From the IMG/VR virus record IMGVR_UViG_3300020477_001105, positions 1-64,000 of that record: a DNA stretch of 64,000 bases; one strand, given 5' to 3'. Positions 1 to 64,000 of this stretch are shown here, piece after piece. A model generated the notes under the pieces. That model searched no databases. It saw only the letters and a program-made list of their open reading frames with translations, and was not told the origin of the DNA. A program made the position numbers and the translations under genes. The DNA is from a virus. Each line of letters opens with the position of its first letter. The stretch's first letter is position 1.

Positions 1-4
1 AAAT

Positions 5-397
5 TGGTGGAGCAGGCGGGAGTCGAACCCGCGTCCTTAGGGTGACTCCTATCAACCTCTACACGCTTATCCGGCCTTTAAGTTCGGCTATATGGGTCAA
101 GGCCGGCAGACCCCCATATAGCCTAGCGTAGGACTTGGTATGGGCCCTCGCCAGGGTTACCATACTGCAGGTTGTATTTGCGCCATATAACCTACAACCT
201 TCAGTTATACGACGTTCGCCCTATCTAGGCGAGCGCAAGCTCTTGCTTGGGAGTAGCTTGGAACATGTCCGCTACCTTCGCAAAGAGTTCAGATACTTTG
301 TTCTTGCCAATTATCTGTGTCCGAGTTTTACGAGACCATCGGTATCTCGGCGTGCAATTCATGATCATCAACAATAAGTCGAATCCATTACTGCCCC
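5..397 (-). ncRNA. ssrA: Transfer-messenger RNA (tmRNA), one-piece
   Basis: Rescues stalled ribosomes by acting as an alanyl-tRNA and then as a short mRNA that adds a degradation tag. The 5' end (GGGGCAG, 397 downward) pairs over 7 bp with CTGCTCC next to the encoded CCA (7-5), with a G-U at the third pair as required by alanyl-tRNA synthetase. The T arm is perfect (GCGGG/CCCGC around TTCGACT). The tag reading frame runs from a GGC resume codon (308-306) to TAG (227-225), 27 residues starting GKNKVSEL and ending KQELALA. The bases before the resume codon (ATAATT) match the ATAGTC seen in E. coli. It is a single molecule, not the permuted two-piece form of alphaproteobacteria and some cyanobacteria. 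Pseudoknots were not folded. Confidence 0.96.
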
Positions 398-400
398 TCA

Positions 401-428
401 ATAGTATTTAATGCCATTATAGTGTCAA
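401..428 (-). promoter_or_regulatory. Sigma70-type promoter of tmRNA
   Basis: Read on the minus strand, TTGACA (428-423) and TACTAT (406-401) are separated by 16 bp and end 3 bp before the mature tmRNA 5' end. A TATAAT also lies inside the spacer but has no good -35 partner. RNase P would trim any short leader. Confidence 0.6.
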
Positions 429-442
429 ATGCAACAAGATCC

Positions 443-450
443 ACTAAATA
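443..450 (+). promoter_or_regulatory. Late-promoter-like octamer ACTAAATA
   Basis: Resembles the T4 late -10 element TATAAATA and lies 12 nt upstream of the ATG at 463. Weaker match than most in this window. Confidence 0.4.
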
Positions 451-462
451 TTTACAGCTGCA

Positions 463-969
463 ATGCGAGATAGAGATTCACATCTAATTTATGAGCAGTA
501 CATGGTCACTGAAGGGCGAGCTTCAGGATTCTATCGTCTACTCAGGTGGTTATTTACAAAAGATCCTGCAAAAACAGGTCTTAGTAATATAGCCAAAGGG
601 CGAGTTGCTGGTACTGCTGTTGGCGCTGATCTGGCATTGAATCAAGGCCGTATTACTGGGTCGGTGGTAGATACAGGTGTAGGTGTTGCTTCTGACATGG
701 CGGTGAAGGGGGCGGGAATTTTGGCAGACGGTCTCACTACTGCCGCGCGGAATGCGTGGGAAGCAGGTCTTAAAGACCCGATGACTGGGGCGGTGATAGG
801 TGGATTCACTCTTTTAGGTGCATGGATGTTAATGAAAAATTTAGACTCTGATAGTGCAGAGAAAGATATTGAAATAAATATCCAACGACCGCTTGATCAA
901 CAGGACAGAAAAGCAATCAGGCAACCTATGCCCGTGTCCGGTCCAGTACCAGGTCTACCACCATCATAA
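463..969 (+). CDS. Hypothetical virion protein with capsid-targeting-like N-terminus
   Basis: A 168-residue protein with no family I recognise. The first 11 residues end in LIYE, matching the (L/I)-x-E site cut by T4-type prohead protease, and resemble the N-termini of the genes at 43955 and 63336. The middle (about residues 40-125) is rich in Gly, Ala and Val with a hydrophobic stretch near GGFTLLGAWMLM (about 112-123) that could be one membrane segment. The C-terminal 40 residues are polar and Pro-rich. It is one of few plus-strand genes and converges on the protease gene at 1022. A virion or internal-head role is inferred only from the N-terminus. Confidence 0.7.
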   Translation: MRDRDSHLIYEQYMVTEGRASGFYRLLRWLFTKDPAKTGLSNIAKGRVAGTAVGADLALNQGRITGSVVDTGVGVASDMAVKGAGILADGLTTAARNAWEAGLKDPMTGAVIGGFTLLGAWMLMKNLDSDSAEKDIEINIQRPLDQQDRKAIRQPMPVSGPVPGLPPS

Positions 970-994
970 AAAAAGCGGCCCTTTCGGACCGCTT
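968..994 (-). terminator. Rho-independent terminator after the trypsin-like protease
   Basis: Stem AAGCGG/CCGCTT plus two inner G-C pairs with one mismatch and a 4-nt loop (973-994). On the minus strand it is followed by seven T (974-968). It overlaps the stop codon of the converging plus-strand gene. Confidence 0.85.
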
Positions 995-1021
995 AGTTCT
1001 CCACCCGACTACACCCCCTAG

Positions 1022-1960
1022 TTATTTAACCTGTAGCTCTTTCAGTTGCTCTGTCCTCAGCAAGAACGGATATTCCTTCTCCACAAGAGCACGTTTCTTG
1101 CGTTTCTTTTCTTCGTTCTCTTCGCTGAAGTCAGCACCAACATCCTCTACAGGAATTTTTGCAAGTTCAGCATCAGTTGGCATCTTAATTTTAGGATCAA
1201 GTGCCCACATGATCTTATTCTTCTCACACCACTGAACCATACGACGGACTGGTACGATTAGGTTAAAGGTCTCTCCTGCACCTCTTACCAACATACCCAC
1301 ATAACGAGCATCGGACTTCAAAAACACGCCACCGCCGGATGAGCCCGGGAAAGCGGCGACTGTAGTTTGGTCAAACACATGCTTATTAAGTTGTGGGATC
1401 AATCGACCAGTTTGAGAATAGATACCGTCAGTCATACTGTTTGATCCCATTTGACCGAGCAGTGAGCCAACATGCCATAAATCAGTTCCTAATTTAGGAA
1501 TAGTTTCATCTAGATAAAATTTAACTGTGTCATCTACGAAATTGAGCTTACGTACTTTGAGTAGTGCTAAGTCATGGCCATCATCAGCATCAGAGTATTT
1601 TAATACCTCTGCATCTAGTTCTAAGCGACCAACTGCTCTACCACCTTGACGAATGACCTTAATGATCTTTGCATCCTTAAATGTTACGACAGTACGAGGT
1701 GCACCGTTAACGATAACTTTCCTCTCTGTCCGTAAATTGTCAATCACGTGCGCAGCAGTCCATACAAAATTGACAGTGTTACCGTCTTTGTCTTTTCTAG
1801 AAAAAATTACGCCTGAACCTTCACCTGCGGACCAGGTACCTTCAGATCGAATAGTCACGGATACATCTTGGAGATAATCCGCGGTTGTCTTCTTGGCTTC
1901 TTGCGCCAGACTTGATCCAGCAATAAGCAACGATAGGAGAGTAGTTTTAATCAGCTTCAT
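1022..1960 (-). CDS. Exported trypsin-like serine protease
   Basis: A 312-residue chymotrypsin-fold protease with an N-terminal signal peptide (residues 1-19, hydrophobic TTLLSLLIAGSSLA then Gln-Glu). The catalytic triad is visible: His71 in TAAHV, Asp130 in GHDLALLKV and Ser208 in FPGSSGGG. The domain resembles HtrA/trypsin-2 type proteases, but no PDZ domain follows. The last 50 residues are highly charged and may form a helix. Export implies action in the periplasm or outside the cell, for example on envelope proteins or during lysis; the substrate is unknown. It ends in a strong terminator and follows the dehydrogenase gene by 42 bp. GCTAAGTA, 8 nt before the ATG, is a degenerate late-type element. 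Confidence 0.88.
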   Translation of the reverse strand: MKLIKTTLLSLLIAGSSLAQEAKKTTADYLQDVSVTIRSEGTWSAGEGSGVIFSRKDKDGNTVNFVWTAAHVIDNLRTERKVIVNGAPRTVVTFKDAKIIKVIRQGGRAVGRLELDAEVLKYSDADDGHDLALLKVRKLNFVDDTVKFYLDETIPKLGTDLWHVGSLLGQMGSNSMTDGIYSQTGRLIPQLNKHVFDQTTVAAFPGSSGGGVFLKSDARYVGMLVRGAGETFNLIVPVRRMVQWCEKNKIMWALDPKIKMPTDAELAKIPVEDVGADFSEENEEKKRKKRALVEKEYPFLLRTEQLKELQVK

Positions 1961-2002
1961 GTTGCAAATACTTAGCTCACACTATAGGGAAGTTCAACCC
2001 AA

Positions 2003-2848
2003 TTAGATGACAGCTCTACCCTTATCGTCTTTCCAGTCTTCTTCTGGACGATCAATTGTCTGATTTCTCTTTATAATTGCGTCAATAACTATTGGCTCAA
2101 CACCAACGTTTTTCATTTGCATATATAGAGAGCTAGTATCTTTCGGAAAACACGTACCACCAAATCCCTTCTTACCATCAGGGCCAGGTACTTGCGTATG
2201 GCTTTCACCGATACGAGGATCTAATCCAGTCAGTAAGCGAACTGACTCATAGTCGATACCTGCTGCTTCACAAAATTGATGCATCTCGTTAAAGAATGAC
2301 ACTTTTGTTGATAGAAATACATTACGTGCGTACTTACATAGCTCAGCTTCTCGGCACCCAATAAAGTGTAATCTAAAGCCAGGGTTTACTTTATTGTGTC
2401 TAGCTGCATACTTAAATAATGTCCGAACCTTATCTTGAAATTCATCATCACCGCTACAGCCTACTACCCAATCAACGCATGTTCGGACATCGTTTCTCCA
2501 GTTTCTCTCAGTTAAAAACTCAGGCATGAAGTTTACATTTAACGAATCACAGAGACCTACAGGTACAGTAGATCTCACTACAATATTAACGTTAGAATTA
2601 TGGTTCTTTAGGTCAGATACTACGCTCTCCACAATGTTTGTGTGACATTTACCCGTAGACATATCCATAGGGGTTGGAACACAGACAAACACTATGTCAC
2701 AGTCATTTGCTACTGACTGCAATGATAGGTCTTTATTGGGAACCCTCTTGTCTGGATCTATGTCATATATGTATAGATCTGTGTCTTTGTTACTTAGAAG
2801 TGATGTTGCTTGTCCAACGTATCCGTTACCTACAATGCCTATCCTCAT
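2003..2848 (-). CDS. UDP-glucose/GDP-mannose dehydrogenase-like protein, short form
   Basis: NAD-dependent oxidation of a nucleotide sugar to the uronic acid is the family reaction. Residues 1-12 carry the Rossmann motif GNGYVG; FMPEFLTERNW (about 108-118) and the catalytic loop GGTCFPKD with Cys233 are intact. The central helical dimerisation region (about 165-215) is also present. The protein stops at 281 residues, against about 390-450 for the family, so most of the C-terminal nucleotide-binding domain is missing. Activity on a nucleotide sugar is therefore uncertain. I prefer the ATG at 2848 (MRIG), which fits the family start; an ATG at 2857 overlaps the upstream gene by 8 bp. It may serve the glycan cluster at 10-17 kb. 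Confidence 0.85.
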   Translation of the reverse strand: MRIGIVGNGYVGQATSLLSNKDTDLYIYDIDPDKRVPNKDLSLQSVANDCDIVFVCVPTPMDMSTGKCHTNIVESVVSDLKNHNSNVNIVVRSTVPVGLCDSLNVNFMPEFLTERNWRNDVRTCVDWVVGCSGDDEFQDKVRTLFKYAARHNKVNPGFRLHFIGCREAELCKYARNVFLSTKVSFFNEMHQFCEAAGIDYESVRLLTGLDPRIGESHTQVPGPDGKKGFGGTCFPKDTSSLYMQMKNVGVEPIVIDAIIKRNQTIDRPEEDWKDDKGRAVI

Positions 2849-2849
2849 T

Positions 2850-3311
2850 TCAATCATTTAGTCGGAAGAACTTATGATTGCCAATGATAGTAACAGGCTT
2901 TTTTCCTTTTATCCAATCTGGATTACAATCTACACGCATAAAATGGTCAGCTCCTTCAGTGATATCTATTAACTTAATATCAGATCTGCATACGTGTCTA
3001 GCTAGTTGTCGAGCGTACATCATACTTTTCGATTTCCATAAATAGTATAGCTCACGCTCCTTCTTAACCTTACCCTTTCCAGCGCTCCAAGTCTCGAACT
3101 GGTAAGGTTTTAAGCATACTTTGTCTGCGGAGATATTACCTTGCTCCATACGCTTTCGAATTACACATGCCACAGCATACATTCCGATTTGTTTCTCACC
3201 ACGCGCTTCACCTAGAATGGTTAGTGCACAGATACGCTCTTCATAAGTTAAAACTTGATCACCACTACATGCGAATGGTAACAGCATTAATAGTATAATT
3301 GCTTTCTTCAT
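2850..3311 (-). CDS. Exported SleB-type cell wall hydrolase
   Basis: A 153-residue protein of the SleB/Hydrolase_2 family, which cleaves peptidoglycan. Residues 1-15 are a signal peptide (KKAIILLMLLPFACS); the Cys is in a poor lipobox. Family motifs seen: ILGEARGE with Glu35 as probable catalytic acid, a QFETW segment (about 71-75), ADHF with His123, and a C-terminal IGNHKFFRL with His146. Likely the phage endolysin or an envelope-processing hydrolase acting in the periplasm. The ATG lies only 3 nt past the T-tract of the DUF932 terminator, so transcription depends on read-through or on a promoter I could not find. Confidence 0.87.
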   Translation of the reverse strand: MKKAIILLMLLPFACSGDQVLTYEERICALTILGEARGEKQIGMYAVACVIRKRMEQGNISADKVCLKPYQFETWSAGKGKVKKERELYYLWKSKSMMYARQLARHVCRSDIKLIDITEGADHFMRVDCNPDWIKGKKPVTIIGNHKFFRLND

Positions 3312-3314
3312 AAC

Positions 3315-3344
3315 AAAAAAAAATGGCCGCCCCGAAGGGCGACC
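3315..3344 (-). terminator. Strong Rho-independent terminator after the DUF932 gene
   Basis: On the minus strand GGTCGCCC pairs with GGGCGGCC around a UUCG tetraloop (344-325), followed by ATTTTTTTTT (324-315). It lies between the DUF932 stop and the ATG of the SleB-type gene, leaving only 3 nt after the T-tract. Confidence 0.92.
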
Positions 3345-3356
3345 GGGGTCGACCCT

Positions 3357-4367
3357 CTAGTTAAGAGCCGGAGATGGGATCTTCTTGAACTTCTTCTCAT
3401 CCAGAAGAATACTCATCCCTCTTTGCATCATCTGATCGGATGGACCACCAAGCAAGCAGTTAACAAATCGACGCTCTGCAGCCTTACGACCGTGCTTTTC
3501 GAGCTTGTTAATGTTATTGTGGTGGTTGACCCATTCAGTCAGACCGTTAAACGCATCCCAACGCGTCAGACCTCTGTTCCCTTCACCTTCCAGGAACAGG
3601 TCAACGATCTGCTCACGGCGGTTAACCAGTCGGGATGTTTCACGTACCTCTTCACCCTTCTTACGAGGAGGATCAGGTAGAAGCAAATTTGCGAATCCGC
3701 GAACCTCATCAGAGGTAATTTGCATCTTGTTCAGTTTGTTAGCATTGCGCTCAAACTCCTTGCTACCTCTAAGAGCGGCATGGAAGCCGTTCTGGGCAGC
3801 CTCTAAACGATCAGACCAATTCTTAGTATGTGAAATACTCCAATCGGATTGATTAGCAGCTTGAAAGATTGTTTGAATTTGATTGTTACAAACAATACGG
3901 TGTGCTAGTGACAAATAAGCATTACGCTTCGTGCCATCATTAGCAGCAAGAGCCATGATTCGGTTCTCCACCTTGTCATCTGGTCGCCCTTCGATAGTGA
4001 AGCCTTTTGGCAGCCGAGCTGCAATCCAGCACTTCTTACCACCATCGATGATGCCTGCATTTTCATATTCAGCGCCAAACTCTTGTACCATATCATGAAA
4101 TGGGCTAAACATATCCTTAAGTGGTACAGGGTTATAACGGCGACGCATGACGGCAAAAATTCGCTTGGTGTCTTGTCGACGAATAGCGAAGTTACCGGGT
4201 ACTTCATCTCCTTCCGGAGTGTGAACTGGAACCTTTTCCATTTCGAAATCGAATCCAGCAGTTTCCATTAAGTCATTAAAGCCACGCGCTTTTGACACGT
4301 CAACTCCAATGCGTTCATCGAGCGAAATAAGCTCGGTCCTAGTATCGTTTATCATTTGTGTTGCCAT
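3357..4367 (-). CDS. DUF932 / phage-plasmid-like protein
   Basis: A 336-residue protein matching the DUF932 (TIGR03299-like) family of abundant early phage and plasmid proteins of unknown biochemical role. Recognisable parts are the N-terminal region before YNPVPLKDMFSPF (about 78-90), the AYLSLAHRIVCNNQ segment (about 150-163) and the charged helical C-terminal half ending in the TRWDAFNGLTEWVNHH region. It has its own sigma70-type promoter with an inverted repeat in the spacer and an AGGA ribosome site 11 nt before the ATG. A strong terminator follows at once, so this is a self-contained, probably highly expressed early gene. Confidence 0.85.
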   Translation of the reverse strand: MATQMINDTRTELISLDERIGVDVSKARGFNDLMETAGFDFEMEKVPVHTPEGDEVPGNFAIRRQDTKRIFAVMRRRYNPVPLKDMFSPFHDMVQEFGAEYENAGIIDGGKKCWIAARLPKGFTIEGRPDDKVENRIMALAANDGTKRNAYLSLAHRIVCNNQIQTIFQAANQSDWSISHTKNWSDRLEAAQNGFHAALRGSKEFERNANKLNKMQITSDEVRGFANLLLPDPPRKKGEEVRETSRLVNRREQIVDLFLEGEGNRGLTRWDAFNGLTEWVNHHNNINKLEKHGRKAAERRFVNCLLGGPSDQMMQRGMSILLDEKKFKKIPSPALN

Positions 4368-4394
4368 ACTTGTTAATTCCTAACTTCTCCATAT

Positions 4395-4423
4395 ATTATA
4401 GGAACTCCCCGGGGGGAGTGCAA
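4395..4423 (-). promoter_or_regulatory. Sigma70 promoter with operator-like inverted repeat (DUF932)
   Basis: TTGCAC (4423-4418) and TATAAT (4400-4395) are 17 bp apart. ACTCCCC/GGGGAGT with a 2-bp gap (4404-4419) fills the spacer and overlaps the -35, a classical position for a repressor operator. The resulting leader is about 20 nt and carries AGGA. Confidence 0.82.
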
Positions 4424-4440
4424 CAGGAAAAGGGAATTAA

Positions 4441-4677
4441 TTATTCCGCGGCTGGTTGATCAGTACCTTCGGTGTCTACTTGAACCATATCACCTAATGT
4501 ACCTAGAGCTAGTTTAGCATGCGCGATATCATCGACTTGCTTGACTAATTCGTCTACAACTTGTGGATGTTCACCGATTCCGGACGGATTGGATAGATAT
4601 ACCAACAGCGTAGCTTCCGCTTTCTGAAGTTTAGCCTGGTAGTGAGATGCTAGTGCGTCTAATAATTTTTTTTGCAT
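4441..4677 (-). CDS. Small hypothetical protein, helical
   Basis: A 78-residue protein I do not recognise. Mostly helix-forming residues with charged repeats through residue 65, then an acidic tail (DTEGTDQPAAE). No membrane segment or metal motif. It starts 4 bp after the stop of the 64-residue gene upstream, so both are probably one early transcript from the promoter at 4885. Confidence 0.7.
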   Translation of the reverse strand: MQKKLLDALASHYQAKLQKAEATLLVYLSNPSGIGEHPQVVDELVKQVDDIAHAKLALGTLGDMVQVDTEGTDQPAAE

Positions 4678-4681
4678 AATT

Positions 4682-4876
4682 CTATTTAAAACCTTTGTTT
4701 AAGTCAAATACTAATTTACCCTCATTATCTCGAATATTAAGAATATCCTCATCGTTTGTAGTATACTCCCACATTACTTGCTTATGTGCCTGCATAGGAC
4801 TGTCGTTCTCTACAGTAACGGCCTTGGTTTCCTTGGTTCGAGTATTCCGAATGGTGGCAACGTATGTCATTTGCAT
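4682..4876 (-). CDS. Small hypothetical early protein
   Basis: A 64-residue, probably beta-rich protein (TYVATIRNTRTKETKAV) with an acidic middle and a LVFDLNKGFK end. No family recognised. Starts at 4876 or the second ATG at 4870. It is the first gene of a leftward early unit, divergent from the metalloprotease gene, with a sigma70-type promoter 8 nt upstream. Confidence 0.68.
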   Translation of the reverse strand: MQMTYVATIRNTRTKETKAVTVENDSPMQAHKQVMWEYTTNDEDILNIRDNEGKLVFDLNKGFK

Positions 4877-4884
4877 ATGTAAAT

Positions 4885-4913
4885 ATAATAGTGGCGAGGA
4901 CTTCGAATTGCAA
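4885..4913 (-). promoter_or_regulatory. Sigma70-type promoter, leftward early unit
   Basis: TTGCAA (4913-4908) and TATTAT (4890-4885) with a 17-bp spacer, 8 nt before the ATG at 4876. It is back to back with the promoter at 4922. Confidence 0.6.
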
Positions 4914-4921
4914 CTGTATTG

Positions 4922-4949
4922 TTGAATAACTAATTATGGGTGGTATAAT
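4922..4949 (+). promoter_or_regulatory. Sigma70-type promoter of the metalloprotease gene
   Basis: TTGAAT (4922-4927) and TATAAT (4944-4949), 16-bp spacer. Only six bases separate TATAAT from the ATG at 4956, so the transcript is predicted to start at or next to the start codon. Confidence 0.75.
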
Positions 4950-4955
4950 ACAGGT

Positions 4956-5453
4956 ATGCTTGTCGTGAATCTCAAACCTACCGAAAGAGCGCAGCGATAC
5001 TGCAGACGTGACAATATCGACTTAATCCGAGTCCAAGAAGTTCTAAACTTTATAGCTCAATACATTGATAGCCGAAAAAAAATCGAAATAGTCAATATGT
5101 CGCTCGACATAGACTGTCGAAAAGCTGATTCAGAATACAACTTTCGTAGCAAACATATTCTCATTGCCGGTATTACTGAGAAACATCGAAGGGGTAAGAC
5201 GAGGAAAGGTCGATTAAACTATTTCTTTGAGCATCTAGTACATGAGTTTAGACACTGCATGCAGGAGGTTATATTTCGCAAAGATGCATCTGACGTAACA
5301 TATGAGTCTACAGATGATGCTGAGTATGCTGATAACCCTCTGGAAGTTGACGCAATGTGGTTTGAGAAGAAATATGCCAAAAAGGCATTAGAATTATACT
5401 TTGCTCTCAAACGAGCCAAAGTGAAAGATGTTGATATATATCACGGTGATTAA
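4956..5453 (+). CDS. HExxH zinc metalloprotease-like protein
   Basis: A 165-residue basic protein with HEFRH at residues 96-100, the zinc-binding and catalytic HExxH helix, and a downstream acidic cluster NPLEVDA (Glu130/Asp132) that could give the third ligand. The order HEFxHxMQ then NPxExDA recalls compact SprT/ImmA-like or similar peptidases; I cannot fix the family. Target unknown; an early host or regulator protease is one possibility. It is driven by its own sigma70-type promoter ending 6 nt before the ATG, and converges on the ClpC-like gene with a 4-bp overlap of the ends. Confidence 0.78.
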   Translation: MLVVNLKPTERAQRYCRRDNIDLIRVQEVLNFIAQYIDSRKKIEIVNMSLDIDCRKADSEYNFRSKHILIAGITEKHRRGKTRKGRLNYFFEHLVHEFRHCMQEVIFRKDASDVTYESTDDAEYADNPLEVDAMWFEKKYAKKALELYFALKRAKVKDVDIYHGD

Positions 5454-7891
5454 CGTTTCTTAAATTTGAGCTCACCATCGCGTGCATAGCACGTTACTGA
5501 ATCACCTTCCACATACTTGCCTTTAAGTAGTTGAATACTCATCTGTGTTTCAAATAACCGTTGAATTGTTCTTTTCAGTTCACGTGCACCGTATTTTTCG
5601 TCATATCCTTTCTCAACAAAGAGATCTCGAGCTGTGTCAGCTAATTTGACAGTAATACCGTGCTCTGCTTTAATCCTGTCAATATATACTTTAAAGTTTA
5701 AGTTAACGATCTCACCAATGTGTTCTTTTGTAAGATTATTGAATACAACCATTTCATCAATCCTATTGATAAATTCTGGTTTGAATTGATTTTTAACCTC
5801 TTCAATAGCCTTGTCAACAGCCATGACTTTCTTCTCACTCTCAGTAGGTGTTACAAAGCCTAGAGGTTCTGGAGATTGAACCTTTTCTGCTCCAATGTTA
5901 GTCGTCATGACAACAATGGTGTTTCTAAAGTTAATAACTCTACCTTCACCGTCAGTTACCTTTCCTTCTTCTAGAATTTGTAAAAGGATATGCAAGACTT
6001 CGCTATTAGCTTTCTCAATTTCATCGAATAGTACTAGAGAGTATGGTTTACGTCTAATCTTCTCAGTCAGTTTACCTCCTCTACCATAACCAACATACCC
6101 AGGTGGTGACCCGATAAGCTTAGAAACTGAATGTTGCTCCATTAACTCAGACATATCAATTTGCACTATATTATCAGCTCCACCAAAGACGTGCTCCGAG
6201 ATAGTCTTAGCTAAATATGTCTTACCTACACCAGTAGACCCTAGAAATAAGAATGATCCAATTGGCCTGTTTGGATCTTGTAGCTTAGCTGCTGAACGCT
6301 TTAGAGAGTCACAGATAAGTTTAATAGCATGATCCTGACCAATTACAGCATCTTTAACATTACCCTCTAACTTCATTATCTTACTTACGTAACTATTCTC
6401 TTTACTATCAACAGGCACACCAGCCATGTGGCTAACAATACCTCGTATTGTTTCTTCGTCAATAGTAACAGAATTCTTTCTCTTCTCTTTTCTTTCATTT
6501 AACAAGAGCTCATATTCTCTTCGAGCGTCGTCTTCCTTTTGCTTATATGTAGCAGCTTCCTCGAATTGTTGACCAGCGACTAGATTTTCTTTTTTACGCT
6601 TAAAGCGATTAAATTTAGATTGTACAGTCTTTAGATCTTTAATGGTATGATCTGTGCTATTAGTACTAGCACCAGCTTCATCAATAACATCAATCGCTTT
6701 GTCGGGTAAGTTCCTATTTGTAATATACCTCTTGGATAGCTCCACTGCACCTCTCAACGCATCGTCAGTATACTTAACGTTATGAAATTTCTCATACACT
6801 GGCTTAATGCCTTTAAGAATCTGCATAGCATCTTCTAGAGATGGTTCATTTACTTCTACTGACTGAAATCTTCTCTCCAGTGCACTGTCTTTCTCAATAC
6901 TGGTTCTATATTCATCAAAGGTTGTGGCACCAATACACTTCATCTCACCGCGGGCAAGTGCGGGTTTGAGAATATTACTAGCATCCATTGCCCCTTCAGC
7001 TGACCCTGCACCTACCATCATATGAAGCTCGTCAATGAATAGGATAACATTTCTACACTTTTTCATCTCATTGATGACTGCTTTCATCCTTTCTTCAAAT
7101 TGACCCCTATATTTTGTACCAGCAACCATCGCAGGTAAGTCTAAGCTAATCACGTGCTTATCTGCCAATGCTTCTGGTACATCTCCAGAAATAACTCTTT
7201 GAGCAAAACCCTCAACTACAGCAGTCTTACCTACACCTGCTTCTCCTATTAAGACAGGGTTATTTTTAGTCTTTCGACATAGAACTTGAATCATTCGATT
7301 GATTTCTACATCTCTACCAATTACAGGGTCAATTTTATTCCGAGCTGCTAGCTTAGTTAAATTGACACCGAACTTTGCTAAATTCTTAAGAGTTAAAATC
7401 TCATCATCATCACGATCTACAATAGTAGTCTCTTCACTATCATCCAAATTACCACCAACCTCTTTATCTACAAGAGATCTAACCTTCTTATAACTTACCC
7501 CTAAACTGCCTAGTATATTATTCGCAACACCGTCTGGCTCATATAGCAGGCCTAAGAAGATATGCTCAATGTCACATTTAGGCCGGTCTAATTTTTTAGC
7601 TACATTAACAGCTAACTCAATAACTTTATCTACACGAGGTGTATATTGAATCTCGTCAATAGATACCGTATCGTCTCCTTCTTGAGAGATGTTGTCATAT
7701 ATAATACTTCGAAGCTCTTCAATGTCGACATACAGCTGATCCAGCGTATCGGTAATAATAGTATCACCAATGTTAAGAAGACCTAATAACAGGTGCTCTG
7801 TACCAGCGTATCTATTTCTAAGCAATTGAGCTTCTTTCTTTGCCATAGAAAGAGCTTGCTTAGCTTGTGGTGTTAGTTTAAATGTGTCCAC
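5450..7891 (-). CDS. clpC: ClpC/ClpA-type double AAA+ protein unfoldase
   Basis: Unfolds proteins with ATP, normally feeding them to ClpP. 813 residues: Clp_N repeats (about 1-140), NBD1 with Walker A GEAGVGKT near 216 and LFIDELHMM, a short UVR-like middle domain (about 430-465) as in ClpC rather than the long ClpB coiled coil, NBD2 with GSTGVGKT near 549 and LFDEIEKA, and a C-terminal D2-small domain. The tripeptide LGF near residue 676 sits where ClpA/ClpC/ClpX carry their ClpP-docking loop, so pairing with host ClpP is plausible; no clpP is in the window. Start is GTG at 7891, supported by the Clp_N family start and by AATAAATA 5 nt upstream. Confidence 0.95.
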   Translation of the reverse strand: MDTFKLTPQAKQALSMAKKEAQLLRNRYAGTEHLLLGLLNIGDTIITDTLDQLYVDIEELRSIIYDNISQEGDDTVSIDEIQYTPRVDKVIELAVNVAKKLDRPKCDIEHIFLGLLYEPDGVANNILGSLGVSYKKVRSLVDKEVGGNLDDSEETTIVDRDDDEILTLKNLAKFGVNLTKLAARNKIDPVIGRDVEINRMIQVLCRKTKNNPVLIGEAGVGKTAVVEGFAQRVISGDVPEALADKHVISLDLPAMVAGTKYRGQFEERMKAVINEMKKCRNVILFIDELHMMVGAGSAEGAMDASNILKPALARGEMKCIGATTFDEYRTSIEKDSALERRFQSVEVNEPSLEDAMQILKGIKPVYEKFHNVKYTDDALRGAVELSKRYITNRNLPDKAIDVIDEAGASTNSTDHTIKDLKTVQSKFNRFKRKKENLVAGQQFEEAATYKQKEDDARREYELLLNERKEKRKNSVTIDEETIRGIVSHMAGVPVDSKENSYVSKIMKLEGNVKDAVIGQDHAIKLICDSLKRSAAKLQDPNRPIGSFLFLGSTGVGKTYLAKTISEHVFGGADNIVQIDMSELMEQHSVSKLIGSPPGYVGYGRGGKLTEKIRRKPYSLVLFDEIEKANSEVLHILLQILEEGKVTDGEGRVINFRNTIVVMTTNIGAEKVQSPEPLGFVTPTESEKKVMAVDKAIEEVKNQFKPEFINRIDEMVVFNNLTKEHIGEIVNLNFKVYIDRIKAEHGITVKLADTARDLFVEKGYDEKYGARELKRTIQRLFETQMSIQLLKGKYVEGDSVTCYARDGELKFKKR

Positions 7892-7896
7892 GTAAG

Positions 7897-7904
7897 TATT
7901 TATT
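7897..7904 (-). promoter_or_regulatory. Late-promoter octamer AATAAATA (clpC)
   Basis: One mismatch to T4 TATAAATA, ending 5 nt before the GTG start of the Clp gene. No Shine-Dalgarno fits in that gap. Confidence 0.65.
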
Positions 7905-7942
7905 CATTATACCTACGGGGGCAAGAAGTGCAACCAATGACT

Positions 7943-8293
7943 CTAACCGGTACTTATCTTAAGATCACCTGAACTGTTCCATAACTGTCCAGCAACTCCT
8001 GGGTCGGAGGTAGGCAAACTATCAAACTGTACAGTACCGTCAACATGTAGCTTAGTACTTGGTGAACTAGTCCCAATCCCGACACTGCCTGCGAAATAAT
8101 TTGTATATGTAGTACCGGTGGCTGATAAGGTACCAAAACTTTGAGACAAATAATGCATATAATCATTATTTGTTAATTTAATTGACGACAGGAAGGGTGT
8201 GGCTGTACCTGTAGTCTGTAGCAATAAGTCTGTCCCTACTATGGCATAGCTTGCAGGCTTAGTCGTTAATTGGCTGATTGTAAAGTTTGCCAT
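7943..8293 (-). CDS. Small fiber-like protein with one VGIGT repeat
   Basis: A 116-residue protein built like the large fibers in miniature: an N-terminal segment (ISQLTTKPASYAIVGTD, then SSIKLTNNDYMHYL) shared with the N-termini of the 626- and 1416-residue fibers, then a single VGIGTSSPSTKLHV repeat at about 71-84. The shared N-terminus is probably the virion-attachment part. It lacks the S74 chaperone domain. Could be a decoy fiber, short accessory spike or a degenerated fiber remnant; it has its own late promoter, which argues for expression. Confidence 0.75.
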   Translation of the reverse strand: MANFTISQLTTKPASYAIVGTDLLLQTTGTATPFLSSIKLTNNDYMHYLSQSFGTLSATGTTYTNYFAGSVGIGTSSPSTKLHVDGTVQFDSLPTSDPGVAGQLWNSSGDLKISTG

Positions 8294-8301
8294 ATTTCAA
8301 A

Positions 8302-8309
8302 TATTTATA
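8302..8309 (-). promoter_or_regulatory. Late promoter TATAAATA (exact)
   Basis: Exact T4-late-type octamer, 8 nt before the ATG at 8293. Confidence 0.78.
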
Positions 8310-8313
8310 TTAA

Positions 8314-9117
8314 TTAGTAAGTTTCTCTACCACGGTTAAGCAGCACTGTGGCATTCTGAAGATATGTACTATCTTCAGGAACTACTATCATTGTAGCCCC
8401 GTTATGTATCGCACCCACAATACACTCTGAAGTGGTACCGGTTGTATTATAGTGACCGTGATTTTCTGTACCAATCACTATAATAACTAGGTCAATTTCT
8501 CGCATAATGTAATCTCTATGATTCTCTGTAACAATTGCTTGGTACTCACCTACATCACTATATCTCTCTGTCCTGAGATGCCACTCTCTCATAACACCTG
8601 GTACTATCTGATCTCCAGTATCACCAATAACAATAACCTTATCATACGGTACTACGATATTAGCTATGTGGCGAGGATCTTGTAACTCTAATGTGACTAA
8701 CAATTCGTTCTTCCCGGAATCATTAGTCATCAACCTAGTGTTAATAATTTTATACTTACCATAATCCAGAATATTAGTCTTACGCTGGTTTAACGTTATG
8801 CTATAATTATCAACAGAAAGGTCTGTTCTAAACCCTGTTACATTAACTGTATGGGATGTAACATATTCACTAGTTGGATAGAAGGTATGTGTTAGGGTTT
8901 TATCTGCTAATTGATACCAGTCAGTGAGACTGTGTACCGTATGTATAGCAGAATCATCACTAAATTGAACAAGGCATTTGAGATAGCTGTATTGAGTACC
9001 ACTATAATGACCTGTGGATAGGATGTTAGCAAAGCTTAACGTGAACGCTATACTTCCATCAATATACACACTATCAGCAGTCTTCCCTCCTGTTAGTATG
9101 TAAGTGGTAGTGTTCAC
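8314..9117 (-). CDS. Hypothetical virion-associated protein
   Basis: A 267-residue, beta-rich protein with many Thr, Tyr and Val residues, typical of tail adhesin parts, but without a domain I recognise. The N-terminal 110 residues look like an Ig-like or beta-sandwich unit (TVNVTGFRTDLSVDNYSITL); the last third (TTGTTSECIVGAIHNGATMIVVPED) is different. Start is GTG at 9117, six bases after AATAAATA. It lies between the small fiber gene and the glycan cluster. Confidence 0.7.
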   Translation of the reverse strand: MNTTTYILTGGKTADSVYIDGSIAFTLSFANILSTGHYSGTQYSYLKCLVQFSDDSAIHTVHSLTDWYQLADKTLTHTFYPTSEYVTSHTVNVTGFRTDLSVDNYSITLNQRKTNILDYGKYKIINTRLMTNDSGKNELLVTLELQDPRHIANIVVPYDKVIVIGDTGDQIVPGVMREWHLRTERYSDVGEYQAIVTENHRDYIMREIDLVIIVIGTENHGHYNTTGTTSECIVGAIHNGATMIVVPEDSTYLQNATVLLNRGRETY

Positions 9118-9122
9118 TGTAA

Positions 9123-10007
9123 TTATTTATTCATCAACAAATTTACACTGGCTTCTCCGACCATTGTCCCTTCGATGTTACAATATTTGCACGCTGATCC
9201 AGATCGGTCACCTTTAGATAGCATTTCTCGAACATTAGTAAACTCACTACCGAACCAAATTTCTTCTAATGTATTATTGTTAATATTTCCGAAACCTTTA
9301 TGCCTTCTAAACCAATCATTGCAACACAACAATGCTGACCCATCCCAGTCTAACACTAATTTATAAAACGGTAAATTACACGGTCGCTCAACATATACTT
9401 CTCCTTGCAAGTGTTCAAAGTCTACAGCTCCTGATCTGTTATTAAAATTGTTCCTATTCATCAAATCTTCGGTGGTCTCATCAGGATTAAACCACAGCTC
9501 TCGTATCTCATAATCCTCAATACCATTCTCTGTAAACATTTTTTCGAATTTCGTTTTGTGCTCCGGTCCATCGTAACAGCTAATAATCATATATGTTACA
9601 CCGCTATCATATATCTGTTTAATGACATCTACTGTTAATAAGTCACCGTTAGATGTTAGCGCTATTCTATTATCAGGTAAGTGTGATCTGAGCTCTGTGA
9701 CTAGTTTATAAAAGTTTTTGTTAGTTAGTGACTCTCCAAATCCGGAAATATGAAAATCGCACTCATAATTACTCTCCTTACATTTGATACCAATATTTCT
9801 CATAGTATCAATAGACATAAATAGTTTCTGGTTAGGGTATACGTCAGGATTATGTCTAGGACAAAAGCTGCACTTTCTAGTACATAGCTCAGTGATACAC
9901 AGCTCTATAACAGATAACCCTTTCAAACAATTTTTGAATGTATCTCTTTCTGAGTTTATAGTGTATCTGCTATACCTATTCTCCATGTGCTTTTTGATAG
10001 CTGCCAC
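9123..10007 (-). CDS. Radical SAM/SPASM enzyme
   Basis: A 294-residue radical SAM protein: Cys42, Cys46 and Cys49 form the CX3CX2C site (LCTRKCSFC) that binds the 4Fe-4S cluster and S-adenosylmethionine. A C-terminal SPASM-like cysteine set follows (LLCCNDW, then SACKYCNIEG near the end) with the usual GNINNNTLEEIW segment. Such enzymes modify peptides or sugars; the substrate is unknown. It is a paralog of the gene at 15724, and the pair brackets the glycan cluster. Start is GTG at 10007, six bases after TTTAAATA (10021-10014). Confidence 0.92.
   Translation of the reverse strand: MAAIKKHMENRYSRYTINSERDTFKNCLKGLSVIELCITELCTRKCSFCPRHNPDVYPNQKLFMSIDTMRNIGIKCKESNYECDFHISGFGESLTNKNFYKLVTELRSHLPDNRIALTSNGDLLTVDVIKQIYDSGVTYMIISCYDGPEHKTKFEKMFTENGIEDYEIRELWFNPDETTEDLMNRNNFNNRSGAVDFEHLQGEVYVERPCNLPFYKLVLDWDGSALLCCNDWFRRHKGFGNINNNTLEEIWFGSEFTNVREMLSKGDRSGSACKYCNIEGTMVGEASVNLLMNK
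9124..9131 (-). promoter_or_regulatory. Late-promoter octamer AATAAATA (8314-9117 gene)
   Basis: Six bases before the GTG start at 9117. It overlaps the end of the upstream radical SAM gene. Confidence 0.65.
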
Positions 10008-10013
10008 CGAATA

Positions 10014-10021
10014 TATTTAAA
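10014..10021 (-). promoter_or_regulatory. Late-promoter-like octamer TTTAAATA
   Basis: Six bases before the GTG start of the radical SAM gene, inside the end of the 72-residue gene upstream. Supports the GTG as the start. Confidence 0.5.
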
Positions 10022-10235
10022 GGAGAGGGCCTACTTGTTCAACAAACTCACGTCTAGCTTGCCGAATATCACACATAACACAGCTACGTCTATTATGTTT
10101 ACGGATAAAAGCTATACGTTTTTTGTACTTCTCAACATGATCAACAATATTACCAATGTCTTTTTCAATTTCTCTATCGTTCTCTACATCTAATGCAATA
10201 GTAGTAGCTGATGCTAACTGATCTAATGTGGCCAT
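10017..10235 (-). CDS. Small hypothetical protein with CxxC
   Basis: A 72-residue, helical, basic-acidic protein with CVMC at about 52-55. A single CxxC is not enough to claim zinc binding. GATAAATA lies 5 nt upstream of the ATG, so it appears to be separately transcribed although it follows the glycosyltransferase gene by one base. Confidence 0.65.
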   Translation of the reverse strand: MATLDQLASATTIALDVENDREIEKDIGNIVDHVEKYKKRIAFIRKHNRRSCVMCDIRQARREFVEQVGPLL

Positions 10236-10236
10236 A

Positions 10237-11178
10237 TTAGTATTTATCTACCTTCCTAAAAGCTTCTTGCCATTGATCAACGACAATTTGTACATCACAA
10301 TAAGGATTATCAGTTGTTTTAGTCTTATAATGTTCAACCATTCTATAAAATAACTCTTTGTCTTCTGTCAATCTAATAGCTTGATCTAAAAACTCATTCT
10401 CATCATTAGCAATTAAAAAATCTAATTCACTTTCTCTCAACCCTGCCATCTCAGGTGATATATTGAATATACCTGGAGTGTTCATATACCAGGCTTGATA
10501 TAACCTATTAGCTGTGCGGTGACCGTATTTACCTGAATTAGCTTCTCGTCCTGTCACTTTTCCTAGATAATTAGTTCTCCTTACACAAAAATAGACATCT
10601 TCATTACCTACATTATTGTCGTTTTCAAAATCAAATATTAAATCAATATTATAAGAGCGACATTTATCGATAAACTGTTGCTCTAGCATTTCTGGTATCA
10701 TGGTATGTTGCCGACCGACATACTTAAAACACTTCGGAGGAAAAGAAGGTTCACACTTCTTAACGTTAAATGTAGGTGGGTAATGAATAAAGTGCCATTT
10801 ACTCTTATCTTGCACCCACGTATTCAAGGCATTCTCAATACCATACCTCTTTATAGTTTCGATATCTTTTGTAGGTTGCAGAATACCTCTATTAGCTGCA
10901 ATATATAGTGTCGTGTTGTCGACACACGGTCTATCAGTAACAACCTGTATAGTCTTATATGCATTAAAATCTATAATGTCTCTGTTATCGTAGTGATATA
11001 CAATTGTATCAAATTTAGTTAAATCATCATCAGGCGATACCATGTATACATCTAATCCGTGATTTTTTAATATCCAATAGTAGTAACCTGTAGCGCTGTG
11101 CTTACCGTGAAGGTATTGATAGGCATCTAAATTATCCCTGTAATTAGGTAAGTTTATGTCACACAGAAATCCGATCAT
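10237..11178 (-). CDS. GT-B-like glycosyltransferase
   Basis: A 313-residue protein. The N-terminal half (MIGFLCDINLPNYRDNL, later HFIHYPPTFN) and the C-terminal NRLYQAWYMNTPGIFN followed by NDENEFLDQAIRLTEDKELF have the look of GT-B glycosyltransferases, in which the second motif contacts the nucleotide sugar and the last helix counts off residues. No exact CAZy family can be given. The start is probably ATG 11178; a GTG at 11181 directly precedes it. It overlaps the end of the sialyltransferase-like gene by about 20 bp, showing translational coupling inside the cluster. Confidence 0.62.
   Translation of the reverse strand: MIGFLCDINLPNYRDNLDAYQYLHGKHSATGYYYWILKNHGLDVYMVSPDDDLTKFDTIVYHYDNRDIIDFNAYKTIQVVTDRPCVDNTTLYIAANRGILQPTKDIETIKRYGIENALNTWVQDKSKWHFIHYPPTFNVKKCEPSFPPKCFKYVGRQHTMIPEMLEQQFIDKCRSYNIDLIFDFENDNNVGNEDVYFCVRRTNYLGKVTGREANSGKYGHRTANRLYQAWYMNTPGIFNISPEMAGLRESELDFLIANDENEFLDQAIRLTEDKELFYRMVEHYKTKTTDNPYCDVQIVVDQWQEAFRKVDKY
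10241..10248 (-). promoter_or_regulatory. Late-promoter octamer GATAAATA (72-residue gene)
   Basis: Five bases before the ATG at 10235, within the last codons of the upstream gene. Confidence 0.6.
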
Positions 11179-11872
11179 CACTTATATCAATTAATTTATT
11201 TTGTCGCATCAAGGTATTCAAATATATTCTCTCGTTCATATAATTATGATCACTATTAATGATATGATCCGGGTTCCAATACCATGATGATTGTAGAAAA
11301 CAGTCAAACCCGGTTATATATATTTCTGCATCACGGAACCGCAACAATGCTGCTTGGATCACTCTTATACCAACTGATGGCTCTATCAATACTGGTTTAC
11401 CTTTTTTATCTTTAATTATTTTTGATGGCAATTTTAGCTTATAGGAAAGCTTATTAATTAATGTATATGGGTAGTACCGAATTTTACTTGTAGGTAGTTC
11501 GAAGTGGTTTAGATATTTTTCGTGTGTTTCAATATCACCATCTTTAAGAGGTGTATCGTTTTTAAGACTGTATTCAAGATAGTTCTTTAAATAGGAATTT
11601 CTAGGGTGATGCTTCTTGTACGGATCGCAGAACATGAACCAATATACATCTACATCACTAACGTGGCTCATGTCGTTAGGGTGATATGGTGGCTTGTTCT
11701 CAAACCAACTAAACCATTTACTAGCATATATATCCACCTTCGTACCAGTATACTCCTCATAACCGTCAGTAACGTACTGCTTCATTCGAATGACTTTATC
11801 ACAACTATCAATAAATTTTCCATTCTTGTTATTAAGAATAGATCCCCCGTTACCAATGATAGCTACTTTCAT
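11159..11872 (-). CDS. Sialyltransferase-superfamily (GT29/GT42-like) protein A
   Basis: A 237-residue protein with the three conserved blocks of sialyltransferases: an N-terminal nucleotide-binding block (VAIIGNGGSILNNKNG, then DSCDKVIRM), a second block PSVGIRVIQAAL followed by IYITGFD, and HNYMNE, an H-x4-E like the catalytic-His motif of eukaryotic-type GT29. It would transfer a CMP-activated sugar. It is the longest of four paralogs in this cluster and keeps all motifs, so is the best candidate for an active enzyme. No signal peptide or membrane anchor, unlike eukaryotic homologs, so it should be cytoplasmic. It overlaps the aminotransferase gene by 4 bp. Confidence 0.72.
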   Translation of the reverse strand: MKVAIIGNGGSILNNKNGKFIDSCDKVIRMKQYVTDGYEEYTGTKVDIYASKWFSWFENKPPYHPNDMSHVSDVDVYWFMFCDPYKKHHPRNSYLKNYLEYSLKNDTPLKDGDIETHEKYLNHFELPTSKIRYYPYTLINKLSYKLKLPSKIIKDKKGKPVLIEPSVGIRVIQAALLRFRDAEIYITGFDCFLQSSWYWNPDHIINSDHNYMNERIYLNTLMRQNKLIDISDDRISV

Positions 11873-12822
11873 TCGATAATATCCTTATGATTAGTCACAG
11901 TCATTCGAATAAACTTTCTTTCACTGACTTCAATCAGCTTAACGTCAGCAATTTTCGAAAGCTCATTCCAAAGCTTAGCAGTGTATGTCATAAGCACATA
12001 GTTACCTATGCACGGTATACACTTATATTTACTCTCAATTTGACGCTTCGCTTTTTTTAGTCGACTCACTGACTCTTCTATCATATCAGGATTATCGTAT
12101 ATGTATTGAATAAATTTAACACCTACACCAGATATCTCATATGCCGGCTTGGTTAAGCTAACACAGTCTATATTACTAGGTTGTGTAACAATGTAACCTA
12201 TACGCATACCTGCGCCTCCAGCTGCTTTACTTAATGTTCGTAGTATGTATAAGTTGTCATACTTATCTACCAGGTGCTCAGATGTGTAATAATTATTAAA
12301 TTCATAATACGCTTCATCAACGATAACATTTTTATTATGTTGACATAACTTCTCTACAATACTATTAGTGATTCTTGTACCTGTAGGGTTATTTGGATTG
12401 ACGATATAAACAACATCATATCCTGTAGCGTTAGTAGCTGTTGTAAACTTATTATTGTGATATGTGTACTGAGTAACATTACAGTCGTAAGAATATATCT
12501 CACCATATACTCCGGTCATTTGAAATGTCGGGTTCCAGTATTTTAATGACTTGCAGTTTTGCAGCTTAAAATATTCCAATAGTATTTTAAGACCTTGCTC
12601 TGAACCGTTACACAAAAGCAATTTATTTGGTTCAATGTTTATAGTGGCACTTAGCGCTTTATAAGCTTTAGGTAAGTCAGGGTACAGTACAATATCTTCA
12701 GGTGTTAAGCATTTGTAAAATTCTCTGTATCTATCACGTAATACAAAATCAAAGTTTTCGTTGCGATCCAGGCCAAGAAACTTACGTACAAATTTTTTAT
12801 CTCTCCATGATGTTCTTTTCAT
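11869..12822 (-). CDS. HisC-like PLP aminotransferase
   Basis: A 317-residue fold-type I aminotransferase resembling histidinol-phosphate aminotransferase or CobD-type enzymes. Seen: NGSEQGL, the NPNNPTG motif, DEAYYEF with the PLP-ring Asp, and RTLSKAAGGAGMRIGY with the Schiff-base Lys, then a C-terminal FIRMTVTNH that matches the HisC substrate-Arg region. Slightly shorter than HisC (about 350) at the N-terminus. Given its place between two sialyltransferase-like genes, an amino-sugar or amino-acid decoration role is more likely than histidine synthesis; this is inference. Its start overlaps the upstream stop by one base. Confidence 0.88.
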   Translation of the reverse strand: MKRTSWRDKKFVRKFLGLDRNENFDFVLRDRYREFYKCLTPEDIVLYPDLPKAYKALSATINIEPNKLLLCNGSEQGLKILLEYFKLQNCKSLKYWNPTFQMTGVYGEIYSYDCNVTQYTYHNNKFTTATNATGYDVVYIVNPNNPTGTRITNSIVEKLCQHNKNVIVDEAYYEFNNYYTSEHLVDKYDNLYILRTLSKAAGGAGMRIGYIVTQPSNIDCVSLTKPAYEISGVGVKFIQYIYDNPDMIEESVSRLKKAKRQIESKYKCIPCIGNYVLMTYTAKLWNELSKIADVKLIEVSERKFIRMTVTNHKDIIE

Positions 12823-13400
12823 TACTTAGAAATGTCTATGATGTGGCCTTTAGCTTCTAGCTTCTTATAATAGCTCATCTCTTCGAGAATGCAATTTCTA
12901 AAATCAGCAGTACAATCATGTGACGGGTCCCAATACCAGCCAGACGTCATAAAATCAAATCCTGTGGTATATATAGGAACGTCAAAATTGTCCATAGCCA
13001 TTTGGATGGCTATAATACCTACTGATGGTTCTCCATTTTTAAAATTTTTATCTAATAACCGCCTACTCTTATTAGATAGAAATCTGATATCCGGTTTGTA
13101 TAAGTTAAATGCTTTTATATTCTCTACATGGTCGCGCTCCGTTATTTCCTTCTTCCCACCTAGAGCGTGCCACATTGTAGGTGGTTTTGGATGAGGAAAC
13201 CAAAACTCATTATGGTCATGAATTCGATAAACTATCTTATGCCATTTAGCGCAATATACATCCAACTTAGAACCTACGTAACTCTGATACCCGTCAACTG
13301 TGAAAGTATTAACTCGTACGACCCTGTCACATTTATCAATAAATTCACCATTCCGATTATTTAATGCACATTGACCGTTACCTATAACTACAGTTTTCAT
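12822..13400 (-). CDS. Sialyltransferase-superfamily protein B
   Basis: A 192-residue paralog of the 11159 gene: VVIGNGQCALNNRNG, DKCDRVVRV, WFPHPKPP and PSVGIIAIQMAM followed by IYTTGFDFM are all present. The aligned position of the H-x4-E motif reads without His (around ADFRNCILEE), so the catalytic base seems lost or moved. It may be inactive, may use another residue, or may pair with an active copy. Overlaps its neighbours by 1-4 bp on both sides, so it is co-translated with the aminotransferase and the oxygenase. Confidence 0.7.
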   Translation of the reverse strand: MKTVVIGNGQCALNNRNGEFIDKCDRVVRVNTFTVDGYQSYVGSKLDVYCAKWHKIVYRIHDHNEFWFPHPKPPTMWHALGGKKEITERDHVENIKAFNLYKPDIRFLSNKSRRLLDKNFKNGEPSVGIIAIQMAMDNFDVPIYTTGFDFMTSGWYWDPSHDCTADFRNCILEEMSYYKKLEAKGHIIDISK

Positions 13401-14134
13401 TTTATCTCAATAAGTACCTCTACATACCTTCTTCTATTTTTAGGTGACGGGTGGTCGCACTCGAATGAGCCAGCACAATGAACGGCGGTTTCTGGACTCA
13501 TAGGAAAACATACAAAATTATTGCTACCATACTCTACCGTTTTACCTATTTTTAAGCTGTCCTTATTTTTCACGTACACACCGTCATACTGCGTATCTTG
13601 AGACGTTTCATACATTAAAAAATCTCGTCCATTGCTTTGGTCATCAACTCTCTTCATATAAAAGAGTATACCGCATATTTTCTTACACTTATCATAATGA
13701 GGTGACCTAGAATGGTGCTGTGTGTGTTTATGAGGGTCTTCTAAAATAAACATAGCATCTATGTTTATGGACTTTGGCTTATCACTATATCTTATACCAA
13801 AATTACCTTTTCGGAGATCACTATACACACCTAACCCTTTCTTTATTATATGGTCTCCAAATAAACATAAACACCTATCAACAAAATATTGAGTAGTATG
13901 ATATTCTAAAAAATTATACCATATGTCTGTTACGTCATTTACGTCGATTTTAGCAAAGCTTAGACTGTATTTTCCAGGCTCAGGATGTGAGCCTTTATCT
14001 ATAATTAACTGCTCAGGAAACGTTTTATTGAGGTCATCGTATAACTTTTGCGGTAGAACGTGATCCTTACTAATATGAGTAAACGGGTACGTGCTCACAT
14101 GGCTTTTATTGACATTATCTAATAACCCATTCAT
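13397..14134 (-). CDS. 2-oxoglutarate/Fe(II) oxygenase-like protein
   Basis: A 245-residue protein with the double-stranded beta-helix signature: HYD (H-x-D) in SPHYDKCKK, the distal His in ETAVHCAGSF, and Arg in RRRYVEV that would bind 2-oxoglutarate. The segment ICGILFYMKRVDDQSNGRDF between them fits the family core. It would hydroxylate a small molecule, sugar or residue; the target is unknown. It overlaps sialyltransferase-like genes at both ends, which links it to the glycan pathway. Confidence 0.8.
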   Translation of the reverse strand: MNGLLDNVNKSHVSTYPFTHISKDHVLPQKLYDDLNKTFPEQLIIDKGSHPEPGKYSLSFAKIDVNDVTDIWYNFLEYHTTQYFVDRCLCLFGDHIIKKGLGVYSDLRKGNFGIRYSDKPKSINIDAMFILEDPHKHTQHHSRSPHYDKCKKICGILFYMKRVDDQSNGRDFLMYETSQDTQYDGVYVKNKDSLKIGKTVEYGSNNFVCFPMSPETAVHCAGSFECDHPSPKNRRRYVEVLIEIK

Positions 14135-14760
14135 AATACATTTATCCTTTTTGTTGATACTAATTTCTTGAACTGAGTATACTGCTGTAATATTGGAGAC
14201 ACATTTACATAATCTTTATACAGTTGTCGTTGTCTATTAAAATAATACCCTGTATCTAGAAAATATCCATCAAACCCAGTAACATATATCTTTGAGTTGG
14301 TAAAGATATAACATGCCATATCAATGGCAACAGTGCCAGTGTCAGGAATATTAAAATTACATCTCCGATCAGATGAGGTTGCGAGTAACCCATTATATGG
14401 GTAGTATATGTCCTTATATGCTAACTGCACATCTTCGGGTATATAAGTCACATTTAAATCTTTTACTGCTCTAGAATTTCTATGTGTAGACGCTACACCG
14501 GGGTAATGTGAACACCAATCATGAGGTGGAGAGGGATATGCCAACCAAATATCAATTTTTCTTACTCTATCAAAATTGCGTTCTAGTTTTTTCCATCTAG
14601 ATACGTATACATCAGTTTTTGACCCGACACAGTCTTCGTAACCGTCAATAACATAATTACCCATTCGGATTACAACATCACACCTATCAATAAACTGCCC
14701 GTTGCTCTCCTTAGCGGCACTTGGACCATTACCTATTATGCATACGCTGTGTGGCATCAT
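14131..14760 (-). CDS. Sialyltransferase-superfamily protein C
   Basis: A 209-residue paralog with CIIGNGPSAAKESNG, DRCDVVIRM, WLAYPSPPHDW and the block IPDTGTVAIDMA then IYVTGFDGYF. Like copy B, it lacks the H-x4-E motif at the aligned site (around NVSPILQQY). It starts with ATGATG, so the exact first residue is uncertain by one codon. It overlaps the ParB-like gene by 32 bp and the oxygenase gene by 4 bp. Confidence 0.68.
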   Translation of the reverse strand: MMPHSVCIIGNGPSAAKESNGQFIDRCDVVIRMGNYVIDGYEDCVGSKTDVYVSRWKKLERNFDRVRKIDIWLAYPSPPHDWCSHYPGVASTHRNSRAVKDLNVTYIPEDVQLAYKDIYYPYNGLLATSSDRRCNFNIPDTGTVAIDMACYIFTNSKIYVTGFDGYFLDTGYYFNRQRQLYKDYVNVSPILQQYTQFKKLVSTKRINVL

Positions 14761-15190
14761 TAATTACCTTATTTTCTGTAGATGTAAATTTATTTTCTAA
14801 ACTACGAAGTTCTATGTATCTATCATCAATAATGCACGGTATTTTAGAAATTTGGTGCCATATCGCAATAGCTACTCTGTGTTTACCGTTTAAAATATCA
14901 TAATTAGGAGTTAAAAAGACTGAATTATGATACCTGTTACTATCAAATGTTTTTCGACCTGGGTTACTGTAGAACCACCATAGTACATCCTCGTTAGTTA
15001 TTTGATAATTATCAATCCATCCGTGTTTGTCAAAGCTTCTAATTAAGCGCAAATATCTATATAAGCATTTTTTACTTTTATGTTTGGCATATATGTCATA
15101 TCCTAAATCATGCTTACCGTAAAATTGCTCTACAACTAAATAGTATATAGCGGCTGAGTCTATTTTCACATCACTTAAGCTCACAAACAT
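14729..15190 (-). CDS. ParB-like-domain protein
   Basis: A 153-residue protein with YDILNGKHRVAIAIW near the C-terminal third, the GKHR core of ParB/Srx-fold N-domains that bind or hydrolyse nucleotides. Similar stand-alone domains occur in polysaccharide clusters, with unknown function. The start is ATGATG; AATAAATA (15204-15197) ends exactly six bases before the second ATG at 15190, the spacing seen elsewhere here, so I use that codon. It overlaps both flanking sialyltransferase-like genes. Confidence 0.65.
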   Translation of the reverse strand: MFVSLSDVKIDSAAIYYLVVEQFYGKHDLGYDIYAKHKSKKCLYRYLRLIRSFDKHGWIDNYQITNEDVLWWFYSNPGRKTFDSNRYHNSVFLTPNYDILNGKHRVAIAIWHQISKIPCIIDDRYIELRSLENKFTSTENKVINDATQRMHNR

Positions 15191-15746
15191 CATTATTATT
15201 TATTAACCGCCTAATGTGCATAGTCTCAGTTAATATATTGTGATTATCATTCCACTGCTTGATATCAGTGTCCCAGTACTTACCGCTGAATCTAGTATCA
15301 CTCATGTCTAAAGAATAACCTGTAATATACAATTTATATGTCGGTAAATATTCGCCTGCCATCATTACACCTGCTGTTCCTAGCGTAATATCGGGAGTCT
15401 TTAATTCCGTACACATATCTTGTATGTCTATGTACTTCTCATTAGTAATATTATATTCTTGTAAATTACATGCATGCTCAGCGGCTGAACCATACCTATC
15501 GCTAAATTTATTTGGTGGTTCTGGATGTGGAAACCATACGTCACCTATAGTGTCTCTCTCTACGGGGTCAATGTTGATATATTTACCCCATCTCGTTATA
15601 CATATATCTGTACGAGTGCCTACATAATCTTCATATCCAGAGATAACGAATTTACCTAACCTGATGACTTTATCAAAAGAGTCAATCAGATTCCCATTTT
15701 TTGCATCCAATACACTAGATGAATTACCTACTACTATCGCTTTCAT
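15171..15746 (-). CDS. Sialyltransferase-superfamily protein D
   Basis: A 191-residue paralog: IVVGNSSSVLDAKNG, DSFDKVIRL, WFPHPEPPNKF and the block LGTAGVMMA then LYITGYSLD. It keeps HNILTE, the H-x4-E motif, so with copy A it is one of two that retain the presumed catalytic His. The first block has GNSSS in place of GNGxS. It overlaps the radical SAM gene upstream by 23 bp. Confidence 0.7.
   Translation of the reverse strand: MKAIVVGNSSSVLDAKNGNLIDSFDKVIRLGKFVISGYEDYVGTRTDICITRWGKYINIDPVERDTIGDVWFPHPEPPNKFSDRYGSAAEHACNLQEYNITNEKYIDIQDMCTELKTPDITLGTAGVMMAGEYLPTYKLYITGYSLDMSDTRFSGKYWDTDIKQWNDNHNILTETMHIRRLINNNDVCELK
15197..15204 (-). promoter_or_regulatory. Late-promoter octamer AATAAATA (internal to glycan cluster)
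   Basis: Six bases before ATG 15190. It lies inside the end of the upstream coding sequence. Confidence 0.5.
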
Positions 15747-16512
15747 AGCACCGTCTTAAAATATCAAATTGCTCCTTTCCATACACCTTTCCGTTGACGT
15801 CGCATTTGTTACAAGGTGATAGTGATCTATCAGAAGCAATTAAATTTGTTCTATATCGTTTCATTTCATCTGAAATCCAAATATCACTTATACATGAATC
15901 ATGAATATTTCCTATGACCCCGTTGCGTCCCCAATCTTGATCACATAGCAATATGTCACCGTTCCAATCAACCTGGCACTTATTGAATGGTAAATAGCAC
16001 ACATCATTATATTGTTCTTTTATCTGCCTCGTTTTAACATACCCGCTTCTATTATTCATATTCTCTATACCATAGTCTTGATTAGAGCTGTGATACCTCT
16101 CACGCAAGGTGTATGGTAATATATCATCAATTACTTCTTTGAGAGCGTCAATCTGGTCAGGTCCATCATACATAGAGACAATAATATTTGTTACACCGTT
16201 ATCTCGAAGATCTTTAACAGTGTCTCGTGTTAGCATATCTCCGTTAGTTACGACAGTGACACATTTAAATGAACAGTTATTGTTTGTTATAGCCTTGCAT
16301 AATTTATGTAACTGCGAGTGTAGTAGTGGTTCTCCAAACCCTGTAATAAACACTTCACCAGTATATTGTATATCTCTCAAATCTTCACCGATTTTGGTGG
16401 CGGTTGAGATTGACATGCGAAGATTTCGATTCGGGTACACTGACGGGTCCGATCGAGGGCAAAATACACATTTTCGGTTACATAGCTCAATCGGATTTAT
16501 GGTCACACGCAT
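15724..16512 (-). CDS. Radical SAM/SPASM enzyme, second copy
   Basis: A 262-residue enzyme. CX3CX2C (CNRKCVFC) lies at residues 11-18 when started at ATG 16512; SPASM-type cysteines follow (DILLCDQDW, then LSPCNKCDVNG) with GNIHDSCISDIW. It is a paralog of the gene at 9123; both share the CPRxxPxVYPN segment after the cluster-binding loop and an ITGFGE-type motif. I prefer 16512, which has AAGAG about 8 nt upstream, over 16575, which would overlap the GT8-like gene by 89 bp. Substrate unknown. Confidence 0.9.
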   Translation of the reverse strand: MRVTINPIELCNRKCVFCPRSDPSVYPNRNLRMSISTATKIGEDLRDIQYTGEVFITGFGEPLLHSQLHKLCKAITNNNCSFKCVTVVTNGDMLTRDTVKDLRDNGVTNIIVSMYDGPDQIDALKEVIDDILPYTLRERYHSSNQDYGIENMNNRSGYVKTRQIKEQYNDVCYLPFNKCQVDWNGDILLCDQDWGRNGVIGNIHDSCISDIWISDEMKRYRTNLIASDRSLSPCNKCDVNGKVYGKEQFDILRRCYESDSSR

Positions 16513-17179
16513 CAATGTACTCTTGATGATATCTATTCCAGATGTCTGCATAAGCTGTGTTTCTGTAATTATCAAGCCACGGACCTCCAGCGGTATAATG
16601 CAGTGCTCTAGGGTGGCCGTCTTTTGGCTCCTGGTACCAGTCTGTTAACCAATTCCATGTATGGTGCACCTCACCTATTTCATGATCCTCTAACCACATA
16701 AATCTGTGAAGATATTGGCCTGTTTCAGTATTTACTAATTTTCGTGTAACTTTCTCGTTTGAAGAGTGTTCACAATTCCACAATACCATGGATGACCAAT
16801 TTTTTCTAGGATATTGGTGTTGCACCTTTCCGTCCATTTTTGTTACCTGTTTTGGCTTATAATCATGCTTAACAACCATCACAGCATACCTGTCATCTAC
16901 TAACTCAAATAAATTATAGATATCACGGAGCCACAAAAAGTCAGAATCACAGAATACCGCCCATCCTTTATAGTCATTAAGATATGGTACTAGAAATCTA
17001 CTGAACGTAAATTCAGTTGATGATAGAGGGTCATCAGGTCTACTATACATTAAATTATAGCGTAAATCAGTTAACTTTAACGGTTTAACTTTAGCCAAGC
17101 TACAATGTTTTTTAATAGAGTACTTACAAACGTCGTAGGCTATAGGTTCTCTGCTATCCCATCCTACATATACGTTCAT
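16487..17179 (-). CDS. GT8-like glycosyltransferase
   Basis: A 230-residue GT-A transferase. It starts with MNVYVGWDSREPIAYDVCKY, has the metal-binding DxD in FCDSDFLWL (about 83-85), SSMVLWNC in the middle and HYTAGGPW near the C-terminus, all typical of GT8-like enzymes in phage and bacterial glycan clusters. It would transfer a sugar from a UDP donor. It opens the leftward glycan cluster and starts 4 bp after the stop of the 260-residue tail-associated gene. Confidence 0.85.
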   Translation of the reverse strand: MNVYVGWDSREPIAYDVCKYSIKKHCSLAKVKPLKLTDLRYNLMYSRPDDPLSSTEFTFSRFLVPYLNDYKGWAVFCDSDFLWLRDIYNLFELVDDRYAVMVVKHDYKPKQVTKMDGKVQHQYPRKNWSSMVLWNCEHSSNEKVTRKLVNTETGQYLHRFMWLEDHEIGEVHHTWNWLTDWYQEPKDGHPRALHYTAGGPWLDNYRNTAYADIWNRYHQEYIDACDHKSD

Positions 17180-17183
17180 ATAA

Positions 17184-17966
17184 TTACTTAATAACGAAGT
17201 CAGGAGGTGGTAATAATAACGGTGGCCAGAACTTACCTAATTCTTGAGGTGTCGTATGTATATTTAAGTCTAATTCGCTAGGTAATGCGTTTAACAGTTT
17301 TTTAATATCCTGTACAGCTTCAATCTCCTCTACTGGTCCATCCGCTTCCACGATAGCATCAATCTCATTATCGAGATATTTTATAGCATCATCTTTAGCT
17401 GATATAATTGCATTTTTCCAATTACTTCGAGCTCGCTTCATAACCTCATCTGTTGGTTCGTATACTTCAGACCATTTAAGATCCATAATCTCATACGTTT
17501 TTCTGTTATGAGATTCTAGGAAGTGTTCTATTTTTTCTACATTTGTCAAATTAGGCTTTAGTGTAGAGAAGTGATTACAACACTGAGGTATATAGTCACA
17601 CACATCTTTTAAATACTCAAACACCTCTTTACTCTCTGTATCAGTTTGCGGATTCGTGAAGTAATTAGGTCCCACTTCAGAGGGTAGGAACATAAATTCA
17701 AATTCATCTATTTTATCCTCAGCACAATCGAGAACAATATAGTCTTTATTTCTAATATCCCAAACCCAGATTTTATCACCTGTTAGTTTGTACTTCTTAC
17801 TACCGTCATCGAACAGTTTACCATCTGTCAGCAAATTTTCAGCTACAAGGAGTCTATTAAGTGTGCAGTGCACCACAGTGCGTTCTTCTTTATCTATATC
17901 AGTGCTATATGTAACCTTTACATATACCCACGGTAAGGCGTTTTCTATTGCTTCTCTTATAGTCAT
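17184..17966 (-). CDS. Hypothetical protein of the fiber region
   Basis: A 260-residue protein. The N-terminal half is mixed alpha/beta (VYVKVTYSTDIDKEERTVVH, later KIWVWDIRNKDYIVLDC). Residues about 165-235 form a charged helical region (EPTDEVMKRARSNWKN, then DAIKYLDNEID) and the end is Pro-rich (WPPLLLPPPDF). The helical, Trp-containing part recalls tail fiber assembly chaperones, but I cannot confirm it. It overlaps the S74 fiber gene upstream by 4 bp, which supports a fiber-assembly role. Confidence 0.7.
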   Translation of the reverse strand: MTIREAIENALPWVYVKVTYSTDIDKEERTVVHCTLNRLLVAENLLTDGKLFDDGSKKYKLTGDKIWVWDIRNKDYIVLDCAEDKIDEFEFMFLPSEVGPNYFTNPQTDTESKEVFEYLKDVCDYIPQCCNHFSTLKPNLTNVEKIEHFLESHNRKTYEIMDLKWSEVYEPTDEVMKRARSNWKNAIISAKDDAIKYLDNEIDAIVEADGPVEEIEAVQDIKKLLNALPSELDLNIHTTPQELGKFWPPLLLPPPDFVIK

Positions 17967-18778
17967 GATATCTCAGTCAGTTCAACGTCAAGCATACTGT
18001 AATTGACTTTTATGTAACCATTGTCATCTATCAACACAGCCTCTGGCAATACCTCTTGTATCTCTTTACCCATTACACCGGAAAATTTTCTGTTTGGATT
18101 TGTTCTATATGCAAATGAATATATATTATACCCCTTCCCAGATTTACCTATATACTTAATATCTGTCTTTAAACGGTTATCGGAAGTTAAATAATGATCA
18201 GGTACCGTTACACTAGCGTCTACGATCTCCGCAGCTGCTAAGGTGCCGTAACCTGGACCACTGCCCGAAGAGCTATCACCCGCACCGCAACCGTTATTAT
18301 CTTTCATGTAAAAATACCAAGTCCTATCACCAGTGTTGTTATGTAGGTCAGAAAATTGGTATGTTGTATTAGATCCGCTGCTAATCCAACCATTAGACTG
18401 CTGGCTATTCCCATGATATACAGATCTAGCATAATAATACGGTGTAGCGTTTGCATCACTTTGAGCGTAAGTTGTGAGAGTTAGATCTACTATACCATAT
18501 TTAAACCCACCGCGATTTCCTTCCGCCTCCGGTCGGCAATAATTTTGCACAACAGTAGCAGCGAGACCGTACAATTTATGAGCACTACGATACTCACTCA
18601 TTTTATAAGGTGCACTTCCATCATTATTAGGCATACAGTGATTCTGGTGATCTGCAACTGATCTGGCAGACAGACTCATATTGGTGCCACCACCGTTACC
18701 AGCAAAATATCCAATGCTGTCAGTGTCATCAGCACCTCTGAGCTTTATCTGCCCTGTATTATCAATACTATTACCCAT
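17963..18778 (-). CDS. Short tail fiber with C-terminal Peptidase S74 chaperone
   Basis: A 271-residue adhesin. Residues 1-200 are Gly/Ser/Asn/Tyr-rich fiber-like sequence (RSVADHQNHCMPNNDG; DHYLTSDNRLKT marks the junction). The last 72 residues are an intramolecular chaperone, Peptidase S74: SDNRLKTDIKYI with the nucleophile Ser, then MGKEIQEVLPEAV. It trimerises the fiber and is then self-cleaved. This copy lacks the terminal coiled coil (LIPLLIESIKEL) present in the other three. It overlaps the 626-residue fiber by 8 bp. Confidence 0.85.
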   Translation of the reverse strand: MGNSIDNTGQIKLRGADDTDSIGYFAGNGGGTNMSLSARSVADHQNHCMPNNDGSAPYKMSEYRSAHKLYGLAATVVQNYCRPEAEGNRGGFKYGIVDLTLTTYAQSDANATPYYYARSVYHGNSQQSNGWISSGSNTTYQFSDLHNNTGDRTWYFYMKDNNGCGAGDSSSGSGPGYGTLAAAEIVDASVTVPDHYLTSDNRLKTDIKYIGKSGKGYNIYSFAYRTNPNRKFSGVMGKEIQEVLPEAVLIDDNGYIKVNYSMLDVELTEIS

Positions 18779-20651
18779 TATTGTCCTCCAGCTGCTTGAC
18801 TCTGTCTGTCAATTCTTTGATAGATTCAATTAGGAGTGGTACCAGTTGATCATACTGTACACCTAGGTATCCATCTATTCTCTCCCTTACAGCTTCAGGG
18901 AGAACTTCTTGTACTTCCTGAGCTATAACACCGGCTTCAGTGTGATCTGGTCCATAAAATTCTTCAGGTTTACCTTCGAGCCATGAATCAGTCCATTTAA
19001 ACGTATAACCACCAATTCTGTTAACTTTATCTAATGCGCCAGTGATTCTGGTAACATCAGTCTTGAGTCTTTCATCAGATGAATAATATGCAATGATATC
19101 AGCTTCACCATATAGAGTACTACTAAAGTATCCTGTACCTGTAACCTTAAATTTATACCCAGCTGAAGCATCATTCCCGATACCGACATTGCCATCACTC
19201 GTAATCCTCATCCTTTCGGTGTTGGCTGTGAACAACGCCATCCAGTTTGATCCAGCATCGCCCTTGATGTACTGGTCGTGGTCGTTACCTAAATAGATGT
19301 ATCCATCGCTAGAATCATCTAGCATCAGCTTACCAGCTACGTGCAATTTCTGGGACGGTGAATCTGTGCCGATGCCGACGTTACCGCTAGAGTCGATGCG
19401 CATCCGCTCAGTGGCACTTGTTCCAAAGTAGATGTCTTTTGCTTCTTGCTGCCAAATAAAGAAGTGGTCGCTAGACAGCCCCAGCCGGGCACCATCCGAT
19501 GCAGTGCCCCCGGTAGTGGAGTCAGTGAATTGGATCTCTGGATTTGTCGAAGAATGCAAATGCAGCAATTGGCTGGGTACGGTAGTGCCAATCCCCACAT
19601 TGCCTGCGTTATTAACTATTACACGTGATGTACCACCGGTGGTGATGTTAATCTTATCACTGCCTGAGCGATATATACCTGTATCTGTGTCATCCGCAAA
19701 TGTAATGCTTGGACTGCCGGCAGCTCCATCGGATGCGAGGAAATCATTGGAGTTGACAGCAGTAGATCTAATTGTACCAGCGACTTCTAGTAAATAACTT
19801 GGGCTAGTAGTCCCTATGCCAACGTTACCCGACTGTGTAATTACAAGCCTTTGGCTCGCTTGCCCTGTTGCGTCAGAGATTCCAAAATTGTCTGAACCAT
19901 CAATGCCAAACCACCAGTTGTCTGCATCGTTTCCAGCTTGGTACTCCATCACACTGTTGGCTGTTGCGTTCTGAGCCTTTATGGCAACAACAGCAGCACC
20001 ATCTTTTCTGATATGAAGAATTTCGGACGGAGTCGAAATCCCGATGCCGACGTACCCGTTGTTATCAATGGTTGCGCGGATTGCTCCAGAAGTCCCAAGC
20101 TGAAGGAATGAGCCTGATGCAGTAGCAGCCATCACCGCTGCGCGAGCCGTAGTGCCTGTGCAAATTGTTCCTCCAGTGTTTCCTTCTACACCATAGACCG
20201 CCTGTGAGGTGGAACTTGATGAGTTTAGTAAAATTGAAAGATGGTCTGTGTCGTTTGGCCCTGTTATTTGTAGTTTTTGGGACGGTGACGAAGTGCCGAT
20301 GCCGACCTTATCTTCGAAGTAATTCCATCCACCAGTAGCGCTCAGCCCACCATATGCACTCAACCCACCACGAACTGAAAGCCGTGCGAGTGATTCATCA
20401 CCAATATCTCCAATACCTACTGAACCTGGACTGTCCGCATTTAAATATACTTGAGATTCGGAACCAATGCCAGCTGATGTCCATGGACTATTAGTATTAA
20501 AGAAGTTACTTAAATCTCCAAGTGTGATTTTAATAGAAGATAAACTATTAGCAGCAGTCCCTAGTGTGGCGTGCATAGCATCGCTGTGGCCGAGATCATA
20601 ATTGACAGGTACACCGGACAGCTCACTAATCTTTACAATATTAAATGACAT
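18771..20651 (-). CDS. Tail fiber with VGIGT repeats and S74 chaperone
   Basis: A 626-residue fiber. Residues 1-55 hold the shared anchor-like segment (ISELSGVPVNYDLG, then SSIKITLGDLSNF). Seven VGIGTxxP-type repeats fill about 75-500, each near strands that would build a triple beta-helix. The C-terminus is Peptidase S74 (SSDERLKTDVTRITGALDK, AGVIAQEVQEVLPEAV) with a final coiled coil (LLIESIKELTDRVKQLEDN). AAGGAAA lies about 9 nt before the ATG. Binds the host surface at the baseplate or tail side. Confidence 0.9.
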   Translation of the reverse strand: MSFNIVKISELSGVPVNYDLGHSDAMHATLGTAANSLSSIKITLGDLSNFFNTNSPWTSAGIGSESQVYLNADSPGSVGIGDIGDESLARLSVRGGLSAYGGLSATGGWNYFEDKVGIGTSSPSQKLQITGPNDTDHLSILLNSSSSTSQAVYGVEGNTGGTICTGTTARAAVMAATASGSFLQLGTSGAIRATIDNNGYVGIGISTPSEILHIRKDGAAVVAIKAQNATANSVMEYQAGNDADNWWFGIDGSDNFGISDATGQASQRLVITQSGNVGIGTTSPSYLLEVAGTIRSTAVNSNDFLASDGAAGSPSITFADDTDTGIYRSGSDKINITTGGTSRVIVNNAGNVGIGTTVPSQLLHLHSSTNPEIQFTDSTTGGTASDGARLGLSSDHFFIWQQEAKDIYFGTSATERMRIDSSGNVGIGTDSPSQKLHVAGKLMLDDSSDGYIYLGNDHDQYIKGDAGSNWMALFTANTERMRITSDGNVGIGNDASAGYKFKVTGTGYFSSTLYGEADIIAYYSSDERLKTDVTRITGALDKVNRIGGYTFKWTDSWLEGKPEEFYGPDHTEAGVIAQEVQEVLPEAVRERIDGYLGVQYDQLVPLLIESIKELTDRVKQLEDNNG

Positions 20652-20654
20652 AAA

Positions 20655-23138
20655 TTATCGTTTCCTTTTTAAATCTTCCAATTCACTCTTTATATTATCA
20701 TTATCTTCCTTAAGCTCTTTAATAGACTCGATTAACAGAGGTATTAATTGCTCATACTTAACAGCCAAGTGACCGTCGCTTCTCTCCTTAACTGCTTCAG
20801 GTAGAACTTCTTGTACCTCCTGCGCTATTACGCCAGCCTCTACTTCGTTATAACTCTCTATTGGTCTATGTAAGTCAGTATTCCACTTGAAGGTGTAGCC
20901 GCTAAGCTTCGTTACCTTATCCAATGCACCACCAATCTTAGTAATATCGTGCTTTAATCTTTCATCTGATGATGAGTATGCAACTATATCGTTTGGTGAA
21001 TGGAAAGCGCCACTATAATGAATATAGCACTCATTAGTAATTCCTGTTGCGTAAGCATTAGAAACACCTAGGTGCATATATGTACCACTACCAGTTTCTT
21101 GTAGGAATATACCAGCTTTAGGTTTATCAGAATTAGCATCATCTGTATTCCAGAATACACCTGGGGTATAAGCATCTGCTGTATAATCTGTACTAATTAA
21201 TATACCAGCTTTATCGACTGCTTGTGTGAAATGCGTCTTAGTAGCAGACTCATCTTGTCGCACAGAGAGTACTGCATCCGGTGCGGTAGTGCCGATGCCG
21301 ACTTTGCCATCATCCAGTATTCGCATTCTCTCAACCGCGTTAGAAGTAGTTTTAGGTATAGTCCAGAAAGTGAGATCAGTACCAGCTGCGCTACCTACCG
21401 TCCAGTCCTCAGCAGCATAAGCAGCTATTACCGCACCATGATCCCAATTAGAACCGCTATCCTCACTGCCTCCAAAATAGATAGCCCCAATATTCTGTGT
21501 ATCTGTAATAGTTGAATCCAGCACTGATATACCTATTGCAGGAGTTGCATCCGCAGCCACATGTAAAGCTCTGAGGGGGCTACTCGTCCCGATACCTACG
21601 TTACCGTTTTCGAGGATGGACATTGCAACACTATTATTAGTCGCTATTCTCAAATGTTCATCAGCATCTGCTTGGAAGTAAACTTTATTGGACCCAGCAT
21701 TGTCAAAATACAATGTTCCAGTGCCTCCTGTTGACTTATTAATAGTGATTGCTTCGTTACCTGTACCGTCACCAACCTCTAATTCTGTACCTGGTGTAAT
21801 CGTCCCGATGCCTACGTTACCTTCGATGCCGACATTACCTTGGAAGAAATTATCTCCTGTACTACATGCACTTAATGCACCACTAGCACTTATGTTACCA
21901 ACTACGGTGAGTGCTTCCTTTGGAGTTGTTGTTCCGATGCCTACGTTACCGTTGTCATCAAAAGTAATTTTATTTGCATCACTTGAATTACGAAACGTTA
22001 AACCCAACTGATCATTTGCGTGAATTTTATAAATCTGCGCGCTATCAGACCTAAATTGAAGGTTTGGAGTTATGGAACCAGATGTCCCATCTGCATCCAC
22101 AATACGTATAGCACAATCATCTGCACTTGTATCTGAATTTCCTCTAACGTGAAGTCTTGCAAGTACAGCCGAACCTGTTCCGATGCCTACTTCACCATGG
22201 AATACACTTTTCCCACATGCACTTAATGCACCACTAGCACTTATGTTACCGACTACGGTGAGTGCATCCTCTGGAGCTGTTGTTCCGATGCCTACGTTAC
22301 CGCTGGATCCATCAATGGCCAGCCTATATACAGTGTTTGTTCGATCATATACACCGAAGCCCTGATTAGATATGCCGTTTGAATTAAATAAGTCCCATGT
22401 TTTGTTGTTTGCGGAAAGCTGTATACCCGCCGATGTACTGGTGCTTGCGAAGTGGCAAACATTTCCTCCCCCTGTACGGGCCACCTCCAGGGTGAAATCC
22501 GGAGTTTCGGTTCCGATACCAACACTACCACCAGTGAATGTAGCACAATTCGCAGCACCACTTTGAGTTACCTTAAGAGCAGGTGCACCACCTGACTTAG
22601 TAGCAGCAGAGACTTCCAGTGCGCTAACTTCACTTACAATAGTGTTTAAGTATGTAGTACCACCTGTTGCGGATAGAGAACCTTCAATAACTGCGTCACC
22701 TTTAACTTTGAACTTCCAGTTATCACCAGCAAAATCTGTAGCACCGATACATACAGAAGATAACGTATAAATCTCAGTTTGAGTACTATGACCACCAGCA
22801 CCACCAGCACCAACTGGTTGCCAGATACCAGATGTAGCGTTAACGCTAGTATACATCGCAGTATTAACACCCCACGTAGCGCTATTTGCTACAGCTGTTG
22901 AATACAAACTCTCAACACCGAGCCAAGTACCTGCAGAAATGGCCGCGCCAACCATAGAGGTTCCACTCATATAATCTGGCTGGTATAAGTGAAGAGCACC
23001 AGATAAGTAGAAATTGCCCATAAATGGATCTGCCTGAGAAGCGATAGGGTCATCGGCGCTATCATAATATCCAGAAGTATTCTTGGTATGATGATTCTTA
23101 CCGTGCCATTTACTATGAAATCTTACATTATCTGACAT
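20655..23138 (-). CDS. Tail fiber with VGIGT repeats and S74 chaperone
   Basis: An 827-residue fiber. The first 100 residues include a Gly-rich head (SDNVRFHSKWHGKNHHT; GAGGAGGHST). Seven VGIGT repeats follow, including two nearly identical blocks (NISASGALSAC and TVVG) that come from an 88-bp direct repeat in the DNA. The S74 chaperone (SSDERLKHDITKIGGALDK, AGVIAQEVQEVLPEAV) and a long coiled coil (LLIESIKELKEDNDNIKSE) end the protein. Late octamer AATAAATA is 7 nt upstream. Confidence 0.9.
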   Translation of the reverse strand: MSDNVRFHSKWHGKNHHTKNTSGYYDSADDPIASQADPFMGNFYLSGALHLYQPDYMSGTSMVGAAISAGTWLGVESLYSTAVANSATWGVNTAMYTSVNATSGIWQPVGAGGAGGHSTQTEIYTLSSVCIGATDFAGDNWKFKVKGDAVIEGSLSATGGTTYLNTIVSEVSALEVSAATKSGGAPALKVTQSGAANCATFTGGSVGIGTETPDFTLEVARTGGGNVCHFASTSTSAGIQLSANNKTWDLFNSNGISNQGFGVYDRTNTVYRLAIDGSSGNVGIGTTAPEDALTVVGNISASGALSACGKSVFHGEVGIGTGSAVLARLHVRGNSDTSADDCAIRIVDADGTSGSITPNLQFRSDSAQIYKIHANDQLGLTFRNSSDANKITFDDNGNVGIGTTTPKEALTVVGNISASGALSACSTGDNFFQGNVGIEGNVGIGTITPGTELEVGDGTGNEAITINKSTGGTGTLYFDNAGSNKVYFQADADEHLRIATNNSVAMSILENGNVGIGTSSPLRALHVAADATPAIGISVLDSTITDTQNIGAIYFGGSEDSGSNWDHGAVIAAYAAEDWTVGSAAGTDLTFWTIPKTTSNAVERMRILDDGKVGIGTTAPDAVLSVRQDESATKTHFTQAVDKAGILISTDYTADAYTPGVFWNTDDANSDKPKAGIFLQETGSGTYMHLGVSNAYATGITNECYIHYSGAFHSPNDIVAYSSSDERLKHDITKIGGALDKVTKLSGYTFKWNTDLHRPIESYNEVEAGVIAQEVQEVLPEAVKERSDGHLAVKYEQLIPLLIESIKELKEDNDNIKSELEDLKRKR
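21864..21951. repeat. 88-bp direct repeat, copy 1
   Basis: Inside the 827-residue fiber gene. It matches 22215-22302 over 88 bp with about four mismatches and encodes one VGIGT repeat with its NISASGALSAC partner. Confidence 0.85.
22215..22302. repeat. 88-bp direct repeat, copy 2
   Basis: Partner of 21864-21951, 351 bp away. The spacing is a multiple of three (117 codons), so recombination between copies would keep the frame. Confidence 0.85.
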
Positions 23139-23145
23139 CTTAAAT

Positions 23146-23153
23146 TATTTATT
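23146..23153 (-). promoter_or_regulatory. Late-promoter octamer AATAAATA (827-residue fiber)
   Basis: Seven bases before the ATG at 23138. Confidence 0.62.
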
Positions 23154-23158
23154 CCTAA

Positions 23159-25057
23159 TTACTGCAATCTAACTACCTGTGTTGCATATGGGTATTTGTT
23201 TGCAATACGTTCACCGCACATTTTCACTAAACCTTGTTGAATTGTGTATACTTCACCAATACACCTATTAATAGTCTCTGCTAATATAGGCTCATTAATA
23301 CCAATAAAATTGTTTAATGTTGTCTCGTATCCAAACAAATTATCGTCTAAATCAGTAATATACTCAATACCTTTATATTGAACTAAGCCTGCTTCGTTAT
23401 ATTCTCCTACAAACTTAGAGTGAAAGTTGTCTCTCAGTAACAAATGATTATAGATTAATTTATATAGAGATTTATTAAGAACCCATGAAGTGACATATTC
23501 ATCCGGGTGCACATGTACGGCGCTTATTTGATACGTACGAGTCTTGTAGCTATCGTATATACACGACTGATATGTTACAGATTCTTCGAATTTGAACACC
23601 TTCCCGACAGAACTTACTGAAAAATTGCCAGAACTGTTACCACCAACAAAAATGTAATCTTTCGATCTATCACTAGTATTTAAAAGGTTAATAAATTTAA
23701 ATTTCTCTTCAGTTACTGGTATATTTCCATATCCACCAGATAGTGTATATATGTTATTATCTGTTAACCGGAATGACCCTATAGACCTATCCGTCTTTGT
23801 TTTAAATTTCTTAAAGATATTTTTTTCAGTTAAAACATATAACACATTTCCATCATTTCTTGAAAATGCTATACCTGTGAATTTATCAGCTGGTAGCCCC
23901 AATACATCCACAGTTATACTACTTAACGACGGTACGTCAATATAAGGTTTAGCTAAAATATCTACTAACTGCTGTTGTTGTACTAGTTCATTATCATTAT
24001 TATATCTAAATAAAATACCATTCTCTGTTAAGACATACACATCTTCATTATCTTTATCTACTGCTATATCTACGACAGTATCTTGAGCGAAATCAACAGT
24101 CTTGATAACAGTTTTTATCCAGTTTAAATCTTTATCATAAACCTTATAAGCTTTATCTTTTTGATCTAATACATACACTTTATCATGTTTACCGATCGCT
24201 ATACTAACAGGTATATTAAATTTGAGTTTATCATTGACGGAGTCACTTTTACCACCTATGCTGAACATTAGATCTCTACCAATGCCGCTAAGTGCCGGAT
24301 TGTACGCTAATAAGGTATCAACATCAAATTTGAATATATTGACATCATCTAACACAAATAATCTATTTTGAGAATTCATTGCTAGAGATTTGATATTTGT
24401 AAAGGTTAACTGAGTGCTATTTTCTACATATGGAGTATTTAAAATAGTTTGTGGTCCCCATATAAACGTATCATCCTTATCACTCTGTATAGCCATTAAA
24501 TTAGCAGAGTTAGCAATAAAGCCCATATAATAATTCGAGTTTCGTAAATTATCAGCAAATACGCCATCTATCAACCCGTTGGGGTGAAGGAAAGAATCTA
24601 GCGGTGTAGGCCCTTTACCGTAGGATTGATTAGCAATAGCTTCCGCAGATAAATTACTAACTAAATCTGTACCACCTACAAACTCTTTATGGGCGCGCCG
24701 AGAAGAGTCATCGATAGGAGCCTTGAACCACCTCACTTCACGGTGAGGGTCTGATGTTGCAGATGCAGTAGCAAAGTATCCTTTATAATTACCAGATAGG
24801 GGAAAATTATTTGAGGCAATTTTAGTTTGTGCGTTAATATATAAAAAGTTATGATGTAGCTTGTCAAAGCAGGCATTAATATTATCTGCTACACACAGTT
24901 CGTTAGGCTTAATTTTTAGATCATCAAACGTATAAGGTAACTGTAGTGACTCACCTAGATACCTATCGAGCTCAAAATATTTCTCGATATCGATATCTAT
25001 CGCACCACTTAAAGTGGTTGTAACTGACAGATCTGGTAATATATTGCTAGTATTCAT
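23159..25057 (-). CDS. Large virion protein, beta-propeller-like
   Basis: A 632-residue protein. Several stretches of the type KVYVLDQKDKAYKVYDKD, DVYVLTENGILFRYN and NVLYVLTEKNIFKKF repeat at about 45-residue steps between about 240 and 430 and read like NHL or WD-type propeller blades. The C-terminal 120 residues differ. I use ATG 25057, two bases after the stop of the 1196-residue gene, with AGGA 8 nt upstream; a GTG at 25078 would overlap that gene. Probably a baseplate-distal adhesin or scaffold; the function is inferred from place only. Confidence 0.75.
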   Translation of the reverse strand: MNTSNILPDLSVTTTLSGAIDIDIEKYFELDRYLGESLQLPYTFDDLKIKPNELCVADNINACFDKLHHNFLYINAQTKIASNNFPLSGNYKGYFATASATSDPHREVRWFKAPIDDSSRRAHKEFVGGTDLVSNLSAEAIANQSYGKGPTPLDSFLHPNGLIDGVFADNLRNSNYYMGFIANSANLMAIQSDKDDTFIWGPQTILNTPYVENSTQLTFTNIKSLAMNSQNRLFVLDDVNIFKFDVDTLLAYNPALSGIGRDLMFSIGGKSDSVNDKLKFNIPVSIAIGKHDKVYVLDQKDKAYKVYDKDLNWIKTVIKTVDFAQDTVVDIAVDKDNEDVYVLTENGILFRYNNDNELVQQQQLVDILAKPYIDVPSLSSITVDVLGLPADKFTGIAFSRNDGNVLYVLTEKNIFKKFKTKTDRSIGSFRLTDNNIYTLSGGYGNIPVTEEKFKFINLLNTSDRSKDYIFVGGNSSGNFSVSSVGKVFKFEESVTYQSCIYDSYKTRTYQISAVHVHPDEYVTSWVLNKSLYKLIYNHLLLRDNFHSKFVGEYNEAGLVQYKGIEYITDLDDNLFGYETTLNNFIGINEPILAETINRCIGEVYTIQQGLVKMCGERIANKYPYATQVVRLQ

Positions 25058-25058
25058 A

Positions 25059-28000
25059 CTATATTCCTGATACCGCACTTAAACTCGTACCGTTCCACAT
25101 CATATCATTTAGCTTAGTGTGTACTGGTACAATATCTCCTAATTGTTCTATGATTTTATCTTGTAAGCCTTCCTTAAGCGATGCATCTGTTATTCCTGAG
25201 TTTTTAATATTAATATCATACACTTCACTCTTTCTACCAGGCACTGTATGTTTAAATACGCGCTCAACAGTGTCAATATAATTACGCTGACCAGTAGATA
25301 CGTCCCATACTATATCTCTTATATCAGTATTAGCTAAATAATGAGCTTTGAGATCGAAATACTCTAATGAACTATTGTATAACTTGATGTCTCTAATCTT
25401 TATGTTATTAGCATGGTAGTGTCTAGGTTGCTGTATAAATTCAGATAGGGGTACATTAGAATAGAACGGCGTCGCTCCTACTAATAGTGGTTGTTCGAAC
25501 ATATTTGAATATGAGAATTTACCCCCTGGAATACTAACGCTATCAACTAGCTGAGTGTCAATATACATCTCATAATCACCAAGCTCGGCATTAAATCTTA
25601 CTCCAAAATGGTGCCACCCAGCATTCATGCCTGTTAGATTATATGTTAATGTGAATGCAGAATATGATTGTGTGGTAGTCGTGGTATTATACAGGTTGCT
25701 TACACCTAATTTAGCTTCAATTCGTGGCTTTAAATTGAGCTTATTTTTTCTCAAATAATCGTACCCAGTAATAGTCTTCCAGTTAAATGCTGATATGCTA
25801 TTAACACCAGAATACGTCATGATACTTCCAGGTATATCATTATAGCTCTCGATGTAACCATCAGATGAAATTTTAACAGCGACTGCTTTCCCGGAAACAG
25901 TGCCATTAGTAGTATAGCCAGGTACTACGTTATCACCACCATTAATAATTGTTTGATTTATGACAATAGCGGATGATTTATACCCTGTATTAGTAAATTC
26001 GTCTACAAAATCGATATACCTAACTGTATCAGAACTCAATGGAGGAGAAGAAGTTAACGATACTGTGAATAAAATATTTCGATCATTATCTATCTTTGTA
26101 ACTTTATTAGCACCGGATATAGCACCACCGGCTGTATACGACTCACCATGAAGTACCCATAGGTTATTATCTTTATCACAATTAATACCGTCAATTGTTT
26201 GACCCGATAAGGCACTAAGACCTATTTGCACAGCAGATGTGGTTACATCATAAGTATATACTCTATTATCGTGAACCCACCATGGTCTACTAAAGTTATC
26301 TACTAATGACTCATTTCCACTTAACGCGTCACAAGCTACAACTGTAATAATATCTCCTGATAATGTATTAAACGAATGTATTCTACCAGTTGACGATACT
26401 GATGGACTGTAGTTTGCTAAGCTAGCAGTTCCTGATGTGCCAATATACCCTGATGTTTGCTCTTTAAGATCATATATAAAATACTTACACGTAGTTGCTT
26501 TATCCCATCCAGCGACTGGCTCCATAAGCAAATACAATTTGTCATTACTAATTTCTATGTCTGTAATGTGCCTATTAGGGTAGTTAGTAGTATTAAATGA
26601 TGTTATTTTATTTTGAATTGTACCCTTAGCATCATATTCATATACGTCATGCGCTGTAGTAGCAACCCAGTAATTACCAGTGCCACCGTGCTTTGTTATA
26701 TGTTTAATTTGCTCATTAATAATATGTCGATCGATTCTATTAAAATCGGAATTGTAAACTTCAATATCACCCCCGTTAGGCACTGTTATTATGGGTGTAA
26801 CAGCTGGTTCGTTAAATAGACCAAACCCTCTGTTGAGGTAGTTGCCTAGGAATTGATGTGCAAACGGTTGCTCCCAATTATTGCAATGCATCCAAAAGCT
26901 GAGAGTAAATGAACCTTTGTGCTCTATCTCTTCCGTCACACCATAATTATCACTGTTAAATACTAACACATTATCTACTGGCAGTTTTACATCTACAAAC
27001 GATGCATTCTTATATTGTGATACACCGTCGATCATTAGAGTACCATTTAACTTCTCTATGATCTTTTTGGCATCTTTATTTCCTATGTGTGAATAAGCGT
27101 ATAGTGCTCCTGGTTCAAATACTAAATCACTAATCTTGTCATATACTCGAATATTTTCAGCTGATAGCTTTTTAGTAATCGATACTCTGCTATCAATGTA
27201 TTTAACTATATCAGATTTATCAGCTGTGATAGCCGTTACTGTTGTTTCTATTCCTGGATTATAATAGCGGTCTACCCATACCGGCAAGTTTGAACTATTA
27301 GGTGAACCAGAAAGCCATGCACACAGCCATGTACCGTTAAGCTCGTCTCGTGGATGAGTAGTATTAAAGTTATCTGCTCTTTTCTTAAAAACTTTATCTG
27401 CTTTTATTGGAGAGCTTCCAGGTATACCACCAATTTTTGCTAAAGTAGTGTCGTTAATGTTTATCTGCTTATATGGCCTCATGTCTTGAGGCATATGAAA
27501 ATATGTTAGCTTATCACTAGGTATCACTGTTGCCATAGTATTAGCAACATAATTCATGTATATACTATCACTACCTTGCTCTTGCTTACTTCCAGTGTGT
27601 ATCTTATTATACACTCGCTGTGTTGTTTCACTCTCAGCGCCAGAATAAGGATTGCTACGCGATTGATTACCTTCTACAGTTAACTGATTCTTTAAAGGCA
27701 TCAAATTTATGTCAATGTAATTAGGACCAGAGTGAGGGTAATCCTGTGTTACGATTTTATTAGTCGTCGTATTAAGTAGAAAGTTATTACTTACATTATC
27801 AACTGACCTATTAGAGTCTATATTTAAATGATTATCATCAATACTACTTAGATAGCTAGACCATGTAGATTTTAAATTAAAGACGCTTGGTGTCTTCTTT
27901 ATTGGTCTGATCTTCCATTTACCCATATCTGGTACAGTACTGGAATATGATATCGGCCCTACTGACACATTAACCGAACTTAGTGGATAAAATGCATACG

Positions 28001-28649
28001 ATCTAGCTTGTCGACCGTCAGTCTGAGCATGTTGCTTCATGACGATCAAGCAAGTGCCACTGCTTGATTCGAATAGCGATAATGTATTATTATCTTCATC
28101 TAATACGTATTCGAATATCTGACTATCATCGGCAAAAGCACTAGCAGACACTCTAGGTGTAAATGATAAGATCGTATCTCTTTTTGCAGTTGTGTTGTTT
28201 GCGCTCAGAGTGAGATATTTGAGCAACCTAGTTGAAGGGTCATAATGCCTAATCGCAGTGTATTGATCGTTTAAAATTTCTAACTCGAATATGCTCCTAT
28301 TATCTACAGAAGCCGATACACCGGTAACCTCGGTATAACCAGTAGATGTGTCGACAACTATAAATCTACTATATGCTGTGTTTTCTAACCAAGTTTGCCG
28401 ATATATCGGATAATTGACCTGAGTGGGTTGAATATCTAATATGTTTTCTATAGTTTTTTCATCAGAAAGGTAGAAATTAGTGTCTTTGTTAAACGTTGTA
28501 TCCTGTAGATCAGAGAGAGCATTCGTTAAACTGAGCGTTAAACCGTCATCAGTGTATTCATCAACATGCTTAATATTCACATCTTCATCGAGAAGATATG
28601 CACCGCTAACTGGCTTGGTGTTCCATATGTTGAAATTATAGATATTCAT
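25059..28649 (-). CDS. Giant virion protein with LamG-like and propeller-like regions
   Basis: A 1196-residue protein. Residues about 590-620 (GSFTLSFWMHCNNWEQPF) and about 1030-1070 (GWHHFGVRFNAELGDYEMYID) are the two ends of a laminin-G/concanavalin-like lectin fold, with a propeller-like stretch (YWVATTAHDVYEYDAKGTI, NLWVLHGESY) inserted between them. The rest is beta-rich. LamG domains bind sugars, so a receptor-binding role is plausible. CATAAATA lies 9 nt upstream. A relative in layout of the 632- and 1328-residue proteins. Confidence 0.78.
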   Translation of the reverse strand: MNIYNFNIWNTKPVSGAYLLDEDVNIKHVDEYTDDGLTLSLTNALSDLQDTTFNKDTNFYLSDEKTIENILDIQPTQVNYPIYRQTWLENTAYSRFIVVDTSTGYTEVTGVSASVDNRSIFELEILNDQYTAIRHYDPSTRLLKYLTLSANNTTAKRDTILSFTPRVSASAFADDSQIFEYVLDEDNNTLSLFESSSGTCLIVMKQHAQTDGRQARSYAFYPLSSVNVSVGPISYSSTVPDMGKWKIRPIKKTPSVFNLKSTWSSYLSSIDDNHLNIDSNRSVDNVSNNFLLNTTTNKIVTQDYPHSGPNYIDINLMPLKNQLTVEGNQSRSNPYSGAESETTQRVYNKIHTGSKQEQGSDSIYMNYVANTMATVIPSDKLTYFHMPQDMRPYKQININDTTLAKIGGIPGSSPIKADKVFKKRADNFNTTHPRDELNGTWLCAWLSGSPNSSNLPVWVDRYYNPGIETTVTAITADKSDIVKYIDSRVSITKKLSAENIRVYDKISDLVFEPGALYAYSHIGNKDAKKIIEKLNGTLMIDGVSQYKNASFVDVKLPVDNVLVFNSDNYGVTEEIEHKGSFTLSFWMHCNNWEQPFAHQFLGNYLNRGFGLFNEPAVTPIITVPNGGDIEVYNSDFNRIDRHIINEQIKHITKHGGTGNYWVATTAHDVYEYDAKGTIQNKITSFNTTNYPNRHITDIEISNDKLYLLMEPVAGWDKATTCKYFIYDLKEQTSGYIGTSGTASLANYSPSVSSTGRIHSFNTLSGDIITVVACDALSGNESLVDNFSRPWWVHDNRVYTYDVTTSAVQIGLSALSGQTIDGINCDKDNNLWVLHGESYTAGGAISGANKVTKIDNDRNILFTVSLTSSPPLSSDTVRYIDFVDEFTNTGYKSSAIVINQTIINGGDNVVPGYTTNGTVSGKAVAVKISSDGYIESYNDIPGSIMTYSGVNSISAFNWKTITGYDYLRKNKLNLKPRIEAKLGVSNLYNTTTTTQSYSAFTLTYNLTGMNAGWHHFGVRFNAELGDYEMYIDTQLVDSVSIPGGKFSYSNMFEQPLLVGATPFYSNVPLSEFIQQPRHYHANNIKIRDIKLYNSSLEYFDLKAHYLANTDIRDIVWDVSTGQRNYIDTVERVFKHTVPGRKSEVYDINIKNSGITDASLKEGLQDKIIEQLGDIVPVHTKLNDMMWNGTSLSAVSGI

Positions 28650-28658
28650 CTACATTAT

Positions 28659-28666
28659 TATTTATG
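28659..28666 (-). promoter_or_regulatory. Late-promoter octamer CATAAATA (1196-residue gene)
   Basis: Nine bases before the ATG at 28649. Confidence 0.6.
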
Positions 28667-28693
28667 GAAGGGTTAGGTATCAGCACTTATGTA

Positions 28694-29107
28694 TTATTTG
28701 ATACATATAGCCTTAGTAGTACCGCTGCCTCCTAGCTGTGCTCCTGTCTGAGTATACAGATCACCAGTCTTAAGGCCTGTGGTAGAGGTTGGGAGAGTTC
28801 CTAAATTAACACTAAAACCACCACCGGTACATGCGCTCAAACCTTGAGATGCGCTCAAACTAGTTACGAACATCTTCTGACCGCCATCAAAAATAGCACC
28901 TGTCACAGTACCAATTAACGTTTTATTAGCTGCAATGTCAGAAGTATGAGCTGAGAGTACCGTATTAAATGTAACATTGCTCTCAGTTAATACAAAATTA
29001 CTAAAATCAATAATTCTAGTTCCTAAAGGAGTTTCAATTATCAGATAATCTCCAGACGAGATTTCCTCTGCTTTCGGCAATCTGACTATGTTGACGTTGT
29101 CACTCAT
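28694..29107 (-). CDS. Small fiber-associated protein, paralog 1
   Basis: A 137-residue protein. The first 80 residues (NIVRLPKAEEISSGDYLIIE, GTRIIDFSNFVL, LSAHTSDIAANKT) align clearly with the 124-residue gene next to it; the C-terminal parts differ. The N-terminus also echoes the anchor segment of the large fibers (I-x-x-L-P then a TPxGT turn). It could be a short fiber or a connector carrying variable tips. Overlaps the neighbour by 4 bp. Confidence 0.72.
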   Translation of the reverse strand: MSDNVNIVRLPKAEEISSGDYLIIETPLGTRIIDFSNFVLTESNVTFNTVLSAHTSDIAANKTLIGTVTGAIFDGGQKMFVTSLSASQGLSACTGGGFSVNLGTLPTSTTGLKTGDLYTQTGAQLGGSGTTKAICIK

Positions 29108-29478
29108 GCTATATTAGTAATAATTCCATTGTTAATAGTCATTGTTTGGAGACCACTCTTCGTGGATAACTCTACTGTAGTTGTTACACCTGTGCTACCT
29201 TTAGTTTTAATACTTTCTGCGCTCAACGTACTAACATTAACTGTATTAAATTGATAGGGGAACGTTCCGGCGGTTAAGCCTTGAATAACTGTCTTATTAC
29301 TTAAGATGTCTTCTGTATGCGTGCTAAGCAGCGGAGCGAATGTTGTATTGTTGTCTGATATTACGAAGTCGTTAAAGTCAATGATATTAGTACCAGCTGG
29401 AGTTTCTACAATCAGAAAGTACCCTGCTTTAATATCAGTAACCTGTGGTAACGTTGTAATATGTATATTATTTGACAC
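29104..29478 (-). CDS. Small fiber-associated protein, paralog 2
   Basis: A 124-residue paralog of the 137-residue gene: HITTLPQVTDIKAGYFLIVE, GTNIIDFNDFVI and LSTHTEDILSNKT line up residue for residue, then the sequence diverges. Start is GTG at 29478, ten bases after CATAAATA. Arose by tandem duplication with a swapped or diverged C-terminus. Confidence 0.72.
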   Translation of the reverse strand: MSNNIHITTLPQVTDIKAGYFLIVETPAGTNIIDFNDFVISDNNTTFAPLLSTHTEDILSNKTVIQGLTAGTFPYQFNTVNVSTLSAESIKTKGSTGVTTTVELSTKSGLQTMTINNGIITNIA

Positions 29479-29488
29479 TTTGTAATAC

Positions 29489-29496
29489 TATTTATG
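29489..29496 (-). promoter_or_regulatory. Late-promoter octamer CATAAATA (124-residue gene)
   Basis: Ten bases before the GTG at 29478. Confidence 0.55.
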
Positions 29497-29504
29497 TTAA
29501 AATT

Positions 29505-30278
29505 TTAAGCTTCAAGACCCCTCCCGGATAACGGTATAATGGTACCAGATTCAGCGAATACAAGAGACGTGTGTTTTGTTGTATCTGTAGTAGACTCTAT
29601 CGTATCACCATATACAGAAAAATTCTTTATTTCACAATTAGTGACCGCTTTTGATGTGGCGAATCCCATACCAATCTTAATCTTATCCGGTAAACTATCA
29701 CTATATGATCCATGAGTATCTAAATTGTCGAGATCAATAGTCTGATATGTTACATATTTGTTTGTTGTTGGATTCTTAATCTGTACCTTAAGTTGTTTAC
29801 TTTCATTTTGAAGCCATATTCTAACTGATTTGTAAACTATATCGTCCTTACTAGATACATGTTGATGTAGCGTTACTGGTGCTTCAAATGTACTCAGATT
29901 AGGAGTTGTATTTATAACAGCGTAGCTAGATATATTACCTAGTCTAGTTGTTATGCTGTTAGCAGAGAGAGCAGTGTAACCGGCATTGACATTTCCGTCG
30001 CTATATAAATTATAAGCACCTGTCTTGTTATTGTTGACGGTCCCAAATCCACCCTTAACATCCAAACCGACACCTAATAAAGCACCTTGCAACCCATTAT
30101 AGGTGGTAGTTTCACCGTGCATTTTGAATCCACAATCACCAGTGTAATTCGTATAACCTAATGCGTCACCGATACCACCGCCAGAAAAGCCATACGAGGA
30201 GTCATAGAAAAACACACATAAACCTTCACCAGGTTCTACATTTAGCGTCGATAAAGTAGGTGTGAATGTGGCCGGCAT
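29505..30278 (-). CDS. Putative lectin-like virion protein
   Basis: A 257-residue protein. VEPGEGLCVFFYDSSYG with FSGGGIGDALGY, then GALLGVGLDVKGGFG and later SVRIWLQNESKQLKVQIKN are the pattern of an L-type lectin/concanavalin sandwich, in which the GLDVxGxFG stretch forms the carbohydrate-site strand. I am moderately sure of this fold. It would give the virion a sugar-binding head between two fiber genes. Starts 4 bp after the stop of the 1416-residue fiber. Confidence 0.72.
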   Translation of the reverse strand: MPATFTPTLSTLNVEPGEGLCVFFYDSSYGFSGGGIGDALGYTNYTGDCGFKMHGETTTYNGLQGALLGVGLDVKGGFGTVNNNKTGAYNLYSDGNVNAGYTALSANSITTRLGNISSYAVINTTPNLSTFEAPVTLHQHVSSKDDIVYKSVRIWLQNESKQLKVQIKNPTTNKYVTYQTIDLDNLDTHGSYSDSLPDKIKIGMGFATSKAVTNCEIKNFSVYGDTIESTTDTTKHTSLVFAESGTIIPLSGRGLEA

Positions 30279-30282
30279 TTCA

Positions 30283-33200
30283 TTATCTATTCTTCTTCAA
30301 TTCTTCAATTTCAGCTTTAAGTTCTTTGATAGATTCGATTAATAGCGGTACTAGTCTTTCGTATCTAACACCCATATAACCATCATCACGAGTAACAACC
30401 GCTTCAGGCATAACATCTTCTACCTCTTGAGCTATAACACCAGCATCGTTATAATGGTGCTTGATCAGCAATGGATTAGCTTTATCATTCCATGTAAATG
30501 TATAACCACCAAGTCTATCGACCTTATCTAATGCGCCAGTGATGCGAGTAATATTATCCTTAAGTCTTTCATCAGAACCGTAACTAGCAACAACATCCTC
30601 TGTGAAATAACCGCTACCAGTTACGTGTAATTTGGCTTCTGGTGCGAGGTTACCTAATCCAAGACCTGTCGTAGTCAAGATACCCTGTGTCGCGGCGTTG
30701 ATTTGAAGCTCGAGACTATGATTAGATATTGTTCCGAAGTACCCTCTACTGTTATCCACAGCGGTTCTTACTTTGACGTTGTTAGTAGTATCCTCTATCA
30801 CGAAGACTGGTGATGATGCGCTGGCTATATGGAAATTAACGCTGGGACTAGAGGTTCCTAATCCTAAGTTACCATTAGTATCAAGTCGCATATGTTCAGT
30901 ATCAGCTACACCAAATGCTATCTCAGATGCAGCTGCTGTACCAAATAGACGAACGACATTATCTGTATTATCGTAACCTACGTAAGCTTTTCTCGTATCA
31001 GAATGATGGAACTCTTGATACTTGTATCTACCTGTACTATCAAGTACGGAAACAGTAGAGGTTTCTGAACCACCATCAATTTCTAGTAACTGAGTCGGGG
31101 AGCTTGTTCCGATACCAACTCTTCCTACCTCAGTGATTCGCATACGCTCTGTTGGTGAGAATTGAGCATCAGTATTTTCTGTTCGGAATACAATAATGTT
31201 ATTACTAGAGGCCGTGGCATGGCCACATGCATCCAAGAACAGACCGGCACCAGTAGTACCTACAGCATTTTGCTGAGCAGTATTTGTATCTTTGAGTATA
31301 ATAGCAACATCACCAGCATGCTCAACATTGAGCTTCGGTATCCAACCTTGTGTTGATGTGGGAGTTGTTGTACCGATACCTACGTAACCTGACTCATCTA
31401 AGACCATTCCATTATAGCTACTACCACCAGTATGATATCTCAGAACAACACCAGAGCTATTTGTCTGTGGGTCGAGTACTAAGTCAGCTGTACCTGTAAT
31501 ATTATCAATACCAATCTCAGCACTACCAACAGAAGTTCTCTCAACAACTATCTGGTCACCATCACTACTCTTAACGTGAAGTGCTTTAGATGGTGTAGTT
31601 GTTCCAATGCCTACATAACCAGCAGTTAAGAACGTCATTTGATAATGAGCGGCAGCCGCACTTTGATCATACCAACCTAGTTGAATTTGAGGGTCACCAC
31701 CACCGGTACCAGCACCTCTAATAAATGTATAATCTCGAGTATCGTTATCAGCAGAATTATAGTCATAGAAGTGCACTGCAGGGTATGTTCCTGATAGAGC
31801 TAATACAGCATTACTATGACTCTGTATATGTAATGCATGTGCAGGGTCAGTTGTCCCGATGCCCACGTTTGTTCCAGGGCCTCCACTCGCGGTAGCAATG
31901 GAAAGCTTGCCGTCAGTGCCCATCAGCACAACGTCAGCGCCAGTGTTGGAGAACTGTATACTGCCTTTGGTGACACCTGTGTCAGAGCCAATGAAGATGA
32001 CAGGGTCATTAGTTGCATCACCATTTAAAAGAATCGACCCGTTCGCGTTAGATTCTATTTCTAACGGGTAACTACTCGGGGTTCGCCCGATGCCGATGTG
32101 ACCACCGTCGGAAATTCGCATGCTCTCAGCACCAGAAGCTTCATTTGCGAAGATTATATTATGACCTGAACTGTGATTATGAGTGAATTTTAAATCATTA
32201 GATGTTTGAGATATAGTATGATTTATAGCACTAGAGGTATGAGTTTCACCTAATGTAATTGATCCATTAGCTGTAACATTACCACTGGAACTTAATGTAC
32301 CTTTAACAGTAGCTGTTGCTTGACCGAAGCTGTCTCCACCAACAGAGAAGTATGTACCACTACTACCGACATAAAGGTCAGTAGCATCATCTACAGTCGT
32401 CCCAGTACTACTATAAAAAGCTAACTTCTTAGCTACACCGGAGTTGATGGTACCAGAACCACCTCCACCTCCACCGCCAGAGCTGGTAAGAACTGTCATC
32501 CACGTACCACCTTCATTCTTAGCTTCAATAGTACCGCCATTGTCTCTAATACCATACCCAGACTCTCCAGTTTCAGTATTAAAGTTAATATATTGAGCAC
32601 GACCGAGAATTACTTGCTTGCCACTAATTGTTCCATTAACGGTTAATGAATGTGCATGATCAGGCACACAGCCAATAGCCACTGCCCCGGATGTACCTTT
32701 CTGGAGTGACATGATTATACCGTCATGCTCGTCATAGAAATCATATCCCATCCCAACAGTATTACCACTAAATGCTAAATTACCTGTAGTAGCATTCTTG
32801 GTCATGCTATATAGCTCAGATCCTTTCTGTAGCACTACTAACGGGTCACCATCATTTGTAGGGTCTTCAATATGAAGAGGTGCGATTGGTGAAGTAATTC
32901 CAATACCAACATTACCGGATGCATCAACTCGTACTGCTTCTGTGTCAGCAGTACCAAGCGCTAATTGTGAACTAGCTGATGTCGCAAATACACGAGTAAT
33001 GTTATCTGTGTTATCATATCCTACATAACCTGCTCTTACAGTAGAATCGTATAATTCGAAATTCTTATGTCTACCAGTACTATCAATCTTAACTCTCGAA
33101 GTAACATCAGCAACTCCATTAACAGATACATGGCGAGCACTTAATGATTCACTAGCGCTGAGGCAACCAACAACAGATACATTTACATCTGGTGCAGCCG

Positions 33201-34533
33201 TTCCTAGGCCGACATTACCGTTATTATCAATTCGAACGCGCTCGAGATCATTAGTCCAGAATGTTAAAGGTCTATTTTCACGGTACCGAACGAGAGCGCA
33301 ATTAAGATCATCATTTACTCCAACAGAAAACCCAGTGGAATCTTCACTATTTGTAAAATGAACATATGAATAATCATTAGCATATATATGAAGAGGGTAG
33401 GCCGGTACGCTAATACCAATACCAACATAATTAGTAGACCCATTCCAGGTCATTATGCTGGTACCGTCCCAATCTTTAACTGCTAATGTATTAGTACCAC
33501 CTTCTAGTTGGAAGTGTTGATTTGAACCAAGTGCTCTTAAATATAAACTACCATATGCACTAATACTTCCTGCGACAGTTAGCATCTGTTCAGGTGTAGT
33601 AGTCCCGATGCCGACGCTACCACCAGTAGTGACAACCATTCTAGTTGAGCTATTAACGTGGTCGTAAAAAGAAAGTACTTGAGCACCTACATCATCATTT
33701 CGCACACTCCACATATCAGCATTGTTCTGTGCGAATGTTAAATTAGTATTTCCACTAGCGCTACTAGCGAGAAGGAGCGTAGGTGCAGCACCTGATACAG
33801 CTAAACCATCACATCTAGCGTCACCAGTTACATCCAGTTTGTAACTTGGTGAAGTTGCCCCCGTGCCTATGCCAACTTTACCGTCAGAATTAATACTGAC
33901 AAAACCTGTGGCGCGTGAAGTATCTGAACCAACATGTATCTTGTTAGTGCCATCAATCCAAAGAAAGTTTATTGCGTTTCCTGCTGCATTCTTCGAACTG
34001 AAAGAGTAATTATTGTCGACTCTGACTTCACCACCTGTAACTTGCAATTTAGTATCCGGCGCAGCAGTCCCAATGCCGACGTTACCACCAGCAAGTATGG
34101 TTACCCGGTCACCCGCACCCCGCTCATAAAATCTCAAACTATCACTAGAATTGTGAGAATACATAGACCACTCAGAAGTAGCATTATATAATTGCAGCTC
34201 AACATTCGATGCATTACCCGCTGACATAATCATCTGCGTCGTTGCATGTCCACCATATAAATGAAGTTTAGCTGCAGGGCTGTTCGTCCCGATGCCGACG
34301 TTACCAGAATTAGTATTAACAATATCATTTGTATTACGAGATACCCAGTGTCCAGAAAGATACTGAGAGCTCATTTGAGTCATGAGCGTGTATGCCTCAC
34401 CGCCCTTTAACCCAGAAGCTGGAATCTTAAAAGTCTGTAGCGTGCCACCGTTATTAATGGTGACTGGAATCAATTCACCACCGTCTGTGTCGTAACTAGC
34501 AGGAATATTGTTTAATTGGCTAATTCTTGGCAT
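30283..34533 (-). CDS. Long tail fiber with about 13 VGIGT-type repeats and S74 chaperone
   Basis: A 1416-residue fiber. The anchor-like N-terminus (ISQLNNIPASYDTDGGELI) matches the short fiber at 7943. About thirteen VGIGT or VGLGT repeats fill residues 75-1300, with a Gly-rich hinge (SSGGGGGGGSG) near 690. The S74 chaperone (GSDERLKDNITRITGALDK, AGVIAQEVEDVMPEAV) and a coiled coil (LLIESIKELKAEIEELKK) end the chain. A full TATAAATA and an AGGA ribosome site lie upstream, one of few late genes here with a proper leader. Confidence 0.92.
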   Translation of the reverse strand: MPRISQLNNIPASYDTDGGELIPVTINNGGTLQTFKIPASGLKGGEAYTLMTQMSSQYLSGHWVSRNTNDIVNTNSGNVGIGTNSPAAKLHLYGGHATTQMIMSAGNASNVELQLYNATSEWSMYSHNSSDSLRFYERGAGDRVTILAGGNVGIGTAAPDTKLQVTGGEVRVDNNYSFSSKNAAGNAINFLWIDGTNKIHVGSDTSRATGFVSINSDGKVGIGTGATSPSYKLDVTGDARCDGLAVSGAAPTLLLASSASGNTNLTFAQNNADMWSVRNDDVGAQVLSFYDHVNSSTRMVVTTGGSVGIGTTTPEQMLTVAGSISAYGSLYLRALGSNQHFQLEGGTNTLAVKDWDGTSIMTWNGSTNYVGIGISVPAYPLHIYANDYSYVHFTNSEDSTGFSVGVNDDLNCALVRYRENRPLTFWTNDLERVRIDNNGNVGLGTAAPDVNVSVVGCLSASESLSARHVSVNGVADVTSRVKIDSTGRHKNFELYDSTVRAGYVGYDNTDNITRVFATSASSQLALGTADTEAVRVDASGNVGIGITSPIAPLHIEDPTNDGDPLVVLQKGSELYSMTKNATTGNLAFSGNTVGMGYDFYDEHDGIIMSLQKGTSGAVAIGCVPDHAHSLTVNGTISGKQVILGRAQYINFNTETGESGYGIRDNGGTIEAKNEGGTWMTVLTSSGGGGGGGSGTINSGVAKKLAFYSSTGTTVDDATDLYVGSSGTYFSVGGDSFGQATATVKGTLSSSGNVTANGSITLGETHTSSAINHTISQTSNDLKFTHNHSSGHNIIFANEASGAESMRISDGGHIGIGRTPSSYPLEIESNANGSILLNGDATNDPVIFIGSDTGVTKGSIQFSNTGADVVLMGTDGKLSIATASGGPGTNVGIGTTDPAHALHIQSHSNAVLALSGTYPAVHFYDYNSADNDTRDYTFIRGAGTGGGDPQIQLGWYDQSAAAAHYQMTFLTAGYVGIGTTTPSKALHVKSSDGDQIVVERTSVGSAEIGIDNITGTADLVLDPQTNSSGVVLRYHTGGSSYNGMVLDESGYVGIGTTTPTSTQGWIPKLNVEHAGDVAIILKDTNTAQQNAVGTTGAGLFLDACGHATASSNNIIVFRTENTDAQFSPTERMRITEVGRVGIGTSSPTQLLEIDGGSETSTVSVLDSTGRYKYQEFHHSDTRKAYVGYDNTDNVVRLFGTAAASEIAFGVADTEHMRLDTNGNLGLGTSSPSVNFHIASASSPVFVIEDTTNNVKVRTAVDNSRGYFGTISNHSLELQINAATQGILTTTGLGLGNLAPEAKLHVTGSGYFTEDVVASYGSDERLKDNITRITGALDKVDRLGGYTFTWNDKANPLLIKHHYNDAGVIAQEVEDVMPEAVVTRDDGYMGVRYERLVPLLIESIKELKAEIEELKKNR

Positions 34534-34551
34534 ATATGTATCCTGTATTAT

Positions 34552-34559
34552 TATTTATA
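34552..34559 (-). promoter_or_regulatory. Late promoter TATAAATA (long fiber)
   Basis: Exact octamer, 18 nt before the ATG at 34533, with AGGA between them: a conventional leader. Confidence 0.8.
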
Positions 34560-34565
34560 TCGTCA

Positions 34566-37559
34566 CTAAGCGTCTCCAAATATGATAGTGTCATCTTCTT
34601 TAAATACGGGGTTTCCGTCCTCTTGCAATAATCCACCGATATCGTCGATAACCATCGCATATGCTGTGTTTGCTGCAGTATTTGTATAGAATGCGACATC
34701 AAAACAAACAGCAATATCACGTGCACCTGCTCCGGCGCTCAATGCTAAATTGTAAAGTAAATATGATACATTATGTGTATATGGACCAATATCAGTTGAT
34801 GCTACAGATGTCCATGTATGTTCGTTCCCAACCTGATATGTCTCCCTATTAGACCCTAATAATAATGAGTCTCTATCAGGGTCAATGGAATAAGTGTGAC
34901 AAGTCCGCCCTGATACTGGGTTAGTAGAACCACCTACCCCTGGAATCCCTTCATCGTACATTACAGTTCCAGGAACAGTATCACCAGATGTAGATGCATA
35001 ATCGGATAAGTTATAGTTAAACACGTTAATATCTGGCTTAATTAATCCTACCTGCTTAACGGTATAGCTACTCTTATCTGCTGTGTCGAAGTAATAATTA
35101 TGTAAGTACTGATAATTACAGTTATCTGTACCAAAAAATGTAAAGCTTAGTGTTTGATCATTGGAATTATGCCATACTGATGGTCTGTCGATCTCAGTAA
35201 TGTTAATCTCTTCTCCTGAACCAGATAGTGTAAAGCCTTTGCTACTCAAAAATTGATATGTTGTAGCCATATCATCAACAGCATCACTGGAAACTGTCGG
35301 TAGCAGTGTGTCTAGGGTAAGCACTGGTTCAAAGTGATTTGTACCGATATTAAATCGATACATCTCAGGGTATATGATCTTATAGTTAGAACCGGATAGA
35401 TAAGGATGTAAAGCAGTCTTTGATAAGATAATATCATTACTAGGTTCATTATACCACGGGTCAGCAAACTTTACAATATTAGCATTGTCACCGGATAACG
35501 AAAGGTATATTTGTTGTCCAAGATCTGTTGTAAATACGCCTGAAGAGTGGTCGTAATTAAATTTCTCTAAAACTAAGAAATTTTGAGTCTCTATAACTAT
35601 AACGTTCTGTATTAAATCAAAGTTTTTAATTTTATAGTGAAGCTCATCAATAATGTCAGTTGTATTTGAGTACTTGACAAATACTGCGCTTAAAGCAGAT
35701 GATACAGAATCAATAATAGTCGACTGCCCGTTTCTAAAAAATAATCTACCATATACATTGTCCTGTCTATCATAGATAGGCTTGTCTACAGTTAATGTAT
35801 CTGCTCTACTATCATATTGTGTAGTAAACGCTGATAGTTGATGATTAAAGTATCTATACTCTGGTGTAGTAAATGCATTGGTATAATCAGCTGATAACCC
35901 AGAAACACTGAATGGGTTATTACTTTCATTGCTCCAATCCGAAACACGGGCTTTATTGAAGTTAGAATTTACTTGATCAGTTGTTTTTCTAGCAGGTGTT
36001 ATCTTTTTATAAAGCGCGTATTCATTACCAAAGATGTCCGTCTTCCATTCATATGCTACTTCATCAGTTACTAATAAGTCTTGGATTTTATCAGATACAG
36101 GTATATCTTTTAAAGGTAAGATAGGATATACATCTTCATTACCCCATATTGATTCTACATCTCCTGACCATAGATCAATATTGTCTGTAGATTTGCTTAC
36201 ACCGCCTGGTTGATATTGTAATGTTTCCTCTCTGGATTGATAAGGGTAAAATTTTTGTAGCGATTTATCGTTAACAATATCACCTTGTTGAGAGCTAGCT
36301 TTATTGGCGCGAATACTAGTAACATCATCAGCATGTTTAACAGGAGATAATTGATCAGCCTGAGTATTACCTCTACCTGGACCATATTCATCTGGATCCG
36401 GAAATATGTATAGAGTATTTGGCTCTAACTTACTCTGATCATATGTATATGTTAAAACGACACTAGAATAATTAATAATGCCTAACTTGTCAGGTGTAAA
36501 AAACCCACCAATTTCTTTAATTGATTTTAAATGTGATGTGCTAGGGACAGAAGCATGTGTTGGATAATATCTATTTAAAATATTAGCAATGGGATGAGAT
36601 GGTTCAAACAGTGTCCCAGATAATGTCTCAGTTTGTGTGTTACCAGTCGATAGGTAGCAATACTTAGTACCGGAAAACTTCTCAATTAATTGCTTTTGAT
36701 AATTTAACGCTAAGTCATCTTTTGTTTTACCTGTACCAACAAAATTCTTTTCAGGTAAATTTTCTATATCCGTACGTACCGTATTAAAGGTAAGATTTAA
36801 TCCACCAGAAGATGTTATATCGTCGCCAGCACTTGACGTCAACAGTATCGGTATTTCCTCGAACAACTTTTGTATTGCTTCGGTAAAATTTAAATATAAA
36901 TTAGGGTCAACATTCTCAACATTGCTGTTAAAGAGAGTATGACGAGTATCCTGACTAGTGTTGTACTCGCTAGCATCAACATCAGGGCTATTATCGAAAT
37001 AATTTGGATATTCATCATACAACGAATCGACCTCAACGACCATGTCTCTATCAATAGCAGACGTCGGTGGAATGTACGTATTAGGGTAGTCTTTAGTAAA
37101 TTCTACAGATCTAAGTTGATCTATAATAATATCTTTAATTGTGTTTCTGGCTCCAGCTTCACTCCCTTTAAAACTGTGCTTAATTTTCGCATGCTTAACA
37201 TCGGTTCTCTTTCTAATAAAATACTGTGTTACTTGTTTTAGCTTCTTAACGAAGTATGGTATTACAATATCTAATTCTCTCTTATCTGTATAGTCGATGT
37301 TAAGTAGAAATCTCTTCTCGTCTGCAGTTGAATAGTCAATAGCAATTTGTTTAAGTAGCTCAATATATACGTTATCAATATATTGACCCTGGTTAATCTT
37401 CTCTGCCTTTTTTTCAGTATACCAATCAGCTACATAATCATTATACTGTTTAAATAACTGTGTTTCACTGAAGCGTGCTGTGTCCGCAAGTGTTTGTAAC
37501 CAGTCGATATACGATACTGGTCTATCTTCACTCTCTAATTTTGACGGATTATCAGCCAT
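34566..37559 (-). CDS. Large structural protein, candidate baseplate-periphery protein
   Basis: A 997-residue protein. The first 180 residues are helical and charged (SYIDWLQTLADTARFSE, KQYNDYVADWYTEKK, IPYFVKKLKQVTQYF), a likely docking part; the remainder is beta-rich with Asp/Tyr/Ser-rich loops (FPDPDEYGPGRG). Size and closeness to gp6 recall T4 gp7 (about 1030 residues), but I see no decisive motif, so this is only a suggestion. ATTAAATA lies 7 nt upstream. The C-terminus (AVCFDVAFYTNTAAN; IIFGDA) has no chaperone domain. Confidence 0.75.
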   Translation of the reverse strand: MADNPSKLESEDRPVSYIDWLQTLADTARFSETQLFKQYNDYVADWYTEKKAEKINQGQYIDNVYIELLKQIAIDYSTADEKRFLLNIDYTDKRELDIVIPYFVKKLKQVTQYFIRKRTDVKHAKIKHSFKGSEAGARNTIKDIIIDQLRSVEFTKDYPNTYIPPTSAIDRDMVVEVDSLYDEYPNYFDNSPDVDASEYNTSQDTRHTLFNSNVENVDPNLYLNFTEAIQKLFEEIPILLTSSAGDDITSSGGLNLTFNTVRTDIENLPEKNFVGTGKTKDDLALNYQKQLIEKFSGTKYCYLSTGNTQTETLSGTLFEPSHPIANILNRYYPTHASVPSTSHLKSIKEIGGFFTPDKLGIINYSSVVLTYTYDQSKLEPNTLYIFPDPDEYGPGRGNTQADQLSPVKHADDVTSIRANKASSQQGDIVNDKSLQKFYPYQSREETLQYQPGGVSKSTDNIDLWSGDVESIWGNEDVYPILPLKDIPVSDKIQDLLVTDEVAYEWKTDIFGNEYALYKKITPARKTTDQVNSNFNKARVSDWSNESNNPFSVSGLSADYTNAFTTPEYRYFNHQLSAFTTQYDSRADTLTVDKPIYDRQDNVYGRLFFRNGQSTIIDSVSSALSAVFVKYSNTTDIIDELHYKIKNFDLIQNVIVIETQNFLVLEKFNYDHSSGVFTTDLGQQIYLSLSGDNANIVKFADPWYNEPSNDIILSKTALHPYLSGSNYKIIYPEMYRFNIGTNHFEPVLTLDTLLPTVSSDAVDDMATTYQFLSSKGFTLSGSGEEINITEIDRPSVWHNSNDQTLSFTFFGTDNCNYQYLHNYYFDTADKSSYTVKQVGLIKPDINVFNYNLSDYASTSGDTVPGTVMYDEGIPGVGGSTNPVSGRTCHTYSIDPDRDSLLLGSNRETYQVGNEHTWTSVASTDIGPYTHNVSYLLYNLALSAGAGARDIAVCFDVAFYTNTAANTAYAMVIDDIGGLLQEDGNPVFKEDDTIIFGDA

Positions 37560-37566
37560 ATAATTA

Positions 37567-37574
37567 TATTTAAT
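37567..37574 (-). promoter_or_regulatory. Late-promoter-like octamer ATTAAATA (997-residue gene)
   Basis: Seven bases before the ATG at 37559; two mismatches to TATAAATA. Confidence 0.45.
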
Positions 37575-37579
37575 TTACA

Positions 37580-40500
37580 TTATTGATACTCGGATGTGCC
37601 AGCAGATATAGAATCTGTAAACATATTCAACCCTCTTCTAAGTTCATAATCGAGCATAACGTCAATTATTCCATCATCTTCAGCCCACGTATTAATGTGA
37701 CTCAATTCCTTAACCGTTGTCAGTGAATTTTCCCAGTCAATTAATCCCTCTTGCTGTGTGTTATTATACTCTTCGTTATATGAATAAAATTTATAATATT
37801 CCTTAATATCGAGACCGTTAATGTCGTTGTATAATCCCCATCCCCAGTTAACATGGTAACTGCTCAAAGGATACGCAGACACAAGTGATATACCATTAGC
37901 GGTTGCTGAAAATGGTTCGGACCCGGTACCAGATAAATACATTGGGTTAATTAATTTAAATTGACTATCGTATAACTGCTTTGCTACTAATTTAGTACCA
38001 GCTGAGACCATATATGTACTTGCATCTAGTTCATCTACATGATAGGCAGTTAAGTTATTAGTTACAACAGTCTTTAACCCAATATTAATCGGTCTAGTAG
38101 CAGGAGCGAGCTCATTACTATTATAACCTGCAAATTCACTCAAGCTCTCAAAATCACGGGCATACTTACTACGATCACCCCATAAATGTTTGCGATGTAC
38201 GGATGCTAAATCCATTACTCGCTTAATGCTAGCTGGGTATCCAAATTTATAATTTTCTATAGGTACATCAAACTGATCACAAATTGAATATAATGCATCT
38301 ATTGTGCATGTATCTATATCATTGTGATTTTGTACGAAATTAGATATCTTCTCATATACAACCTTACCAAGTTCAGTAGGTTGCGAGCTAAGGGTACCAA
38401 CTGATATACCGATAATATCATTGAACAGCTTATTATAATTCTTTAAAAATGGTTGCTGTCTGTAAGATTTAATAGTCTCTGCTGGGTCAAAGTCTTCTCC
38501 GAATTTGTTAATACTGTATTGACCTGTCGACGGGTAAATGGTGAATGTATTGTTTCCAGTAACTACTCGTTGACCTTGAACCTGTATGTATTTGTTAAAC
38601 CATTCATATCCAGTCCAGTCACCAATAGCTTGATACATATTTGACCCAATACCGGCTGTAGTTTGATCTTCATCAATATATTGTATAGAAGACAGTGACA
38701 TATTATATAGAGGTAAATAATGTATTCGATTTTCAAATGAATTAATTACCCATAGCCTATTGTAAAAGTCACACGTGATACCACCTAGATGTTGTTTAAC
38801 GCCGCGAATTTCTCTTTGAGCTCCCTTACCACCAGACAGTTCAACGAAATCAGTATCTAATATAGGTATATTTTTATCTATTTGCCCAGCTGATGTGATG
38901 CGTGTTACAGTATTAGTATCATGCGTCACCCATGCGTTCTGGTGATTGTCTACAACTATATAGCTAGGTATGTGAAAACCGGAGACTTTATGTAGTAATG
39001 TCCCTGATGAGTCAAATTTATATACATTATCAGACTCATACGATTTTACTGTTACAGCACCAGTGGCACCTGTACCATCTTCTGTACTATGTACAGTTAT
39101 GTTTCGGCTAGCTTGTGATGAATGTACTAGTCCAGCATACGGGTGAACTTCTACGTTGAAGTTACCGGCAACCCGGCTGGGAGCATCATGAGCCGACACT
39201 GCTTGAATTATCCACCAACCGTTATAGTTACATTGAATACCGGCTGGATCTCTCATAGGATTAGTAAACGTCCCTCCTGGTATGTGAATCAACTGACCAG
39301 GCTCAAAATTCGCTCCAGCGGCCCCCAATTCATCTGCGAACTGAAAGTCGTATACGTGGTCTAATTTCTTAGCTTCAATAACACCTGTCTTTTCACTTAG
39401 AACGTTTCTGATAAAATGTTTTTGCGTCGCTACCCATATATTATTATCATTATCTACAACTATATCAGTAGGAGCTTCGTAATCAGGAAAATCATACTTG
39501 ACAATGGCGCTACATGGGTCTACGGATGTATCATACTTTATAATAAACCCGTTAAGTGGATTAGAATATGCAATCCATATATTATCATCTAAATCACAAT
39601 CAACAGTGGTAGGTTCTGTTAGATTGAATCCTGCTAACCCGCTAGTAGCACTAACCGTTGTTGTGAACGAAGGACCTGTGTCCTCCCTCCAGCTAGTTAA
39701 AACTGTGTTGTATGTTACGTTTGAATCATCTCTAATAACCCTATCAACGTACCCTGTGTCAGGATCGATGCGAACTACTAGGTTACCGTCGTGCATTGGG
39801 ACCCACAACCGCTTTTCACTGTCGATAGTGATATCACTAGGTGTTAATCTATCTGGTGAATCTTTGTCATTAATGCTAATTAATGTCGCACTTGTAGTTA
39901 TCGAGCTGGTTGTTATTTGAACTTTCTGACTGAAGTCAAATGTGCTCAGTAACTCCATATTATTATTATATTTGAATACCTTATCGTTATGAGAGTCTGC
40001 AAAATATGCATACACTTTATTATTCAAATAACTAGCAGTAACTGGTACAACGGATACAGGATAATATCCTCCTGCTGACAATAGCGTTTCAGTTCTATTT
40101 CCGGGCAATGAAGTATTAATAACTCCAGAGTCACCGTCAAATTCATATTGCTCACCAGGTGCTACTCTATATACATTATCAAATTCTGGATTAGTTAAAT
40201 ATCCAAATAAAATGTCTCTATCATTATGAGCAGGATCGTTGATTACAACTTCACCCTTAAGCGAGACATTATCACCAACTTCTCTCGGTATAAAATATCC
40301 TCTATATGTACTCTCAATAGAATTAGGTAACTGCCCATCTTTTGTTCTAAAGAAATCTGCTGACAGCAACCTCGTATTAGTACCAGTACTACAGCTACTT
40401 ACGACACTGACGTTTACAACCCACGTACTAGAGTTAGGGGTAGTAGATGAATTAATAGACAACGCAGGGTAATCTTCAGCTCTAGAATTATATTGGTTCA

Positions 40501-41566
40501 CAAAGCTAATAACAAACGGTACTTCGCAATTTTGCCACTTAACTGACCCTAATGGCATCTCTAATAAACCGTTAGTTGTAAACGTTAATGATGTAGCTCT
40601 ACTAAAACGAGTTTTAGCTGGTATAGTTACTCTATATGATTCATAATGAGGTAGCGTGTCTATGCCATAATAATTGTTATTAGATATCTGAGACTGGAAT
40701 GGAAAATTGGACGTATCTAATGTCGCAAATAAAAATATAGGTGAATCATCTACACCTGAGCTGTAATTTTTTGCTGTATCATCTCCATAGAAAAACTCTG
40801 CAGTACCTGATGTACCGACAAACACAGCGTCAGGGTTAGAGGATATAGATCGAATAAAAGCATTTCTAGTAAATCCACCTTCTTCTACAGCTGATAACGC
40901 TATGTAGATATCTTCATTTGTTGTCTTAATTGACTCGATAGGGTTAAATATCTCTGCACCACTATCCGCAGTTAATTTTTCATAAAAGCTCCAAGTCTTA
41001 TCTAGATGTGACCATTTATATTCATTAAACCTTTTAATATCTAGTTTTCTAGATCTTGATCCGCTAGAATATAGAGTGAGTGTGTATCCGGTACCTGACA
41101 GCATATTATGCGGTTGCCAAGTATTAACTCTATCTATAGTAATAGGTTTTTGTAATACACCACCGGTACCAGCAGGGACATTTAATAAGTTAATAATGTC
41201 ATCATACGGTCTAGTCAGGTTATCTGTTAAAAAGTTTACTACTGATAATTGCTTGGTATGTGTACTGTATATCTCTTCACCGGAGGAATTATAGTTAATT
41301 AACTGTACGTTATATACACCTGGTTCCGTATATACGTGTGTCGCAGAAAACCCTTTTGTTGTAGTACCATCACCGAAGTCCCATACTGTGCTATCTGGTG
41401 AATATGTAAGACTGGAAGTACCGGTAACTGCAAATCTAAAAGTTGTTAACTTGTTTGTGTACCCGGATAATGTCTCTCTAGTGCCATCCCCATGCCCCGT
41501 ACTGTGGTTGGCGCTCAGCCCCCCAGTTACAGAAAAAGGTACATCGGATAGCGTATGGATAGCCAT
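37580..41566 (-). CDS. Giant structural protein with PKD and propeller-like regions
   Basis: A 1328-residue protein. Residues about 45-110 form a PKD/Ig-like domain (VWDFGDGTTTKGFSATHVYTE, PGVYNVQL). Several blocks such as RLWVPMHDGNLVVRIDPDTG, NIWIAYSNPLNGFIIKYD and NIWVATQKHFI repeat between about 520 and 930 and look like NHL propeller blades. The C-terminal 300 residues are more helical (FNDIIGISVGTLSS, RKHLWGDRSKYARDFE). It begins 13 bp after gp6 and could be a baseplate-bound host-recognition or spoke protein. Confidence 0.8.
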   Translation of the reverse strand: MAIHTLSDVPFSVTGGLSANHSTGHGDGTRETLSGYTNKLTTFRFAVTGTSSLTYSPDSTVWDFGDGTTTKGFSATHVYTEPGVYNVQLINYNSSGEEIYSTHTKQLSVVNFLTDNLTRPYDDIINLLNVPAGTGGVLQKPITIDRVNTWQPHNMLSGTGYTLTLYSSGSRSRKLDIKRFNEYKWSHLDKTWSFYEKLTADSGAEIFNPIESIKTTNEDIYIALSAVEEGGFTRNAFIRSISSNPDAVFVGTSGTAEFFYGDDTAKNYSSGVDDSPIFLFATLDTSNFPFQSQISNNNYYGIDTLPHYESYRVTIPAKTRFSRATSLTFTTNGLLEMPLGSVKWQNCEVPFVISFVNQYNSRAEDYPALSINSSTTPNSSTWVVNVSVVSSCSTGTNTRLLSADFFRTKDGQLPNSIESTYRGYFIPREVGDNVSLKGEVVINDPAHNDRDILFGYLTNPEFDNVYRVAPGEQYEFDGDSGVINTSLPGNRTETLLSAGGYYPVSVVPVTASYLNNKVYAYFADSHNDKVFKYNNNMELLSTFDFSQKVQITTSSITTSATLISINDKDSPDRLTPSDITIDSEKRLWVPMHDGNLVVRIDPDTGYVDRVIRDDSNVTYNTVLTSWREDTGPSFTTTVSATSGLAGFNLTEPTTVDCDLDDNIWIAYSNPLNGFIIKYDTSVDPCSAIVKYDFPDYEAPTDIVVDNDNNIWVATQKHFIRNVLSEKTGVIEAKKLDHVYDFQFADELGAAGANFEPGQLIHIPGGTFTNPMRDPAGIQCNYNGWWIIQAVSAHDAPSRVAGNFNVEVHPYAGLVHSSQASRNITVHSTEDGTGATGAVTVKSYESDNVYKFDSSGTLLHKVSGFHIPSYIVVDNHQNAWVTHDTNTVTRITSAGQIDKNIPILDTDFVELSGGKGAQREIRGVKQHLGGITCDFYNRLWVINSFENRIHYLPLYNMSLSSIQYIDEDQTTAGIGSNMYQAIGDWTGYEWFNKYIQVQGQRVVTGNNTFTIYPSTGQYSINKFGEDFDPAETIKSYRQQPFLKNYNKLFNDIIGISVGTLSSQPTELGKVVYEKISNFVQNHNDIDTCTIDALYSICDQFDVPIENYKFGYPASIKRVMDLASVHRKHLWGDRSKYARDFESLSEFAGYNSNELAPATRPINIGLKTVVTNNLTAYHVDELDASTYMVSAGTKLVAKQLYDSQFKLINPMYLSGTGSEPFSATANGISLVSAYPLSSYHVNWGWGLYNDINGLDIKEYYKFYSYNEEYNNTQQEGLIDWENSLTTVKELSHINTWAEDDGIIDVMLDYELRRGLNMFTDSISAGTSEYQ

Positions 41567-41568
41567 TA

Positions 41569-43380
41569 TTAAAATTCAGTTGCTTCAAGTTTAGTTATGA
41601 AATTTATAGAATCGTTCAAATATGCACGTTTAAAATATGGGAGTTGAACGTTTGCAGTTGTAATTGAAACGTCTAAATCAGGATATATAGGGTTCCAGAT
41701 CATAAGACTTATCCCTTCAACTTCTAGGCTCATATCTGTTCGTACAGTCTTAATATTACTAACTCCATTGATACTCAATAAACTATTAGTGAGATCGTTG
41801 ACATTTATAACTCCACCCAATTGGCTATTATTAAAATATGTTTCAATTATAGTACTTGCTTGTTTTTCAATATTACTCAAACTAGCTCTAGAATTTTTAT
41901 CTCTAACCAATCTTAAACGAGTGTTATCTGCAATGGAAGTATCTAAGCTCTCATCAACGCTCTTGACACCTACATCTACAGACATATATACTGGATCCAT
42001 AATTAGAACTTCTGAGGTTAACGTCTTATTGTGTCGAACAGAATCAATAATGGTATTTTTCTGTGAAGGTGTTAGATAGCTATTTCTAACTGTGGTGCTA
42101 GCTGCTGTACTCGTTTTAGGTGTAGCATATACGTATACGTTATTAAAGTCACATGTATCTGCAAAATTTACCTGATTGTATATAGTGCTAGGATCACTAG
42201 TATGAGACCGCAGTTTTAGCGTATTGATGATATATGACATATGACCTTCTATATAGTCCCAGTTATTAACAACTTTGACATCTGAAATAACATTCGAATG
42301 TGTATGCTTAACGAAATTGGTAAAATCGGATTCTGTAACTAGTCTATGTTGCGATGAGAACACTTTAGGTGCTCTTTCCCTAATATCGCTAACAGTTTCA
42401 CCTAATGAATATTCAGTAGATGCATTAGCGTTTGTAAATGTCAATTGTACTAATTGTGTCGGAGACATATAGTTGGTGTTCGACACCTTTATCTGGCTAA
42501 AAATATCTTCAAATTGTATAGTACTGTATCGATTTAGATTCGAACCGTTGATAGCGTTAGGACCGACTTCACCGCGCTTACCCTCACTGACGAGGTAATA
42601 TACAGCTACTTGATCACCGGCTTGTAACTTCTTACCGTTAACATTATTACCAAATTTTATTTCATATCTCTTGTTCTCATTTAATCTAACTTCGTATGCA
42701 GGTGAATCACCATCTTCTAAGAATAGAGATGTAACCCTGTTCCATTCTTTCCAGTCTCCAGTTTTACCGTCCTTGATATACGCATGTATATTAAAATGGT
42801 CAATAATAGTATCGTCTCCCGGAAGCAATGTAATAAATTCAAATTCTTCTCCATTGGCAACATATACTGGGTATTCTTGAAACTGTCCCTGATATAAGAG
42901 GTGCTGGTTAGATATGACGTCTAATGATTCTGAAGAAGTTTGTGTCTTAGTAAACGTGATGTCCTTGTTGAGGGAAAACGACATACCGCCAGCGTTAATA
43001 AATGTATATCTAGGTATAGTATATGTATCAACAGCTAGCGAGGAATTTGCTACTGCTCCAAACGATAGCGAACTAGTCTGGTAACCTACAGGATTGTAAT
43101 CTATAGATTTAACAATTCTGTTCATATTTTCATACAACTCTGCATCTGTGAACATGGCTTCAGAAGATGTTTGGTTGAGATAGAACAATAATGTATGATA
43201 GCTGTATGCAATAATATCAATAACAGCAGACATATTACTACCTTCATAATTTTGATCAGTCAGTGTAGTCGTGCGATTAAGTCTATCGATTATATGACTC
43301 TTTAAGCTGGTTGCATCAAATGTCGCATACGCGTCAGTTGGCAGCTTAAATTCCGTTTTAGTTGTATTATTATTAGCCAT
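41569..43380 (-). CDS. gp6: Baseplate wedge protein, gp6-type (gpJ-like)
   Basis: A 603-residue baseplate wedge subunit of the T4 gp6 / gpJ family, which dimerises to form the inner baseplate ring. Clear features: the N-terminal NMSAVIDIIAYSYHTLLFYLNQTSSEAMFTD region split here as IIAYSYHTLLFYLNQT, then LYENMNRIVKSIDYNP, and a central IRERAPKVFSSQHRLVTESD motif typical of gpJ-like wedge proteins. Length agrees with marine T4-type gp6. It starts 3 bp after the gp25 stop. Confidence 0.92.
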   Translation of the reverse strand: MANNNTTKTEFKLPTDAYATFDATSLKSHIIDRLNRTTTLTDQNYEGSNMSAVIDIIAYSYHTLLFYLNQTSSEAMFTDAELYENMNRIVKSIDYNPVGYQTSSLSFGAVANSSLAVDTYTIPRYTFINAGGMSFSLNKDITFTKTQTSSESLDVISNQHLLYQGQFQEYPVYVANGEEFEFITLLPGDDTIIDHFNIHAYIKDGKTGDWKEWNRVTSLFLEDGDSPAYEVRLNENKRYEIKFGNNVNGKKLQAGDQVAVYYLVSEGKRGEVGPNAINGSNLNRYSTIQFEDIFSQIKVSNTNYMSPTQLVQLTFTNANASTEYSLGETVSDIRERAPKVFSSQHRLVTESDFTNFVKHTHSNVISDVKVVNNWDYIEGHMSYIINTLKLRSHTSDPSTIYNQVNFADTCDFNNVYVYATPKTSTAASTTVRNSYLTPSQKNTIIDSVRHNKTLTSEVLIMDPVYMSVDVGVKSVDESLDTSIADNTRLRLVRDKNSRASLSNIEKQASTIIETYFNNSQLGGVINVNDLTNSLLSINGVSNIKTVRTDMSLEVEGISLMIWNPIYPDLDVSITTANVQLPYFKRAYLNDSINFITKLEATEF

Positions 43381-43382
43381 GA

Positions 43383-43898
43383 TTACACAAAATTAAATCC
43401 TTTTTCGTCCAATATACCACCGACTGTAACTCTCTCATCTGAGAGGTTAGGCATTGTTATAACAAACCCTATATTATAAGTATTGCTAGGTACATCACCG
43501 ACTATCTTTATACCAGTTACTGAAATACGAGGTTCTTGACGAGATAATCCTACAAGTATTTGCCGAGCAATTAATTCACCTGTCTCACGAGTTATAGGAT
43601 CAAATAAAAATCTGGCTAAATTCATACCTAAATGCGGATTTAACAACTTCTCACCAGGAGTGGTATTGAAAATGTTTTCTATAGATTGCTTAATAGCACC
43701 TAAATCACGAATGTCAGCAATGTCTGTATTATTTTTAGATTGATTAGCTGGGAGGTTTACGTTAGACGATCCAATTTCAATATCTAACTTAATGTCTTTA
43801 TAGGTATATAGCTCTTCCGGGACAACTGTAGGGTTTACGTTGTCGTCAGTGCTATGAGGAGTTGTAACTCTCAGCCCGTCTAATTTAATAGATGCCAT
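43383..43898 (-). CDS. gp25: Baseplate wedge protein, gp25-type
   Basis: A 171-residue gp25/W-like protein, the lysozyme-fold subunit that contacts gp6 and the sheath and starts sheath assembly. The core IKQSIENIFNTTPGEKLLNP, then GMNLARFLFDP and PRISVTGIKI, is the family signature including the EKLLNP turn. An N-terminal extension of about 50 residues exceeds T4 gp25 (132). GATAAATA lies 8 nt upstream. Confidence 0.93.
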   Translation of the reverse strand: MASIKLDGLRVTTPHSTDDNVNPTVVPEELYTYKDIKLDIEIGSSNVNLPANQSKNNTDIADIRDLGAIKQSIENIFNTTPGEKLLNPHLGMNLARFLFDPITRETGELIARQILVGLSRQEPRISVTGIKIVGDVPSNTYNIGFVITMPNLSDERVTVGGILDEKGFNFV

Positions 43899-43906
43899 TC
43901 ACTAAT

Positions 43907-43914
43907 TATTTATC
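43907..43914 (-). promoter_or_regulatory. Late-promoter octamer GATAAATA (gp25-gp6)
   Basis: Eight bases before ATG 43898; divergent with the element at 43941. Confidence 0.65.
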
Positions 43915-43940
43915 TAAGACCTCGATATCCGCTTGATTAG

Positions 43941-43948
43941 CATAAATA
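43941..43948 (+). promoter_or_regulatory. Late-promoter octamer CATAAATA (plus-strand gene)
   Basis: Ends six bases before the second ATG of the ATGATG start (43955), supporting that codon as the true start. Confidence 0.62.
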
Positions 43949-43954
43949 ATTATG

Positions 43955-44509
43955 ATGAAGAGCAAGTTTGATCTAATTGTTGAGGGAGCGTTGACTAGAT
44001 ACCAGGGAACTAACTTTCTTGTTGGTGACCGTATTAAATTTATCGAGAACTTCCTTCAGCACGAATGGGCTAAGAAACAACCAGAAGTTAAACTAGAGAG
44101 ATTAAAGCAACTCATTGAATCTGGCGATAATCTTAGAATTAGCGCTATAAAGACAGACAGACCAAATACTGCTCAAAACGGTCATTTTGAGATGGTTGAC
44201 GGGTTTTATGTAGACGTCATTCGCGAGAAGGCTCCAGGATTATTCATGCCTCAAGAAATATATACCGTTCCACAAGAATTAGTAGAACTTCAAGAAGATT
44301 ATCCGAATTTATCTGGAAAGACTCCAGATAGTCAAATTAAAGACGACCCAACTCAAATTAAGCCGAGTGAAGTTGATGTAGATGATCACGACTTAAGCCC
44401 AGTTAAACAAACTGGTATGGGTGATGGAGATAGACAGCTACGAAACAAAGATGAAAATATTTCTAAAGTAGCTCCTGCTAAATCTGATACTGGTAAATAT
44501 ATGAGTTAA
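43955..44509 (+). CDS. Putative capsid-targeted protein
   Basis: A 184-residue acidic, polar protein without a family I know. Its first ten residues, MKSKFDLIVE, then GAL, match in length and end (L/I-x-E followed by a small residue) the T4 capsid-targeting peptide that prohead protease removes. Region 1-100 is probably folded (KFIENFLQHEWAKKQPEVKLER); the tail from about 115 is disordered-looking, rich in Asp, Lys, Pro and Ser. Converges on the clamp-loader gene with a 4-bp overlap. Packaging into the head is inferred from the N-terminus. Confidence 0.72.
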   Translation: MKSKFDLIVEGALTRYQGTNFLVGDRIKFIENFLQHEWAKKQPEVKLERLKQLIESGDNLRISAIKTDRPNTAQNGHFEMVDGFYVDVIREKAPGLFMPQEIYTVPQELVELQEDYPNLSGKTPDSQIKDDPTQIKPSEVDVDDHDLSPVKQTGMGDGDRQLRNKDENISKVAPAKSDTGKYMS

Positions 44510-45426
44510 TTATCAGATAGCTGAATCAAACAGCTATAACAATTAATCTCTTGATCCATCACAAAAGCGCTTCTATACAAAGCTTCGGCAATTATCACCA
44601 TATGCATCTTCTTCTTCTGATCTGACTTAACGTATGTATCGACATAATCAAATAGTAGTTTTAATAACATCGGGTAATCGCTATTAAACTTCTCCTCATT
44701 CTCAATCATATACTTTCTAACTTTAAGAACATGACCTTTAATAGTTAAAAGATATATTTGCTTAACAAACTCTTCGCACTTCTCTGAGTCTACGATGTTA
44801 AGTTTCTTATCTCTACAAAATTTTTGAAGCTCATTAACAGTGCGTCTTAAATCAGGATAATTATTTCTTATAAACTTTTTAAGAACCTCGTACTGCTCAT
44901 CTGATACGGAAATATCTTGATCCTTCAGAATATGAGAAATTCTATCAACACATAAATCTAAAGGAGGGGTTAGATCTAAATGTTGACATCTACTTTGTAG
45001 TGCTGGGATGATTCTATGACCATAATTGGCTGTTAATATGAAGCGAGTAATCTCAGCATACTCCTCCATAGTATTTCGAAGAGCTCGTTGCGCATCTTGA
45101 CTTAAACCGTCACATTCGTCTAATATAATAACCTTAATGTTACCGTCAATACTCTTAACTTGAGCAAACTGTACTACCTTGGATCTAATAGTATCAATAC
45201 CGTTTTCATCTGAAGCATTGATATACAAATATTGACAGTCAAGAATACTCTTCACTAACATCTTCGCGAGTGTAGTTTTACCTACACCTGGAGGACCGAC
45301 TAGCTGTATATTCGGTATCTCTCTATCTGAAGAAAACTTATCTACAATCGCTCTATTATCTTCAGATAGAACAATTTCTGATAATTCCTTAGGACGGTAT
45401 TTCTCTACCCAGAGATTTTCGAACAT
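44506..45426 (-). CDS. gp44: Sliding-clamp loader ATPase subunit (gp44-type)
   Basis: A 306-residue AAA+ clamp-loader subunit like T4 gp44/RFC small subunits, which opens the DNA polymerase clamp at primer ends. Visible: WVEKYRPKELSEIV (residues 6-19), Walker A GPPGVGKT (44-51), Walker B LDECD (102-106) and the SRC arginine-finger motif (145-147), then the collar helices. T4 pairs it with gp62, which is not seen here. Its ATG shares one base with the stop of the 35-residue basic peptide, so the two are co-translated from the sigma70 promoter at 45557. Confidence 0.95.
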   Translation of the reverse strand: MFENLWVEKYRPKELSEIVLSEDNRAIVDKFSSDREIPNIQLVGPPGVGKTTLAKMLVKSILDCQYLYINASDENGIDTIRSKVVQFAQVKSIDGNIKVIILDECDGLSQDAQRALRNTMEEYAEITRFILTANYGHRIIPALQSRCQHLDLTPPLDLCVDRISHILKDQDISVSDEQYEVLKKFIRNNYPDLRRTVNELQKFCRDKKLNIVDSEKCEEFVKQIYLLTIKGHVLKVRKYMIENEEKFNSDYPMLLKLLFDYVDTYVKSDQKKKMHMVIIAEALYRSAFVMDQEINCYSCLIQLSDN

Positions 45427-45533
45427 TACTTACGTTTTCTAGGCTTGACAGTCTTAGTTACAGTTACAGTCTTACGTACTGTGGTGCGGCCACGTTGTTT
45501 TACGGAAACTCGTTGTCTTGTATTTCTTGCCAT
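45426..45533 (-). CDS. 35-residue highly basic peptide
   Basis: Begins MARNTRQRVSVKQRGR and ends VKPRKRK; 14 of 35 residues are Lys or Arg and there is no acidic residue. The central TTVRKTVTVTKTV is a beta-prone alternating stretch. AAAGGA lies 7 nt before the ATG, and its stop overlaps the gp44 start (TAATG). It follows the best early promoter in the window. A nucleic-acid- or polymerase-binding peptide is a reasonable guess; no family recognised. The real ribosome site, promoter and overlap make it credible despite its size. Confidence 0.75.
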   Translation of the reverse strand: MARNTRQRVSVKQRGRTTVRKTVTVTKTVKPRKRK

Positions 45534-45556
45534 AATATATCCTTTATTGTTCTTAT

Positions 45557-45585
45557 ATTATACGTTTTAATAAGAGGAACGTCAA
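45557..45585 (-). promoter_or_regulatory. Strong sigma70 promoter (basic peptide and gp44)
   Basis: TTGACG (45585-45580), 17-bp spacer, TATAAT (45562-45557). Predicted start near 45550 gives a leader of about 17 nt with AAAGGA before the ATG at 45533. The -35 lies just before the dut stop codon. Confidence 0.85.
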
Positions 45586-45587
45586 GC

Positions 45588-46085
45588 TTATTTACCGCTA
45601 CTTCCAAAACCAGAAGCTCCGCGAGCTGATTCAGTAACTTCATCAGCCCATTCACATTGTGGATGAATAAGGGGGTATACTACAAACTGTGCGATTCTGT
45701 CACCTTTTTTAACTTGATGATTAGCTAGTGTCATATTTCTATGATCTGTATTAAAATTGTATAATTTAACTCCTAAATCTCCACGATAGCCATTATCAAT
45801 TACACCTAGATGAGGTTGTATACTATGTTTGAATCCTAGCCCAGATCTCGGTTCAATTCGAAACCAAAACCCTGGCTCAATATAAGCGAGTGTCAGACCG
45901 ACTGGTACAACAGCACTGCTATCAGCCTTGATAAGTACATCTTCAACGGCTACTAGGTCGTAACCTGAATCACCGGTTCCTATCTCGCTGTTGTTAGCTC
46001 TAGGTAGCTGTGCATCTGGATGCGTCTTAACAAACTTAACTATCGGATTTAATAGTAAATGTTGTCTATGAATTGTGTCACTCAT
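45588..46085 (-). CDS. dut: dUTP diphosphatase
   Basis: Hydrolyses dUTP to dUMP, keeping uracil out of phage DNA and supplying thymidylate synthesis. All five trimeric-dUTPase motifs are seen in 165 residues: GDSGYDL (1), the PRSGLGFKHSI block (2), GVIDNGYRGDLGV with the catalytic Asp (3), KGDRIAQFVVYP (4) and the C-terminal RGASGFGSSGK (5). It overlaps the 51-residue gene upstream by 8 bp. Confidence 0.96.
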   Translation of the reverse strand: MSDTIHRQHLLLNPIVKFVKTHPDAQLPRANNSEIGTGDSGYDLVAVEDVLIKADSSAVVPVGLTLAYIEPGFWFRIEPRSGLGFKHSIQPHLGVIDNGYRGDLGVKLYNFNTDHRNMTLANHQVKKGDRIAQFVVYPLIHPQCEWADEVTESARGASGFGSSGK

Positions 46086-46233
46086 TTAATAGCGTATCTC
46101 CTCCGTATGTTGGATCTTGTTGATTACTTTCTACTTGTGCAGCGTTGTTAGTCTCTAACCATTGAATTAACTCTCTCAAATTCTCTGAATTGACTGAAAA
46201 CGTTCCGTGTCCTTCTACAATTACTGTCGCCAT
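46078..46233 (-). CDS. 51-residue early protein
   Basis: Begins MATVIVEGHGTFSVNSENL and continues with a helix (RELIQWLETNNAA) and an acidic, polar tail. I recognise the layout from T4-like marine phages as a small conserved protein of unknown role. The reading frame is open further upstream, but ATG 46233 is placed six bases after TATAAT and fits the conserved start. It is the first gene of a unit with dut. Confidence 0.72.
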   Translation of the reverse strand: MATVIVEGHGTFSVNSENLRELIQWLETNNAAQVESNQQDPTYGGDTLLNE

Positions 46234-46239
46234 GTTGGT

Positions 46240-46268
46240 ATTATATGTTGTTAAGAGGGCATTTTCAA
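46240..46268 (-). promoter_or_regulatory. Sigma70 promoter (51-residue gene and dut)
   Basis: TTGAAA (46268-46263), 17-bp spacer, TATAAT (46245-46240), six bases to the ATG at 46233. Leaderless or near-leaderless start predicted. Confidence 0.82.
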
Positions 46269-46282
46269 CTAAGTATTTCAGG

Positions 46283-46774
46283 ATGAGTGACAATAAAGCG
46301 GAAGACCAATTAAATTCTCTAGTAAAGCAGTTACAAGAAAGCACAAAAGTCAATAAAGAAGTTTCCCGAAGAGCAGCAGAAGAAGGGCTTGCTCCGGAAG
46401 ATGTTGAAGAATTTGTTGTAAAAAACTCAGGTGAGCTAATTAATCAAAGCTTAGATACTTTACGAGAAGTTAAGGACTATGTTATGGCTTCTGGTGACCC
46501 AGATAGTATCGGAGCTCTAGCTGATTTAATCAAAGCTTCTAGTTCTGCTTTGGAAAGTTTGAATAAAATTGTAGTCCAAAATAAGCGTTCAGCTACATCT
46601 ATTTTAACTAAGAAGATGGATATTGATACTAAGCTGGCTATTGAGAATGAAAAACCAGATAAGAACTCCTATATAGGAACCAGAGATGAAGTGTTTAAGC
46701 AACTTGTGAAAGACGCTAAGGTTATTGAAGTTACCGAGGACGATCTGGACACGTCTTTATCTGGAAGACCCTAA
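46283..46774 (+). CDS. gp16: Putative terminase small subunit (gp16-type)
   Basis: A 163-residue, mostly helical acidic protein. The order is like T4 gp16: a central helix pair (INQSLDTLREVKDYVMASGD, then IGALADLIKASSSALESLNK) and a C-terminal NSYIGTRDEVFKQLVKDA that parallels the T4 segment around the FMGSPTEL turn. If correct it regulates gp17 and recognises DNA for packaging. Unlike in T4, it is 14 kb from the large subunit and on the opposite strand. ATG 46283 is chosen over an earlier in-frame ATG because only this frame start gives protein-like sequence. It converges on the next gene with an 18-bp overlap. Confidence 0.62.
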   Translation: MSDNKAEDQLNSLVKQLQESTKVNKEVSRRAAEEGLAPEDVEEFVVKNSGELINQSLDTLREVKDYVMASGDPDSIGALADLIKASSSALESLNKIVVQNKRSATSILTKKMDIDTKLAIENEKPDKNSYIGTRDEVFKQLVKDAKVIEVTEDDLDTSLSGRP

Positions 46775-48004
46775 AGCTGTTTCAATATCAGCTACAGTGC
46801 TATCAACTTCCTTAAATTTATTTCTAAGAATATCTACTTCATACGAAGTATTCTCGACGACGTAATCAAACACTGTATAATCTATTTTTTGCTTATTATC
46901 AATTTTGTTTCTCCACGGGAGCAATACAGAGTATATATTACCTAACGTTTCTGCTATAATATCATTAAACTGCGCAGTATATGTTTTCATTCGCTTCCAT
47001 TGTGCAGTATCACCGGTACCACCGTTAAAATCTTCTCCGTGAGCCGTATTAATACCAGCAACAGCTCTAATTAACGAAGAATGGACTATATTTTTTCGAT
47101 ATACCTTTTCAATTTTTGAAGTCATATCGTGAAGCTGTTCTTCCGTTGCATCATCAATCTTATCTTGAAGTACAGGTGTTAAATAGCTAGGTCTTAATTT
47201 CTCATCTGTAGACCAACCAGTAAAGTCAACATCAAATAATGGTAACATCCACGGATCAACAGTCTCATCAATATCTCTAACTAAGGAGCCAATAGAGTCA
47301 CTAAAATCAGTAAAATAATCTACAGTACTATCAGTAACCAAATTTTGATATTTCCGGTGAACTTCTGGATGAGCGCGTTGGAACTTTTCGATCCAATATA
47401 TTAAAAATTGATTATCTAGATCTGCCATTCCTATATTAGGAACATTACCAGCTGAAATATGTTTTCTAACTGCATCATTAGTAGGCTTATCTACTTTTAT
47501 TAGCCTATTAGACATAGTTACTAAGTCTATAGCTTTAAATTGACCTTCTTCAGTTTGTATTGATCCGTCATCATTACGCACCCATACCTCAGTTTCATTT
47601 AATAATGTATTCTCGTATGAGACATACGGTAAGCTCAACGCGCCTGGGTTTGTTATAGAATAAGCTAATAGCTTATTTACTAAGCTATCTATAGGTTCAT
47701 CCTCCTTATTGTAAGTTAAATTGTCAGCAGAATTTGCTTCATACGGATCCATATATCCACCAGCATCTTCACCCCAGTTGAAATTAATACCATCATTCAG
47801 CTTCTCAAAAAACTTGCTTTGAGTCTCAAGCGTGTCCCATGTATGCTTTGTATAATTATGAAAATATACTAAAGCAATTTCACCTAGATATTTGTCTAAT
47901 GTGTTAGTGTAGCTGCTAGCAGCAATATGAAAATCAATAGAGTTAGCAACATCTGTATCAACAATGTGAGCTATTCCTGTCTTTACTGGAAACTGACTAC
48001 CCAT
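46757..48004 (-). CDS. Structural protein of the baseplate region
   Basis: A 415-residue protein I do not recognise. It has aromatic-rich N-terminal sequence (KYLGEIALVYFHNYTKHTWD), a long central region with TVDPWMLPLFDVDFTGWSTD (about 255-275) and a charged helical C-terminus (YEVDILRNKFKEVDSTVADIE). Its start shares one base with the stop of the hub-like gene, so it is probably assembled with the baseplate. Confidence 0.75.
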   Translation of the reverse strand: MGSQFPVKTGIAHIVDTDVANSIDFHIAASSYTNTLDKYLGEIALVYFHNYTKHTWDTLETQSKFFEKLNDGINFNWGEDAGGYMDPYEANSADNLTYNKEDEPIDSLVNKLLAYSITNPGALSLPYVSYENTLLNETEVWVRNDDGSIQTEEGQFKAIDLVTMSNRLIKVDKPTNDAVRKHISAGNVPNIGMADLDNQFLIYWIEKFQRAHPEVHRKYQNLVTDSTVDYFTDFSDSIGSLVRDIDETVDPWMLPLFDVDFTGWSTDEKLRPSYLTPVLQDKIDDATEEQLHDMTSKIEKVYRKNIVHSSLIRAVAGINTAHGEDFNGGTGDTAQWKRMKTYTAQFNDIIAETLGNIYSVLLPWRNKIDNKQKIDYTVFDYVVENTSYEVDILRNKFKEVDSTVADIETALGSSR

Positions 48005-49524
48005 TATGCTAACTGTGTCTCCTCTCCGCTCATGTCTATTCTCAACCCACCTGGTGTACCTGGAGCGTCTAATAACAACGGTTCATACGTAAACGGTCTC
48101 ACACATGATATATGATTAGCATATGCATTTTGTTCAAGCATGAAGACATGGCTGACTTTAATACCTAACCAATCTCCCATCAATAATTTCTCGAAAGGTG
48201 TATCATTATTAGACGTCTTATCAGCTAACGTGTAAAATCTTCCTGCTTGTCTGTGAGTAGAGCCATGTACAGTAAAGCTAATTCCTGGACTAAACGCTAA
48301 AGCCTTATTCATAACTCTACCAATTGTCTTTTTATACCAAGATCTAACACCAGTATCAATATTCTTAAAAACTCTATTTTCTAACTTATCTGCGTTGACA
48401 GGAAAAACGGCGTTAACAGTATGAGATACTAATTTATCATTTACTAGTTGCTCATACTTGTCTCTGATAGATTGTATGTGAGTCTCTTTGCTTCTTATAA
48501 TAAACTCTTTATTTCTACGGTCATACGTATGACCTAGGGTAGTAACTAACTCACTCATACTATCTGCATTTGATGTATTTAATAATTCAAAATTAGTTAA
48601 TGAATCAAACATCTCTAATGTACCAGTGTCAATTTGTTTTGGTGATTTACCTTTTGGAATCTTACTGTTATTGACACCTTTAGTGTCTGTAGTTGTTCCA
48701 CTATGGAGTGCAAATACATCTGCGTTTGCAGGTCCCAATCCTTCTCCTCGATCACCAACTGTGCCTTGAAAATAATCTGATACCGATCTTAATGAAAATA
48801 AACTAATATTAGGTGACCTTTCTGCTCGCAGGAAACAATTATCATCATCGCTAGACATATGATCGTCTAGAACATACTCAATGTCATCGAACAGTGTTGT
48901 ATCACCTGTAGACGTATAAAATATTTTGTTTGAACCTAATGACCAATCATCAGCCCACATTAACTCAGCTCCTTTACCTTCTAAACCAGTTGTTAATAGG
49001 CTTTGAATCGCATCACCAGTATACATTGATCTATGTTCATCTGATAATTGACCAATATTAGGCATTATACCAGCCGCACCAGCAGTAGACCATCTTGTAT
49101 TAATCTCTCTTAAATATTGTTCTCGAATATCTCTTAAATGATATATCTTTGTTTTGTTATTAGTATCACCATTAATAACCTCTTCTTCATCATATATAAA
49201 GAATGCAAAATTTAATCCCCATAACTCAATCGGAAACTTTCTTTCATCCCCAGCTTTATGTACAGGTTTAATATCTACTAAGACTGTATCTCTACTATCA
49301 ATATTAAACGTTGGAGTTAAGGGAGAGTTGTCTAATGCATTATGACTACTATTAATAGTCAACTTACCTGTATGGAATATAGAGTATATATTATCCTCAA
49401 TTAATATTTCTTGAACAATACCTCGAGGCAGTCTCTGAGCTGGGCTGTTACCATTAATCAAAATTACGCTAATGTCGTAATTTTGATTATTCAGGCTAAC
49501 AGTTAAAGTGCTTTCAAAACTCAT
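48004..49524 (-). CDS. Probable baseplate hub protein, gp27-type
   Basis: A 506-residue protein in the position of a hub gene, between gp53-like and other baseplate genes. The start (TLTVSLNNQNYDISVILING, then RGIVQEILIEDNIYSIFHTG) and the end (GISFTVHGSTHRQAGRFYTL, then GIKVSHVFML) follow the two tube-domain pattern of T4 gp27 and related hub proteins: early beta-barrel and a late HxxxPGxxF-like element. The match is structural in style, not motif-proof. It is longer than T4 gp27 (391), with an insert in the middle. Confidence 0.62.
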   Translation of the reverse strand: MSFESTLTVSLNNQNYDISVILINGNSPAQRLPRGIVQEILIEDNIYSIFHTGKLTINSSHNALDNSPLTPTFNIDSRDTVLVDIKPVHKAGDERKFPIELWGLNFAFFIYDEEEVINGDTNNKTKIYHLRDIREQYLREINTRWSTAGAAGIMPNIGQLSDEHRSMYTGDAIQSLLTTGLEGKGAELMWADDWSLGSNKIFYTSTGDTTLFDDIEYVLDDHMSSDDDNCFLRAERSPNISLFSLRSVSDYFQGTVGDRGEGLGPANADVFALHSGTTTDTKGVNNSKIPKGKSPKQIDTGTLEMFDSLTNFELLNTSNADSMSELVTTLGHTYDRRNKEFIIRSKETHIQSIRDKYEQLVNDKLVSHTVNAVFPVNADKLENRVFKNIDTGVRSWYKKTIGRVMNKALAFSPGISFTVHGSTHRQAGRFYTLADKTSNNDTPFEKLLMGDWLGIKVSHVFMLEQNAYANHISCVRPFTYEPLLLDAPGTPGGLRIDMSGEETQLA

Positions 49525-49895
49525 TGATTCTTAACTTGTCTATCTATCTCATCCAATACAGATCTAACAACAGTTGGAGATATAATTCTCAATATAGTAC
49601 CAGGTTCAGGATTATGTACCGGGTTAGTTATACCACTTGATATACATATTAACCACCACAAATTAATCGTACCATATTCTAAATAACTTATCTGCGGCCA
49701 AGTCATGTTTCCACGTACATTGACATATGTAACGGCTCCTTCTGGTAAATCTCTAGGTATCTTGATCTTCTTCAGAATATTAAATGCATAATGATCACCT
49801 TCTTTATACATCTTAAAGATCTTCTCATACAAGAACTCATGAAGCTGTGGTAAAGCAGTAATATCGTTTTGCACCTTATCTAGTTCTGTTTTCAT
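49521..49895 (-). CDS. gp53: Baseplate wedge protein, gp53-type
   Basis: A 124-residue protein with the gp53/LysM-like core: WPQISYLEYGTINLWWLICI followed by NPVHNPEPGTILRI, the usual NLWW-I then PG-x-L-x-I pattern of this wedge subunit. T4 gp53 is about 196 residues, so this is a shorter form lacking part of the N-terminus. It overlaps both neighbours by 4 bp. Confidence 0.82.
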   Translation of the reverse strand: MKTELDKVQNDITALPQLHEFLYEKIFKMYKEGDHYAFNILKKIKIPRDLPEGAVTYVNVRGNMTWPQISYLEYGTINLWWLICISSGITNPVHNPEPGTILRIISPTVVRSVLDEIDRQVKNQ

Positions 49896-51310
49896 TTTGA
49901 CTTTCTTTGTATGTGATTAGTGTTTTGGTTCCAAGCCGTGGCAGTTGATTTTGTTTGCGGACCTACTGCGGCATCATTAATGAACACTTCGTAGATATCT
50001 GCTCCTTGAGTAATAGCATGGAACATAAGATTTTTAGTTTCCGGTAGCAATGATTTTAAGGTGATATTTACTTCCCATGCTTCAGGTATTTGAGTTTTTA
50101 TGCCACGGATTTTAGGATCAGGAGAACCTTGACTTGATCCTGCTTCCGTAACGTTTACACTTTTACCTTCATGTGATGTACTACCAGTACCATGGCGACG
50201 AACATAATCCGTTCCAGTTGATGGTTTCTTCTTCTCATACGGAGGATCTGTAAACGTCTTGGGATGAAAATTTGATCTATCGTCTACTTGTACAGGTACA
50301 ACCATCTCGCGCTGAGTGCCATGGCTCTTAATTTGTAATCCTGAAATATATGCGTAAGGGAAATAATGTAACCCATCAACCTCTACTTCATATATTACAG
50401 GAGGTTCTAAGAGTATCTTAGACGTCTTATTAGCTAAATTTTGATAAACTAACATGAACACTAATTGCCAGTTTTTTACCACATCCTCCCAAGAATTTGT
50501 ATTATATAAATAAAATGTAAATTTAACGTCAGGTGTTGCTGTTTGATCGTAATGATAAGACTTTGGTAAATCTATATACGCACCTTTAGCTACAGTTTCA
50601 AACTGAGATGTAATCATTTGAGCTAACCCTACTGGTGCATCTTTTAATATTGTACTAAATATACCACCTCCACGAACATCTCCCCATGCTTGACCTACTG
50701 ATTTATATTCATCAACAAAATAAGGCATTATATATTGAAACCCTGTAGGTTGTACACCATATAACCCCCAATAAGGTGTTAACCACGGTACATCATTTTT
50801 TATATTATCTGGAGGGTTTACTGTAATTTCAAAGTTTCCTGCATCTGGACCAAGTACAGTTTTTTTAACTTTTGTTTCTATTTCCTTAATTTTCTCTACA
50901 GCCTTTTCAACTTTTGCCTTATGTTCTTTTAACTTTTCATTAGCCGGGGAAGATCCAGAACCAGCTTGGCCGAATATACCTTCACCTATCGTTAATCCCT
51001 TATCCACTGCGTCTGTACCCATCGTAAGAAGATATCTTAACTGTTGCATTACAGAGTTAAACTCTATCTTATACTCCGACAGTTTGACGCGAGGTACTTC
51101 GTTACGACCTATAGAAGGTGTATGTGTCCATTGATGATCTGTAATAACATTAATTATCTGAGGGTCAAAATTACCCCGACTCGATGCCCGTGATTTTTGA
51201 GGTATGAGCTCAGGAGCCGCAGCGTTGTTCATATTAGGAAGGCTTACCTTGTTAAAGCCTAGGTCCTCCTTATCCATTGTCTTTATCTTAAATAGATGTC
51301 TCTCGTTCAT
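49892..51310 (-). CDS. Probable baseplate tube cap protein, gp48-type
   Basis: A 472-residue protein. The middle (NSWEDVVKNWQLVFMLVYQN, LLEPPVIYEVEVDGLHYFPY, then SGLQIKSHGTQREM) and the IPEAWEVNITLKSLLPETKN end follow T4 gp48, which caps the hub and starts tube polymerisation: VxNP/PPxxYEV, a G-x-x-I-x-S strand and a final P-x-x-x-E-I-T-x-x-E-type strand. A Lys/Glu helix (LKEHKAKVEKAVEKIKEIE) is inserted near residues 125-150. Longer than T4 gp48 (364). Confidence 0.6.
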   Translation of the reverse strand: MNERHLFKIKTMDKEDLGFNKVSLPNMNNAAAPELIPQKSRASSRGNFDPQIINVITDHQWTHTPSIGRNEVPRVKLSEYKIEFNSVMQQLRYLLTMGTDAVDKGLTIGEGIFGQAGSGSSPANEKLKEHKAKVEKAVEKIKEIETKVKKTVLGPDAGNFEITVNPPDNIKNDVPWLTPYWGLYGVQPTGFQYIMPYFVDEYKSVGQAWGDVRGGGIFSTILKDAPVGLAQMITSQFETVAKGAYIDLPKSYHYDQTATPDVKFTFYLYNTNSWEDVVKNWQLVFMLVYQNLANKTSKILLEPPVIYEVEVDGLHYFPYAYISGLQIKSHGTQREMVVPVQVDDRSNFHPKTFTDPPYEKKKPSTGTDYVRRHGTGSTSHEGKSVNVTEAGSSQGSPDPKIRGIKTQIPEAWEVNITLKSLLPETKNLMFHAITQGADIYEVFINDAAVGPQTKSTATAWNQNTNHIQRKSK

Positions 51311-53691
51311 ATGTTAAGCTTCCTCGCGCTAGTATTCGGACCAGTACCAGCTGGCATCTGTATCTGTTGGCCGCCCGGGGCTACCATTGCTACTGTACTC
51401 GGCTGTATACTCTCTATTGCTGTTATTAATTTCTCGTTACTTGTTTCAATAACCTCCATTAAAGTCTTACCAGTATTACCTACTAATGCACCTACAATAC
51501 CATCTGTTACTTTCTTGAAATCAGCATCTAATTTAATTGATGCTTGAGGTTGAGGTTTAGCATCCGGGTCTGCAGGTTTTTCAGGTTTAGCTTCTGGTGC
51601 AGGTTTTTCATCTCCAGGTGTTAGGAACGATTTTACTTTCTGCTCTGCTTGTTGTTGGAACATTTTAAGTACATCACCTTTTGCACCATGCCTCCAAGCA
51701 GCGCCTTTGAGTATTAGATTACTTTGAAGTTTCATAGCTTCAGCCGCTGTGTTTTGGCTTTTTATTATTTCATCTAAGTTAACCCCGGCTCCGGTAAGTT
51801 TGGCGACAGCACCCTTATCCTTTTTAATTTGTTCAAGACCGGTATCTATAACTCTATCAAACCCGGGGATAAATTGACCTATCTTTAATATACCCTGGAG
51901 CCAGTTTCCATCTGCGATATCGGTAAACCCGCTTATAACAGTCTTGACAGGCTCTAGCACGTTTTGTATTAGTGGTGACTCTACGAATCCTTTCCAAACA
52001 TCACCAGGTGAAGGGATTTTATCTATACCAAATTCTTTTCCTAAATTCTGAATAGCTTCTACGGGCCCTTTTTCCAAGAGTCTACCGATACTAGGGAATA
52101 ATGCTCCTTCACCTTGACCAAATAACATCTCTACTGGTCGACGTTGGAAATTTTCAATCCAGTTCCCTAAATTTGTACTATAAAACCACTCTCCAAGATC
52201 GAAGCTTAATATATCTTCTTTGAGTGCAGTTTTGAAATCTTTATCAAGCATTGCCATTATACTGTTTACTGTCTCTTCGCTCGCCACTAATCCTAAAGCA
52301 GTCTGCAATGGCTTCTCTTGCATTCCAGTTAGAAATGCTTGTACACTTGTATATAAATTACTACTTGTAATCTTATCCCAGAAACCACCTTCTCCTTTAA
52401 CATTGAGCAATCCACCAGCATCAAAAATGCCTTTATCACTGCTAAGGAAGTTTATTATTCCTTGAGGTAGGATAAATTTCAATTCATTCCAGTCTCCAGA
52501 TTTTCCAAACTCATTAATGTGATCGAAGATAGTTTTATCGCCTTCTCCAGCAAATAGAGATTTAAATCTCTTCTGTAAGCCAACTACTAATTTGTTCAGG
52601 AACCCTCCAAGGTCAATTTCTTTAAATCCGAACAAGTTTACATTTTCTACAACATCAACACCACCACCGGCGTCTATAAATTTCTTAATTGAATCTAAAA
52701 TAGGCTTTAAAGGCTTAATTGCATCACCCATAGCAGTTAGATCAAATTTGCCTGCTGCTTCTAAGAACTGGCCAATATTTTTAAAGAATGTTTTCTCTTT
52801 TAAGCTTGTTATAAATCTATTAATAACACCTAGCAGTCCACCTTCAAGATTAACCTGATCTAACCCAAGTGCTGCTATTGTAGTACCGGGTAAAACCTTC
52901 TTCCAATCAATCTTAACAATTGCATCGCCTAAAATGGGTACAATTTGTTCTATAGCAGATGCTAAAAATGAACCGAATTTATCTTTAATCGCTTTCCATA
53001 AGTCATTAAATCCCTTACCAGCGTCAACTCTTTTTATCCATTCACCGCCAAGCGCACCTGCGGGCATCCTCTCGGTTGTCTTTCCACCTACCCATTTCAA
53101 GAACGTACTAAATCCTGGAATAGCTACAGCCATTCGTGCTATGCCACCTTTAATATTACCTTTAGTGACTTCCAATATACCTGTAAGAAGGTGCTTTAAG
53201 TGGAAGAATGGGAACTTACTCAACAACCCGTCTTTCTCGTTTAAGAGCTTTTTACCAAAATCTACAAAACTAATTTGACCTTCTAATAGCGCTTTCCAAT
53301 CAGCTCCTAATATAGAGCCTATAACTGCACCTGCTGCACCTCCAAAGAATATCATCTTAAACACTTTGCTTAAAAATCCTTCCTTCTGCTGTACCTTTAC
53401 GTTGGGCATTTGCATTTGAGGCATAACCTTAGCAAGATAATCAGCAAAATGAGTTAATGGTCTAACGGAATTTCCTACTGAGTATCCTTGAATTACAACT
53501 TGTTGTACGTTTTTAAACTGACTACGGCTGTTATTTGCTATAGCATTAGGAAGAGCAGCCAATGTCTTATTAACACTATCTAGAGAAGATTTTTGCTGCC
53601 TTGCAACATTAACTAGAGTATTAGTAGACGTAGATAGCCCGTTAAGGGTACCTAGCATTCTATTAAACATTGCAGCGGATTGGTCGGCCAT
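51307..53691 (-). CDS. Tape measure protein candidate
   Basis: A 794-residue, helix-rich protein with alternating hydrophobic segments (KMIFFGGAAGAVIGSILGAD near 115-135) and many Phe/Leu-Gly turns, lying next to tail chaperone-like genes where T4-like phages place gp29. The C-terminal 120 residues are Pro/Lys/Glu-rich (ending GPNTSARKLNI). If it sets tail length at about 1.5 angstroms per residue, the tail would be near 120 nm; this is an estimate. GATAAATA is 12 nt upstream. Confidence 0.7.
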   Translation of the reverse strand: MADQSAAMFNRMLGTLNGLSTSTNTLVNVARQQKSSLDSVNKTLAALPNAIANNSRSQFKNVQQVVIQGYSVGNSVRPLTHFADYLAKVMPQMQMPNVKVQQKEGFLSKVFKMIFFGGAAGAVIGSILGADWKALLEGQISFVDFGKKLLNEKDGLLSKFPFFHLKHLLTGILEVTKGNIKGGIARMAVAIPGFSTFLKWVGGKTTERMPAGALGGEWIKRVDAGKGFNDLWKAIKDKFGSFLASAIEQIVPILGDAIVKIDWKKVLPGTTIAALGLDQVNLEGGLLGVINRFITSLKEKTFFKNIGQFLEAAGKFDLTAMGDAIKPLKPILDSIKKFIDAGGGVDVVENVNLFGFKEIDLGGFLNKLVVGLQKRFKSLFAGEGDKTIFDHINEFGKSGDWNELKFILPQGIINFLSSDKGIFDAGGLLNVKGEGGFWDKITSSNLYTSVQAFLTGMQEKPLQTALGLVASEETVNSIMAMLDKDFKTALKEDILSFDLGEWFYSTNLGNWIENFQRRPVEMLFGQGEGALFPSIGRLLEKGPVEAIQNLGKEFGIDKIPSPGDVWKGFVESPLIQNVLEPVKTVISGFTDIADGNWLQGILKIGQFIPGFDRVIDTGLEQIKKDKGAVAKLTGAGVNLDEIIKSQNTAAEAMKLQSNLILKGAAWRHGAKGDVLKMFQQQAEQKVKSFLTPGDEKPAPEAKPEKPADPDAKPQPQASIKLDADFKKVTDGIVGALVGNTGKTLMEVIETSNEKLITAIESIQPSTVAMVAPGGQQIQMPAGTGPNTSARKLNI

Positions 53692-53703
53692 AAATACTGT
53701 AAG

Positions 53704-53711
53704 TATTTATC
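53704..53711 (-). promoter_or_regulatory. Late-promoter octamer GATAAATA (tape measure)
   Basis: Twelve bases before the ATG at 53691. Confidence 0.58.
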
Positions 53712-53719
53712 GGAAACGC

Positions 53720-54583
53720 TTATAACCCGATGAAGAGATTTGCATCTACTGCAAGAATAGCATTTTTACCGGAAGCGTCTTTATAAGTTAAAGGTCCGTC
53801 TCTAAACTTCTTAAGCTTATTGATATAATTAGAAACTCCAGATATTACCCCAGATGGAAGTTTTTGTAAAATTGCAATATTGTCGTCTAATAAGGAGACA
53901 TCAGTGAAATTTAACGTTGTGCTTTTGTCTCCCTTGTTGATCACAATGGACTTAATATATTTGCATATCTCAACAAAGAACACCTCAGATACGACCTTCT
54001 CAATATCTTGAACTACCTTTTCGGCATCTTTTGTCTCGAAGTTGTCTTTATAGACATTTTGAAAATACGTATTCAGAGCATAATCAGTTTCTATGGACGG
54101 GATACCGAGATTAACGTCAATGTTACCTGACTTGTATTCATACGTTTTGCTATAGGTCATAAGACCGTCATCGATGCGGGTCTTTTTGAGTTTATCTACT
54201 ATCTTACCTAGCTCAACTACCACGGTTTTATCGTCATCTATGATGTCAATAGTGTCGTTGGAATATGCACGGAGCTGCAGCATAATAGCATCTCTATCTA
54301 GAGTAGTTAGAGTATAGCCGAGCTTAGCATCATCCTCAGTACAATTGTTAGCTATGATTTGATTGAAATTGTTGACAACTTGTAATCCGGCAGAAACTCC
54401 ATATACATCTTTTTGTGCACCGATCTGAAGCTCCATAATGCCCTTCATCTGCGATACATCTAGTGGTCTAAATTTAATTGTCTTGCCAAGAGTAGGGCAC
54501 CATGCTTCAACTGGATTGTCTGTATAAAACTCTTCAATATCCTGCAGGACATCCATGTAGTTGGTTTGTGCAGTATTACTCAT
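53720..54583 (-). CDS. Baseplate/tail assembly protein, gp26/gp51-like
   Basis: A 287-residue protein. WCPTLGKTIKFRPLDVSQMK near the N-terminus resembles the start of T4 baseplate-hub assembly proteins (T4_baseplate family, gp26), where a LP-x-x-GK-x-x-F-RP-x-x-x-x-x-K motif is typical; KLKKFRDGPLTYKDASGK near the end is also family-like. ATG 54583 is preferred to the TTG at 54586; TGTAAATA ends six bases before it. Likely a hub assembly or chaperone factor between the tape measure and its paralog. Confidence 0.68.
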   Translation of the reverse strand: MSNTAQTNYMDVLQDIEEFYTDNPVEAWCPTLGKTIKFRPLDVSQMKGIMELQIGAQKDVYGVSAGLQVVNNFNQIIANNCTEDDAKLGYTLTTLDRDAIMLQLRAYSNDTIDIIDDDKTVVVELGKIVDKLKKTRIDDGLMTYSKTYEYKSGNIDVNLGIPSIETDYALNTYFQNVYKDNFETKDAEKVVQDIEKVVSEVFFVEICKYIKSIVINKGDKSTTLNFTDVSLLDDNIAILQKLPSGVISGVSNYINKLKKFRDGPLTYKDASGKNAILAVDANLFIGL

Positions 54584-54589
54584 CAATGT

Positions 54590-54597
54590 TATTTACA
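54590..54597 (-). promoter_or_regulatory. Late-promoter-like octamer TGTAAATA
   Basis: Exactly six bases before ATG 54583. Confidence 0.5.
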
Positions 54598-54612
54598 GAA
54601 AGAACTCGTTTT

Positions 54613-55494
54613 TCAACCTTTCAGGCTGTTGTTAGGGTTTACAGATTGTCCGGATTGTTGTTTCTGTTCTTCTTCTTTCTGCTTTTTAATTTCCTCGTTA
54701 ATAATATTATAATATAACATTAGTTCAGCAGGGGCACAGTTGTTTATACTTTCATGCGTGAAGTTAAAGTGTTTAATTAGCGTGTATTCGGTTTCATAAA
54801 ACTGCTTGAGATCTGTATTGAAGAATAACCTGATTATCTCTGCAATTGATCTATTGATAAAAGATAAGTGCATTTCTTGATCTGATCCTAGCTTAATTAC
54901 AGGTGTCGTTTTTAGTATTTGTTCCTGTTCATATAAAAACTCTAATACACTAGATAATACAAACGAAGGCAACTTATCAATTACCTCTCTCCTCTGATCT
55001 AGAGTTAATTCTCTTGCGTCAATAGCATTACCGTTAAACTCAATAACATCAATACTACTAGTAATCATATCTAACTGATTTTCCGCAGCTAACACTTTAG
55101 GTATTGTTCCTTCAACCTTAATACCATTTTTATCAATATTAAAAGTGTGTGCTACTTTATGCTGTTTAATCTTATCAATGACATCATTAACACTAATTTC
55201 AAATTGCTCTTGCCTGCCTTTGTCGACGATAGTTGTAAATTTAGCAACTGGTGAGACATTGTATGCTCTAATACCTAATAATATTCCTAATTTGTCAATA
55301 CACGAAAGGTTGTCAGTATCAATATCATTAACTGATAGATCCTTAATAAGAGTACTAACGAACATTTCTAGAATATTTGTATCACCGTTAAGAAGTACTT
55401 TAACAAAATTTTTATTTTGCCTGTGAGTGAATTGTTTGAAGTATAGAACGCTATCAGTAGATATTTGTTCTACAGGGTATATAAAGTCACTCAT
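54613..55494 (-). CDS. Tail assembly chaperone/baseplate protein, gp26/gp51-like
   Basis: A 293-residue, mostly helical protein, similar in size and place to the neighbour at 53720. YFKQFTHRQNKNFVKVLLNGD near the N-terminus, DKLPSFVLSSVLEFLYEQEQ in the middle and LMLYYNIINEEIKKQKEEEQ at the end fit the general pattern of T4-type hub assembly proteins, which end in such LMxYYNxI helices. Not a proven homolog. The C-terminal tail is Gln/Asn-rich. Confidence 0.65.
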   Translation of the reverse strand: MSDFIYPVEQISTDSVLYFKQFTHRQNKNFVKVLLNGDTNILEMFVSTLIKDLSVNDIDTDNLSCIDKLGILLGIRAYNVSPVAKFTTIVDKGRQEQFEISVNDVIDKIKQHKVAHTFNIDKNGIKVEGTIPKVLAAENQLDMITSSIDVIEFNGNAIDARELTLDQRREVIDKLPSFVLSSVLEFLYEQEQILKTTPVIKLGSDQEMHLSFINRSIAEIIRLFFNTDLKQFYETEYTLIKHFNFTHESINNCAPAELMLYYNIINEEIKKQKEEEQKQQSGQSVNPNNSLKG

Positions 55495-55507
55495 GTATAA
55501 TGACTTA

Positions 55508-56884
55508 TTACAAGCCTAACATATTACGACCAGAATTCATAATACCATTAGCTATTCGACCAGGCATACCTAATAATCCACCACCGCTTCGTTTAGATTT
55601 AGCAGGAAGGGATACCGCATTACCGCCAAACGCTGCATCGTCCCATGCTGCCATTTCTAGTGCATGATTAATGCCTCCCTCAGGTAAAATAGCTTGATAT
55701 CTCGTAAATACAAATTCAACGTCTCTTCTATCTGGGCCACCTTCCGGTGTATACGAGTACCTCTCGTTAGCAACGTTAATAGGGAAACAATCCTTAAAGT
55801 GGAACATTTTTCTTAATACAAATCCACGCACGTTAGCCATCTGACCGGGATCACCTCCACCAGCAGCATGATGAGAAGCTGGATCTACACCCATGCGACC
55901 GAAATTTAACAGGAACATATCTGTCTTAATATCCAAATCAGCGACTGGTCTAGCTACTAACCCATAATGTGATGTTTGAATAACCCACGGACGTATCAAA
56001 AAATCAACAAACGATACATTTGTTTCTAAAAATTCTACGTTTAAAGATCCGAACGGGTTACGCTGTTTCACAACAGGGGCCTTAATAAAGCCTCTATTAG
56101 GAATACCAACAGTTTCAGTACCTAAATTCTCTGGCGGGATACCAACTGTTTGTGCAAATGCACATCCAATATGAGATCTATACATTGGAGGTGTATGTAC
56201 AGTTTCACGTCCCATATCAACACCCCATGATGCATTAATCTCTTCACCCCATCCCTGCATACCATAACTAGTGGTACCAGGAGCTGGAGCGTCATTGCTT
56301 TCTTCATTTACAGAAGTTAGATTATCTTTAATAGCTGGTGGAACGTTAAATACTAGACACCATAGCTGATTTAATGGCAATGAAGATTCCCACTTACTTA
56401 AAACATTAAAAAAGTGGCTTCTAACAGCTACCGGGTTACCTGTTGCATCAAACACATTATTAATGATTTGCTCGCTGTTACCTATTAATTTTTCTAGATT
56501 AGTTTTTAAATCTAACCCGTAAGCATTTTTTGTGATAGGTTTATTAGTGGCGGTGTAATCTGTAGCAGGCTTCGCTGCAGCGGGTGGAGCAACCGGAGCA
56601 GTAGGGTTCGGTGTTCCCTCTAATCCTTCACTGCCTACCCTGTTCCCTGCAGCATTTAATTTTGCAAGATTCTCACGAGATACGGGTCGAGCTTGAACAC
56701 CGGGGTCAGTAAGAGCTTTTCCGCTCTGTGGATCTATATACCCCATCTGAGACGCGTTATTATCAGGAAGGTCACTAACATCCTGTTGCGGGGTTCCCAT
56801 TCTCTGAACACGCCTTTGGTTATTGACCCGTGCACGAGCTATTTGAGCCTGTTGATAGTTCGGAGGTGGTTGTGGTGCCGCCAT
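55508..56884 (-). CDS. Baseplate tail-tube initiator, gp54-type
   Basis: A 458-residue protein. After a Pro/Gln-rich N-terminus (1-120), NVEFLETNVSFVDFLIRPWV and later HFKDCFPINVANERYSYTPE, then RRDVEFVFTRYQA, follow the gp19-fold pattern also seen in T4 gp54, which starts tube growth: a strand-helix with W, then CxPIxxxxxxxSY and a final F-x-x-T/Y-R-Y strand. The Gly-rich end (SGGGLLGMPGRI) also recalls gp54. GATAAATA ends six bases before the ATG. Confidence 0.68.
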   Translation of the reverse strand: MAAPQPPPNYQQAQIARARVNNQRRVQRMGTPQQDVSDLPDNNASQMGYIDPQSGKALTDPGVQARPVSRENLAKLNAAGNRVGSEGLEGTPNPTAPVAPPAAAKPATDYTATNKPITKNAYGLDLKTNLEKLIGNSEQIINNVFDATGNPVAVRSHFFNVLSKWESSLPLNQLWCLVFNVPPAIKDNLTSVNEESNDAPAPGTTSYGMQGWGEEINASWGVDMGRETVHTPPMYRSHIGCAFAQTVGIPPENLGTETVGIPNRGFIKAPVVKQRNPFGSLNVEFLETNVSFVDFLIRPWVIQTSHYGLVARPVADLDIKTDMFLLNFGRMGVDPASHHAAGGGDPGQMANVRGFVLRKMFHFKDCFPINVANERYSYTPEGGPDRRDVEFVFTRYQAILPEGGINHALEMAAWDDAAFGGNAVSLPAKSKRSGGGLLGMPGRIANGIMNSGRNMLGL

Positions 56885-56890
56885 ATAAAA

Positions 56891-56898
56891 TATTTATC
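56891..56898 (-). promoter_or_regulatory. Late-promoter octamer GATAAATA (gp54-type gene)
   Basis: Six bases before ATG 56884; it overlaps the inner arm of the inverted repeat at 56894-56922. Confidence 0.65.
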
Positions 56899-56922
56899 CC
56901 GCAACGGTCAGTTACGGGATAA
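56894..56922 (-). other. Inverted repeat between tail tube and gp54-type genes
   Basis: TTATCCCG and CGGGATAA, 8-bp perfect arms with a 13-nt loop. It lies after the tail-tube stop and runs into the late octamer. It could be a weak terminator, an RNA-stability hairpin for the abundant tube mRNA, or a regulator site; no good T-tract follows. Confidence 0.6.
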
Positions 56923-56943
56923 CTAATGTGATGTTAATCGGAA

Positions 56944-57489
56944 TTAAACTGGTAGAATATTACGTCTCCAGTATTGATATGCTAATGTTGCTTGGAATTC
57001 AACAACTTCACCGTTACCGGTAGTGTTATAAACCAGCTCACCAACAGTAATCGGCCAAACACCGACTAATTGGTAAACTCTAACAACATCTAAGTTAGCA
57101 TTTAATTGTGCAAGAGAAACTGTAGAATTAGCATACAACCTATAAGCACCAGTACTTGTCTCATCATCAAAGATTGAACGAGACCAATTTTCAAAGACGG
57201 TTCTAATTGCATTGTCACCATCAGCTCTAAATGTAATCTGATAACCAGTGGCATCAGGGTACTCAACGGAGCCAGGAAGGTTAAACTGCAAGCCCATGAA
57301 AGGGGTGGGTACATTCTGAATGCCACGGGCAGGAAGGTTGGCGGCAGTAGCGTAGACTAAGTCGTCTTGTGTTAATACCGGTGCACCTCTATCAGAGACG
57401 TCAAGCACTCTGAACTGGAAATCGCGTGCGAAATCGCGTTCTTGTGCAACTCGATAGAAATCTTGAATTCCTTGTTGTATGTTTGGCAT
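56944..57489 (-). CDS. gp19: Tail tube protein (gp19-type), copy 1
   Basis: A 181-residue tail tube protein; hexamers stack to form the inner tube inside the sheath. RDFQFRVLDVSDRGAPVLTQ, TGYQITFRADGDN with VFENWSRSIFDD, and VYQLVGVWPITVGELVYN then VEFQATLAYQYW follow the gp19 core in order, including the P-x-x-x-GE-x-x-Y motif. It is next to the sheath gene, the usual place in T4-type genomes, so this is the best candidate for the main tube subunit. Confidence 0.88.
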   Translation of the reverse strand: MPNIQQGIQDFYRVAQERDFARDFQFRVLDVSDRGAPVLTQDDLVYATAANLPARGIQNVPTPFMGLQFNLPGSVEYPDATGYQITFRADGDNAIRTVFENWSRSIFDDETSTGAYRLYANSTVSLAQLNANLDVVRVYQLVGVWPITVGELVYNTTGNGEVVEFQATLAYQYWRRNILPV

Positions 57490-57499
57490 ATCTTGTAAT

Positions 57500-57507
57500 T
57501 ATTTAGT
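57500..57507 (-). promoter_or_regulatory. Late-promoter-like octamer ACTAAATA (tail tube)
   Basis: Ten bases before the ATG at 57489. Confidence 0.48.
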
Positions 57508-57509
57508 CG

Positions 57510-59894
57510 TTAAGCTATTAATTCGTTAAAGTCCTGACCAGTTCTTGTTGCGTAGAAGTTAACCAGGATAAACTCAGCAGCACGTACCGGTTTAATGTAG
57601 ATGTCAACTACTAACTCGTTCTGATCAATAACGTCAGGTGTGTTGTTTCTTTCATCACAAATGATGAGGTAGTCATACATACCTTGTGTGTTTTTAACTC
57701 TATCAAAGATAGGTGTTAAATTATTCAGTACCTGTGTTCTTGTTAGTACTGTGTTTGGCTCGAATACGTAGAACTTCATCGTTTGTCTTACGAGCTTCTC
57801 GAGGTACAAGAACAACCTTCTTACATTAACTCTATCGAATGCGCTCGGCTTCTTGAACATGGTCTTCTGACCCCAAATTACGAAACCTTCATTCGGGAAT
57901 TGATGTACTGGGTTAATACTGATTCTATATAACTGATCTCTGTGCTTCTGCGCAGGAATTACTGCGAGATCATTTACACCACCAAATCTACCACGGGTAA
58001 ATCCAGCAGGAGCCCACCATGGGTCATATGTGTTATCAGTATTAGCAAATGTTGCTGCTGCTACACCGGAGAACGGTGCCCAGATTTGAGTATCAGATGT
58101 TCCATCATATACTCTAGCCCAGTTACCATATACAGTTGCGAAACTAGTATTAATCGAACCATATACGTGCCTCAACGGCCAATATACAGCTTGTGTAAAT
58201 ACTCTGGTCTTATCATTAAGAACCTTATCGTTTCTACCTTGTACAAAGATCCATCTCGGTGTATCAGCAATAAAGATGTGATCTTTTCTCTTGAATTCAG
58301 CAAAATTCTGGAATTCATTAAATACTGCTCTGTAATTCTGCTGCAGGTTATAACCTTCACCATGTAAGCTAGCATCAGAATTTACACCCTCGCTTAACTT
58401 ATATAAACCAGTAGAATTACTGTAATCACCCATATCAAATCTCAGGGTATCATCAAATGTCTCTAATCCAGTACCGGATAATTGCTGATACTCAGAACCA
58501 GCATAAACCGTACCTAAACCAGCTTCAACAGAAACATCAATCTGCTGTGCATCAACATTTAACAGGTTATCCATTACACGTCTAACCTTGGTCGGTACAG
58601 AACCAACAATCTTATTAACAGGATTAGCAGGCTGATATAAACCTAATGGTAGCAACGCATCCGTCATAGCTAAGCCAGTAGAGGCGTGATGTAAGCTTGT
58701 TAATACGTTTCTAGGTACACCAAAGTTACCAGAAAGTGATACGCTTGCAGAATCCGTAAGAGCTCTTTGAGATAAGAACCTTACCATCTTATTAGGTTCA
58801 TTATTGGCACTATTTGCCCATGTACCAGTATTAAGACTGATATTGGGGTTAATAATTACTTCAAGGTTAGGTGAACCGTCTTCAATATCACCTAAGAAGA
58901 ACGTCTTAGGTGTACCACCGTTTTGATTCTGTAGCTTGCGATACCCGTCAAGAGATCCCATATAAGACTCAGCTAATACATTATCTAATTTTAACGTATC
59001 AGTTGAGAACACTGATGTTCTCATCTTGAACAACCCTAAGATTGCGGTATCCTTAAATTCGTCACTAGAAACGTCAAATGTTGGTAGATTCTCAAGTTTC
59101 TCAGAAACATTACCATTACTATCTGTTGCAGTACCAGAGAGTGAGAAGTTTCTTCTCTCTGCAGGAACAACTAATGGGTTACCTACTAAGTTTTGACCGT
59201 TGCTGCTAGCATTAACACTATAGAAGTTGTTAACACTGTCAAAATCAGTCGCAGGATTCATCTGCGAGTTGTCAGTTAATGTGATGTAATAACCTTCATA
59301 CTTATCATTAATAGTAGTTTTAGCTTTATTAGTGATAATCATGCCAGCTTTACCCCAAGTATTGTGATCATTGGAGAAGCTCTCACTCGGTTTTACATGG
59401 TTAGTCCAACTAAACTGTCTTCTGTTTACTAAATCGTATTGCTCTTTACTCAGCTCAACTAAGGTTGGTCGACCAAATACATATCCAGTACCACCTGTAT
59501 CACCCACACCCGATAACGATGCACCAGCTGAATGTACGGTTGTAGGTAGTGCCTGCTCACCATTATAAGGGTAGCAAGGGAAGAATAACGCGGAATAGCT
59601 ATCACCAAAGCCCAATCCAGCTGCTGACCCGTATGGCAAGCGGGTCGTTAGCACATTTGCGTCGCTGTTAAATATACTCTTTACTGTGTGATAGAAATAT
59701 CTTTCTGCTGCATTGGTAGGTTTCCCGTATACTGTCTCAAATTCAGAGAAGCTGGCGACCTCCAGTAACTCGTCTGTTGGCCCTTGAGCTGCGAAGCCGG
59801 GTACCATGATATGAGTGCCGATAGGAAGCACAGGACGCAGAGATAAATCAATCTCATTAATTTCTACACCTGGTGATTGTATTGTACGTGCCAT
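57510..59894 (-). CDS. gp18: Contractile tail sheath protein (gp18-type)
   Basis: A 794-residue sheath subunit. It begins with the classical SPGVEINEIDLS and GFAAQGPTDELLEVASFSEF, and ends with INPVHQFPNEGFVIWGQKTM, DRVNVRRLFLYLEKLV and a final VNFYATRTGQDF-ELIA strand, the C-terminal core that interlocks with neighbours. The middle (about 110-520) is a variable, surface-exposed insertion larger than in T4 (659 residues). AATAAATA ends six bases before the ATG, with no room for a Shine-Dalgarno. Confidence 0.96.
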   Translation of the reverse strand: MARTIQSPGVEINEIDLSLRPVLPIGTHIMVPGFAAQGPTDELLEVASFSEFETVYGKPTNAAERYFYHTVKSIFNSDANVLTTRLPYGSAAGLGFGDSYSALFFPCYPYNGEQALPTTVHSAGASLSGVGDTGGTGYVFGRPTLVELSKEQYDLVNRRQFSWTNHVKPSESFSNDHNTWGKAGMIITNKAKTTINDKYEGYYITLTDNSQMNPATDFDSVNNFYSVNASSNGQNLVGNPLVVPAERRNFSLSGTATDSNGNVSEKLENLPTFDVSSDEFKDTAILGLFKMRTSVFSTDTLKLDNVLAESYMGSLDGYRKLQNQNGGTPKTFFLGDIEDGSPNLEVIINPNISLNTGTWANSANNEPNKMVRFLSQRALTDSASVSLSGNFGVPRNVLTSLHHASTGLAMTDALLPLGLYQPANPVNKIVGSVPTKVRRVMDNLLNVDAQQIDVSVEAGLGTVYAGSEYQQLSGTGLETFDDTLRFDMGDYSNSTGLYKLSEGVNSDASLHGEGYNLQQNYRAVFNEFQNFAEFKRKDHIFIADTPRWIFVQGRNDKVLNDKTRVFTQAVYWPLRHVYGSINTSFATVYGNWARVYDGTSDTQIWAPFSGVAAATFANTDNTYDPWWAPAGFTRGRFGGVNDLAVIPAQKHRDQLYRISINPVHQFPNEGFVIWGQKTMFKKPSAFDRVNVRRLFLYLEKLVRQTMKFYVFEPNTVLTRTQVLNNLTPIFDRVKNTQGMYDYLIICDERNNTPDVIDQNELVVDIYIKPVRAAEFILVNFYATRTGQDFNELIA

Positions 59895-59900
59895 ATAAAA

Positions 59901-59908
59901 TATTTATT
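59901..59908 (-). promoter_or_regulatory. Late-promoter octamer AATAAATA (tail sheath)
   Basis: Six bases before ATG 59894. The 15 bases from the AAATA core through the ATG are identical to the gp54-type gene (AAATATTTTATATGGC). Confidence 0.68.
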
Positions 59909-59951
59909 CGTTTCGGAATTATTTTATTCTGGTTGAACCTAAAATTGTCGA

Positions 59952-60539
59952 CTAAAGTAAGTTAACATGTAGCTGAGAGAACGAGAATGTTAGGGTACTT
60001 TCAGCTTCTTGAGGATCTCTGTAATTGTACATTATTTCACCTAATCCGATGGGAAACGCTTTTGTGTAAGTAAACTCGACCACGTTTTTATTGTACTCAT
60101 TCATACCAAACACGGTAAAGTTGGTTTGATAGTCATCTAGCAGCATTCTAGGCTCCCTTTCACCTTGGGCATCATATATAGAGAGCTTGTCGTCGTTTAG
60201 TACATCTAGCCATCTCCATATATGCCAGTAGTTGTTAAATTGATTGTCGATGGTAAAGTTTACTGTAACGTCATCGTACTTAGATCTAGAGTGAGTGGAT
60301 ACGTTTAAGTGTTGACCTGCATACGGTAGATCGTTAGGTAATATAGTTACAGCTGGTACTACAACACCATATACGGAAAATTGTAGTGTATCAGGCATCG
60401 TTCTAGCATCGCTATGGTTATGTGTTGCTCGTTCTACTTTTGATACCGTATTCTTCAAAGCAGCAGGGACAGATAAAGATAGTAAAAATTTATCTAACCG
60501 GGCTTTGTTTAGTACTGACTGTTTTGCTTTATCTGCCAT
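59952..60539 (-). CDS. Tail tube protein (gp19-type), copy 2
   Basis: A 195-residue gp19-fold protein. After a basic N-terminus (VLNKARLDKFLLSLSVPAAL), LQFSVYGVVVPAVTILPNDL, VTVNFTIDNQFNNYWHIWRW and VVEFTYTKAFPIGLGEIMYN then STLTFSFSQLHVN follow the gp19 pattern. It differs strongly from copy 1, so is an old paralog, not a recent duplicate. It lies between terminase and sheath. It may be the real tube subunit with copy 1 as a second ring, or a tail-completion protein. Confidence 0.78.
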   Translation of the reverse strand: MADKAKQSVLNKARLDKFLLSLSVPAALKNTVSKVERATHNHSDARTMPDTLQFSVYGVVVPAVTILPNDLPYAGQHLNVSTHSRSKYDDVTVNFTIDNQFNNYWHIWRWLDVLNDDKLSIYDAQGEREPRMLLDDYQTNFTVFGMNEYNKNVVEFTYTKAFPIGLGEIMYNYRDPQEAESTLTFSFSQLHVNLL

Positions 60540-60541
60540 TA

Positions 60542-62320
60542 TTAAAAGTCTCCATAGTAATGCATGTTGTCACCTTTTTGGTTATCCCAAATATCATTAA
60601 ACTGATCTTCGTGTCTAGGTGAGGGGAATTCCCACCCTAACGTTTTAAGCTCATCAATATCACTACTCTGCTCGGTACTAGTGAAAACTATTGGTAAAGC
60701 ATTTCCGTGACTACCTATCACCTTTTCATTTGAATACATAGATACCGGATTTACAAAATGACGAGTACCGTAGTCTATAGATTTTATCATTTTAGGTTTA
60801 TGGTTGTCATCGAACTCAACAATTTCATAATATCTATCAACAACAGTTTCTTCCAACCCAATTAAAGACCATATCAACGACATAACTCTATCATCTAGAT
60901 AATTACCCTCTTTCTTTGCTGCCCAGGTACCATTAGGGTACCGTACAAATGATCTCATTTCATTAACAGTGCTAATATCATTGAATTTAACAACCTGTAA
61001 ATGGTTTACCCAATATCTCATATTAACCACACCTTTATATTTGGTATTAGTATGGGCAATAACACCTAACCTATTATCATACGACTTTGAGTGTGAGCCT
61101 TTTGGTGAAAAGGTAATTAAGTTAGAATACCCGTGCTGATTGAAAAGGTTATCAACTACTTGAGCTCCACAGTTGTTTCTCTCTACTGCAATAGGAGGAC
61201 TTCCCCAGTGTTGAGCTATCTCAAAAACCTTTGTGGTGAAATTATAGGGGGAAATAGTATTGTTATGGTATACGGCGACTTGAACAATATTCGTCAAATC
61301 TGTTATATCTAGAACTTGTACAACACTAGCATTTTCACCGACACCCTCTGCAATATCAACACCTATACCATATAAGTGGTCTTCTTTTGGTTCTTCCCAC
61401 AATAGATACTTACCTTCATCAAACACAAATTCTGGCTCAGAACAACCTAGCTTTAACCGTTCGAATAATTCTTCATCAATTACTGATTCACCTGTTTGTA
61501 AGAATACATTTCCAAATTCTTGACTAAAAGCCTCAACACTCCCAAGGGACTTCATAGTCTCCTCTTTCCACTCTTCGTCACGACCAGGGATCTCCCACCA
61601 ATCTACTCTCTCTGCCTTCCAGTTACTTTCACCCTTCTCTGCGTTGGTGTAAATTTCATGAAACAGGTTCTCGGTACCGTTAGGTGTGCTCGCAATAAAA
61701 ATTTTAGATTTTTTAGAAGATGAAATGATAGGATAGACTGATCTCCAGAAATCCTGAACTAAGTGATCATCAATAAATGCTAACTCATCAAGAACCAATA
61801 CATTACAGGAATCACCACGACCAGCATCCGATGACGTGGTTGAAATACCAATACTAGATCCATTATCTAATGCCATAGCGGTCTTACCGTACTCTACAAC
61901 ACCAGGTTTTAAGTGATTAGGTAACATCTCATATGCTAATCGCACTCTCTTAAAGATGTTAATAGCAGTCTGCTCTTTGTTAGCTACGATAAGTATTCGC
62001 TGATCTTCTTGAAAGCATGCTATCCATAAGCAATATATTGTCATTAAGGTAGTTTTACCAATCTGACGGCTAGCTAATAAACTAACAAATCTATTATCTC
62101 TTAAACTACGTAATACTCTCTTTTGACATTTATATAAGCCAATCCTCTCTCGGCCACGGTCTAGGTTAACAATATAAAAGAAGTTTTCTGCAAAATATAG
62201 TATATTACGCTTACTTTTCTTAAGCTCATTGATCATCTCCGGAGTCCACTCAAACTCAGCATCCGGTCTAGGAAGGTTCTTATTTCCTAGATAATATTTT
62301 TGATCATCTTTTTTGTTCAT
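60542..62320 (-). CDS. gp17: Terminase large subunit (gp17-type)
   Basis: The DNA-packaging motor, 592 residues. ATPase: Walker A SRQIGKTT (84-91), Walker B NVLVLDE (173-179) with catalytic Glu, and a coupling motif STPNG (211-215). Nuclease: GIGVDIAEGVG with Asp322 and a late DDRVMSLIW. The order and length match T4 gp17 (610). It begins after a GTAGGAACC ribosome site and reads leftward into tube and sheath genes, with 2 bp to the next gene. Confidence 0.97.
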   Translation of the reverse strand: MNKKDDQKYYLGNKNLPRPDAEFEWTPEMINELKKSKRNILYFAENFFYIVNLDRGRERIGLYKCQKRVLRSLRDNRFVSLLASRQIGKTTLMTIYCLWIACFQEDQRILIVANKEQTAINIFKRVRLAYEMLPNHLKPGVVEYGKTAMALDNGSSIGISTTSSDAGRGDSCNVLVLDELAFIDDHLVQDFWRSVYPIISSSKKSKIFIASTPNGTENLFHEIYTNAEKGESNWKAERVDWWEIPGRDEEWKEETMKSLGSVEAFSQEFGNVFLQTGESVIDEELFERLKLGCSEPEFVFDEGKYLLWEEPKEDHLYGIGVDIAEGVGENASVVQVLDITDLTNIVQVAVYHNNTISPYNFTTKVFEIAQHWGSPPIAVERNNCGAQVVDNLFNQHGYSNLITFSPKGSHSKSYDNRLGVIAHTNTKYKGVVNMRYWVNHLQVVKFNDISTVNEMRSFVRYPNGTWAAKKEGNYLDDRVMSLIWSLIGLEETVVDRYYEIVEFDDNHKPKMIKSIDYGTRHFVNPVSMYSNEKVIGSHGNALPIVFTSTEQSSDIDELKTLGWEFPSPRHEDQFNDIWDNQKGDNMHYYGDF

Positions 62321-62337
62321 AAAAGGTTCCTACAATA

Positions 62338-62351
62338 TATAAATATTTACA
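62338..62351. promoter_or_regulatory. Overlapping divergent late promoters
   Basis: Plus strand: TATAAATA (62338-62345), five bases before ATG 62351. Minus strand: TGTAAATA (62351-62344), 23 nt before the terminase ATG with AGGAA between. The two octamers share two base pairs. Confidence 0.7.
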
Positions 62352-63268
62352 TGCCAGTACGACATATTGATGAAATTGGTGAACTATATTCCAAGAATGT
62401 TTCACCCGTAACAGATAAAGAGCTGAAACTTGAAGAACAAGAAGCTGCCAATCGCAAGAGTCTTCTTACAGAAGGTGAGGCTGTGAAGGCTAAACCCGCT
62501 AAAGATATAGCTTTTGAAGGTGAACCTAAAAAGGAAAAAGGGTTCGACGGCGCGACGACTCCTGATGGTGTAGAGAAGGCAGAATTGGATACCCAAAACA
62601 GCTCAACTGGCGAGTCTGCTTTTGGTGTTGAAAGTTTCTCTAACCCGGTGAAAAAAGAACAAAAAGAAATAAATAATTCTACAATGAAGGAAAATCAACA
62701 ACAATCACAGTCAACATTTGATCGCCTATTCGAAGATGTAATGGGTGGCGAAGAAGTAGATTTAGGCATGGAAGCTGAGCCCGGCATGGACGACATGATG
62801 GGTGGCGAAGAAGAGGACCTCGGTGGAGGTGATCTTGCTAGCAGGCTCCGTGAAGTAGCAGAACTTTTAGTTGGTATCGCTGACGACATGAGTGGAGAAG
62901 GCGGTGAAGAGGAAATCGAAGACATGGAAGATGTCGCCGAGGTTGAGGGAGATGAGTTTGGCGAGAGCTATACTAATTTCGACCACGACCATAACTTCAC
63001 TGGCGGGCAGGCAGTAGTCGACGGTGCTCACGAAAATACCGGCTTACAAGGTAAGAGTAACAAAGTATCCGGTTCCGGTCACCAAGTATCTGGTCACGGG
63101 CACGGCGAAGGTGGTGCAGGTGGACAGGAAGACGGTGGAAAACCTAAGCCCGTCGCGGGTGGTCAAGCAGTAGTTGATGGTTCTCACGAGAACGTTGGCT
63201 TGCAGGGCAAGAACAACAAAGTAGGTGGTAAAGTTTCTGGCGGTAATAAAGACTTATTCAGAGCTTAA
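62351..63268 (+). CDS. Acidic virion/prohead protein with internal repeats
   Basis: A 305-residue acidic protein. The first 11 residues end in IGE, a possible prohead-protease site. A Lys/Glu-rich segment (about 25-75) leads to TFDRLFEDVMGGEEVDLG (about 119-136) and a strongly acidic Gly/Met/Glu region (to about 195). Two copies of GGQAVVDGxHENxGLQGK occupy about 218-300, separated by a His/Gly-rich spacer (HQVSGHGHGEGGAGG). A scaffold or internal-head role fits the composition and place upstream of terminase but is not proven. ATG 62351 is used, supported by TATAAATA. Confidence 0.7.
   Translation: MPVRHIDEIGELYSKNVSPVTDKELKLEEQEAANRKSLLTEGEAVKAKPAKDIAFEGEPKKEKGFDGATTPDGVEKAELDTQNSSTGESAFGVESFSNPVKKEQKEINNSTMKENQQQSQSTFDRLFEDVMGGEEVDLGMEAEPGMDDMMGGEEEDLGGGDLASRLREVAELLVGIADDMSGEGGEEEIEDMEDVAEVEGDEFGESYTNFDHDHNFTGGQAVVDGAHENTGLQGKSNKVSGSGHQVSGHGHGEGGAGGQEDGGKPKPVAGGQAVVDGSHENVGLQGKNNKVGGKVSGGNKDLFRA
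63002..63231 (+). repeat. Two imperfect protein-coding repeats
   Basis: About 63 bp each, at about 63002-63065 and 63159-63222, both encoding GGQAVVDGxHENxGLQGKxNKV. Silent differences between them suggest purifying selection on the protein. Confidence 0.7.
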
Positions 63269-63292
63269 TTCACTACAACATCCTTCATTTAG

Positions 63293-63322
63293 ACCCGGTC
63301 AATATATTGACCGGGTTTTTTT
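63293..63322 (+). terminator. Strong Rho-independent terminator
   Basis: A perfect 10-bp stem (ACCCGGTCAA and its complement) with a TATA loop (63293-63316), then seven T (63316-63322). It separates the acidic protein from the next plus-strand gene, whose late octamer begins inside the T-tract. Confidence 0.94.
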
Positions 63323-63329
63323 ATAAATA
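63322..63329 (+). promoter_or_regulatory. Late promoter TATAAATA
   Basis: Exact octamer at the end of the terminator T-tract, six bases before the ATG at 63336. Confidence 0.8.
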
Positions 63330-63335
63330 CTTTTA

Positions 63336-63740
63336 ATGAAGGATAAGGATCAAAAACTAATTTGGGAAGCTTATATAACTGAGGATAAATGGCAGATTCT
63401 TCACGCCCAAAAAGCGCGCGCGCGCCCGCTAGCGGGCGCCGGTGTCCCAGACGGTAAGGCTGGTCCGCTATCTCCCATACAATCTATGATGATGGACTAT
63501 GGTATCTCACCTCAAGCACAGCAACAACACCGTCTAGATCCAGATTTTTTGACGCTGCAAACCAAAATGGGAGAATTCACCAATCCAAAAGGTTACAGTG
63601 TGCCAGCGAATTGGTGGGAGAAAGAAGCTCCAAGATTTGGGGCACAAAAAGATAAGCTTGGTCAACCGTTACCTGCTCGAAATTGGGGAGATGTAATTCG
63701 ACAATTTGGTGGCCGGTTTCCTGGATCTGGTCCAATTTAA
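63336..63740 (+). CDS. Hypothetical protein with capsid-targeting-like N-terminus
   Basis: A 134-residue protein. MKDKDQKLIWE, then AYITED, has the (L/I)-x-E cleavage pattern at residue 11. Residues 29-40 (ARPLAGAGVPDG) come from an unusually GC-rich DNA patch with an 18-bp perfect palindrome. The remainder is Trp/Gly/Pro-rich (VPANWWEKEAPRFG, RNWGDVIRQFGGRF) without a known domain. The last codon is 4 bp from the next ATG, so it may share a transcript with the lysis-type genes. Confidence 0.7.
   Translation: MKDKDQKLIWEAYITEDKWQILHAQKARARPLAGAGVPDGKAGPLSPIQSMMMDYGISPQAQQQHRLDPDFLTLQTKMGEFTNPKGYSVPANWWEKEAPRFGAQKDKLGQPLPARNWGDVIRQFGGRFPGSGPI
63422..63439. repeat. 18-bp perfect GC palindrome
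   Basis: GCGCCCGCT and its exact reverse complement meet at 63430/63431, preceded by an alternating GC run (63415-63422). It stands out in an AT-rich genome and lies inside a coding region. Confidence 0.85.
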
Positions 63741-63744
63741 AATT

Positions 63745-63930
63745 ATGTTATGGCTTAAACAAGTTATCGCAGCAATCTTAGAATTCTTCTCGGCTGAAAT
63801 GAAGCAAGATAAGAAAGCGTCTAATGCAGATAAAACACCTGACAAGTTGAAAAATGCATGGCGTGATCGTATAATAGAGGCAGAAAGAAAATCTAAAGAT
63901 GAAAGTACTAAAGACACTTCTACTGATTAG
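63745..63930 (+). CDS. Small membrane-associated protein, possible inner-membrane spanin
   Basis: A 61-residue protein. MLWLKQVIAAILEFFSAEM is a hydrophobic N-terminal segment that could span or lie on the membrane; the rest is charged and helical (KKASNADKTPDKLKNAW, RDRIIEAERKSKDE). It overlaps a lipoprotein gene in another frame by 32 bp, like the i-spanin/o-spanin pairs of many phages. No SD of note; 4 bp after the previous stop. The spanin call is from architecture only. Confidence 0.6.
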   Translation: MLWLKQVIAAILEFFSAEMKQDKKASNADKTPDKLKNAWRDRIIEAERKSKDESTKDTSTD

Positions 63931-64000
63931 CACCGCGGCCATACTTATGGGATGTGGATCCACTAAGGTTGTCTTCGTTGACACCCAATCTCAAATTGTA
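63899..64000 (+). CDS. Phage lipoprotein, 5' part (possible outer-membrane spanin)
   Basis: Cut off by the window end after 34 codons. MKVLKTLLLISTAAILMGC is a lipoprotein signal with lipobox LMGC (Cys19), then GSTKVVFVDTQSQIV. The gene starts inside the upstream gene in the +1 frame. Small lipoproteins in this position are often o-spanins that fuse inner and outer membranes in the last step of lysis. It implies a Gram-negative host. Confidence 0.65.
   Translation, partial: MKVLKTLLLISTAAILMGCGSTKVVFVDTQSQIV

Follow-up and report, generated by a model that had tools for sequence, protein, structure and literature searches.

Phage-encoded tmRNAs and phage-encoded Clp ATPases are each already known. 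A tmRNA was reported in 402 of 18,146 phage genomes, about 2.3% (PMC9004378), and other phage-encoded tmRNAs have been described (PMC9004378; PMC4131195). Like the phage studied here, Melnitz is a marine T4-like phage that encodes a tmRNA, and its authors suggest that the tag may direct host proteins to degradation (PMC9004378). The Melnitz tmRNA, however, consists of two pieces, is SAR11-like and is controlled by a glutamine riboswitch, whereas the one studied here is one-piece, long-tagged and part of a clpC block; the Melnitz paper mentions no Clp protein, whereas our phage has a ClpC (PMC9004378). Huge phages with tmRNA and SmpB likewise encode parts of trans-translation themselves (PMC7162821), with the differences that SmpB is absent from the record studied here and that the main text of that paper names no Clp protein. 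The Sinorhizobium jumbo phage AP-J-162 (~470 kb) is a cultured phage that encodes several Clp proteins as well as a tmRNA (PMC11242549), and a role in virion assembly has been proposed for the ClpA of jumbo phages (PMC7824862); the available parts of these two papers draw no connection between tmRNA and Clp for AP-J-162 or for jumbo-phage ClpA/ClpP. Known ClpC proteins rely on adaptors, as B. subtilis ClpC does, and do not normally read tmRNA tags; in E. coli, ClpX with SspB is the main reader of the tag (PMC8138137). We found no description of a conserved, co-promoted tmRNA-ClpC pair in the literature.

We analysed a window of 64,000 nucleotides from the 111.7-kb record of a marine T4-like phage, in which a clpC gene and a tmRNA gene are spaced 5 kb apart. 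The features of this region are as follows (positions in the window).

5..397, minus strand: one-piece tmRNA (ssrA) with encoded CCA (ARAGORN; RF00023; covariation with two diverged homologues)
225..308, minus strand: tag reading frame GKNKVSELFAKVADMFQATPKQELALA* (ARAGORN; coding part at 90-173 of the tmRNA gene)
405..421, minus strand: composite promoter-like element TATAATGGCATTAAATA, upstream of the tmRNA; also before the tmRNA in L346 and L354
463..969, plus strand: phage ORF with no function assigned, between the tmRNA and the trypsin-like gene
1022..1960, minus strand: Trypsin_2 trypsin-like protease (Pfam), the closest conserved neighbour of the tmRNA
3357..4367, minus strand: DUF932 protein of the clpC-tmRNA block (Pfam); kept in L346/L350, L353 and L354
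4441..4677, minus strand: phrog_1811 small protein of the conserved block (PHROG match)
4956..5453, plus strand: conserved 165-aa protein with an HEFRH (HExxH) motif, convergent with clpC
5450..7891, minus strand: clpC, 813 aa, GTG start, ClpC-type double-ring unfoldase (Pfam, PHROG, PDB)
5855..5863, minus strand: LGF, predicted ClpP-docking tripeptide at residues 677-679 (lines up with the xGF-type loop in some 80 homologous phage ClpCs)
7897..7911, minus strand: composite promoter-like element TATAATGAATAAATA, upstream of clpC; equivalents in L350, L351, L352, L353 and L354

The initial annotation had described a complete one-piece tmRNA, and both ARAGORN and a full-length Rfam match bear this out. 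RF00023 was matched over model positions 1-374 of 374 with 145.6 bits (E 4e-57), far over the curated cut-off of 47 bits that we used; the homologous tmRNAs scored 157 and 153 bits. The acceptor stem, GGGGCAG/CTGCTCC, includes a G3-U70 pair, with alignment columns 3/397 being GU in all three homologous tmRNAs, across which the T arm is invariant. Among the same three sequences, 26 base pairs are compensated by changes on both sides, and 95% of cells are paired; 0 of 500 shuffles reached as high, and slid alignments gave at most 5 pairs changed on both sides. At the DNA level, the tmRNA had no match among cultured phages. The tag was also read correctly at the outset, as judged by ARAGORN and RF00023: it resumes at a GGC codon (306-308, minus strand) and comprises 27 residues with the tail ELALA. 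Homologous tags are present in L346 and L354, and the core LF..VA[DE].F.A...ELALA is common to all three. Between the tag codons of the window and L354, third positions changed in 17 of 27 cases, first positions in 8 and second positions in 5. Comparison of the homologues indicates that the tmRNA is under selection both as an RNA and as a translated tag. Another tag-pattern match, L348, was rejected as a chance match within a tail protein.

ClpC has an N domain, two AAA modules and a short middle domain, with the Pfam order Clp_N, AAA, AAA_lid_9, AAA_2 and ClpB_D2-small, and is assigned to phrog_4871. In a PDB search the best match was B. subtilis ClpC, over the full length (765 bits), followed by ClpB (634) and ClpA (520), and the scores fell under the NCBIfam equivalog cut-offs for ClpA and ClpB. 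In the middle domain, the phage motif QQFEEA aligns with QEFEKA of ClpC. The predicted docking loop reads L/M/I-GF in five clade members and xGF, xGL or xGY in all aligned phage ClpCs. AlphaFold2, given five sequences, modelled ClpC poorly (mean pLDDT 59), and the model was not used. Pfam, PDB and alignment thus agree with the annotated full-length ClpC-type unfoldase with an LGF loop within 8 kb of the tmRNA and, at the level of sequence, indicate that the predicted ClpP-docking loop is intact. The protein shares its N domain, two AAA modules, short middle domain and xGF loop with B. subtilis ClpC/MecB (Hsp100 class I). Unlike that protein, it is virus-encoded, no MecA, McsB or ClpS was recognised among the scanned ORFs of its record, and its function is predicted.

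The two genes belong to a conserved block, in the order clpC, HExxH gene, phrog_1811, DUF932, trypsin-like gene, tmRNA and 'ETWH' gene, which is common to the window and its near-identical sibling contig, L346 and L354. In two diverged relatives, in which ClpC is 64% and 59% identical, gene order, tmRNA fold and tag are kept; the expectation that clpC and tmRNA would co-occur in relatives therefore held, in contigs that are syntenic and diverged. The trypsin-like gene is retained by every relative whose contig covers that position, and the phrog_1811 gene adjoins ClpC in L162 too. The plus-strand ORF at 463..969 is missing from the equivalent place in L346 and L354. The HExxH protein is 51-78% identical across five relatives; it had no Pfam family above cut-off and no significant match in a fold search, and is possibly a zinc metallopeptidase, as its motif suggests. 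The pair does not form one operon, since the stretch from clpC to the tmRNA contains two genes on the opposite strand as well as terminator-like sites.

The initial annotation had assigned a sigma70 promoter to the tmRNA and a late promoter to clpC. This is contradicted by a composite promoter-like element, TATAAT plus TAAATA, found upstream of both genes. The element precedes clpC in 6 of 6 cases and the tmRNA in 3 of 3 (window and relatives). Across the 111.7-kb record, its intergenic copies are confined to two sites, one at clpC and one at the tmRNA. A sigma-70-like TTGACA-16-TACTAT at 428-401 overlaps the tmRNA copy; such matches were not commoner than in shuffles.

A virus-run tag-and-degrade system had also been proposed. 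The phage does have its own tmRNA and ClpC, but 'virus-run' is too strong, as ClpP, SmpB and a recognised adaptor are absent. ClpP (PF00574) was found neither in the 111.7-kb record, which may be incomplete, nor in the sibling; SmpB (PF01668) was not found in that record, and none of the Clp adaptors ClpS, MecA, McsB and SspB was recognised among its scanned ORFs. Both ClpP and SmpB, and any adaptor, must therefore come from the host. On balance, we consider it probable that the phage tmRNA rescues ribosomes and adds the ELALA tag, and that phage ClpC acting on host ClpP helps to clear the products. During infection, the tmRNA would be charged by host AlaRS and partnered with host SmpB, would free ribosomes stalled on broken mRNA and would add the long ELALA tag to their products. 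Phage ClpC would dock on host ClpP and increase unfolding capacity; clearance of tagged fragments and other proteins would return ribosomes and amino acids to virion synthesis. It is doubtful, if conceivable, that phage ClpC is itself the preferred reader of the phage tag, which host ClpX or ClpA may read. More speculative, and in our view unlikely, is that several phage lineages have a dedicated pathway in which the tmRNA writes a long phage degron, ClpC reads it and feeds ClpP, and both are switched on together. ClpP would then be borrowed from the host here, whereas huge phages, in which the tmRNA adjoins clpP, would supply their own.

The distribution of the two genes bears on whether they work together. 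We compared 80 loci that carry the neighbouring trypsin gene, 5 with ClpC and 75 without: a tmRNA occurs no more than 8 kb away at 3 of the former (the other two contigs stop 1.5 and 2.9 kb further on) and at 3 of the latter (hypergeometric p ~0.002, uncorrected for kinship). A tmRNA over cut-off is present in 28 of 50 ClpC-bearing viral records, compared with the 2.3% of phage genomes in PMC9004378. Phosso, LR756501, LR745206 and SpP have ClpC but no tmRNA over cut-off; LR756508 has one. On the ClpC tree, tmRNA presence spans several clades and its clustering is not above that of shuffled labels. Because of this result, kinship limits the raw counts, and simple tmRNA enrichment among ClpC phages was set aside. 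Five unrelated huge-phage records hold ClpC, ClpP, SmpB and tmRNA (one tmRNA being slightly below cut-off), and in three of them the tmRNA lies ~130 bp after clpP. When 12 large records with a tmRNA were selected by tmRNA pattern, 0 had a ClpA/B/C lid domain of any kind. An association of long tags with ClpC was rejected, since L399, L411 and L416 are long-tagged with no ClpC nearby.

A serious possibility, if short of probable, is that the two genes are independent helpers whose adjacency is historical: the tmRNA would recycle ribosomes via host SmpB and ClpXP/ClpAP, and ClpC would remodel or degrade particular host or virion proteins in late assembly. In its favour, the neighbours of clpC include tail and fibre-like genes, and jumbo-phage ClpA has been proposed to take part in assembly (PMC7824862). 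The genes also occur apart: G013 (a TerL relative) has ClpC in comparable surroundings and lacks a tmRNA, and a tmRNA without ClpC occurs in G030/G031 and at the long-tagged loci named above. This reading is opposed by the composite element at exactly clpC and the tmRNA, retained across relatives, by the recurrence of tmRNA in several ClpC-bearing lineages, and by the retention of a ClpP-docking loop that would be superfluous for a pure assembly chaperone.

The tmRNA could instead act as a decoy, which by sequestering SmpB or ribosomes of the host would block its trans-translation. Mycobacteriophage DS6A offers a reported precedent, an RNA with the tRNA-like part only that inhibits tmRNA (PMC4131195, PMC11915505). 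A decoy would need no tag, yet the mRNA-like domain, its pairing and the tag are all conserved, and we regard this as very improbable. Similarly remote is that the tag serves as a handle for protection, localisation or chaperone delivery, with an amphipathic stretch rather than the tail as its functional part. The tag is indeed far longer than the commonest tmRNA tag length of 10 aa (PMC11915505), and the stretch gave shuffle p values of 0.016, 0.08 and 0.04; the ELALA tail, however, is the best-conserved part and resembles degron tails. Finally, 4 bp separate the tmRNA gene from the end of the contig. An artefact (a piece of host DNA, a chimeric contig or a prophage attachment site) is nevertheless refuted by the sibling contig IMGVR_UViG_3300030329_003548, which runs ~440 bp beyond the window edge into another phage gene, and by the same tmRNA position in L346 and L354, and a search of 84,980 species genomes revealed no bacterial tmRNA whose 5' end matches, as 0 of 15 pattern matches were ARAGORN tmRNAs.

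The conserved, co-promoted pair makes the vague idea of viral tmRNA-directed degradation testable: a specific reader and tag can be named, and diverged homologues are at hand for specificity swaps. A dedicated tag and reader, if true, would also provide laboratories with an orthogonal degron. Huge phages whose records combine ClpC, ClpP, SmpB and tmRNA would be strong candidates for fully viral protein quality control. If the dedicated pathway exists, infected cells would sort translation products by a viral signal.

The following genes were located.
5-397, minus strand: complete one-piece tmRNA (ARAGORN and Infernal concordant)
5450-7891, minus strand: clpC, 813 aa (ORF call, Pfam, PHROG)

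The initial annotation had described a complete one-piece tmRNA, and a covariance search with Infernal bore this out, covering the full RF00023 model at 145.6 bits against a cut-off of 47. The tag is GKNKVSELFAKVADMFQATPKQELALA, the resume codon is GGC and CCA is encoded. The tag frame is judged to be right because the spacing from the conserved upstream ATAATT to GGC equals that between ATAGTC and GCA in E. coli. The tmRNA is the sole tRNA-like gene detected across the 111,662-bp record, and the contig ends 4 bp from it. A contig-edge artefact was ruled out by a near-identical sibling contig, IMGVR_UViG_3300030329_003548, which has both clpC and the tmRNA and continues 440 bp beyond the latter into a phage gene.

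The full-length ClpC-type unfoldase with an LGF tripeptide was likewise recovered. Its Pfam domains are, in order, Clp_N, AAA, AAA_lid_9, AAA_2 and D2-small, and its match to PHROG 4871 spans almost the full length. Among solved proteins, B. subtilis ClpC scored highest (765 bits), followed by ClpB (634) and ClpA (520), and the middle domain is short, of the ClpC type. IGF/IGL-type loops are the docking route of ClpP partners; in the alignment, LGF occupies this loop position. These features indicate that the phage ClpC is intact, with a conserved ClpP loop.

Neighbouring genes were also noted. A conserved HEFRH (HExxH) protein (4956-5453, plus strand), convergent with clpC and present in five relatives, gave an AlphaFold2 pLDDT of 75 and no significant PDB fold match; it is a possible small metallopeptidase. 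The gene at 1022-1960 (minus strand) encodes a trypsin-like protease whose N terminus resembles a signal peptide and which has relatives in at least 144 viral stretches. A run of small genes (8314-17179) separates clpC from tail-fibre-like genes; its products include radical SAM/SPASM proteins as well as, by reading, proteins resembling glycosyltransferases and aminotransferases.

Co-occurrence of the two genes was found in diverged relatives. A pattern scan with the tmRNA 5' end recovered locus L346 (IMGVR_UViG_3300035204_002230; tmRNA 157 bits, tag AKNEVLGLFEKVAEKFEATKGSRELALA), and a ClpC alignment search recovered L351 to L354; the tmRNA of L354 scores 153 bits and encodes the tag GNKMSDLFNVVADKFEAAESEELALA. 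The window, L346 and L354 have one gene order: clpC, an opposite-strand HExxH gene, a small gene, phrog_1811, DUF932, the trypsin-like protease, the tmRNA and a gene whose product starts with an ETWH- or LWH-type motif. ClpC identity to the window is 64% for L346 and 59% for L354. At the DNA level, the tmRNA of L346 is 79% identical to the window's, compared to 56-73% for flanking genes. In L351 and L353 the block is retained as far as the trypsin gene; their contigs stop 1.5 and 2.9 kb farther, with other ORFs there. The comparison indicates that clpC and tmRNA belong to a common gene block.

RNAalifold on the three tmRNAs (window, L346, L354) gave 116 pairs, 26 of them with both sides changed and pairing kept. 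By counting, 95% of cells were paired, and none of 500 shuffles matched on any measure. The double changes fell to 0-5 when pairing partners were slid, an excess that is partly built in because the structure came from the same three tmRNAs. Between the window and L354, 8, 5 and 17 of the 27 tag codons differ at positions 1, 2 and 3; the pattern is weaker against L346 (4, 8 and 10). The core LF..VA[DE].F.A and the ELALA tail are conserved. These substitutions indicate selection on the tmRNA both as RNA and as tag.

The initial annotation had assigned sigma70 to the tmRNA and a late promoter to clpC. This contrast is unsupported because both genes share a TATAAT plus TAAATA element. Searched as TATA[AC]T with TAAATA 0-6 bases further on, the element occurs 3 times in the 111.7-kb record against 2.25 expected from a first-order model. 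Only two copies are intergenic, directly upstream of clpC and of tmRNA; wider spacing added one match, inside a gene. The element precedes clpC in 6/6 clade members, at a distance of ~20 bp in five of them and of 55 bp in L354. It also precedes tmRNA in 3/3, the L354 copy there being an overlapped form, TATAATAAATA. Remaining sites in relatives are few and within ORFs. Considered by itself, TAAATA precedes about half of 32 genes checked at a distance of 10-30 bp, placed as a T4-type late motif would be. TATAAT resembles the -10 box of host sigma-70 promoters, and the site at the tmRNA shares bases with a sigma-70-like TTGACA-16-TACTAT. These sites point to a promoter-like element common to both genes; host polymerase could activate the two genes first, with a second activation late.

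Among 80 loci with a trypsin-like gene, tmRNA lay within 8 kb in 3/5 with ClpC, one of the three being the near-identical sibling, versus 3/75 without (hypergeometric p about 0.002, ignoring kinship). In 25 large records selected with a generic tmRNA pattern, ClpA/B/C was found in 0/12 with an ARAGORN tmRNA versus 1/13 without. Together, these controls suggest that most phage tmRNAs occur without a phage ClpC, yet several ClpC-bearing lineages have a tmRNA. Among TerL relatives, G013 has ClpC and no tmRNA, and G030/G031 have tmRNA and no ClpC. Marine phage loci with a trypsin-like gene and no ClpC nearby have tmRNAs (L399:10713-11122, L411:11739-12141, L416:10056-10456) whose long tags have EAD(A/E)ILA.FG in common, another conserved long tag family, like that of L287 (AESNFDFAPSVAEADAFLKASGFVDAELLAA).

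tmRNA exceeded the cut-off in 28/50 records with ClpC relatives, dispersed across several clades of the ClpC tree. Of 50 records in an almost identical set, 15 have ClpP and 6 have SmpB; TerL was found in 19/26 records tested. A ClpC lineage without the N domain has tmRNA in 12/12 of its tree records that reach 50 kb or more. The tmRNA usually sits downstream of clpC at a distance of 2.3-2.8 kb, and GNTFAKMAALGLIAEEAVVKA is one example of the tags. This lineage includes L038, L052, L063, L068, L072, L073, L078, L081 and others; its tags follow the pattern GN(T/V)..K(L/M)A..GL, with KA, GA or EA as the ending of some and two stop codons in some.

In three huge-phage records (G091, G094, G096; 233-369 kb, each with terminase), tmRNA follows clpP at a distance of 100-150 bp and shares its strand, with tags ending ELAVA or ELATV; the G094 tmRNA scored 44.4, just below cut-off. 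DnaJ and an RF-1/GGQ-domain protein (PF00472, 133-184 aa, ~2 kb downstream) lie near this pair, and SmpB and ClpC are elsewhere in the records. ClpC, ClpP, SmpB and tmRNA are also all present in G069 and G090; no terminase was found in G090. The huge-phage islands and the tmRNA matches of LR756508.1, a 484-kb uncultured phage genome with ClpC, are as follows.
L365:3918-12775 (G096): huge-phage island
L366:3573-12543 (G091): huge-phage island
L367:6510-14288 (G094): huge-phage island
LR756508.1:92434-92880 (L375): full tmRNA over cut-off, 72 bits
LR756508.1:414804-414915 (L379): short tmRNA-like match, 112 bases, 58 bits
The islands, which add a DUF2828/DUF7788 protein (Pfam-tested in L365) beside DnaJ, ClpP and tmRNA, look like viral translation quality-control islands. 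The short match is perhaps a tag-less tmRNA form.

The source virus is a T4-like, marine-type phage. Its closest TerL among cultured phages is that of Sinorhizobium phiM9 (38%), and cyanophage homologs resemble its sheath and baseplate proteins. UvsY was recognised, and DNA polymerase and helicase ORFs were read elsewhere in the record, which is linear and probably incomplete. At other loci, a QueC-like ORF (by reading; L003:3748-4458), GTP cyclohydrolase I (L003:19135-19800), a PTPS/QueD-like gene (L004:498-941) and a weak radical SAM/QueE-like gene (L004:910-1722) likely represent a 7-deazaguanine (preQ0) DNA-modification pathway. Neither ClpP nor SmpB was found over the whole 111.7-kb record, and ClpS, MecA and SspB were not recognised among its scanned ORFs. 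SmpB is required for trans-translation and ClpP for degradation by ClpC, so the host would have to supply both.

Phage tmRNAs are already known (PMC4131195) and occur in 402/18,146 genomes in a survey that also proposes degradation of host proteins tagged by a phage (PMC9004378). tmRNA with SmpB is known in huge phages (PMC7162821); so are ClpP or ClpA in jumbo phages (PMC7824862) and tmRNA plus Clp proteins in a jumbo phage (PMC11242549). ClpC is under adaptor control (PMC8138137). In a literature search covering few subscription journals, no paper was found that describes tmRNA and ClpC as a conserved and co-promoted pair, or clpP and tmRNA as gene neighbours.

On non-stop mRNA, ribosomes are rescued by tmRNA and SmpB, and a degron is added. 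mRNA breakdown during infection would generate such non-stop complexes, and the phage may contribute an additional rescue RNA carrying its own tag, with its ClpC, a putative partner of host ClpP and possible reader of ELALA, predicted to act as an additional unfoldase for ClpP.
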